Below are positions 1-33,762 of a stretch of DNA of 33,762 bases, one piece after another (within the stretch, counting starts at the first letter, position 1; each line of letters starts with the position of its first letter). Both the position numbers and the translations under genes were made by a program. The notes under the pieces were generated by a model, which was not told where the DNA came from, did not search any database, and was given only the letters and a program-made list of their open reading frames with translations. The DNA is taken from NCBI GenBank assembly GCA_003136315.1, contig PLDW01000080.1:1-33762 (forward strand), written 5' to 3'. Origin of the DNA: Gemmataceae bacterium. GTDB taxonomy: Bacteria > Planctomycetota > Planctomycetia > Gemmatales > Gemmataceae.

Positions 1-296
1 AGTCCCTCCGCCGCCGCGGACAAGCCGCCGGGGCTTTGGGAGAGACGCGGCCCCTCCCCACGACGATGCCCTCGGTCGGACGTGAATGGGGTCAGCAAGC
101 GTTGTGCATGCCCACCGTCGTCCCCAGCCGGAGTGTTTCTGGTAGTCGTTTAAATTTTAAAGTTTAAGAGTTTAAAGATGATCGCCTCCTCCCCATGACG
201 GAGTCTGTCTGGGGTCGAGTCGAGCGAATCGTCTGGATGAGTTGGGCGAGGCCTTTTTCCTGCACCACCATCTGGTGGTGACCGGTCGGTCCCGCG
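1..296. other. Left-edge stretch, no supportable gene
   Basis: Two forward frames are open from the window edge and stop near 153 and 170, but the translated tails are rich in Pro, Arg and Ser and match nothing I recognise, so I do not call a partial gene. A short AT-rich run at about 148-178 with repeated TTTAAA/GTTTAA words stands out against the GC-rich surroundings. It lies downstream of the MDR gene's stop codon and could belong to its 3' end, but it has no clear hairpin plus T-run. Confidence 0.3.
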
Positions 297-1304
297 TTAC
301 CCCACCCGGATCACCACCTTGCCGAAGTGGGTGCCGCTTTTCAGGTGGTGGAAAGCATAAGCGGCCTGGTCGAATGAGAAGACGCGATCGATCACCGGCT
401 TCACCCCCTCGCCCGCGATCAGACGGTTCATGTCCTCGAACATTGCGCGGGAGCCGACGAAGATGCCCTGCAGGGTGATCGCTTTCATCAGAACATGGAT
501 TGGGTTGAATGTTCCCACTCCGGCTAGCACCCCGATCAGGGCGATGTGTCCACCGTACCGGACTGCCTTTGCCGACCGCTCCAGAGTCCCTGAACCACCG
601 ACTTCCACGACAAGGTCGACCCCTTCGCCACTGGTCTGCGTCCTGGCCCATTTGTCCCAGTCTGGGTTGGTCTTGTAATTCACTCCAGCGGTCGCCCCCA
701 TGTCCATAGCGCGGGCTAACTTTTGGTCGTCGCCGGAGGTGATCAGCACCCGAGCCCCCATCGCTTTGGCGAACTGGAGGGCGAAGACCGACACCCCGCC
801 GGTGCCCTGGAGGAGGACCGTTTTGCCGGGACCACACCCCCCGCCAGTCAGCGCGTTCCAGGCGGTGACCGCAGCGCAAGGAAGGGTCGCGGCCTCCTCA
901 AACGAGAGGTCACCCGGGATGGCCACCAACCCGCCTTCCTCGAACAGCACGAATTCCGCGAGCACTCCATCGCGGTCCCCGCCGAACGCTCCTCGGGTGG
1001 CAGCTTCGCTGATGGGACCGCTCGGCCAATTGGGGAAAAAGCACCCGATGACACGGTCCCCGACCGCCCATGATGTCACTCCGGTCCCGATCGCGACGAC
1101 CTCCCCGGCTCCGTCCGACCCAAGTACCCGGGGCAGGACCGCCCCACGGCCGTACTGCCCCGTCGCGATCAGCAGGTCGCGGTAGTTCAACGAGACCCCT
1201 CGGATTCGGACGAGAACTTGCCCTGGACCCGGGGTCGGGTCGGGGCGGTCGACGTATCCGAGGTGATCGAGCCCGAATCCGTTCTGAATCACAAATGCTT
1301 TCAT
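297..1304 (-). CDS. MDR-superfamily NAD(P)-dependent oxidoreductase, zinc-less alcohol dehydrogenase/quinone reductase type
   Basis: Predicted soluble medium-chain dehydrogenase/reductase of 335 aa, the usual size for the family. The N-terminal GroES-like half (about residues 1-130) contains the typical SLNYRDLL and [13 protein letters not shown] segments. The Rossmann half carries the nucleotide-binding stretch [18 protein letters not shown] at about 167-184. The catalytic-zinc Cys of classical alcohol dehydrogenases is replaced in SLNYRDLL, and the structural-zinc four-Cys lobe is missing, so it should act like zinc-independent quinone oxidoreductase or MDR7-type enzymes; the substrate cannot be read. 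I chose the ATG at 1304 over the TTG one codon upstream because a GGAG lies 8 nt before the ATG and relatives begin MKAFxI. It stands alone, and its upstream spacer contains the MITE-like element. Confidence 0.9.
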
Positions 1305-1367
1305 CAAGACAACTCCAGAGTCTTAGGACGAGCGGAGAAAACCTAACCCCCCAACCCCCTTCCCTAA

Positions 1368-1528
1368 CCCGGATTATTCATCATGCAAAGAATTGTTGAT
1401 GCAACTCCTTCACAGTGCGGGGGTTACCGTGATTTCATGCTAGAGCACACTGTTTGGGTAAGATGGGTGTAAATCGTATCCCATCCAAGTTTTATGCCGC
1501 TTGTTGTCTGACTCATGAATAATCCGGG
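1368..1528. mobile_element. MITE-like element, 161 bp, with CTAA target duplication
   Basis: The ends are perfect 14-bp terminal inverted repeats, CCCGGATTATTCAT at 1368-1381 and its reverse complement at 1515-1528. The tetranucleotide CTAA is directly repeated immediately outside both ends (1364-1367 and 1529-1532), as expected for a target-site duplication. The interior of about 133 bp has no coding capacity. Removing the element and one CTAA rejoins CCCCCTTCC with GGAAGGGGG, an inverted repeat with a short loop, so it appears to have inserted into the loop of a pre-existing palindrome. The 4-bp duplication and roughly 15-bp inverted ends are compatible with mobilisation in trans by an IS of the IS1380 or IS4 type; that assignment is inference, since no transposase is in the window. 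Confidence 0.75.
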
Positions 1529-1709
1529 CTAAGAAGGAAGGGGGAGCAGGAGGGCAGTTTGACTCCCCGCTGCCTCACCTTAGAGGGGTTTTGTCCGGTA
1601 GTCCTTACCCACTTGCCAGTCAGGCCGGTGGGTGATCCCGACAATCCCACCCCGATAACCCAAGAAACCGGATTCTCCGAAAAATCCGTTCGGGGTCGAT
1701 CCCTTGTTA

Positions 1710-1718
1710 TGTTAGAAT
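1710..1718 (+). promoter_or_regulatory. Possible extended -10 element upstream of the kinase gene
   Basis: TGTTAGAAT matches the extended -10 form TGnTAnAAT. It would place the transcript start near 1725, about 70 nt before the preferred ATG at 1796, and it overlaps the alternative ATG at 1709, which argues against that earlier start. No good -35 hexamer is visible 16-18 bp upstream, so this is a weak call. Confidence 0.3.
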
Positions 1719-1795
1719 GTGATGAGGTAACGGAATCGGCGGCCCAAAAGGGAACACGCCACGGACCCGCGACCTTACACCCCGGCATCCAGTTG

Positions 1796-4700
1796 ATGAA
1801 CCCGTCCGATTCGTTGCAACTTGACGACTACCTGGCCCGCGTCCTCGCGGCGTACGATCAGGGGCTTGGGGACGGGGATGAGAAGGCCCCGACCCTGGAT
1901 CTGGTGCATCTGTCGAACCCCAACAGTAGCCGTCCCACCAATTCGGCCGACCCTGCCCCTCACAAGGCGGTGAATGAAGGCTCACTGAGTGATTTACTCC
2001 CGGACCACCACCGGCCCAACGTGGTGCCGACCAACCTGTTCACAACCCCGATTCCCGGTCCCCACCGGGTTGGCCGCTACGAACTTCGACGCCAACTGGG
2101 CAAGGGCGGGTGCGGAATCGTGTTTCTGGCGTACGATCCGAAACTCAACCGGGAGGTTGCTCTCAAGATCCCGCGTCCCGAGATGCTGACCAGCGAAGAT
2201 GCCCGGCGACGGTTAGCTCGGGAGGCCCGCGCAGCAGCCGAATTCGATCACCCGAACCTTGTACCGGTGTACGAGACCGGGGAGATTGGCCCGGTCTGCT
2301 ACATCACGACCGCGTTCTGCCCCGGTCGGACGTTGGCCGAGTGGCTGGACCGGCAGGCGTTCCCGGTCCCGGTCCGTCAGGCCGCCCGGTTGATTGCCCA
2401 GGTCGCCGAAGCGGTTCAGCACGCGCACGACCGGGGCGTTCTGCATCGAGACCTGAAGCCCAACAACGTGATCCTCCAACCGGCCAAAACCGACCCGGTT
2501 GACCAGGGGCCTCCGATCGGCTCGTGCCCACTTCGGGGAGATCACTTTATCCCCCGCGTGGTCGACTTCGGCCTGGCCAAACTGGCCGAGCGAGGGCCGT
2601 CCGAGACGGTCACCCGTCAGGTTCTTGGCACCCCGAAATACATGTCCCCGGAGCAAGCCCAGGCCCGCCACGAGGATGTTGGCCCGCAGGCGGATGTGTA
2701 TGCCCTCGGGGTGGTTCTCTATGAGATGCTCGCCGGCCGAGCGCCCTACGATGGCCCGACAGATGTGGAAGTGCTTCGCCAGGCAGTCGAAGGCCGGTTG
2801 ACTCCCCCCCGCGATCTACGAGTCGACATTCCCCGAGATCTGGAGGCCATCTGCCTCAAAGCGATGGCCCGAACACCGGGGAAGCGGTATCGGACAGCGA
2901 TCGACCTGGCCGACGACCTGCGTCGCTTCCTGAATGGGCGACCGACCCTCGCTCGCCCGCTCAACCGGCTCGGCCGGGCTGCCCGGTGGCTGCGGCGGAA
3001 CGACCAACTGGTTGCCCTGATCGTCGTCTCCACGGTCGCCGTGATTCTTCTCCCGATGATGGGATGGAGCATCCACCAGAACCAGAAACTCCGGAAGGTC
3101 CAGGAGGGAAACCAGGCTCAGAATGATGTGAGGATGCGGCAGGATCGCCAGCGGGAGTACGCCCGGCATGTCCGGGACGCATTTTTGTCGTGGCGGGCCG
3201 GAGATCCCAAGCAAATGGCCGACTCGCTCGCTCGTGCCGATTTGTCGAGCGACGCCGGGGAGTTGGGGGAATTCGCCTGGGGATATCTGTCGCAACTTGG
3301 CCGTGTTGAGCGCCAATCGGTCGTATGTCCGGCTGGCCCCACGATTGTACTCGCGGTCTCCCTTGATGGAGGACGGCTTGCCACCGGTCACGCGGACGGC
3401 ACCCTCACGATGTGGGACCGCCACACCGGCATCGCTCTGGGGTCGGTCAGGGCTCACCCGGGTAGGGTGACCCACGCTGCGTTCCTCGCAGGTGGCGGCC
3501 TGGTGACCGCTGGTCGGGAACCGATCGCCAAAACCTGGGAGGTCGGCCTCGACGGAGTACCCCGCCCAGGTCCGTCATTTCCGGCCCTCTCGGCAGCCGT
3601 ATCCGTTCTGACAACCACCCCGGACGGGACAGGCGTTTACGTGGGGTCGACAGCCGGAGAGTGTCTTCTGTGGGACGCTACCACTCGTCAGGCGGGCACG
3701 CGCTGGTCGGCAACCGGAGGCGAGCCGGTCGGGGCCGTGGCGGTGTCGCCAGACGGCAAGACCCTCGCGACCGCAGGGACGACCGAGCCGGTGCGACTCT
3801 GGGACACCGCCACGCTCCACCCCATCGGAGAAATCCGCAGCGCTGTGGCACCGGGCGTCCTCGTTTTCGCCCCCGCCGACTCCGGGGCCTGGCTACTGGC
3901 TGCGGCGGGGAGGGAAGACGGGACGATCCGCTTGTTCGATGGCCAGGGGCGAGAGGTCCGCACACTGCCCGGACACGCCGGCAAGGTCCTGGCGCTGGCG
4001 GCGAGCCCAGACGGAACATCAGTCGCGTCCGGCGGGGGGGACGCCGGGGTTTGTGTCTGGGACGTTACGACCGGAACCGCTCGGGCGTTATTTCGGGGTC
4101 ACGACCAACCCGTCCGGGCGGTTCGCTTCGCTCCAGATGGGCGGACCTTGTTCTCGGCTGGCGAAGATGGTCTCTGGAAGGCGTGGGATCTGGCCGCGGA
4201 CCCGGAAGGGCCAGTGGTTCGCGGGCTACCTGCGGCAGTGACTGGGTTAGCCATCCGTCCGAATGGGACAGAATTCGTCGTCGCGCTCGCAGATGGGTCG
4301 GTCGACACCTACGCACACCGTGGAGCCGCACCCCAGCGGATTCCCGCAGACTCTCGCGGGCCGATTGGGGTGCTCCGAATCCCTGCCGACGGGCCACCGT
4401 TGGGAGTCGAGATTGGGGGCCGGGCGGCGGTGGTCTGGTCGTTCGGACCGACACGCCAGATCCACTTTCGGGCAGAGATTCCCGTACCAGCACGGTCTCT
4501 CTCCCGGCCAGAGTTCCCCGGTGGTCCCGTTGCGACCGCCGCCGACCTCTCTGCAACCGGGGATCGGCTACTAGTCGGGGACGACCGGGGCCGGGTGACG
4601 ATTTGGTCCACCAAGGATCGCCAACTGATCGGTGAGTTCGACACCGGCCTGGCGGCCCCGGTCCGACACCTGTGCATCTCCGACGACGGCAATTGGGTCG

Positions 4701-5143
4701 CGGCCCAGACCACCGACCATGAGGTCGGAGTCTGGGAAGTGGGCGACCCGAATCGGCGATATCGAGTGGCCGGACACGGGGATGGACTCTGGCTCATCCG
4801 CTTCCTTCCTGGCGGGCAACGGTTGGTGACCGCTGGTCGAGGGAGTTCGATCAAAGTGTGGAGTGTGCGCAGCGAGCGGGAAGAACTGACCCTGCTTGGA
4901 CACATTGGCCGCGTGACTGGACTGACCGTCTCCCCAAACGGACGAACACTGGTGAGCGGGAGCGGAACGGGTGAAGTGAAGCTCTGGGATCTGCGGACCG
5001 GGCAGGAGTTGATCGGACTCCGGCGGCACACCGGGCCGGTATCGGTGGCCGAGTTCGCTAGCAACGGACAGACCCTGATCACCGCTGGAACCACTCCCGG
5101 TGGCCGTGGCGAACTCGCCTTCTGGGAAGCCCGCGTGCCGTAA
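1796..5143 (+). CDS. Membrane-anchored Ser/Thr protein kinase with C-terminal WD40 repeats
   Basis: Predicted PknB-like (Hanks-type) kinase fused to a WD40 propeller region, 1115 aa from the chosen ATG. The kinase domain (about 92-380) has a glycine loop (GKGGCG), the ATP-binding Lys in VALK (124), HRDLKPNN (217-224), DFG (257-259) and the activation-loop end GTPKYMSPEQ. All key catalytic residues are present, so it should be active. An extra stretch of about 20 residues lies between HRDLKPNN and DFG. One membrane segment (about 405-425) is followed by a charged Gln/Arg-rich linker and then many WD40 units (about 500-1112) with recurring SPDGKTLAT and VWD/LWD signatures. It probably senses or scaffolds through the propeller; the ligand is unknown. 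The frame stays open upstream to a TTG at 1559 and an ATG at 1709; 1796 (MNPSDSLQLDDYLARVL) looks most like family N-termini, but no strong ribosome site decides it. Confidence 0.9.
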   Translation: MNPSDSLQLDDYLARVLAAYDQGLGDGDEKAPTLDLVHLSNPNSSRPTNSADPAPHKAVNEGSLSDLLPDHHRPNVVPTNLFTTPIPGPHRVGRYELRRQLGKGGCGIVFLAYDPKLNREVALKIPRPEMLTSEDARRRLAREARAAAEFDHPNLVPVYETGEIGPVCYITTAFCPGRTLAEWLDRQAFPVPVRQAARLIAQVAEAVQHAHDRGVLHRDLKPNNVILQPAKTDPVDQGPPIGSCPLRGDHFIPRVVDFGLAKLAERGPSETVTRQVLGTPKYMSPEQAQARHEDVGPQADVYALGVVLYEMLAGRAPYDGPTDVEVLRQAVEGRLTPPRDLRVDIPRDLEAICLKAMARTPGKRYRTAIDLADDLRRFLNGRPTLARPLNRLGRAARWLRRNDQLVALIVVSTVAVILLPMMGWSIHQNQKLRKVQEGNQAQNDVRMRQDRQREYARHVRDAFLSWRAGDPKQMADSLARADLSSDAGELGEFAWGYLSQLGRVERQSVVCPAGPTIVLAVSLDGGRLATGHADGTLTMWDRHTGIALGSVRAHPGRVTHAAFLAGGGLVTAGREPIAKTWEVGLDGVPRPGPSFPALSAAVSVLTTTPDGTGVYVGSTAGECLLWDATTRQAGTRWSATGGEPVGAVAVSPDGKTLATAGTTEPVRLWDTATLHPIGEIRSAVAPGVLVFAPADSGAWLLAAAGREDGTIRLFDGQGREVRTLPGHAGKVLALAASPDGTSVASGGGDAGVCVWDVTTGTARALFRGHDQPVRAVRFAPDGRTLFSAGEDGLWKAWDLAADPEGPVVRGLPAAVTGLAIRPNGTEFVVALADGSVDTYAHRGAAPQRIPADSRGPIGVLRIPADGPPLGVEIGGRAAVVWSFGPTRQIHFRAEIPVPARSLSRPEFPGGPVATAADLSATGDRLLVGDDRGRVTIWSTKDRQLIGEFDTGLAAPVRHLCISDDGNWVAAQTTDHEVGVWEVGDPNRRYRVAGHGDGLWLIRFLPGGQRLVTAGRGSSIKVWSVRSEREELTLLGHIGRVTGLTVSPNGRTLVSGSGTGEVKLWDLRTGQELIGLRRHTGPVSVAEFASNGQTLITAGTTPGGRGELAFWEARVP

Positions 5144-5154
5144 GTTGTTCGGAA

Positions 5155-5210
5155 TGACCCTGGAGGGGTCATAGCGATTAGCCGGTGGTTGAGCCCAGCG
5201 ATACCACCGG
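5155..5210 (+). repeat. Double-hairpin intergenic repeat, copy A
   Basis: The unit consists of a first hairpin TGACCC..GGGTCA, a conserved linker ending GATTAGC, and a second hairpin CCGGTGGT..ACCACCGG. It lies just after the kinase stop codon. It matches the reverse complement of copy B (5307-5361) at 48 of 55 aligned bases and also resembles copy C at 32018-32073. Copies A and B face each other across 96 bp, so a transcript through both could form a longer stem. Confidence 0.7.
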
Positions 5211-5306
5211 GGCAGGGACGGAGAGGATGCGATTACGGATTGACCCCAGAGCAGCGCAAACCGTGGCAGGCGTGGGGGTCGGGGTTGAGGTAGTTGCCAC
5301 CGCGAA

Positions 5307-5361
5307 CCGGTGGTATCGCTTCGCTCAACCACCGGCTAATTGTTGCGACCCCTCCGGGGTC
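5307..5361 (-). repeat. Double-hairpin intergenic repeat, copy B
   Basis: Inverted copy of the 5155-5210 unit. Read on the minus strand it gives GACCCC..GGGGTC, then AATTAGC, then the CCGGTGGTTGAGC..ACCACCGG hairpin. It fills the spacer between the convergent kinase and permease genes. Nothing else coding or regulatory is evident in 5144-5446. Confidence 0.7.
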
Positions 5362-5446
5362 GGGGTGGCAGGAAAGGCGATCCTGATTGGAAACTCGGTA
5401 TCACCAGACAATTCACTATAACCTTCATTTCAGGGTCGAGACCGGA

Positions 5447-7477
5447 CTATGCCGTCCCGGCAATAATGATCAGTGGTCTCTTGGCCTCGGCTGGTTCGGC
5501 CCGGCGGATCAACTCTCGAACAAGCCAGGGGACGTTCCCCTCGCCAAAAAGGAGGAACCCGAGGGTTCCCGACCACGGGGTCTCGTCGGTCCAGCCGAAG
5601 TGGATCTCCGGGGGACGGCCGACCTTGGCCATTTCGAGTGCCACCGCAGCGAGTGTGTGGGCAATCGATGCGGCTCCCGTGATCCGCATAATGTACCGCC
5701 CCTCCGCCTCCAGGATCTGGAGGATGGGCTCGTTCACGAATTCGCTCGCATCTGCCAGTTGGACCTCGACGAACACGATCATCAGATCACGCGGGATGCG
5801 GTGTTCCCGTCGAATCTGGCCCTCTTTCACCGCCAGGGTCCGCTTGCCTGGCCGGTGCGGAACCAGAATCGTCAGCTCCAGATGGCGGATCGTGTCCCAC
5901 AAGAAGCGTGAGTCGGGGTCGGCCAGCTTGAACCCGGCAAACCGCAGTTCCCGGCTCCGGACGATCCGGGAGATCAGTGAGGTGACCAGGATCGTGACAA
6001 TGAAGAAAGTGGCGATTTTGAGCCCGTCCGGCTTCTCGATCACATTCACCACGGTGGTGTACATGAAGACCAGCGTGATGAGGCCGAACCCCCACGGACA
6101 CCGGGCGAACCACCGCCCCTCTCGCCGCCGCCACACATCAATCACGGAAGCCACGCACCCGCTCGTGATGAGCACCAACACCCCGGTCGCATACGCAGCG
6201 CCCTGGGCCTCCACGCTCGCCCGGAAGATCAGGGTGACAACGAGATTGATTCCGGTGAACAACAGCACCAGAGGCCGCGTTGCCCGAGCCCACTCCGGGG
6301 CCATTCCATACTTCGGGAGGTACTGGGGAACCAGATTCAACAGCCCGGCCATCGCACTCGCCCCGGCGAACCACAAGATAATCACCGTACTAATGTCGTA
6401 TGCGGTTCCGAACCATTCGCCAAAGAACGGCAGGAGCGGAGCGGGCTTCCCGTCCGGGCCGTTGTTCTCGCCGTGAGCCAGGTACGCGAGCGCCCGGTCC
6501 TTGGCTTTCAACTCGGTGTCCGGGATGTCCGGTCTCTCCACCCCGGCCGCAGTCACCCGGGTCAGGTGATCGGGCGGGATCAGACAGGCCACCACGACCG
6601 ACGAGCCGATGAGGAAGACGGACATGATCGCGGCGGCCGTGATCATGAGTTTGCGGGTATTCCGGATTCGCCCCTGTGGCTCCTTCGGATCATCGTCGGG
6701 GTTGCCCTTCACCAACGGCATCACCGCCACCCCGGTCTCGAATCCGGAGAGTCCCAGCGCCAGCTTTGGGAAAATGAGCAGACAGATCGCGATGGTTGTA
6801 AAGATCCCGACACCGGAGAGGGGCGGGTCTTTCAAATACCACTCCCCCACCTCGATCCGACTGATCAATTGGTGGTAGTACTCCGGGTGTTCGACCAGAT
6901 AAACGACTCCGGCTCCGACCACCACGGTGCTCAACGTGAGGTACGCTCCCACGATCAACACGGCCAACCCGATCACCTCCCGGAACCCCCGCATGAAGGA
7001 GGCCCCCAGGAGAACGAGCAAAAACGAGGTGACGTAGATGGCCTGTCGGGTCTTCTCCGCGTCGTCGGGGGCGGCCCACGGCCAGTGCGGATTTGTGATG
7101 AGGTGGACCGCAGCATCGGCAGCTGAGAGGGTCTTGGTGATCACGAAGTCGGTGGCTGCAAAGCCCAGGAGGACAAGTACGAGGATCTTCCCACCCCAGC
7201 CCGACACAAGCGCAGCGAGCATCCCGATCGACCCCTGCCCCTCATGCGAGCGGCCGGCCACGTGGGAGTAAATCGGCAGCGCTCCGAACAGTGTGACCAG
7301 GACGAGGACGATGGTGGCCAGGGGCGCGAGTAACCCAGCGCTTTCGTACGCGATGGAAGGTTGGTAGCCGAGGGTGGAGAAGTAATCGACCCCGGTCAAG
7401 CACATCACCCACAACCAGAAGGATTGGGGGTGGGTCGGCTTGCCCGACTGTGGGGCGGAGCCCGACGGTTCTTTCAT
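5447..7477 (-). CDS. APC-superfamily permease, amino-acid/cation transporter-like
   Basis: Predicted polytopic inner-membrane transporter of 676 aa. About twelve hydrophobic segments span residues 20-510, followed by a hydrophilic cytoplasmic tail of about 165 residues. The N-terminal segment GVDYFSTLGYQPSIAYES and the downstream GFAATDFVITKTLSAADA are characteristic of a subgroup of APC permeases with distant likeness to KUP/KimA potassium transporters, which also have soluble C-terminal domains. The substrate cannot be deduced, and amino acid versus potassium uptake are both possible. The start ATG at 7477 gives MKEPSGSAPQS before the first helix; no strong ribosome site is seen. It is monocistronic, with large spacers on both sides. 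Confidence 0.9.
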   Translation of the reverse strand: MKEPSGSAPQSGKPTHPQSFWLWVMCLTGVDYFSTLGYQPSIAYESAGLLAPLATIVLVLVTLFGALPIYSHVAGRSHEGQGSIGMLAALVSGWGGKILVLVLLGFAATDFVITKTLSAADAAVHLITNPHWPWAAPDDAEKTRQAIYVTSFLLVLLGASFMRGFREVIGLAVLIVGAYLTLSTVVVGAGVVYLVEHPEYYHQLISRIEVGEWYLKDPPLSGVGIFTTIAICLLIFPKLALGLSGFETGVAVMPLVKGNPDDDPKEPQGRIRNTRKLMITAAAIMSVFLIGSSVVVACLIPPDHLTRVTAAGVERPDIPDTELKAKDRALAYLAHGENNGPDGKPAPLLPFFGEWFGTAYDISTVIILWFAGASAMAGLLNLVPQYLPKYGMAPEWARATRPLVLLFTGINLVVTLIFRASVEAQGAAYATGVLVLITSGCVASVIDVWRRREGRWFARCPWGFGLITLVFMYTTVVNVIEKPDGLKIATFFIVTILVTSLISRIVRSRELRFAGFKLADPDSRFLWDTIRHLELTILVPHRPGKRTLAVKEGQIRREHRIPRDLMIVFVEVQLADASEFVNEPILQILEAEGRYIMRITGAASIAHTLAAVALEMAKVGRPPEIHFGWTDETPWSGTLGFLLFGEGNVPWLVRELIRRAEPAEAKRPLIIIAGTA

Positions 7478-7801
7478 GGAAGTGCGGGAAGGCCGCCGGT
7501 GGGCCGTGCGACGGGCACGGCGGTGACGGACGGGCCGGGGTGGTTACAGGTGGGCTCACCGCCCCAAAACCGGTGGCTAAGATAGTGGAAACCAGGGGGA
7601 TGGGAAACAGCATTCAGGATCGGACCGCGCTCACGACACTGTTATCCATCTACGCTGCCGGACCTTGCGGCACGGGGTCGTGGTTTTTCCACGGCTGACT
7701 ACCATCCTTGTCGCGGGAGAGCCGAACACGGTGCTGGGCGTCGACTTCGGAAACGGGGAGATTCCGCACCACGGGATTCGGTCTCCACTGACAAGCATCT
7801 G
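7478..7801. other. Spacer between permease and glycosyltransferase
   Basis: No gene is supportable here. A small hairpin (GCCGTG/CACGGC, 7503-7521) lies in what would be the permease leader. The 3' end of the glycosyltransferase is on the right, but no T-run terminator follows it. The permease promoter should be here, but I cannot place a convincing -35/-10 pair. Confidence 0.3.
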
Positions 7802-9814
7802 TCACGCCGCCTTGAGCGCGAAGTCCGGGCGGTCGAGGCGGAAGTGGGGGCTGTAGTACGGGTCACCGGCCTTCAAGACGGCCGACCACTTCAGGTGGAA
7901 CAGGTCGTACTCGCGCTTGAATCGGGCCTGCTTCTCGGCGGTGTCCTCGTAGCCCCGGGTCTTCGATTCGAGGTGATACAACTCCGCGTCCGGGGTCCAC
8001 ACCACTCGATAGCCCGCTTTCAGTACTGACAGGCACAGGTCGACATCGTTGAACGCCAGCACGAACCCCTCATCGAATCCGCCCACCCGCTCGAACACGG
8101 CTCGCGGCATCAACAGACATGCTCCGGTCACCGCTGCCACGTTTTGGGTGATCCTCAACCGCTGCATGTAGCCTTGTGCGTGCCGCGGGTAGAACAGATG
8201 CGAATGCCCGGCCACCCCACCCATCCCGACCACGATCCCCGCATGTTGGATCGTATCGTCGGCGTAGTACAGCTTCGCCCCGACCGCTCCGACCCCGGGC
8301 TGGGCGGCCAGCTTCACCATCGTTTCAAGCCAGTCCGGGTTAATCGCTTCAGTGTCGTTGTTGAGGAACAGGAGGAAGTCGCCGCGGGCCTGGCTCGCTG
8401 CGAAATTGTTCACGGCTGCGTAGTTAAATGGCTTTGTCCACTCCACAATCCGGATGTGCGGCTGCTTCCGCAGTTCCGCGTAGTAGGCGTGAGTTTCGGG
8501 AAGCTGGCTCCCGTTCTCGACGATCACGACTTCAAAGTTGGCGTAACTGGATCGCGACAGCGACTCGATACACCGGGCGAGCATCGCTGGCTGATCCTTG
8601 TTCGGAATGATGACGCTCACCAGCGGTTGTGTCCGCAAGTGATACACGACCTGGTACGTTCCGAGAATCGGACCATCGTGGACCGACCCATCAATGCCGA
8701 CTCGCCCGAGGTGCTCCTCCACCGCTCGCTTCCCGGCCTCGTAGGCGTAGTTCTTGCTTCCCTTGTTGGCTGCGGTCGACTGGGCGTGCATCCGCCAGTG
8801 GTAGAGAACGTGGGGAATGTGGACAATCCGCCGGGCCTGTTCGGTCGCCCGTAGCACCAGATCGTAGTCCTGTGAGCCATCGAACCCGGGGCGGAACTCT
8901 CCCACCCTCCGGAAGAGGTCTCGTGTCAGAATCGTGAGGTGGCAGATGTAATTCCGACTCCGCAACGTCTCCGGCGACCACTCCGGCTTGAAGTTGGGTT
9001 CGACCCGGTCGCCGTGGGTGTCGATCTTGTCTTCATCCGAGTAGAGAAAATCCGCCTCTGGGGCCTCATTGATCGTCGACACGATAGTATGCAACGCGAA
9101 CGGGGCGAGGGTGTCGTCGTGATCCAGCAGAGCGAGGAAGTCCCCGGTCGCGAGGTCGGCGGCGGCAATCGAATTCCCCACAATCCCCGCGTTCGTCGGC
9201 AAGTACGCCACTTTCACCCGTGAATCGGCCGCGGCAGCACGCTCCAGGATCGGGCGAACATGCTCGGCCGGGCTGGCCCCGTCGGCGAGACATAACTCCC
9301 AGTTCGGGTACGTCTGGTTGCGCACCGACGCAATCATGGCCTCCAGGAACGCGGCGGGAGGATTGTAGACCGGCACCACGATGCTGATCTTTGGCGAGCG
9401 GGCGAACCGGTGGCTTCGCTGCCTCTGGAGCGCGGCCGTGTCTGGTTCGTGGCGGGCGATCCACCGTCGGTATTCGTCCGGGGGGGTACACTCGCTGAGG
9501 TAGCGCTCGTCCGGAGGGGGGCCATCCTTCGCTTTCCGGCGAGACCAGAGCTTTGCCGGCAGACGGGTGACCCGGCGGGTCACGGATTTCAGAACTGTCC
9601 GGCGGCGCGTGTGGAGCGGGAAGAGTCGGTCGAGCAGCTTGTTCGCGAAGGACGCAGCGCGGAAGGCTTTCGACCCCTTGATCGCAGCGAGTTCCGCTTG
9701 CTTCTGTTCGAGCAATTCGGTCCGCCTCATGATGGCGGCTTCGAGTTGCTCAATCCGGCGGCGAGCGACGGCAAGATCCCACCCGGGGTCGGCCGGGTGT
9801 GCGAGGTTGGCCAT
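7802..9814 (-). CDS. Tandem GT2-family glycosyltransferase with N-terminal coiled coil
   Basis: Predicted 670-aa protein with two family-2 (GT-A fold) glycosyltransferase domains in series. An N-terminal coiled coil (about 17-48, IEQLEAAIMRRTELLEQKQAEL) and a basic stretch come first. Domain one begins at about 141 (KISIVVPVYN) and has the metal-binding DHDD at 231-234. Domain two begins at about 397 (PLVSVIIPNKD) and has LNNDTE at about 485-490. Both have nucleotide-sugar and metal motifs, so both may be active. Such bidomain enzymes usually build O-antigen, capsule or rhamnan-like polysaccharide at the cytoplasmic face; the sugar is unknown. No other polysaccharide genes adjoin it, so it is an orphan here. 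ATG start at 9814. Confidence 0.92.
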   Translation of the reverse strand: MANLAHPADPGWDLAVARRRIEQLEAAIMRRTELLEQKQAELAAIKGSKAFRAASFANKLLDRLFPLHTRRRTVLKSVTRRVTRLPAKLWSRRKAKDGPPPDERYLSECTPPDEYRRWIARHEPDTAALQRQRSHRFARSPKISIVVPVYNPPAAFLEAMIASVRNQTYPNWELCLADGASPAEHVRPILERAAAADSRVKVAYLPTNAGIVGNSIAAADLATGDFLALLDHDDTLAPFALHTIVSTINEAPEADFLYSDEDKIDTHGDRVEPNFKPEWSPETLRSRNYICHLTILTRDLFRRVGEFRPGFDGSQDYDLVLRATEQARRIVHIPHVLYHWRMHAQSTAANKGSKNYAYEAGKRAVEEHLGRVGIDGSVHDGPILGTYQVVYHLRTQPLVSVIIPNKDQPAMLARCIESLSRSSYANFEVVIVENGSQLPETHAYYAELRKQPHIRIVEWTKPFNYAAVNNFAASQARGDFLLFLNNDTEAINPDWLETMVKLAAQPGVGAVGAKLYYADDTIQHAGIVVGMGGVAGHSHLFYPRHAQGYMQRLRITQNVAAVTGACLLMPRAVFERVGGFDEGFVLAFNDVDLCLSVLKAGYRVVWTPDAELYHLESKTRGYEDTAEKQARFKREYDLFHLKWSAVLKAGDPYYSPHFRLDRPDFALKAA

Positions 9815-9918
9815 GTTCGGCTCCGTCCGTGGGGCGGTCAGCGCAACCCACCGTGCGGAAACGATACCGATCGCGCGCCCGTGGCCGCAACCCCGGTTTC
9901 ACAGCCTTGATTCAGGAG

Positions 9919-10053
9919 TTCCAGGGCTTCCGCCCTGGGCTCAGAACGAACGCCCCATCCGGGGCTTAGAACGAGCGGTCTACGGCCACAGAGATCAGGG
10001 TTTTGAGCCGCAAAGCGGCGGCCGTTCTTGGCCCAGGGCGGAAGCCCTGGGAA
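9919..10053. repeat. Long palindromic intergenic element, copy 1
   Basis: About 135 bp, bounded by near-perfect inverted arms. The left arm contains CAGGGCTTCCGCCCTGGG and the right arm its complement. Each arm is itself a small hairpin, and the interior has GCCCC..GGGGC and GCCGC..GCGGC hairpins. The same element occurs at 24990-25121 in the same orientation. It sits between the Rieske and glycosyltransferase genes. Confidence 0.8.
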
Positions 10054-10062
10054 CCCTCTGGT

Positions 10063-11088
10063 TCAATCTCCATCCCGAACGGCTAACGCCCTGCGGGCAG
10101 AGTCCCCACTACCAAAGTACAGTCGTTGGATCCGGTCGCGGGTTGGGCCGAGTGGTTTGTCGAACCGGCTCAGTTTCATTCCGTGCAAATCCTCGGTCTT
10201 GTTCCCGAGATGGTCGAGCATCCACACGTCCCGGCGAACCTCTGCCTCGATGACGCGGCGAAGGAACGGTCGGGCAAGCCGCAGGGCTCCGTTCGGACCA
10301 GGCCAGGCGCTCTTCCCATACACGAGCAGAGTCAGGATGGTCGAATCCGCATTGGCAGGGGCGAAGAGGTTCACGATCTTCATCCGGAACCATGCCGGGC
10401 GGCCCGTTCGGGGATCGATCCAGTCGTGCTCATGCACATTGTGGACCGGGGAGAAGCGGGTCACCCAGTTGTCGTGGAACACCGCATCCCGGCGGGCTCC
10501 CATGAGCTGTCGAACCCACCACGGGAGGGGCTTAGGTGGGCCGGACGAGGCCACCCGGACCTCGTTGTCGGTCGATTCCACCTGCATCACGACCTCCGAC
10601 AGTCGGTCGAGGTCGTATCCGAACACCATATGCGTTGCCCCTGTGTGCTCCATCTCGCAAAAATTGTCGATGGTGAGTGTCAGAGGAGCCTGAACAAGGT
10701 GGCGATGTTCGCAGATCCGGAAAAACCCGTCGATTGGGAACGTCGGGAATGGAACCTCACGGCCGGACCCTTTGAGCCAGATTGTCCCGTGTTCCTCGCG
10801 CGTATCGTAGGTGTCGATCTGACAGCGGAGCTTGGGGGTGCCGGGGCTCTCCCCTTCTCCCCCAGCGGTGAACGACCAGCCGTGGTAGGGGCAGACCAGG
10901 CGGTCGTGCTCGACCCGGCCGAGACTGAGACTCATCCGCCGGTGGGGGCAGATGTCGGACACCGCTGCGACCTTGCCAGCACGATCGCGAAACAGGGCGA
11001 TCGGTCGGCCGTCGAGATGGACACGGACAGGTTTCCGGCCTAACTCCCGGGCGAGAAGGACGGGGTTCCAGTGATCGAGTGCAGCCAT
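10063..11088 (-). CDS. Rieske non-heme iron oxygenase, alpha-subunit-like
   Basis: Predicted 341-aa aromatic-ring-hydroxylating-type oxygenase. The N-terminal Rieske domain carries the [2Fe-2S] ligands C47-x-H49 and C66-xx-H69 in CPHRRMSL and CPYHGW. The catalytic domain contains DNFCEMEHTGATH (about 141-153), giving the paired His ligands H148 and H153 of the mononuclear iron; a C-terminal Asp in VRRDVWMLD may be the third. The family hydroxylates or demethylates aromatic, steroid or alkylamine substrates using electrons from a reductase, but no ferredoxin or reductase gene lies in the window, so the partner must be elsewhere. The substrate is unknown. ATG at 11088; the upstream ribosome site is weak. 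Confidence 0.9.
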   Translation of the reverse strand: MAALDHWNPVLLARELGRKPVRVHLDGRPIALFRDRAGKVAAVSDICPHRRMSLSLGRVEHDRLVCPYHGWSFTAGGEGESPGTPKLRCQIDTYDTREEHGTIWLKGSGREVPFPTFPIDGFFRICEHRHLVQAPLTLTIDNFCEMEHTGATHMVFGYDLDRLSEVVMQVESTDNEVRVASSGPPKPLPWWVRQLMGARRDAVFHDNWVTRFSPVHNVHEHDWIDPRTGRPAWFRMKIVNLFAPANADSTILTLLVYGKSAWPGPNGALRLARPFLRRVIEAEVRRDVWMLDHLGNKTEDLHGMKLSRFDKPLGPTRDRIQRLYFGSGDSARRALAVRDGD

Positions 11089-11381
11089 GTCATCAACCCA
11101 AAAAGCCCATTAAAAAAATCCTTCCTGAGAGTCTATCGGATGGGGGACGTGGGCAATATCGGGAAAATGACACATCGGCGAATCCAGAGGGTGGCGCACC
11201 CGAACAATCGTCGCAACCCCCGTCGAAATCATGGGCTGCGACGATCGGGGGTTGGTTGTCGAGTCTCCCACACGAACACGGTCGAGCGGTCTCATTTCCG
11301 GAACAGACACCTGGTCCTTTTCTCGCTGTTGCAATCTCTTGCACCTGGCTACCATATGGGAGGCTCCAGGGAGCGGTTGTC

Positions 11382-11972
11382 ATGGCGGAACCAGCACTCG
11401 AACCGATCGGTTGGGAGCGGGCGCTCATGGCTGCGGAAAAGGTCAAGGAACGGCTTCGCAGAGCGACTCGCGCGCTCGATGCGGCCGGTGTGCCTTACGC
11501 TGTCGCCGGTGGCAACGCTGTGGCCGAATGGGTCGGGCGGGTTGATGAAGATGCCGTCCGCAATACGCGCGATGTCGACATCCTGGTTCAGCGCGCTGAC
11601 CTTTCGGTGGTTCGGGCCGCGCTCGAAGCGGTTGGCTTTATTTATCAGCAAGTCCTCGACATCGATCTGTTCATTGATGGACCGCAAGGCAAACCCAGCG
11701 GCGGGATCCACCTTCTGTTCGCCGGGGAAAAAGTCCGGCGAGACGACGACCATATCTTGCCGACTTTGAATGAATCAGAACGCGCAAGCGAATTCCAGGT
11801 CGCCAACCTGGAGGCCGTGGTGAGGATGAAGTTGACCGCCTACAGACGAAAGGACCAGGTTCACCTGCTGGACATGATCAGCGTTGGTCTTCTGGACGCC
11901 ACCTGGCCAGCCCGCTTCCCGCCCGCACTCGGTACACGATTGCAACAATTGCTCGACGACCCCAATGGGTGA
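11382..11972 (+). CDS. Nucleotidyltransferase-fold protein, function unknown
   Basis: 196-aa soluble protein. AVAGGNAVAEWVG at about 41-52 followed by TRDVDILV at 62-69 forms the G-G...D-x-D pattern of the DNA polymerase beta-like nucleotidyltransferase fold seen in MNT/AbiEii-type and nucleotidyltransferase-like proteins. A further acidic patch, DIDLFID, follows. The start at 11382 is preferred because AGGGAG lies 8 nt upstream; the same frame stays open to 11079, but that extension is low-complexity and unsupported. No HEPN or abortive-infection partner gene adjoins it, so a toxin/antitoxin role is not supported by context. It is transcribed divergently from the Rieske oxygenase gene, and the 293-bp spacer between them holds nothing I can identify. 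Confidence 0.75.
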   Translation: MAEPALEPIGWERALMAAEKVKERLRRATRALDAAGVPYAVAGGNAVAEWVGRVDEDAVRNTRDVDILVQRADLSVVRAALEAVGFIYQQVLDIDLFIDGPQGKPSGGIHLLFAGEKVRRDDDHILPTLNESERASEFQVANLEAVVRMKLTAYRRKDQVHLLDMISVGLLDATWPARFPPALGTRLQQLLDDPNG

Positions 11973-12164
11973 GAGGGTGACTTCTTCACCCGCGGCACCG
12001 GTGCGGCCTCCAGCACCTTCCCCCGCTCGGCGGGTTACTTCTCCGGCCCCACCGTCGCGCCCCAAACCCGCGATTGATGCCTTCTCAAGCGTCGAAACCA
12101 GCGAGGGAGAATCAGTGCGTGGGTCTGATCGGTCCCTTGATCGGAGTGTGCTGGCCGGGTGACC

Positions 12165-12578
12165 TCAACTTGCGTCTGCCGGTGCCAGGGTGCTCGCTGG
12201 GGTCCGGAAGATTCGCGGAGCGATCGGGTTCGTCAGTTTGGCATTCGGCAGCTTGATGTAGCGGAGTTGGCGGACCCGCACGACCCCGCAGTACACCTGC
12301 TTGGGAGCTGGGATCAGTTCCCCGTCGCGGAACGTCGGAGGCTCATCCTTGACCACGAGGGCCAGGTTTCTCGGGAGGACAGCCAGTGCCTCGCGTCGCG
12401 CCAGGTTCCGAACCTGAAGCTTCTGCCAGGATGTACTGCGGAACACGGCTTCCAGATTTTGAATTTGCCCCTCGTCATCGAACTGGAGCGTCGGTAAGTC
12501 GCGGGTTTCCGCAGCTGTTAACGTAAGGTTCAGAGCGGGAAGAGTGGCCAGGGATTTGATTGCCGTTCGGCGATTCAT
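12165..12578 (-). CDS. Short exported protein with Tat-like signal, unknown function
   Basis: 137-aa predicted exported protein. The N-terminus MNRRTAIKSLATLPALNLTLTA looks like a twin-arginine-type signal peptide, with paired Arg then a hydrophobic stretch. The mature part has no motif I recognise; it contains one Cys (VYCGVV) and a run of basic and hydrophobic residues. The start ATG at 12578 has a GAGGA about 8 nt upstream. It begins 89 bp downstream of the giant pseudopilin-like gene on the same strand, so co-transcription is possible. Confidence 0.6.
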   Translation of the reverse strand: MNRRTAIKSLATLPALNLTLTAAETRDLPTLQFDDEGQIQNLEAVFRSTSWQKLQVRNLARREALAVLPRNLALVVKDEPPTFRDGELIPAPKQVYCGVVRVRQLRYIKLPNAKLTNPIAPRIFRTPASTLAPADAS

Positions 12579-12667
12579 GGATGCATCCTCGGGAGGAATC
12601 GAGTTTTTGAGAAAATCAGTCGAGATTCATTTCGTCAATTCGAACGAATCGAGATCGCAGGCATCGC

Positions 12668-15600
12668 TCAGCGGGACACACGCCGGAAGAACGGCACAAC
12701 CGGCCGGTAGCGACGGGCCAGCTGATCAAATTTGGGTTGGGGACCGGGGTTCCCGAATACGGCATTGCCCACCGCTTCGCCCCCCCGGTGAACCCCCAAC
12801 CCGCCCGCCCCCACCCGCACCGGGAGTGTGACGACACCGTTCACCGGGTCGAACTGCCAGTTCGTCACCGGGGTGGTGGGGTCGAAGTAGGCTTCGACGA
12901 GGTCTTGTTTGCCACCGACGCCCAGGAAGAAGGGTGTTCCCTTCGAGGTCTGACTGTCCGGGTCGTAGGTCGCTTCCAGAACCCACGGGAAGCCATTATA
13001 AAACCCGGTTAGTTTGACTCTCTGCGTGCCGCCGGAAGCATCACCCGTATACGCCGGGGGGGTGTCGGCTGCGACCACCACCTGAATCGGGACCACAGCC
13101 CCAGCGGCGGCGGGGCCGATACTCTGTTGCAACTCCCCCAGCCACGGAGTTTCGTCCCCCGGGCTGGCGAATTGCGCGACCAGATTCGTCCGGTCAACCA
13201 CCGCCACGAACTGGGTTCGCAGGTCGCCGGGAAGAATGTCCGACACTTCGGCCCCCAGAACGATCGGGTTGTTCGGGTCGGCCGGATCACCGCCTCGCAC
13301 CTCGAAATAGCCGACTGTCATTACCACCAGATAGGTGTCGGTGACAGTGGTGACGTTGTTGAACGCCTTCCGGAGGGGTTCCCAGGCCAGATACGGGTGG
13401 AGGGGAGTCGATGGTGACGATTCGGGCCGCTGGAACAACGGCAAACCGTCCGAGGGACGCGAACGCAAGATTGTGTCATCAAGCCCGGTCGACACCCGGT
13501 TTCCGCCGCCCGGCTGGAAGACGGGGCTGCCCAAACTCTTGAGGGGTCGGTCCCCCCCGGTGCCGACCTCATCGTAGGTTGCCCCGACCTGACCAGGGAA
13601 TCCGGGGGTCCGTGTGGCGGTCAACCCCTGCCAGATCACGTCCACATCCGCCGAGGAGAACCTGTTCGCCGGTTGCGGATCGAGGACGGCGTTGAACACC
13701 CGTTGATCCCAGACCATGTTCAGGTTCACCTTCCCGGGAACTCGGCCACCCTCCGGCACCCCATGCAACCAGGGCTTCACCGCAAGTAATTCGAGTGTCC
13801 GGTGGAATGATGAGCCGGCGGCGAACATCGCCCCTGCGGGGTCGTTTCCAGTCGCGAGGTGCTGGAGATCGTGCCGGTGAAACAGCGGCGGACCGTCCGC
13901 CTGGGGGACCGCGAACTGGTGCGTCAACTCGTGAGGCTTGACGGCGGCCACGTGGAACAATTCGCAGGCGTTGACGACACGTCGGTCCAGATGTACGAGC
14001 CACTCGAACGGGGCCAGGAGAGTGTCTGGGCCTGGGGCGACCGGAACGACAGGTGGGTTCGCTGTGATGCTATTGTGGCGGAAAAAGCTCGCCTGGATGC
14101 CTGACGGTTGTCCCATCGAGTCGAGGTTCTGCTGTTTCAGAACGAGCGTTCGGGGGTAGGTGAGAGTCGGGTCTCCGGCCGCAGCTAGTGGTTGGATGCG
14201 GCCAATCGAGGAGCGGCTGGTGGCTGGCGGTGGTGGGCTCCGGGGGCCATCTGCCGCCACCCGGATCGCATCCTGGATGCGCACCCCGGTCATGTAGTCG
14301 ACGGTGATGTAGGGGTTCGTCGCACCCGGCGGCGCATACGGACACGCCAGGCGTTGAAGCACCAGCGCATGATCGGTGGCGTTGAGTGGGGTCAGTACGT
14401 CCGGGACGATATCAGCCTGGTTGACGCCAGCGCTTGGCCAGGTGTAGTAAAGCTGATTCGTCCCGGCAGTTAGATCGGCTGGTTTTTGAAGGATCAGGCG
14501 GAACCGCGGATCGGTCTTCGGGTCGGGCACGAAGGCGACCGAATCGGCCGTCGCAGGGTTGAGGGTCGGGCCGATCACCGCAAAACCGTGGCGGCTGGGG
14601 AAGCGGGCCGTGTACCGGCCGGAGTTCGGCTCGACCCGGTCGGCGAGCCACGGCCCGTGGAGAGGGTCAAGAACCCCGACACCCAGGAAATCGCACAGCA
14701 GCTTCGGCGAGATCGAAGAGACAAGGCCAGTGACATTCGCTTGGCGGTGGGCACTGAGATCCCTACGAACATCGGTCCCGTTGGTGTACACGGCAACTCG
14801 GTAGGCCGAGAACCCCTGGGCGCGATACCGCAGTGGCACCGACCCGGGAGCGTTACTGTCGTAATACAGTGGGTTGCTGGAATCGGTCTCCGCGCCACCT
14901 GGGTTCAGCAGTTCGACAAAAAATCGGACCTGGAAATCATGGGTCGCCTGCTGGGCTGTGCGATCCGCCGGATCATTCGCCACCTCGGCGTATCCCTCGT
15001 TGAGGATCAGTCGCGGTTTCTCGACCCCGAACACGACCCGGTTTGGTAGTTCAGCCGGGTCGAAGTTGGCCGCCGCGAGGGGATCCTTCGTGTTGATCGG
15101 GTTCCACACGAACGGGGTACTGATGTCGTCGTCATCGATCGCATCAACCATGTTGACGGCAACCTGCGCCAGCCACCGCCGCGTCTCCGTGTCAGTCGAA
15201 GCACCGGTGGCGATGACGAGGGCGGCCAGGATGTCGGCCGCAAGTGCCTGCCGGTCGCGCCATGCTGCGTGAAAGTTCTTGAGGTTCGTTGGCCCGAGCG
15301 GCTTCAACCGATCGGTCCGGTAGTCCGTCAGCGGACGGTTCAGGTCCACCGAAGCAACCGCGGCAAATCGGTTCCGCACACCCGCCGAAGGAGTCCCCAC
15401 ATCCGACCCCTTTGCGGCACCCGTCGCGACCGCAGCCAGGTCGAGGATCGGTGCGGACGGGCTCAAGGTCGGGACGGTCTCCGAGCCAGTCAACTCATAC
15501 GCACTCGCATCGCCGAAGAAGTTCGGAGCCAGCCCTGGCCGCCGGAGAGAGTTACTCACCGGGGTGACCAGCATCCGCACGGCGTTCGCTGGCGTCTTCG

Positions 15601-17203
15601 GTCCACTCCCGTTGAACAGGCTGGCGAAGACCGTACCGGGCCGCCCCAGATAGGTCTGATAGGTAAACTCCTCAGGTGCGCCGGAGTACTTCGGCCCAAA
15701 CCAGCCGAGATCGGAAATCGGGAAGAGCCGGGCCGTCGGCGACTGGACGCCAAACTGGAGGCGGTCCCACTGATAAGGGACAAAGAAGCCGGGATGATAC
15801 GCGGCCTCCCCGGTCGCAGTCGGACGGGTGCGATTGGCTGGAAGGAAGTCACTGTTATCGAACTGACCGGCTGGCCACATGGGGGTAGAGCCGAACTGCG
15901 CTCCGGTTCCCGCGCCGGGCAGCCTCACGGGTAGCCCCTGGCCGGCCCCATCCCAGTCGACACGAGCCGATTCTGGAGGTAGCGTCTGCCGACCCGGGAA
16001 CTGAGGGGCAGCAGGGTCGGGGTGGAAGACGCGAGCAATCGTGGTCGCCCCGCGCGGAGAGGGTGTCGTCAAACCCCGATAGCGAGTCCGGACGAGTGCC
16101 GCCGCGGCGGGGCTCGGATCGCCAGAGTGGGTCCGGGGGAAAACTGGTACGAGGCTCACTTCATAGGGACCGAATCCCATGTTCGATGCGTGAGAGCCAC
16201 TGTTGCGCAGGTTTCCCGCCACATTGAGGTTCACCCGGCCATCCAGCGGCAGGACCAGGGGGGCAATGAGTGGAGTGATCCGCCGCCCCCGCCACGTAAC
16301 CACGCCCAGGTTTGCGTCAAGCCAGACGCTGTCGTTCCGCTGGACCCCGACTCCACCCCAAAGGTTTTGCACATCGCCGGTGAACGACCCGTCCGCATTC
16401 GGAGGCGGATAGGGGAATTGAGAGACATCACCAGGAAAGAGGACATGGTCAGCCGGTCGCGGGCGGAGGATCTTGAACCGCCCGCGGGAATTGGTCCAGT
16501 TCGGATTGGGGCGGAGCACACCAGGGATCGGCGGGTCGAGACGGCCGAACAGTGTTGGCCGGTGGAAGGACGGCACAACCACCTGCCCGGTGGATGGGTC
16601 GGCGACCCCGACAGCCAGATTATTCCGGTCCGGGTAGGTGTAAGAAGCGTTCTTCCCGACGTAAATCCCCGGGACGGAGACGAACGGGGCAGTCGGTCCC
16701 GTCCGGATCGGGATGCCCCCGGTCGATCGTTCCGGGTCGACGAGCGCAGCGTTCGCCGGCACCAGAGGGTCGGGGCGATAGGTGAAGTTGATCACCTCGG
16801 CCCGGTCGAGAATGCCCACACCTGGCAGGGAAAGTGGTTCGTGGAACAACCCGACCCCGTTGTAGGGGGTCGTGTTGTTCCCGCCCGGATTCGCGCCATA
16901 GATCAGCCGTGCCAGGTCGTGTCCGCGGAGGGCGGTGGTGGTGTCGCGTCCGGTGTCACCGACCGGATAGACCAGTTGACCGAGGAACCCAGTAGCGGCA
17001 ACTGTGGGATCGGGTCGGAGATCTCCAAGGTCGGACTGACCCTCACGATAGATCCGCGCCGAGGTGGCCGCGTCCCCGGAAACATACACGAATGTCAATC
17101 CCACTACCGCGAAGAGAGCAAGCAGGACGAGAACCACAAGCAGGATGGCTCCACTGCGGTTCGGAGTGAACGAGGACCGGAGATATCGTGGATGGCGGGG
17201 CAC
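12668..17203 (-). CDS. Giant GspK/Verru_Chthon-type pseudopilin-like protein
   Basis: 1511-aa protein beginning with a short basic leader and a hydrophobic helix (RSGAILLVVLVLLALFAVVGL, about 17-37), as in PilX/GspK minor pseudopilins. After the Gly, residue 5 is Val rather than Glu, as is usual for GspK. Around residues 675-700 the segment LAQVAVNMVDAIDDDDIST resembles the 'A-x-x-AVNxVDxxDxDxxxT' region of GspK-like and Verru_Chthon cassette A proteins. The rest is Pro/Gly/Asn-rich and largely unfamiliar, and it is several times longer than ordinary GspK (about 300 aa). A periplasm-facing role at the tip of a type II secretion or type IV pilus-like filament is inferred. The start is a GTG at 17203 with GGAGG four bases upstream. 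No other pilus or secretion gene adjoins it. Confidence 0.8.
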   Translation of the reverse strand: MPRHPRYLRSSFTPNRSGAILLVVLVLLALFAVVGLTFVYVSGDAATSARIYREGQSDLGDLRPDPTVAATGFLGQLVYPVGDTGRDTTTALRGHDLARLIYGANPGGNNTTPYNGVGLFHEPLSLPGVGILDRAEVINFTYRPDPLVPANAALVDPERSTGGIPIRTGPTAPFVSVPGIYVGKNASYTYPDRNNLAVGVADPSTGQVVVPSFHRPTLFGRLDPPIPGVLRPNPNWTNSRGRFKILRPRPADHVLFPGDVSQFPYPPPNADGSFTGDVQNLWGGVGVQRNDSVWLDANLGVVTWRGRRITPLIAPLVLPLDGRVNLNVAGNLRNSGSHASNMGFGPYEVSLVPVFPRTHSGDPSPAAAALVRTRYRGLTTPSPRGATTIARVFHPDPAAPQFPGRQTLPPESARVDWDGAGQGLPVRLPGAGTGAQFGSTPMWPAGQFDNSDFLPANRTRPTATGEAAYHPGFFVPYQWDRLQFGVQSPTARLFPISDLGWFGPKYSGAPEEFTYQTYLGRPGTVFASLFNGSGPKTPANAVRMLVTPVSNSLRRPGLAPNFFGDASAYELTGSETVPTLSPSAPILDLAAVATGAAKGSDVGTPSAGVRNRFAAVASVDLNRPLTDYRTDRLKPLGPTNLKNFHAAWRDRQALAADILAALVIATGASTDTETRRWLAQVAVNMVDAIDDDDISTPFVWNPINTKDPLAAANFDPAELPNRVVFGVEKPRLILNEGYAEVANDPADRTAQQATHDFQVRFFVELLNPGGAETDSSNPLYYDSNAPGSVPLRYRAQGFSAYRVAVYTNGTDVRRDLSAHRQANVTGLVSSISPKLLCDFLGVGVLDPLHGPWLADRVEPNSGRYTARFPSRHGFAVIGPTLNPATADSVAFVPDPKTDPRFRLILQKPADLTAGTNQLYYTWPSAGVNQADIVPDVLTPLNATDHALVLQRLACPYAPPGATNPYITVDYMTGVRIQDAIRVAADGPRSPPPPATSRSSIGRIQPLAAAGDPTLTYPRTLVLKQQNLDSMGQPSGIQASFFRHNSITANPPVVPVAPGPDTLLAPFEWLVHLDRRVVNACELFHVAAVKPHELTHQFAVPQADGPPLFHRHDLQHLATGNDPAGAMFAAGSSFHRTLELLAVKPWLHGVPEGGRVPGKVNLNMVWDQRVFNAVLDPQPANRFSSADVDVIWQGLTATRTPGFPGQVGATYDEVGTGGDRPLKSLGSPVFQPGGGNRVSTGLDDTILRSRPSDGLPLFQRPESSPSTPLHPYLAWEPLRKAFNNVTTVTDTYLVVMTVGYFEVRGGDPADPNNPIVLGAEVSDILPGDLRTQFVAVVDRTNLVAQFASPGDETPWLGELQQSIGPAAAGAVVPIQVVVAADTPPAYTGDASGGTQRVKLTGFYNGFPWVLEATYDPDSQTSKGTPFFLGVGGKQDLVEAYFDPTTPVTNWQFDPVNGVVTLPVRVGAGGLGVHRGGEAVGNAVFGNPGPQPKFDQLARRYRPVVPFFRRVSR

Positions 17204-17279
17204 AGCGCCTCCGTAGTCGCTTCATGGCAACTCAGGCGAGATCTCAGACATCGTTGGGGCAGGGGCAAGTCTCAATGCT

Positions 17280-17309
17280 AGGATAATTGACCATTAAAGT
17301 CATCGCCAA
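17280..17309 (-). promoter_or_regulatory. Candidate promoter of the giant pseudopilin-like gene
   Basis: On the minus strand, TTGGCG (17309-17304) and TATCCT (17285-17280) are separated by 18 bp, close to a housekeeping-sigma promoter. It would give a leader of about 70 nt before the GTG at 17203. A computational match only. Confidence 0.3.
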
Positions 17310-17490
17310 CCCCAAATCGTCGGATTGGGATGGACTCTATGGGAAGACTGTAGCGATTTTCCTGACGGTGCCGTGAGGAACCAGCGGTTCGCTTGATCTC
17401 CAGAAGAGACAAGTGCTTCGGTGGCCTGCTGCCGACAAGGCGGATGGGAATTTAGGCAGGAGGGGGGAGAAAATCGACCAGCGGGCTCGG

Positions 17491-17636
17491 GTGCCACGGG
17501 CGGCTCGTCGGGGATCGTGTGCCACGGGCGGCTTGCCCGGGGCTCGGCTGCCACGGGCGGCTTGCCCGGGGCTCGGCTGCCACGGGCGGCTCGTCCGCCC
17601 GTGCAACGCCTTCACGGGCGGCTTGCCCGTGGCACC
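17491..17636. repeat. Tandem 28-29 bp GC-rich repeats with hairpin ends
   Basis: Four units begin with TGCCACGGGCGGC at 17492, 17520, 17549 and 17578 (spacings 28, 29, 29). They are followed by a partial unit near 17612 that ends in a palindrome (CACGGGCGGCTTGCCCGTG). The units diverge after the core (CTCGTCGGGGATCG versus CTTGCCCGGGGCTCGG). It lies in the spacer left of the HExxH gene. Repeats are adjacent without unique spacers, so it is not a CRISPR array. Confidence 0.7.
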
Positions 17637-17710
17637 CACAACCTGTGGAAGGTCATTTCCGGCCGCCTCCCTTAAGTGTTGGGCAGATGGAAATCTCCCA
17701 TGAGCCGCTT

Positions 17711-17855
17711 GGGTTTTCTCACCTCCCCGCTTGCGGGGAGGTCGCCGCGAAGCAGGCGGGTGGGGTGTGTGAGGTGCCGTGTGGTGAAGGCTCGACCCCC
17801 TCCCGGCGAGCAAAGCCTCGCCGACCTCCCCCGCTTGCGGGGGAGGAAAAAACCC
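17711..17855. repeat. Inverted-repeat element with CCTCCCC..GGGGAGG hairpin ends
   Basis: Both ends of this 145-bp segment carry about 31-bp imperfect inverted copies: GGGTTTT, a short gap, then a CCTCCCCGCTTGCGGGGAGG hairpin, mirrored at the right by CCTCCCCCGCTTGCGGGGGAGG and AAAAAACCC. The interior is non-coding. This kind of element is common as an interspersed repeat in GC-rich bacteria. Its translated frames give spurious Pro/Arg-rich peptides, which I did not call. Between the promoter candidate and 17490 I see nothing else. Confidence 0.65.
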
Positions 17856-17970
17856 GATACTGCACCACACAGATCAGGGTACTCTTTCTCTTGCCCAACG
17901 CCTTGCTTCCCGATGACCTGGATCACCGGATCAGTCGGACAAACGCGTCACTCCAGAAGGCCAGAGGCTC

Positions 17971-18510
17971 ATGACGGCACTCCTTGATCAGATCACGGGA
18001 TTTTTCGGCTCGATCGGCCTGGACTACAGCGAAGGACCAATCGAAGGTTCGACTTTTTTGCCGGGGCTTGCGATTGAGCGAGGGAGCCTCGTCTTCGACC
18101 GCGCGAGTCTGAAGTTCCCGGGTGATCTGCTTCACGAGGCCGGGCATCTCGCTGTGATGTGTCAGGCACGACGACGCACGGCCCACCGGTCGGTCGGGAA
18201 GTTTGCAGCGGAGGAACTGGCTGCGATTGCCTGGTCTTATGCGGCGGTGGTCCACCTCGGTCTGGCACCGGCGGTGGTATTCCACCCACACGGATATAAG
18301 GGCGGGTCTGACGCTCTGATCGAAAACTTCACTAATGGCCAGACGATGGGTGTACCGTTGCTCCAGTGGCTCGGGATGTCGGCCGAGCCGCGGCGGGCGG
18401 CGGAACTGGGGGTTGCACCCTACCCCGCGATGATTCACTGGCTCAATGAATCCGGAGAGGACATCGTCACGGCACGGAAGCGGACTGCAAAGGCGACCGA
18501 TCATCTGTGA
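17971..18510 (+). CDS. HExxH-motif protein, putative zinc metallopeptidase-like
   Basis: 179-aa soluble protein. The motif LLHEAGHLAV (His55, Glu56, His59) matches the HExxH zinc-binding helix of metallopeptidases; the third ligand is not clear. It has no signal peptide, so it would be cytoplasmic. No regulatory or toxin domain is visible, and proteins of this type are usually left as hypothetical. The ATG at 17971 has GAGG about 4 nt upstream. It ends 23 bp before the convergent GNAT gene's stop codon. Confidence 0.7.
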   Translation: MTALLDQITGFFGSIGLDYSEGPIEGSTFLPGLAIERGSLVFDRASLKFPGDLLHEAGHLAVMCQARRRTAHRSVGKFAAEELAAIAWSYAAVVHLGLAPAVVFHPHGYKGGSDALIENFTNGQTMGVPLLQWLGMSAEPRRAAELGVAPYPAMIHWLNESGEDIVTARKRTAKATDHL

Positions 18511-18533
18511 CCCGTTCGTGGTGGACCCGTCGG

Positions 18534-19070
18534 TCAACCAGTGGGGTTGCTGTTGGCGGCGACCAGTCCCGGTGGTCGCCATTCCATCTGATAGTAGACC
18601 CCGGTGGAGTCGATACGGACAAATCCCAACCGTTCATAAAGCGGCATCGCAGGGTTGAACACTTCAACATGAATCCGCACCGGGCAGCCGGTGGCGGTTG
18701 CTTCGGCAAGGAGTTGTCCGAGTAATTTCGACCCGATCCCAGCCCTTCGGAACTCGGGGAGCAAAGCGATATCGATGATCCGAAGTTCTGTCGGTTCGCG
18801 TAGGACGTACAACCGGCCAGCCGGTTGGCCATTGCACAGGATCACGTCAAACGCAGCGTCCGCGTAGTGCTCACGGTAATAGGTGTCCTGAGCGCGGAAC
18901 TGCATCCGCAGAAAGTCCTCAACCTGGTCGGAGGTCCAGCCCGTCGGGGCGAGTTCCTCGTACCGAGTGCTGGCATACACCCGATACAGGAATTCGGCCT
19001 CGTCCACTCGGGCAGGTCGCAGACTGATCGCCTTCGGTGAGTGGGAGTCGGGCAGTGGGGAGCTTGCCAC
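18534..19070 (-). CDS. GNAT-family N-acetyltransferase, last gene of the tail-collar cassette
   Basis: 178-aa predicted acetyl-CoA-dependent acetyltransferase. LRPARVDEAEFLYRVYASTR forms the first strand and helix. The acetyl-CoA pyrophosphate loop is RRAGIGSKLL (about 109-118), preceded by the beta-4 strand LRIIDIALLPEF. The C-terminal NPAMPLYERLGF is the usual GNAT motif B. The start is a GTG at 19070, only 6 bp after the stop of the upstream tail-collar gene, so it is almost certainly co-transcribed and probably translationally coupled. The substrate is unknown; by context it might modify one of the cassette's collar proteins, but that is inference only. Confidence 0.88.
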   Translation of the reverse strand: MASSPLPDSHSPKAISLRPARVDEAEFLYRVYASTRYEELAPTGWTSDQVEDFLRMQFRAQDTYYREHYADAAFDVILCNGQPAGRLYVLREPTELRIIDIALLPEFRRAGIGSKLLGQLLAEATATGCPVRIHVEVFNPAMPLYERLGFVRIDSTGVYYQMEWRPPGLVAANSNPTG

Positions 19071-19076
19071 GGCTCA

Positions 19077-19595
19077 TCAACTCCGGGTCGGGTAAATGCC
19101 AACCATGGCGATGATGAAGCTCACCGTGAGGTATGGTTGGAGGTTATTGTGTGGCAGGCTTCCCCCGGTCGGGCCGCACGACGAGGCAGACATCAGTTGG
19201 GTTGGTGCCGGCGAAGCGAACGGAATGAGGGTGCGGTTCCCGCCGATCAGGTTCCCGCCGGGGGTGAGGGAGCCTCCGGTCGCATCAACGGTCTGGAAGT
19301 TGTGAGTGTGCGCTGGCAGTTGCGTGTTCAAGAGAGTGACAGTCTTCTCTCCACCGACCTCACCGACGACCCTGGAGGTCAACCCCGCACCGTTCCCCTG
19401 GTGCATCGGGGCAGTGCCCTGGAAGTTCGGCAAGCCGAATGTCGAAGTGCCGTTCCCACCGAAGTTCGTCCCCAGGAGCGAGAACAGCGCGGCGTTCTGC
19501 GAGATCGAGAGGAGTTGCCCCTGGCACATGGCCCAGCCCTGGGGGGCGAAGTTGCCTGCGAACATCCGGACTTCACCAAGAAATTGGTCAGACAT
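19077..19595 (-). CDS. Phage tail-collar domain protein (microcystin-dependent-protein-like), paralogue 3
   Basis: 172-aa protein of the tail-collar (PF07484-like, MdpB-like) family. The N-terminal block runs FLGEVRMFAGNFAPQGWAMC then GQLLSISQNAALFSLLG and FGLPNFQG. The middle has the LPAHTH motif, and the C-terminus is PHNNLQPYLTVSFIIAMVGI followed by YPTRS. It is the third of three paralogues, with the most divergent middle segment. The ATG at 19595 has AGGAG 6 nt upstream and starts 18 bp after the previous gene. The family name comes from phage tail fibres, but these free-standing bacterial versions have no settled function; a secreted or surface trimeric fibre is plausible. Confidence 0.9.
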   Translation of the reverse strand: MSDQFLGEVRMFAGNFAPQGWAMCQGQLLSISQNAALFSLLGTNFGGNGTSTFGLPNFQGTAPMHQGNGAGLTSRVVGEVGGEKTVTLLNTQLPAHTHNFQTVDATGGSLTPGGNLIGGNRTLIPFASPAPTQLMSASSCGPTGGSLPHNNLQPYLTVSFIIAMVGIYPTRS

Positions 19596-19613
19596 GGCCG
19601 GCTCCTGATTCGG

Positions 19614-20138
19614 TTAGCTACGGGAGGGGAAAATGCCATTTAAGGCGATAATAAACGTGAGCACCTGGAACGGCATCAGGTTATCGTGTGGCTGGCTTCC
19701 TCCGGCAGTCGCCAGGGTCGCTCCTGCCATCAGACTCAGAGTGCCGGCGTTCGGGGCAGCGTACAGGTCGTTGGTTCCGCCGGTGGCGGCATATAACCCC
19801 CCGGCAGGACTCATGGCCCCGGCCGCTCCATTGGTCCCGAAGGCCGTGTGCTGATGGTTCGGGATCTGCGTACCGCTGAGCGTCACCGTTTCGGTCCCAG
19901 CGATCTGACCCTGAACAAATGTCCCCTGGGCGCTGGTCCCCATATGCACGGGGAGCCGACCTTGCAGGTTGGGCAGTGCGAACGTGTTGACTCCGTCCCC
20001 GCCATAGGTTGTGCCGATCAAAGTGAACAGGGCCGCGTTTTGGCTGATCGAGAGCAACTGGCCATTGCACATGGCAAAGCCTGAGGGGTTAAAAGTCCCC
20101 CCAAACATGCGGATCTCACCAATGTAGGGTTCGGCCAC
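19614..20138 (-). CDS. Phage tail-collar domain protein (microcystin-dependent-protein-like), paralogue 2
   Basis: 174-aa tail-collar protein. It begins with YIGEIRMFGGTFNPSGFAMC, then GQLLSISQNAALFTLIG and FALPNLQGRLPVHMG. The family His motif is altered to IPNHQH, and the protein ends PHDNLMPFQVLTFIIALNGI-FPSRS. The start is a GTG at 20138 with GGAG 6 nt upstream; it follows paralogue 1 by 20 bp. No signal peptide is visible, so export, if any, is not Sec-type. Gly/Ala-rich loops in the middle differ from those of the neighbours. Confidence 0.9.
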   Translation of the reverse strand: MAEPYIGEIRMFGGTFNPSGFAMCNGQLLSISQNAALFTLIGTTYGGDGVNTFALPNLQGRLPVHMGTSAQGTFVQGQIAGTETVTLSGTQIPNHQHTAFGTNGAAGAMSPAGGLYAATGGTNDLYAAPNAGTLSLMAGATLATAGGSQPHDNLMPFQVLTFIIALNGIFPSRS

Positions 20139-20158
20139 GGGTGGCTCCAGGTTGGGTG

Positions 20159-20659
20159 TTAACTGCGGGTGGGGTAAATGCCCGAGAGGGCGATGCAGAA
20201 GTTCAGGACAAGATACGGCTGCATGTTGTTGTGGGGCTGGCTGCCGCCGAACGCGACAACTGCGTTATTGGCGAACGCAGCAGTGGTACCCCCGGAGTAG
20301 AGGGCGAACGTCGGGGCACCAGGAAGGTTCCCGGTGGCGGGTCGCTGATTGGCCGCCGGGGTCACCACCCCTTGCATCGTGTGGGTATGCGCGGGCATCT
20401 CACCTGTGACCAGGGTGTGATTGGCCTCCCCGCCGGTTGCACCGAGGACATTCGATGGACCAGTCGAGACCGGCACACACCCCTGAAAGTTCGGCAGTTG
20501 GAAAGTCGTCGTCCCATTCCCGCCATAGGTGGTACCGATGAGCGAGAAAAGTGCTGCGTTCTGGCTGATTGCCAAGGTCTGGCCGTTGCACATAGCCCAG
20601 CCCGAGGGCGCGAAGTTGAACGAAAAAATCCGGATCTCCGCGAGGTACGGTGAGCTCAT
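20159..20659 (-). CDS. Phage tail-collar domain protein (microcystin-dependent-protein-like), paralogue 1
   Basis: 166-aa tail-collar protein, first of three in the operon. The conserved N-terminal block is YLAEIRIFSFNFAPSGWAMC followed by GQTLAISQNAALFSLIG and FQLPNFQG. The mid-protein motif is MPAHTH, and the C-terminus is PHNNMQPYLVLNFCIALSGI-YPTRS. The ATG at 20659 has GAGGA 7 nt upstream and lies 17 bp after the DUF6916 gene. The shared ends and variable middle suggest one structural scaffold with different exposed loops. Confidence 0.9.
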   Translation of the reverse strand: MSSPYLAEIRIFSFNFAPSGWAMCNGQTLAISQNAALFSLIGTTYGGNGTTTFQLPNFQGCVPVSTGPSNVLGATGGEANHTLVTGEMPAHTHTMQGVVTPAANQRPATGNLPGAPTFALYSGGTTAAFANNAVVAFGGSQPHNNMQPYLVLNFCIALSGIYPTRS

Positions 20660-20676
20660 GAGAGAGTCCTCTGGGT

Positions 20677-20985
20677 TCAGGTGAATATCGCTTCGAGTAA
20701 CAGCCCCTCTTCGTCGCGACCGACAGGCACCATGAAAATCTCGAGTCGTCCATGCTGATCGTGTTCGAGACCGATTGTGCCTTGGGGGATGTAACCAGCG
20801 GTGCGGGCACGAAACAGCAGCGAGAAGGCACGTCGGGCGGGTCTGCCAGCCAGGGCCGGTGTCTCCCGAAGGGCCTTCACCTCCAACAGATCGAGCGTCA
20901 AGGGCGGGCCGCCCCCGAGCACCGGGGCCACGAATGCGGCCGGGCGGGGCGGGGCAAAATCAGCAGTCGTCAGACGATCTAGCAT
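20677..20985 (-). CDS. DUF6916-family protein, first gene of the tail-collar cassette
   Basis: 102-aa protein. MLDRLTTADFAPPRPAAF, LDLLEVKAL, RRAFSLLFRA and the closing LEIFMVPVGRDEEGLLLEAIF match the DUF6916 family pattern as I remember it. Members typically sit directly upstream of tail-collar genes, as here. It has no signal peptide and no known activity; a chaperone or assembly role for the collar proteins is a guess from context. The ATG at 20983-20985 has no visible ribosome site, so translation could be leaderless or start elsewhere. The 268-bp spacer upstream holds a TTGACA within a small palindrome (CGAGT..ACTCG) but no matching -10. Confidence 0.8.
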   Translation of the reverse strand: MLDRLTTADFAPPRPAAFVAPVLGGGPPLTLDLLEVKALRETPALAGRPARRAFSLLFRARTAGYIPQGTIGLEHDQHGRLEIFMVPVGRDEEGLLLEAIFT

Positions 20986-21253
20986 GTTAGACGAGTTAGG
21001 TTATGCCGTGGGCTATCCAACCCCGAGTGTCAACTCGTGTGAATGAGGATGGTATGGGCAATCGGTGCAAATGACAAAGGAAAAATCGGTCCTGGCTGGC
21101 ATTTTTTTCGGATTCTGATCAAGTTGCGGTTTGAGATGCCGAGTCCCTGGGGAGTCGCGACCACTGGGGAGTTGTCTGTCGATGCTCGACATCAACTGAG
21201 GTGATCTGTCCATTTCCCGACCCGAGATCGAACAAGACTATCCTTTGGAGTGG

Positions 21254-22015
21254 TTACTTTCCGTCCACAAATACCCACAGAGTGCCCCGCTGGCGTGTCC
21301 CGTCCTTGTCGCGGATGGCAGTCACAGCCCACCAGCCCGGCTCCGTTGGGGTCACTGTGACCGTTCCGATACGGTCGGTCCGGGCGGTCCGGGTGATGTG
21401 TTCATCCGGGGGCAACTCCTTCGGGGGGATCGGGTTGTATCGCTCAATCTCCACCAGAGCCCCACCCACGGGTCGTCCGCCTGCCTCTGCGGGCTCAGCG
21501 AACTCGGCCCGGAACGCGATACCGGGGACCAATCCGTATGGCCGCGTTAGCGGGAGGGGTTCAGGGAATCCCGCGACCCCGGCCTTGCGGTCCCACCCGT
21601 TCTGCGTCTGGACGTGAACGATCACCTTCACGAAATCATGCAGCGGCAATAATTCCCCTTCCACTTTCACAGGTGTGGCTACCGCGACGACAATGTGGTC
21701 ACCACGCTTCTCGGGTGTAAATTTCGCCCGGAACGTAGCAACCTTCTTCCCGTCGATTCCATCAACTGTGATCTTCTCCAGTTTGCCTATCAGGTCGATC
21801 TTGGTCCCATCTGGGGCAATGACGAAGAGTTGTTGGGGGGGCTGGGTATCGAACAACTGGTGCTCGAACGGGTGGCCGAACTGGTACGTGAGGGTGACCA
21901 CCTCCCCTGTCTTCGTGGCGTGGGGTTCCGGTAACAGGATGTGGTAGTGGGCGTCGGCTGCAGCCGGCGCGAGCAGCAAGATGACAGCAGCAAGCAGGCT
22001 GCGACGGATCGTCAT
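21254..22015 (-). CDS. DUF4198-domain exported protein, probable metal-binding
   Basis: 253-aa predicted periplasmic protein. A Sec signal peptide (MTIRRSLLAAVILLLAPAAA) probably ends at ADA before HYHILLPEPH, which puts His at or near the mature N-terminus (His23 and His25), with further His at 32, 48 and 52. DUF4198 proteins are two-domain Ig-like periplasmic proteins that in several bacteria accompany nickel or cobalt transport. Here the C-terminal half (GIAFRAEF...TEPGWWAVTAIRD) has the second-domain pattern. No transporter adjoins it, so the metal is not identifiable. It is divergent from the PPC-domain gene. Confidence 0.88.
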   Translation of the reverse strand: MTIRRSLLAAVILLLAPAAADAHYHILLPEPHATKTGEVVTLTYQFGHPFEHQLFDTQPPQQLFVIAPDGTKIDLIGKLEKITVDGIDGKKVATFRAKFTPEKRGDHIVVAVATPVKVEGELLPLHDFVKVIVHVQTQNGWDRKAGVAGFPEPLPLTRPYGLVPGIAFRAEFAEPAEAGGRPVGGALVEIERYNPIPPKELPPDEHITRTARTDRIGTVTVTPTEPGWWAVTAIRDKDGTRQRGTLWVFVDGK

Positions 22016-22143
22016 GGGTGGGCTCCTGGTGAGGGAAAACCAGTCGGAAAATCGGTATTACGACCTCCCGATCCGTCATACGACACGACTGCCCGCCGGC
22101 AAGCCGACGTCACCTGGCCACCTGGGGTACGGCGGGTAGGCTA

Positions 22144-22172
22144 TTGACCCGAGGGGATTCGCAGTTTACCAT
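22144..22172 (+). promoter_or_regulatory. Candidate promoter of the PPC/cytochrome-WD40 operon
   Basis: TTGACC (22144-22149) and TACCAT (22167-22172) are separated by 17 bp, a good housekeeping-sigma arrangement. It would yield a leader of about 125 nt before the ATG at 22304. It lies in the 288-bp divergent spacer shared with the DUF4198 gene. Confidence 0.4.
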
Positions 22173-22303
22173 TCACCTTACCTGCCAACCGACGGGCGCT
22201 TTCGTCCGCTCTCGCCACCCCCGCGGCCATCGTCCCCCGACCCGCCGTAAAATCCCCCCTGGCACCCGCCGGGGTTTGCTCGATGAGTTCCGGAGACCTC
22301 CCC

Positions 22304-24946
22304 ATGCGCCGGCTCGTTTTCGGCTTCGCCGTGGTGGCCGCGTGTGTACTCGCTGCCAACATCACCGCCCAACCCCCCCAGCCCGGATTGCCCTCCCCGC
22401 GGATCAATACCGTGTTCCCGACCGGGGCGAAGGTTGGCACCACCGTCGATGTCACCCTCACCGGGTTCGACCTCGACGAGCCAACTGGTCTGCTCTTCTC
22501 ACACCCGGGAATCAAGGGCGAATACGAGTTGTCGAAAGACCCCCCGGCCGACCCCAAGAAGGAGAAGGAGAAGGAGAAGGGCCAACGCAAGAAGCGGAAC
22601 CCGGGCGAGCCCCAGACCTTCAAGGTCGCCGTCGACCCGGCCGTGCCGCCTGGTATCTACGACCTGCGGCTGGTCGGCAAGTGGGGCGTGAGCAATCCCC
22701 GGTCATTCGTCGTCGGTGAATTCACGGAGGTCAACGAGAAGGAGCCGAATAACGATGTGCCCGAAGCCCAGAAGATCGAAATCGGGACCACCATCAACGG
22801 CGTGATCGGGACACCGACAGACGTTGATTACAGCGTCTTCACGGGGAAGAAGGGGCAGCGGGTCATCGTCTCGTGTGTGGCATCGTCGCTCGACAGCAAG
22901 GCCCGGCCAATGATCGAGATCTTCGACGTGACCGGCCGAAAGCTGGCCCTGAACCGGAATTACAAGGACACAGATGCCCTCACCGACCTGATCCTCCCCG
23001 CCGACGGCGATTACTACATTCGACTGTTCGAGTTCACCTACCAGACGGGTGGCCCGGACCATCCCTACCGGCTGACCGTGAGCACCGCCCCGTGGATCGA
23101 TGCGGTTTACCCCCCGGCGATCGAACCGGGCAAGCCCGCTCAGGTGACGCTCTACGGCCGGAACCTGCCGGGCGGCCAACCGGCCGACGGGTTCACGATC
23201 GATGGCCGACCGCTGGAAAAGGCCGTGGTGACGGTCACCCCACCGACCGACCCGATCGCTGCCCAGCGGCTTGCACTGCGGGAGAAGATCGATCCGGTGA
23301 CCGCCCTGCAGGATGGGTTCGAGTACCGGATCAAGGGGCCAGGCGGGACATCGAACTCGGTCCCGATTTACTTCACTCGCGAGAAGGCGGTGGTAAAGAA
23401 GAACACCGGCGGGACGAAACCCGACACCGCCGAGCCGATCCCGACCCCGTGCGAGGTGGTCGGGATGCTGCACCAGAGGGGCAACCGCGACTGGTACAGC
23501 TTTGAGGCGAAGAAAGGCGAGGTGGTGTATATCGAGCTGGCTGGCGAGCGGATCGGCAGCCCGGCTGACTTCTACTTCACCGTCCACAACACCGCAGCCA
23601 AGAACGACATGATGGGTCCAGAGCAGGACGACGACCCGGACACCCTCCACCCCACCGAGTTCTACACCCGAACCTCCGACCCGGCCCCGTACCGGTTCGT
23701 CGTTCCGATGGATGCGAAATACCTTGTCGCGGTTGGGTGCCGCGAATCGACTTCCTTGTACGGCCCTCAAACTGCCTACCGACTTCGGGTCGGACCACCG
23801 AAGCCCGACTTCCGGGTCGTGGTCAAACCGTACGGCAAGAGTTCTCCCGCGGGATCGGCAGGACGTCAGGACGGAACCGAAGCGTTTGAGGTTTACGTCC
23901 ACCGGATCGATGGGTTCAGCGGATCGGTCACGGTGACCGCCGAGGGACTCCCGGCCGGGGTGACTGCGAAACCGAGCACGATCGGCCCGACCGCCCGGTG
24001 GGGCGTGTTGGTCCTGGATGTGGGGGGCGCTGCCGGAACATCCACCGGTCCGATTACGGTGAAGGCGACCGCCACCATTGATGGTAAGCCAGTCCTCCGG
24101 GAAGCCCGGCCTGCAGTGGTCATTTGGGGCACACAACCCGGACAGAACCTTCCGGTCTTCGCTCGACTGACACAGTCACTGGTGCTGGCGGTTCGGCCCG
24201 AGAAGGGGTTCTTCAAGGTCTCGGCCGACGTGGCCGCCGCGGTGATCAAGCCCGCGGGCGGCAAAGAAGAGAAGGTGAACGGACCAATCGTGGTGAAGCA
24301 GGGCGATAAGATCACCGTGCCGGTGAAAGTGAGCTGGGTGAATCCGGAGAAGCAGAATGTGACCCTGGTGGCAGATCCGACGGCTCCCAACGCACAGACG
24401 TCACCGGTCACCATGCAGCCTGGGACGCAGCCGACGAAGGAAAAGCCGGAGGGGGCGGTCACCTTCGATGTGAAGTCCAACGCGATGCCGGGGGTCTATG
24501 GGATGGTCATCCGCGGCGACGCCCAGGTGCCATTCATCCGGGATCCGGCTGGCAAGCAGAAAGCCAACATCGCGGCATCGGCGTTTTCCGACCCGGTTGA
24601 GATCACGGTCCTCCCGACCTCACTAGCCAAAGTGACACCCAGTCCGCTCCCGAACGGAGTGGTGAAAGTGGGGATGACAGCCGAGTTGGTGATCAAGATC
24701 GAGCGGCAGTACGAATTCACTGGCGAGTACAAGGTGAAGTTTATCCCGCCAGCGGGGGTGACCGGGGTAACCGCCAGCGAGGTGACGATTCCGGCCGGGA
24801 AGGACGAGGTCAAGCTGGTCGTGAAGGCCGCGGCCGACGCCAAGCTCGGGGCAGTGAACGGCGGGCTTGTGGTCGTCACTGCGATGTACGCCGGGAAGTA
24901 TCCAGTGACCTCCGACACGAAGGTGTCATTCAACGTGGCGAAGTGA
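22304..24946 (+). CDS. Secreted PPC-domain protein with Ig-like repeats
   Basis: 880-aa predicted exported protein. A signal peptide (MRRLVFGFAVVAACVLAANITAQ) is followed by an IPT/TIG-like Ig domain (about 33-135) interrupted by a Lys/Glu-rich insert at about 85-98. A pre-peptidase C-terminal (PPC) domain starting EPNND at 147 runs to about 260. Further Ig-like domains and a second PPC-like segment follow (about 385-500), then beta-sandwich repeats to the end. No catalytic domain is present, so it is probably an adhesion or substrate-binding surface protein. I chose the ATG at 22304 because GGAG lies 8 nt upstream and the signal peptide starts there; the ATG at 22283 adds seven residues without a ribosome site. 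The downstream cytochrome/WD40 gene is co-oriented and probably co-transcribed. Confidence 0.9.
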   Translation: MRRLVFGFAVVAACVLAANITAQPPQPGLPSPRINTVFPTGAKVGTTVDVTLTGFDLDEPTGLLFSHPGIKGEYELSKDPPADPKKEKEKEKGQRKKRNPGEPQTFKVAVDPAVPPGIYDLRLVGKWGVSNPRSFVVGEFTEVNEKEPNNDVPEAQKIEIGTTINGVIGTPTDVDYSVFTGKKGQRVIVSCVASSLDSKARPMIEIFDVTGRKLALNRNYKDTDALTDLILPADGDYYIRLFEFTYQTGGPDHPYRLTVSTAPWIDAVYPPAIEPGKPAQVTLYGRNLPGGQPADGFTIDGRPLEKAVVTVTPPTDPIAAQRLALREKIDPVTALQDGFEYRIKGPGGTSNSVPIYFTREKAVVKKNTGGTKPDTAEPIPTPCEVVGMLHQRGNRDWYSFEAKKGEVVYIELAGERIGSPADFYFTVHNTAAKNDMMGPEQDDDPDTLHPTEFYTRTSDPAPYRFVVPMDAKYLVAVGCRESTSLYGPQTAYRLRVGPPKPDFRVVVKPYGKSSPAGSAGRQDGTEAFEVYVHRIDGFSGSVTVTAEGLPAGVTAKPSTIGPTARWGVLVLDVGGAAGTSTGPITVKATATIDGKPVLREARPAVVIWGTQPGQNLPVFARLTQSLVLAVRPEKGFFKVSADVAAAVIKPAGGKEEKVNGPIVVKQGDKITVPVKVSWVNPEKQNVTLVADPTAPNAQTSPVTMQPGTQPTKEKPEGAVTFDVKSNAMPGVYGMVIRGDAQVPFIRDPAGKQKANIAASAFSDPVEITVLPTSLAKVTPSPLPNGVVKVGMTAELVIKIERQYEFTGEYKVKFIPPAGVTGVTASEVTIPAGKDEVKLVVKAAADAKLGAVNGGLVVVTAMYAGKYPVTSDTKVSFNVAK

Positions 24947-24989
24947 GAAGCTCCCACTGAAATAGTGACGTTGTTAGCCGCTGAGCCCG

Positions 24990-25121
24990 CCCAGGGCTTC
25001 CGCCCTGGGCTCAGAACGAGCGCCCCATCCGGGGCGAAAACCGAGCGGCCTGTGGCCGCAACGACCGGGGTTTTGAGCCGCGGAGCGGCGGCCGTTCTGA
25101 GCCCAGGGCGGAAGCCCTGGG
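24990..25121. repeat. Long palindromic intergenic element, copy 2
   Basis: A 132-bp element with perfect 29-bp inverted arms (24990-25018 and 25093-25121), beginning CCCAGGGCTTCCGCCCTGGG. The interior has GCCCC..GGGGC and GCCGCGG..CGGCGGC segments. It is the second copy of the 9919-10053 element, in the same orientation. It lies inside the probable PPC/cytochrome operon, 44 bp after the first gene, so the transcript should fold into a strong long stem there. Confidence 0.85.
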
Positions 25122-25200
25122 AACCCTGGACCCCGCCGTACAGCCATCTACCCGCCCCACCCACCCCATCCGACAAACCTGCTCCCCGGAGCTTCCTCTC

Positions 25201-26640
25201 ATGCGACTCTTGACCCTGCTCGCCCTGCTCATACTCCTCGGTGTGTCCTCCATCGGCCCGACCCAGGAGCCAAAGAAAGACCCGAAGGAACTGCCCCCGA
25301 TCCCGACGACCGACCTGAAGCGGAAAGATCCGGTCGAGTACTCGAAAGACATCGAGCCCGTGTTCGCAAACAAGTGCTTTGTCTGCCACACAGGAAGCGT
25401 TGTCGAGGGCAAGTTCGATATGAGTACCCATTCCGGGGTGCTCAAGGGCGGTAAGCGGGGGGTGGCGGTTGTCCCCGGGAAATCGACCGAGAGCAACCTG
25501 TTCCTCTTCTGCTCGCGGCAGAAGAAACCGATCATGCCGCCCAAGAGCGAGGATCCCCTGAACTCGCAAGAAGTGAGCCTGATCAAGCTCTGGATCGACG
25601 AGGGCGCGAAGGCACCGACGATGGCCCGGGTGAAGGCGAAGGTGATCGTGAACTTGCCGCCAGCGCTGGTCAAGCCGGTGAGGGCGGTCGCGGTCTCGCC
25701 AGATGGGAAGACGGTGGCGGCCAGCCGTGGGAACCAGATTCATCTTTACGACGGGAAGAAGGGCGATTTCCTCAAGACACTGGTCGACCCACTCTTGAAG
25801 ACTCCAGACGGAAAGGTGGCCAAGGCCGCGCACATCTCGCTTGTTGAGTCGTTGGCGTTCAGCCCGGACGGGAAGACGCTGGCGAGCGGGAGTTTCCAGG
25901 AGCTGACCCTGTGGGACGCGGAGAAGGGGGAGCCCAAGAAGCGACTGACCGGATTCGCCGACCGGGTGGTGGCCATCGCCTATTCGCCCGACGGGAAGTT
26001 ACTGGCGACCGGCGGCGGCGCTCCGACCGAGGACGGAGAGCTGAAGATCTTCGAAGCAGACTCCGGGAAGCAACTCACCGACATCAAGAATGGGCACAGC
26101 GACACAGTGTTCGCGGTCGGGTTCAGCCCGGATGGGAAGCTGTTGGCATCGGGAGCGGCGGACAAGTTCGTCAAGGTGTTCGAGGTGCCTGGCGGAAAGT
26201 TCGTGAAGTCGTTCGAGGGGCACACGCACCATGTGATGGGGGTGGGCTGGACGCCGGATGGGAAGAAACTGGCGTCGTGCGGAGCCGACAACTTCGTGAA
26301 GGTGTGGGACTACGAGAAGGGGGAGAAAATCCGGGATATGCAGGGACACCAGAAACAGGTGACGCAGTTGGTGTTCGTGGGCAAGACGCAGCAATTTCTG
26401 ACCGTCAGCGGCGATTCATCGGTTCGGATGTGGAACGCAGACAACGGCGGGAATGTGCGTCAATACCCGGGAGCGACGGATTTCCTCTACTCGGTGTCGG
26501 CAAGCACCGACGGTACGGTGGTGGCAGCAGGTGGAGAGGATGGCGTGGTGCGAATCTACAACGGCACCAACGCATCGCTTGTGAAGGCTGCCCTCCCACC
26601 GGATGCCGAACCGAAGAAAGAGGAGCCGAAAAAGAAGTAA
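25201..26640 (+). CDS. Planctomycete-type c-type cytochrome domain plus WD40 repeat protein
   Basis: 479-aa predicted exported protein. A signal peptide (MRLLTLLALLILLGVSSIG) is followed by a planctomycete cytochrome-C-like domain (about 45-140) with the heme-binding CFVCH (Cys59, Cys62, His63). A Met in PIMPPKSEDPL may be the distal ligand, as in this family. WD40 repeats occupy about 155-465, with SPDGKTLASG, SPDGKLLATG and VWDYEKGEKI signatures, and the tail is Lys-rich. Heme binding is well supported; an electron-transfer or sensing role is inferred. The ATG at 25201 has GGAG 9 nt upstream. It follows the PPC gene by 254 bp, a gap filled by a palindromic element. Confidence 0.92.
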   Translation: MRLLTLLALLILLGVSSIGPTQEPKKDPKELPPIPTTDLKRKDPVEYSKDIEPVFANKCFVCHTGSVVEGKFDMSTHSGVLKGGKRGVAVVPGKSTESNLFLFCSRQKKPIMPPKSEDPLNSQEVSLIKLWIDEGAKAPTMARVKAKVIVNLPPALVKPVRAVAVSPDGKTVAASRGNQIHLYDGKKGDFLKTLVDPLLKTPDGKVAKAAHISLVESLAFSPDGKTLASGSFQELTLWDAEKGEPKKRLTGFADRVVAIAYSPDGKLLATGGGAPTEDGELKIFEADSGKQLTDIKNGHSDTVFAVGFSPDGKLLASGAADKFVKVFEVPGGKFVKSFEGHTHHVMGVGWTPDGKKLASCGADNFVKVWDYEKGEKIRDMQGHQKQVTQLVFVGKTQQFLTVSGDSSVRMWNADNGGNVRQYPGATDFLYSVSASTDGTVVAAGGEDGVVRIYNGTNASLVKAALPPDAEPKKEEPKKK

Positions 26641-26692
26641 AAGAATCAGGGTTCACGGTGTAATAAGGTCAAACTGACCCCGGATGGTTACA

Positions 26693-26938
26693 GCCGGGTG
26701 CCATGCCCACAGCTTTGTGTGGGCATGGTCGCAGCTTTCACGCAGACAAATCAGGCACAGGCCCAATCATTCTGTGTGCGGTGGGTTAGTGCGAAAGCGA
26801 AGGACGCGATTCGGTCGCTTCCAGCGGAGGCTTCGGACCTGCTGCGGATCGATCGGGAATCGCTGCTTGTGCCTGGGAAGTTCCAGATTCGTGACGGTGG
26901 CTCCATGCCCACACAAAGCTGTGGGCATGGCACCCGGC
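26693..26938. repeat. Element bounded by perfect 36-bp inverted repeats
   Basis: Two exact inverted copies lie at 26693-26728 and 26903-26938, each containing its own hairpin (CCATGCCCACA..TGTGGGCATGG). They flank a 174-bp interior with no credible gene. No target duplication is obvious at the outer edges. Exact identity of both ends suggests recent origin or ongoing homogenisation. Confidence 0.8.
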
Positions 26939-26988
26939 GTTCGTCGGATTCGATAGGGGATGTTGCCAGCAAGCACTCACCTTGTCTA

Positions 26989-27080
26989 ACCGCTTCGCGG
27001 TAAAAACGCTGATGTGATAACCATCTACCCAGGGTGCGCGAAACGCGACCCTGGGCTCTGTTCTGTAACCTCTTCGAGGT
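26989..27080. repeat. Triple-hairpin intergenic repeat
   Basis: Three stem-loops occur in a row: ACCGCttcGCGGT at 26989-27001, a longer CCCAGGGT..ACCCTGGG stem at 27028-27055, and ACCTCttcGAGGT at 27068-27080. The outer two share the TTC loop and flanking TAA. It lies in the 635-bp spacer between the cytochrome/WD40 and FG-GAP genes. Apart from this and the 36-bp inverted pair, I see nothing else in that spacer. Confidence 0.6.
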
Positions 27081-27275
27081 AAAGACAACCGACTGATTCA
27101 CTTTCACTCGGGTAACACACGCTTTTCTCACGATTTGGACGCAATGGGGAGACCGCACTCGTCACACCCATCAGCTGGTGATTGATCGCAGCTCTACCAC
27201 CGGCGATCGCGCAAGTCCGGTCACTTTCTCCGTTCCTGGATATGCCCCCTCAAAGTTCCCACACCCGGTCAGCGA

Positions 27276-29234
27276 TCACCCGACGTACAGCCCGTCGGTC
27301 GTTGAGACACCGGCGAGGGGTGTTTGGGTTGCACTCATCGGCCCAGTCGGGGATTGCATGTCGGCCAGGGTCAGCACCCGCACCTCGGGGTTCGTTGTGC
27401 TCCCGTTCACCACGACCATTTCGGCCGGCTGTCCGGACAGGTTGATGGTGGCGATCCTGAGTCCGGTGCGGTCGTTAGGATCGAGGGCGTAGAAATCGGC
27501 CAGGGCCGGGAGGGTCGCGACATCGGCTCCGGGGTTCGCCACCAATTCGGCACCACTGACCACCCGCACTCGTGGCCCGCCGGTGTCCCCGGTGCTATAG
27601 GCGATATCTGCGTACCCATCTCCGTTGTAGTCTCCCGCGGTCACATACACCCCGCTACGGAGCGTCGAATCGAAGGCGAAAAAGTCCGGGACAAGGTTGA
27701 CCAGTTGGCCGTTGGCCAGAGCGGCTCCGGAGTAGACGCTGACACGCGGCCCACCCCCGACCCCAGCCCCGACGATCAGATCATCGTAGCCATCTCGATT
27801 GACATCCCCCACCGCGACCCGCGCTCCTCCCCGGAAGTCCGGGCTGTTGAACGCGATGAAATCGGCCACGGTCATCAACTGACCGTTCTGCACCTGGAAC
27901 ACCTGCACCCGTGGGCTGCCCCCGGCATCGGCCGACACCACCAGATCCGCCTTCCCATCCCCACTGATATCGCCTGCGGCTACGAACGCGCCACCGGTGA
28001 ATCCACTCAGAATCGTTGTTGGCGCGACCAGTTCCGCGCCGGTGCTTCCATTGATGATCACCACTTCAGCGGCTGTCCCGGCCCCGGTCACGAAGGCGTA
28101 GTCGGATGTCCCATCTCCGGTGAAGTCGGCGATGGTAGAGCGAACCACCCCAGTAAACCCGGGGAACGGGTCGATCGGGTTTCCGTTCTCTACCAGTTGG
28201 CCGTTCGACGCCAAAGTGAAGGTCTGCGCAGCCCCACTGGTCGCACCACTCAGGATCACGTTTGTTGGCCCGGCCGGGGCTGGGGTGGCGACCGGGGTTA
28301 CCGGCGCCGGGGCAGGAGTGGCTGGCGGCGATGTGGCAACCGGGGGCGAGGCGACTGGCGGCGCGGCAGGTGGTGGGGAAACAGGGAGCGACGGTGTGCT
28401 TCCGACCGTCCAGCCAATGTCCGACAGAATGGCCCAATCGAGGGAGGTCATTGGAGCGCTACGGATACCCGGTGGGAGGGTCAAGTTGAACACCGGCCGG
28501 GCTCCTCCGACCGTGATGTTCGCCAGTTCTGCTCCCCCGCCCCAGGTGACCGGCACTGGTCCCCCGTACACTGACTCGGCCTGTGCGCCAGTAAATGTTC
28601 CGTTGCTCACCTGGGCGAACCATGTCGGGGCCGTCCCAAACCCGAGCACGTGCCCGAGTTCGTGCTCAGCACACGAGAGGAAATCCTCCTGGTTCGCCTG
28701 CAATCCCGAGGCGGACGACCCAAAGTACCAGTTCGTGGTCGTGTCGAAGGTGACGCTCCCGCCCCACAGAATCGACCCAAGGGGTCCACGATCTTGGAGG
28801 GAAGTCACCCACGCCTGTGTCCCAGACCCCGTGAAGCCTCCGAACCCACCATCACTGACCTGCGTCCCACCGAGAACCCGGGCACCAGCATAGACCACGA
28901 TGGTGTTTGCTGCGACGGTTGGGTTGTTGATCGTGTCTTGCTGTCCGGTGGAAGGATCGACGAATGTTTCCGCCCAGGTGTTTCCACCGCTGGGGGTGAT
29001 GGCAGGAAGAGAGGCCGTCAGTTGTGAAGCCAGGGCGTTTGCGGCCTCCTGAAGGGTGGCCTGGGCAGTCGGATTGTTGAGGAAAAATCCGGTAGTGTCG
29101 TGAGAGTAGTCAATTTGGATCGTGATTGCCGGAACTTCACGCGCTTCCAGCGACTCCAGGTCCAGCCGCCGACGAGTTGTCGGCCGGGTAACCGTTTTGC
29201 GAGCGTTGAACAGACGAGTGAAGAGGGTCCGCAT
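27276..29234 (-). CDS. Secreted HELGH metallopeptidase-like protein with FG-GAP repeats
   Basis: 652-aa predicted surface or secreted protein. The N-terminus has a basic stretch then RRRLDLESLEAREVPA (about 21-36), a motif seen on many exported Gemmataceae proteins. A peptidase-like domain (about 37-280) contains HELGHVLGFG (191-200) and closes with MTSLDWAILSDIGW, as in matrixin-like families. The HExxHxxGxxH third ligand position is Thr201 rather than His or Asp, so activity is uncertain. A Pro/Ala/Val-rich linker (281-323) leads to FG-GAP/VCBS repeats (about 340-620) with Asp-rich calcium loops such as DISGDGKADL, DVNRDGYDDL and DYNGDGYADI. The start ATG at 29234 has GAGG 6 nt upstream. 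It is monocistronic. Confidence 0.88.
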   Translation of the reverse strand: MRTLFTRLFNARKTVTRPTTRRRLDLESLEAREVPAITIQIDYSHDTTGFFLNNPTAQATLQEAANALASQLTASLPAITPSGGNTWAETFVDPSTGQQDTINNPTVAANTIVVYAGARVLGGTQVSDGGFGGFTGSGTQAWVTSLQDRGPLGSILWGGSVTFDTTTNWYFGSSASGLQANQEDFLSCAEHELGHVLGFGTAPTWFAQVSNGTFTGAQAESVYGGPVPVTWGGGAELANITVGGARPVFNLTLPPGIRSAPMTSLDWAILSDIGWTVGSTPSLPVSPPPAAPPVASPPVATSPPATPAPAPVTPVATPAPAGPTNVILSGATSGAAQTFTLASNGQLVENGNPIDPFPGFTGVVRSTIADFTGDGTSDYAFVTGAGTAAEVVIINGSTGAELVAPTTILSGFTGGAFVAAGDISGDGKADLVVSADAGGSPRVQVFQVQNGQLMTVADFIAFNSPDFRGGARVAVGDVNRDGYDDLIVGAGVGGGPRVSVYSGAALANGQLVNLVPDFFAFDSTLRSGVYVTAGDYNGDGYADIAYSTGDTGGPRVRVVSGAELVANPGADVATLPALADFYALDPNDRTGLRIATINLSGQPAEMVVVNGSTTNPEVRVLTLADMQSPTGPMSATQTPLAGVSTTDGLYVG

Positions 29235-29929
29235 CGATCACCTCGGACAGTTGTCGGGGGGGGGACCGGCCTGCATCCTGGAATAAACCACGGTTCACAC
29301 CAGGACTGCGAGACGTCCGGTTCGTGGCGATCGAGTTTCAAAAAGATTAAGAGCGTGGAGGAAAGCAACCCGCGTGCCATCCATCCGTTTTTGTGCGAGA
29401 ACCGCCTGACTGCCCCCGCGACCCGCAAAGTCTTCCCGACTTGCCATCAAACCACGAACACCCGTGCAAGAGGTTTGAAAGAAGCACCAACTCGACTGTA
29501 ACAACGACACACCCGCGGCAGGAGTTACTCAGGGGGGATCGGGCATCCGCTCGCATGCTCTTCGATCTTCACCAAAACTCAGATCATGAATGCTGACACC
29601 TTATCACCCTGTGGATTGCAAATCCGGCGAAACAACTCGATTTTCCTTCAAGATTCAGTCTCGGATGACCGGACGGTCCGTGTTGGCGTCAGGGTCGTGT
29701 GTTTCGTGGTCGAACTGACCCAATTTCATGAGGCCACCCGTCGTCTCGCACACCTTGCCACCCGTTCGCTCGGATTCGTGGGAACAACCGTACGAGTCAC
29801 ATGCGATTGATACCGATGGGGCAGATTGTCGCATCTCCCCATTTTCCGCGGCGGTGTTTCCTCCCCTGCCGTTACCAACACCCCAGGTCCATTTGCGCCT
29901 TTCCCGTCCTCACACGCCAGGAGTCGACG
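29235..29929. other. Spacer with no gene recognised
   Basis: 695 bp between the divergent FG-GAP and zinc-ribbon genes. Small open frames here (for example near 29586-29810) have no ribosome site or recognisable sequence. Promoters for both flanking genes should be here, but I cannot place a convincing pair of hexamers. Base composition is somewhat less GC-rich than the coding regions. Confidence 0.3.
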
Positions 29930-30142
29930 GTGATCCAACGAGTCTACTGCCAGCGGTGTGCGCAGGTCTTTGCGTTCGAGACAACCGAGGCCCCCGCCCA
30001 GCGGGCAATCGCCAAGCGACGTCGTGGACCCGGTCCGATCGTCGCCTACTACCCCAGCTGTCCCAGGTGCCACGAGAAGATCGAATTCACCGAACCCAAA
30101 ACGCCCGGAGCATCTGCTGCCGGTGGTCGGTTCCAGTCCTAA
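29930..30142 (+). CDS. Small zinc-ribbon protein
   Basis: 70-aa protein with two CxxC knuckles, YCQRC (Cys7, Cys10) and SCPRC (Cys44, Cys47), separated by a basic segment with KRRRG. This pattern fits a zinc ribbon binding one Zn, probably cytoplasmic and possibly nucleic-acid binding; the role is not known. I chose the GTG at 29930 because a strong AGGAG lies 6 nt upstream (29919-29923) and the first Cys pair follows immediately; the frame extends upstream to 29801 without support. It is convergent with the DUF6714 gene, with 35 bp between the stop codons. Confidence 0.7.
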   Translation: MIQRVYCQRCAQVFAFETTEAPAQRAIAKRRRGPGPIVAYYPSCPRCHEKIEFTEPKTPGASAAGGRFQS

Positions 30143-30177
30143 TTGGTGCGGTCTGTGCTCGCCGAAATGGCTGTGCA

Positions 30178-30651
30178 TCACGATGGGTGCAGGTCGGCCC
30201 AGTAGCCGTGAATCGCCTCTTCCAGGCCCGGATCGAGACAGACGTCGTCTCGGCTCTGTTCAAGGCGAATCAAGAGAAACTCGCGGACAGCCCTTCTCTG
30301 CGATTCGTTCAGAATTGCAAACCGCATTCTGCTGGACTCCGCGGCAGTGAGGGTCCACAGAATATCCCCATCGAGCGTTCCTTCGAGGTCAGCTATGATG
30401 TAGGCAGGCAGATGAAAACGTAGTCCCTCTGCATCAAAAAACGACAAGCTACTATAACAGTCATTGAGTTCTGAGATTGGTATTCGAGACCAGTCCGTTT
30501 TTTCGTCCTTTTCCCGATAGTCTGCAAGGGTTCTGAAGTCCGCATGGTGATCGAGACCTTGCCCTTGTCGAAGGCCAACTCCATTTCCCAGAGTGACACC
30601 TCGAAATGCCACACGAATCCGCTCAGCGACTCGTTGCGAATCGGCGGTCAT
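30178..30651 (-). CDS. DUF6714-family protein
   Basis: 157-aa soluble protein. The sequence AERIRVAFRGVTLGNGVGL, then DEKTDWSRIPISELNDCYSS, LSFFDAEGLRFHLPAYIIADL and the C-terminal ESQRRAVREFLLIRLE match the DUF6714 pattern as I recall it. No catalytic motif is known for the family. The ATG at 30651 is decided by an excellent AGGAGG 6 nt upstream; the frame runs on to 30771 with no signal. Members are often solitary, as here. Confidence 0.82.
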   Translation of the reverse strand: MTADSQRVAERIRVAFRGVTLGNGVGLRQGQGLDHHADFRTLADYREKDEKTDWSRIPISELNDCYSSLSFFDAEGLRFHLPAYIIADLEGTLDGDILWTLTAAESSRMRFAILNESQRRAVREFLLIRLEQSRDDVCLDPGLEEAIHGYWADLHPS

Positions 30652-31113
30652 TGAGTACCTCCTGTGGTTTACCGCTGCTCTGTCATTGTCTGCCCCTCCC
30701 GGTAGACGCACTTGATTCCACCGGGTCGAGCTATTCCCGTCGATCAATTTTGTGGCCCCGGTTGACAGCATCGGATTCGTGAACTACACATTCCACGGAC
30801 CCGAGATTCCGACGCACATCCCCCCTCGTTCGGGTGTCGGGCCGATCCCGTTTTTTCTCGACTCGCAACAACCGACTGACGCCCCCTCACACTCACCCCC
30901 AACTCATCGAATTGGGGGCGCCGGCTTGCCGGCGAAATCCTTGCCTTTTGCCTCCCAGGGCTACCACCCCAATCCGCCGCCGCGCGCCAGACGTGAGCGG
31001 CGTCGGGTACTCGGCCGACTGGTCCCGGAGCGTGCGCGCTTCGAGCCAGGCGGGAGCGGCGAGGCTGTGTGGAACAGCCGGTCTGCGTTCGTTCTCTTTC
31101 TCAGGATGGTTCC
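30652..31113. other. Spacer with two tandem hairpins
   Basis: 462-bp divergent spacer between the DUF6714 and RTX-like genes. Two adjacent stem-loops are visible: CCCCCAA..TTGGGGG (30896-30918) and CGCCGGCttGCCGGCG (30919-30934). Neither is followed by a T-run, so I do not call a terminator. No gene is supportable here. Confidence 0.4.
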
Positions 31114-32010
31114 ATGTCTATTACCCAGCGGTCCGTTCTCGATCTCGAATCTCTGACCGATCGCATCACGCCGACCACGGCGGTCTTCAGTAACGGGGTT
31201 ATCACGATCCAGGGAGATAACCACGGGAATGCGATCAACGTCTCGGCCGCGACCGATGGCACGATCCAGGTTACTGAGCGAGGCCAGGCGGTTACAGTGA
31301 CGGGGGCAACCACGGCCACCACAACGACTGTCAAGTTCGTGGTCGAGGAGGCCGGGACCGGTGCGAACAACACGCTGTCCACCTCCGCCAGTCTCGGCGC
31401 CATCCCGGATACCTTGCTCGGGAACGGCACCGGCACGATGACCTTCACCCCGGGGAACAATGCCCCATCGACGGCCATCGGATCTCCGAATGCCCACTCG
31501 GTCAATTTCTTCGTCAGCAACCCGGGGGGGAAGGACGTGTTCCTCGGGGGCAAGGGGTATAACCTGTTCGACTGGCAGCCTGGCACCGGGACGGACACCT
31601 ACATGGGGGCCGGTAAGGGGAATACCGTGCTGGTGGTCGGCAACGCCAACGGAACGGCGGAATCCGACACGCTCACCGGGGACGGAACCGGCGGGGTCAT
31701 CTACACCCGCAACAGCCCGGTCCCATTCTCGCTCTACACCCGGGACATCCAGAACTGGGACATCCAGCCCTCGACCGGTGCCGGTAACACCGTGACCATC
31801 GGCGACCTGAGTGGAACCGCATCGAAGCAGGTGCAGGTGGATCTGACCTCCGGCACGGTGGACGCCAGCGGCCAGAACAGCAGTGACGTGAAACTGGTGG
31901 TGAATGGGGGTCGAAACACGGTGAGCGAGGGGGCTGGGACGACCCGCCTCACCAACACCACCCCGCCAACGACAACCGACCTCCTCAACGGCTACCTCGC
32001 CCGCCTCTAG
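31114..32010 (+). CDS. Secreted RTX-like/beta-roll protein with planctomycete export motif
   Basis: 298-aa protein. The N-terminus RSVLDLESLTDRITPT resembles the LDLESL..R..P motif of the FG-GAP protein in this window, suggesting the same export or surface-sorting route. The body is Thr/Gly/Asn-rich with repeats such as GGKDVFLGGKGYNLFDW, GTGTDTYMGAGKGNTVLVVG and ESDTLTGDGTGG, which resemble degenerate hemolysin-type calcium-binding or beta-helix units. No enzymatic domain is visible. The ATG at 31114 is preferred over 31069 because AGGA lies 7 nt upstream and the export motif then starts at residue 6. A double-hairpin repeat (copy C) follows the stop codon within 8 bp. Confidence 0.8.
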   Translation: MSITQRSVLDLESLTDRITPTTAVFSNGVITIQGDNHGNAINVSAATDGTIQVTERGQAVTVTGATTATTTTVKFVVEEAGTGANNTLSTSASLGAIPDTLLGNGTGTMTFTPGNNAPSTAIGSPNAHSVNFFVSNPGGKDVFLGGKGYNLFDWQPGTGTDTYMGAGKGNTVLVVGNANGTAESDTLTGDGTGGVIYTRNSPVPFSLYTRDIQNWDIQPSTGAGNTVTIGDLSGTASKQVQVDLTSGTVDASGQNSSDVKLVVNGGRNTVSEGAGTTRLTNTTPPTTTDLLNGYLARL

Positions 32011-32017
32011 CCCGCCC

Positions 32018-32073
32018 CCGGTGGTCGAGCTTCGCTCGACCACCGGCTAATCGCTGCGACCCCTACCGGGGTC
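32018..32073 (-). repeat. Double-hairpin intergenic repeat, copy C
   Basis: Third copy of the unit at 5155-5210 and 5307-5361, read on the minus strand: GACCCC..GGGGTC, GCGATTAGC, then a perfect CCGGTGGTCGAGC/GCTCGACCACCGG hairpin with GAA loop. It sits between the convergent RTX-like and serine-hydrolase genes, the same convergent setting as copies A and B. Confidence 0.75.
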
Positions 32074-32092
32074 GGTCTCCAGTCGATACTGC

Positions 32093-33580
32093 TCAATTCC
32101 TCCGGAACACCGCTCCCTCGAACCGGATTGCGATTGCACCCCGGCCTGGTGTTGCCGCGAACTCGACCAGTTTGTCCTCGAAATACCCGCCGCTCACCCG
32201 GAACACGTCGTTCTGGTAGTGTTCCAACGGACAATGGAAGCTACTCCACGCCAGGGTCAGAGCTCCCGCCTTGGCGGTCACCGTTACTTTCCCATAGCCA
32301 GGGTCGTCGTACTCCCCGACGTAGTCCTCCACGGCCAGCGTCGGCTTCGTATTGGTCAGGCGCGCCTTGTCCCGGGCGCTGATTATCGCTCGCCGGGCAG
32401 CGTCGCTATCCGCCACGATCTTCTGGAAGAATGCGTTCCAGTCTCGCCCCGGGAGTCCGCAGTATAAATCAATCAGGGTGTTCGTGGCCGCCTGGTTCAT
32501 CCGCGTCTCGTGCAAATTGTTCAGGAGCACGATCCCGAGCTTCTCCTCAGGCACGAGCGTCACCTGCACCCGGAATCCATCGATCATCCCACCGTGTGCG
32601 AGAATCCGTTTTCCCCGGTGGTCCGACACCACCCAACCCATTCCGTAGCTGAGCTGGATCGTGTCCGGGTTCATGGCCCGGGCCGCTCCCTCCAGCCGGA
32701 TGATGGATTGCGGCATGGTGGTCTCGTGCAGCGATCGCTCCGACACCAGTCGCCGTCCCCCCACTACGCCGCCCGAAAGGTGGAACCGAACCCAGGCGGC
32801 CAGATCCCGGGCCGATGCCTGGATCGACCCCGCGGGGTTCGGTTCCGTCATCTCGTAAGTGGGCATCACCACCACTGTCCCGGCTTTCGTCTTCTGGTGA
32901 CCGGTCGGCCGGTCGGCTGTCGGCGGGAGATCCTTGGTGGTGAACGCCACACCAGCCATCCCAAGCGGATCGGTGAGGCGGGTCTTCACCAATTGCTCCC
33001 ACGGCACCCCGGTCCGGTGGGCGGCGGCCCTCCCCGCAGCCATATACATGAGGCTGGAATACTCGAACCCACCCCGGAATGGGTAACTTGGGGGAAGTTT
33101 CTCGATCCGCCGCAATACCTCGTCGATCCCCCAGGGCGCGTGATACCAGAGCAGATCGTTACCACCGATTCCGGTGCGGTGGGAAAGGAGATCCCGGAGT
33201 GTGACCATCGCGTCGGCGTGCGGGTCCGAGAGCTTGAATCCCGGGAGGTGGTCTCGCACCGCATCGTCCCAGCCAAGTTTCCCCTCGTCCACGAGCATTG
33301 CCATCAGAGTGGCGGTGAACGCCTTGGTGCAGGAGGCAAGAGGGAAGACGGTGTCTGGGGTAACCGGGTCGGGTCGGTCGAGGCGTTTTCGCCCATACCC
33401 CTTGAGGACGAGTACCTGGTCGTTGCGGACAACAACGGCCGCCGCCCCGGGCACCTCCCAAACTTTGAGGGCATCCGCCATCACCCGGTCGACGGCCTCC
33501 GGCTCCGGTTCCACACCCGGGGATGGGAGTGGTACGGCTAAAACCAACGCAATAATGCCATTCCACCGGATCGCCTGCAT
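32093..33580 (-). CDS. Beta-lactamase-fold serine hydrolase with DUF3471-like C-terminus
   Basis: 495-aa predicted exported class C-type serine hydrolase (PF00144-like). A signal peptide-like N-terminus (MQAIRWNGIIALVLAVPLPSPG) precedes the domain. Catalytic motifs are SCTK (Ser83, Lys86), YSS at 174-176 in place of the usual YxN, and HGG (329-331) in place of KTG. It ends with a VGEYDDPGYGKVTV segment typical of DUF3471. The family includes D-aminopeptidases, esterases and penicillin-binding-like proteins; the substrate is unknown, and lack of Asn in YSS is seen in some esterase-type members. The ATG at 33580 has GGGGAG 4 nt upstream. The frame extends to 33739, but the extra part is unsupported. 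Nothing is recognisable between 33581 and the window edge. Confidence 0.9.
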   Translation of the reverse strand: MQAIRWNGIIALVLAVPLPSPGVEPEPEAVDRVMADALKVWEVPGAAAVVVRNDQVLVLKGYGRKRLDRPDPVTPDTVFPLASCTKAFTATLMAMLVDEGKLGWDDAVRDHLPGFKLSDPHADAMVTLRDLLSHRTGIGGNDLLWYHAPWGIDEVLRRIEKLPPSYPFRGGFEYSSLMYMAAGRAAAHRTGVPWEQLVKTRLTDPLGMAGVAFTTKDLPPTADRPTGHQKTKAGTVVVMPTYEMTEPNPAGSIQASARDLAAWVRFHLSGGVVGGRRLVSERSLHETTMPQSIIRLEGAARAMNPDTIQLSYGMGWVVSDHRGKRILAHGGMIDGFRVQVTLVPEEKLGIVLLNNLHETRMNQAATNTLIDLYCGLPGRDWNAFFQKIVADSDAARRAIISARDKARLTNTKPTLAVEDYVGEYDDPGYGKVTVTAKAGALTLAWSSFHCPLEHYQNDVFRVSGGYFEDKLVEFAATPGRGAIAIRFEGAVFRRN

Positions 33581-33762
33581 CACACTCCCCCAACCTGACT
33601 CATTCCCAGCCCCGAGGCAGGTCCCTTCGCAGGTGCCCACCTCAGAGGCCCACTCCAGCATAGTGCGAACTTGGAACGGCTCGGCCACCGATAAGGCGAG
33701 CAGAAGAAGAAAGCTAACCCGCCCTTGGGACTTGCCCACGCTGGGCCGCCACGGAGGGCGGC

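Follow-up and report, generated by a model that had tools for sequence, protein, structure and literature searches.

In the T4 short tail fiber gp12 (1ocy) and the cyanophage A-1(L) tail fiber (8kec), a collar domain is followed by a tip, an arrangement shared with the cassette described here, and both fibers are homotrimers. Collar-domain or phage-tail-type proteins also occur in host genomes, as RhiB of the Rhizobium rhiABC genes and MrpB of Microcystis (COG4675, "microcystin-dependent protein"); in excerpts of the sources each is described as a single such gene accompanied by rhiA/rhiC or mrpA, and these excerpts mention no triplet, GNAT or DUF6916 (PMC13133039, PMC6969944, PMC11448079). 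Plasmids of Sinorhizobium, Deinococcus, Aminobacter, Ruegeria and Comamonas carry "tail fiber protein" genes in threes, and all five loci inspected combine three collars with an N-acetyltransferase and, next to them, a giant protein. A small hypothetical protein lies next to or near these collars, and a weak match indicates DUF6916 in Sinorhizobium only. These loci are annotated piecemeal. Within open-access full texts, the listings and excerpts examined contain no description of a collar triplet plus acetyltransferase as a system, and no paper there contains the term "DUF6916".

The window, meaning the entire 33,762-nucleotide stretch of a Gemmataceae bacterium contig (PLDW01000080.1) analyzed here, carries a version of this cassette without an adjoining giant protein. 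Compared with gp12 and the A-1(L) fiber, its collar domains are shaftless and start almost at residue 1, the single fiber gene is replaced by three different ones, and virion genes do not adjoin.

Organization of the collar operon

The cassette occupies positions 18534–20985 of the minus strand as a single operon with the order DUF6916, collar, collar, collar, GNAT and intergenic gaps of 17, 20, 18 and 6 bp in that order. The sequence-only reading had proposed five co-directional genes in one operon, and the positions, shared orientation and 6- to 20-bp gaps were all confirmed. Its description of good ribosome sites applies in part: judged by eye, the sites are plausible for the three collars, weaker for the GNAT and not obvious for DUF6916. 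All five proteins score above the curated Pfam cut-offs, and the three collars reach 93.7–95.4 bits against a PF07484 cut-off of 24. The collar domain begins at residue 7–8 of these 166–174 aa proteins, which leaves no N-terminal shaft, and the rest of the genome has no further PF07484 match at E <= 0.001. A same-genus genome (L184) and a genome from another family of the phylum (L018) show the identical gene order, likewise on one strand, and the cassette is therefore more than a chance arrangement.

Table 1. Genes of the collar cassette, listed in operon order, with window coordinates.
Feature	Position	Strand	Domain match
DUF6916 protein, 102 aa, gene 1 of operon	20677..20985	-	PF21880, E 5.9e-21, 74.8 bits vs cut-off 27
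Collar type Y, 166 aa, no Lys, N-terminus Met-Ser	20159..20659	-	PF07484, E 2.4e-27
Collar type X, 174 aa, no Lys, N-terminus Met-Ala, GTG start	19614..20138	-	PF07484, E 2e-27
Collar type Z, 172 aa, 1 Lys, N-terminus Met-Ser	19077..19595	-	PF07484, E 6.7e-27
GNAT acetyltransferase, 178 aa, proposed N-terminal acetyltransferase of collars	18534..19070	-	Acetyltransf_1 PF00583, E 3.8e-13

The DUF6916 protein of the window is modeled by AF2 as a small β protein (pLDDT 88.4), and a Foldseek search for its function returned no match below E 0.1. The top Foldseek rows include several phage neck, tube, terminator or Hcp proteins and offer no more than a lead. Linkage to collars makes DUF6916 a candidate for the role of assembly partner suggested earlier.

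Collar triplets across phyla

The main comparison set consists of the best 79 loci of a genome scan. Exactly three collars stand in tandem in 73 of these loci and six in 2; 70 loci include a GNAT and 63 a DUF6916-like gene. Sorting of the collars by sequence into types Y, X and Z assigns one of each to 71 of 72 triplets from seven phyla (shuffle mean 16.1, maximum 27). The collar order of the window is the commonest among the triplets, both six-gene loci read YXZYXZ, and one locus (L108) has nine collars arranged as three spaced groups of three. Collars of the same type are 55.8% identical across phyla, compared with 47.2% between different types and 49.3% between paralogues within one locus, and one-to-one best hits connect 1540 of 2003 cross-phylum locus pairs (chance, 22%). 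The second tree split that separates the types has a support of only 45, and an alternative split with a support of 85 yields complete sets in 69/72 triplets. The three genes represent three ancient orthologous types.

The collars of the window itself form one-to-one best hits with only 32 of the 72 loci, and its Z collar falls on the Y side of the weakly supported branch. Type-specific HMMs assign the Y collar to Y (227.8 bits vs 211.3 for Z and 190.0 for X), the X collar to X (220.2 vs 201.1 for Y and 200.8 for Z) and the Z collar to Z (234.4 vs 219.1 for X and 195.1 for Y). Other arrangements also occur. Single-collar loci are common, making up 7 of the 10 DUF6916 loci in the window's own phylum, and 40 Bacteroidota regions include nine two-collar and six one-collar loci. 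A collar adjoins the DUF6916 gene in 10/10 genomes with DUF6916 in the sample of that phylum. The gene-neighborhood survey that the sequence-only reading had called for found that the collar cassette keeps its composition across phyla and that GNAT and DUF6916 are linked to it as partners. These results identify the cassette as a member of a widespread cellular module.

The collar matches 8kec by profile (6.3e-11) and by fold (6.1e-5), and 1ocy more weakly by both (0.0012 and 3.6e-3). A lone collar monomer models poorly (pTM 0.45). Three collar domains are fused in single chains in two loci, L187 (513 aa) and L227 (547 aa), and L187 has in addition a pair of proteins with one and two collar domains. 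The triplets and the three-domain fusions suggest that the collars may assemble into an intertwined trimer.

The acetyltransferase and the collar amino terminus

The best NCBIfam match of the GNAT is RimI (TIGR01575) at 37.3 bits, below the cut-off of 86.4, and its best PDB match is N-alpha-acetyltransferase 50 (NAA50). RimI and NAA50 belong to the same GNAT family and are among its nearest named relatives; they are housekeeping enzymes, whereas the window GNAT is tied to one cassette. Collars contain 0.5–1.0 Lys per 100 aa, below the GNAT of the same locus in 60/69 loci, and under 45% GC the values are 1.1 for collars (5 loci) and 9.1 for GNATs (present in 4 of the 5). Acetylation of collar Lys residues is unlikely because the collars have almost none.

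Residue 2 of the collars varies with the presence of the GNAT. It is Ser or Ala in 14/14 collars with a GNAT and 1/12 without in the window's own phylum, 20/23 and 12/56 in Bacteroidota, and 180/207 and 12/20 in the 79-locus set. Without a GNAT it is mostly Pro, Asp or Glu in the two phyla, and the correlation is partly a clade effect in that the GNAT-free Bacteroidota belong mostly to Met-Glu/Asp families. The resemblance of the GNAT to N-terminal acetyltransferases, the Lys-poor collars and the residue-2 correlation make the collars its candidate substrate and give indirect support to the earlier designation of the enzyme as a modification partner. The collar complex might also exist as proposed with a GNAT that acts on a glycan, a small molecule or the giant protein. 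GNAT specificity is not reliably readable from sequence, the RimI cut-off is missed, and further GNATs, YpeA among them, match nearly as well as NAA50; this alternative is nevertheless somewhat unlikely given the NAT-like nearest structures, the Lys-poor collars and the two-phylum residue-2 correlation, all of which point to the collar N-terminus.

A proposed cellular complex and its alternatives

A large surface-type protein adjoins the cassette in 63/79 loci compared with 4/20 controls; the test used detects none at the window locus. Alignment of 33 ORFs did not sustain a conserved C-terminal tail for the giant proteins, with a Cys-Pro-rich tail present in some and not universal. Visual inspection shows Sec/Tat-like leaders on some collars, whose mature part begins in the same register, and one DUF6916 protein has a Tat-like leader. 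A GNAT is present in 0/10 leader-bearing collar loci of Bacteroidota against 8/30 otherwise, a difference that is not significant (p = 0.17). A collar protein was detected in the Ruegeria pomeroyi exoproteome according to an excerpt of the source (PMC4949626). Excerpts on a soil metaproteome and a marine exoproteome list "tail fiber protein" and "microcystin-dependent protein" genes without a function.

The best explanation, which we give an even chance, is a cellular, non-virion tail-fiber-tip complex that is heterotrimeric, N-acetylated, and displayed on the cell or released. The Y, X and Z collars would fold as a shaftless 1:1:1 intertwined trimer, similar to the tip that phage short tail fibers form as a homotrimer. 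Met would be removed and the GNAT would then acetylate the exposed Ser or Ala, eliminating almost the only free amine on nearly Lys-free proteins, and DUF6916 may be a small adaptor or chaperone. Once beyond the cytoplasm, the complex would serve as a tip that binds glycans or surfaces. In most relatives it would be paired with the giant surface protein encoded next door, whereas the window version would have an unlinked partner or act alone. The window collars have no signal peptide, which counts against this reading.

Triplets of this sort have been taken for phage remnants, as in an excerpt on Caulobacter K31 (PMC4221894), and a decaying or recently domesticated prophage fragment would account for the phage-type collar domain and for phage fibers 37.9–40.0% identical to the collars among the 20 matches listed. 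In a viral-contig collection, 8/79 collar loci carry three, six or nine collars, and one contig (L109) has two collars at its edge with a GNAT and a DUF6916-like ORF. Against this origin, others in the collection adjoin a DUF4347/fibronectin-type giant, a sulfotransferase and a hydroxylase (L106, L107) or two secreted-looking collagen/CBM96 proteins (L105), and a search of ten ORFs from these four loci found no match to a capsid, portal, terminase or sheath. In the same ORFs, tail-fiber PHROGs match collagen stretches and a single fn3 stretch. Neither 50,697 phage records nor PHROGs contain a match to DUF6916, the frames are intact, and one gene set with three orthologous types is common to at least seven phyla. 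Pfam scans of the 14 other window ORFs found no phage structural families and no adjoining terminase, capsid, sheath, tube or baseplate genes, bearing out the earlier statement that phage genes do not adjoin, and six ORFs from the rest of the 70.7-kb contig hold no structural PHROG, five of the six also being negative by Pfam. The sequence-only reading had staked itself on the absence of adjoining same-orientation phage structural genes and on a conserved gene order, and both held in what was examined. Its term "free-standing" is correct as to phage genes and too narrow for the relatives, most of which adjoin the large surface-type protein. Gene content and the absence of DUF6916 from phage records and PHROGs contradict a prophage remnant in the main, despite the triplets on viral-collection contigs, and make it very improbable.

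In the main rival, the collars serve as receptor-binding fibers for an extracellular contractile injection system (eCIS) or tailocin whose genes lie elsewhere in the genome. An eCIS-like cluster (sheath, CIS_tube, GPD hub) lies at the end of another contig of the window's genome, C375, and may provide a phage-tail-like partner. A sheath match is found in 10/23 cassette genomes, and in an excerpt on Acaryochloris MU13 a gene run of two collars, an acetyltransferase and a conserved hypothetical protein shares an induced list with a tail sheath gene and its neighbors (PMC11633204). PF04984 sheath matches at E <= 0.001 are absent from the other 13/23, including the same-genus genome, which is 84% complete, with a model that may miss divergent sheaths. 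None of the 14 neighbor clusters recurring in at least 4 of the 79 loci looks sheath- or baseplate-like by eye. Three different tip subunits per locus are, to our knowledge, unusual for such fibers. The genomes without a sheath match weaken an obligatory contractile-apparatus fiber, which stays as an improbable rival. Still less probable is a decoy, competition or defense device, with collars that are either soluble or on the cell surface and attach to phage receptors or rival cells. Such a role would agree with the receptor-binding fold, encoded here with no virion genes next to it, and with the patchy spread of the collars (1e-10 matches in 5/59 relatives and 28/294 phylum genomes, own genome counted in both); PADLOC models match 0/5 cassette proteins at E <= 0.01, and the frequent pairing with giant surface proteins fits adhesion better.

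The cellular tip complex can be extended, tentatively, to an undescribed surface or secreted complex of at least seven phyla, hitherto taken for phage debris. In it, a dedicated N-terminal acetyltransferase would cap a split, shaftless tip whose three subunits are all obligate, and the tip would sit on a giant Ig/cadherin/β-helix surface protein. If the genes called "tail fiber protein" or "microcystin-dependent protein" encode a conserved complex of three subunits that has its own N-terminal acetylase and a giant partner, many mis-annotated genes would come together as a single testable system. Bacteria would then possess an N-terminal acetyltransferase that is protein-specific and linked to an exported complex.

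Organization and distribution of the collar cassette

All five genes of the run claimed by the sequence-only reading were found in place, with spacings of 17, 20, 18, and 6 bp between successive genes.

Genes of the cassette in the window and their Pfam assignments
Gene	Position	Strand	Pfam result
DUF6916	20677-20985	minus	above cut-off
Collar 1	20159-20659	minus	above cut-off
Collar 2	19614-20138	minus	above cut-off
Collar 3	19077-19595	minus	above cut-off
GNAT	18534-19070	minus	above cut-off

No PF07484 matches other than these three collar domains occur in the window's genome (11.6 Mb, 524 contigs), which by gene content is probably that of a planctomycete. The window has 60 ORFs of 150 aa or longer, many of which are antisense, and the Pfam scan took in the cassette genes and 14 others. 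The same reading placed no phage structural genes nearby, and none was detected among these 14, which include kinase-WD40, WD40, glycosyltransferase, Rieske, β-lactamase-like, and DUF4198 proteins and several ORFs with no Pfam match. A 1511-aa ORF (12668-17203, -) whose amino terminus appears by eye hydrophobic and prepilin-like and a 179-aa ORF (17971-18510, +) convergent to the GNAT gene are without a Pfam match. One contig carries several WD40 repeat proteins (window 1559-5143 and 25201-26640 (+); L016:3530-7144 and L016:13374-16772), three of which have a protein kinase domain.

Conservation of the gene order, a check proposed in the sequence-only reading, is borne out in L184, a locus from the same genus that is arranged DUF6916-Y-X-Z-GNAT on one strand as in the window, and in L018, which comes from a different family within the phylum (DUF6916, three collars, GNAT). 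Identities between the window and L184 are 65% for GNAT, 62% for DUF6916 (69 residues), 56% for X, 52% for Z, and 46% for Y. DUF6916 is present in 10 of 294 genomes of the phylum, including the window's own, and adjoins a collar gene in all ten. Three collars accompany it in the window, L018, and L004, and one in the other seven loci, including L023, which is truncated where its contig ends. DUF6916 had no matches in 50,697 phage records or in PHROGs. Collar matches at 1e-10 occur in 28 of the 294 genomes compared to 10 for DUF6916, so many collars occur without DUF6916; in the genomes of relatives, collars are found in 5 of 59, counting the window's own. The DUF6916 model gave weak Foldseek rows to several phage neck, tail-tube, terminator, and Hcp proteins, none with E <0.1.

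Scanning a genome collection with 14 query collars yielded 79 loci from the best 80 of at least 585 confirmed stretches, a set chosen by likeness to the window query. Three collar ORFs are present in 73 loci, six in 2, two in 2, and one in 2; GNAT occurs in 70, a DUF6916-like ORF (loose threshold, E <= 0.01) in 63, and all three parts in 61. Whole-genome collar counts in 20 genomes, all from this set, were 3 in 13, 6 in 4, 9 in 1, and 4 in 2, and one six-collar genome (G350) distributes them 3 + 2 + 1 over three contigs. Collar matches occur at 134 places in 57 plasmid records, with three places in every one of 20 plasmid rows among the matches listed. Of the 79 loci in the viral-contig collection, 66 have a single collar ORF, 5 have two, 6 have three, and one each has six and nine. 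Of 40 Bacteroidota regions, hand-picked from the match list and mostly clusters, 25 have three collars (one of them as a fusion), 9 have two, 6 have one, and none has four or five.

Collar clusters are carried by the IMG/VR contigs L105-L109, which are filed as viral; L106, L107, and L109 have GNAT, L109 also has a DUF6916-like ORF, and L108 has nine collars. L105-L107 may be host DNA because their neighbors look cellular. A sulfotransferase and an aspartyl/asparaginyl β-hydroxylase lie beside the cassette in L106 (2865-3770) and L107 (4494-5183) and are possible further modifying enzymes. In some lineages the third collar and GNAT are separated by additional genes (L241:7614-8864, L242:8602-10086, L243:8650-9867); these encode a periplasmic-binding protein in Deinococcus and, in Alphaproteobacteria, proteins of 405-494 aa with little if any Pfam match.

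Collar types and a proposed unit of three

A tree of 244 collars contains one branch (support 86) that puts exactly one member of each of 72 triplets, drawn from seven phyla, on one side. Adding the best second branch (support 45) gives one each of three orthologous types, X, Y, and Z, in 71 of 72 triplets, and an alternative second branch (support 85) does so in 69. Label shuffling gave a mean of 16.1 and a maximum of 27 such triplets, an incomplete test because the split was picked to fit. In a split-free check, best hits were one-to-one in 1540 of 2003 cross-phylum locus pairs (77%; chance 22%). Identity is 55.8% for the same type across phyla, 47.2% between types, and 49.3% for paralogues within one locus. 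Profiles built without the window typed its genes Y, X, and Z, with the next-best type 16.5, 19.1, and 15.3 bits behind, and YXZ is also the commonest triplet order (51/72). The window collars map one-to-one by best hits with only 32 of the 72 loci.

The collar in phages belongs to trimeric tips, and the proposal examined here is that Y, X, and Z would form a heterotrimeric, shaftless tip. The window Y structure model matches the A-1(L) fiber and, less well, T4 gp12; the C-terminal half of this monomer model is poorly packed. Natural single chains with three full tandem collar domains occur in L187 (513 aa; 9070-10611, -), which additionally holds a one-domain and a two-domain gene, and in L227 (547 aa; 5675-7318, +), and L185 and L188 have three or more shorter collar domains. 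Collar counts of three, six, and nine per locus are consistent with a unit of three, as are the three-in-one fusions. A lone collar would form a homotrimer, and two-collar loci would need a 2:1 trimer or would count against the rule of three.

The acetyltransferase, collar amino termini, and leaders

The best NCBIfam match of the GNAT is RimI, below cut-off. The best of its 11 PDB matches is N-alpha-acetyltransferase 50, and five bear the name N-alpha-acetyltransferase; a sixth, 2ob0 ('Human MAK3 homolog'), is the same human protein as N-alpha-acetyltransferase 50, and the remainder include YpeA. Mean lysine content per 100 aa is 0.54 in X, 0.84 in Y, and 0.95 in Z collars; lysine is absent from 58 of 230 collars, and the window collars have 0, 0, and 1. 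Lysine is lower in collars than in the GNAT of the same locus in 60 of 69 loci, and below 45% GC it makes up 1.1% of collars (5 loci) versus 9.1% of GNATs (present in 4 of these loci). The collar regions of viral-collection ORFs have 1.8% lysine.

Residue 2 is Ser or Ala, when GNAT is present, in 180/207 collars of the 79-locus set, 20/23 in Bacteroidota, and 14/14 in the window's phylum; the values when GNAT is absent are 12/20, 12/56, and 1/12, and the residue is otherwise mostly Pro, Asp, or Glu. The start was assigned to a Met close to where the domain begins (5, 1, 0, 18, 0, and 2 collars without one were left out of the six classes), and a few Met scored in the 56 GNAT-free Bacteroidota collars lie inside leaders. 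The own-phylum set comprises 17 loci (6 with GNAT, 11 without), leaving out the window and the fusion loci L185, L186, L188, and L189. Its sole Ser without GNAT is in L023, where GNAT may be off the 3.3-kb contig because this is cut in the collar gene. Counted per locus, the phylum has 6/6 with GNAT versus 1/9 without (p = 0.0014, kinship ignored); single-collar loci alone give p = 0.08, too few loci. Ser/Ala occupies residue 2 in 18 of 126 other ORFs, a poor control because starts there are the first ATG.

Leaders were called by eye. Sec-type leaders are found on all three collars of both L111 and L112 and on collars of L115, L116, L218, L236, and L238, and several Bacteroidota collars have twin-arginine-type leaders; Sec- or Tat-type collar leaders were noted in L111, L112, L204, L205, L211, L216, L218, L220, and L235-L238. 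The mature start of leader-bearing collars is in register with Met-Ser/Ala-Asp-Pro-Phe. Neither GNAT nor DUF6916 was found in ten leader-bearing Bacteroidota loci, and one DUF6916, from L038, has a twin-arginine-like leader. A pfam07484 protein is reported among the exoproteins of Ruegeria pomeroyi with Synechococcus (PMC4949626), and a soil metaproteome includes COG4675 proteins (PMC5579227). In Acaryochloris marina MBIC11017, five genes are lower in high white than in low far-red light (log2 3.2 to 4.0): the acetyltransferase gene AM1_3686, AM1_3687, which may encode DUF6916, and the three collar genes AM1_3688-3690 (PMC11633204). That study also lists two collars and counterparts of AM1_3686 and AM1_3687 for strain MU13, in a table that includes a tail sheath gene from another cluster (PMC11633204).

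Giant neighbors and alternative explanations

Of the 79 loci, 63 have a giant-type ORF, rich in T/S/G/N and poor in K/R, no more than 1.5 kb from the cassette; these ORFs are 350 aa or longer, mostly exceed 1000 aa, and are often truncated where the locus ends. Of 20 control regions of 12 kb, at picked positions away from cassettes in 13 genomes of the 79-locus set and 7 other Bacteroidota, 4 contain somewhere an ORF that passes this composition test. By Pfam, 3 of 4 giants tested have repeats of Ig-like or cadherin-like type, and the giants of Sinorhizobium and Ruegeria carry an autotransporter domain. All five of the annotated plasmid loci inspected have three 'tail fiber' genes, an N-acetyltransferase, and a giant-type neighbor. 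In the viral collection, a DUF4347/fibronectin-type giant adjoins L106 and L107 and two collagen/CBM96 proteins adjoin L105. In the window, both larger ORFs flanking the cassette fail the composition test; L184 has a divergent 1416-aa (cut) neighbor that starts 388 bp past the DUF6916 gene.

The collars are possibly the fiber of an injection system, since sheath, CIS_tube, and GPD-type hub genes lie together at the end of contig C375 of the same genome (L239, 84000-94722), but 13 of 23 cassette genomes are without a PF04984 match, a count in which sensitivity and incomplete genomes may hide some. Nothing found here directly supports a decoy or defense role, and the cassette proteins match no PADLOC model. 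A prophage remnant was rejected as an explanation that leaves the shared non-phage parts unaccounted for.

Bacterial collar proteins such as RhiB and MrpB are already known, and a Caulobacter K31 collar triplet is mentioned in passing as phage genes (PMC4221894). No description of a three-type module with acetyltransferase, DUF6916, and giant neighbor was found in searches of an open-access library. On this basis the cassette is classed as a phage-type fold within a cellular multi-gene system of putative function.
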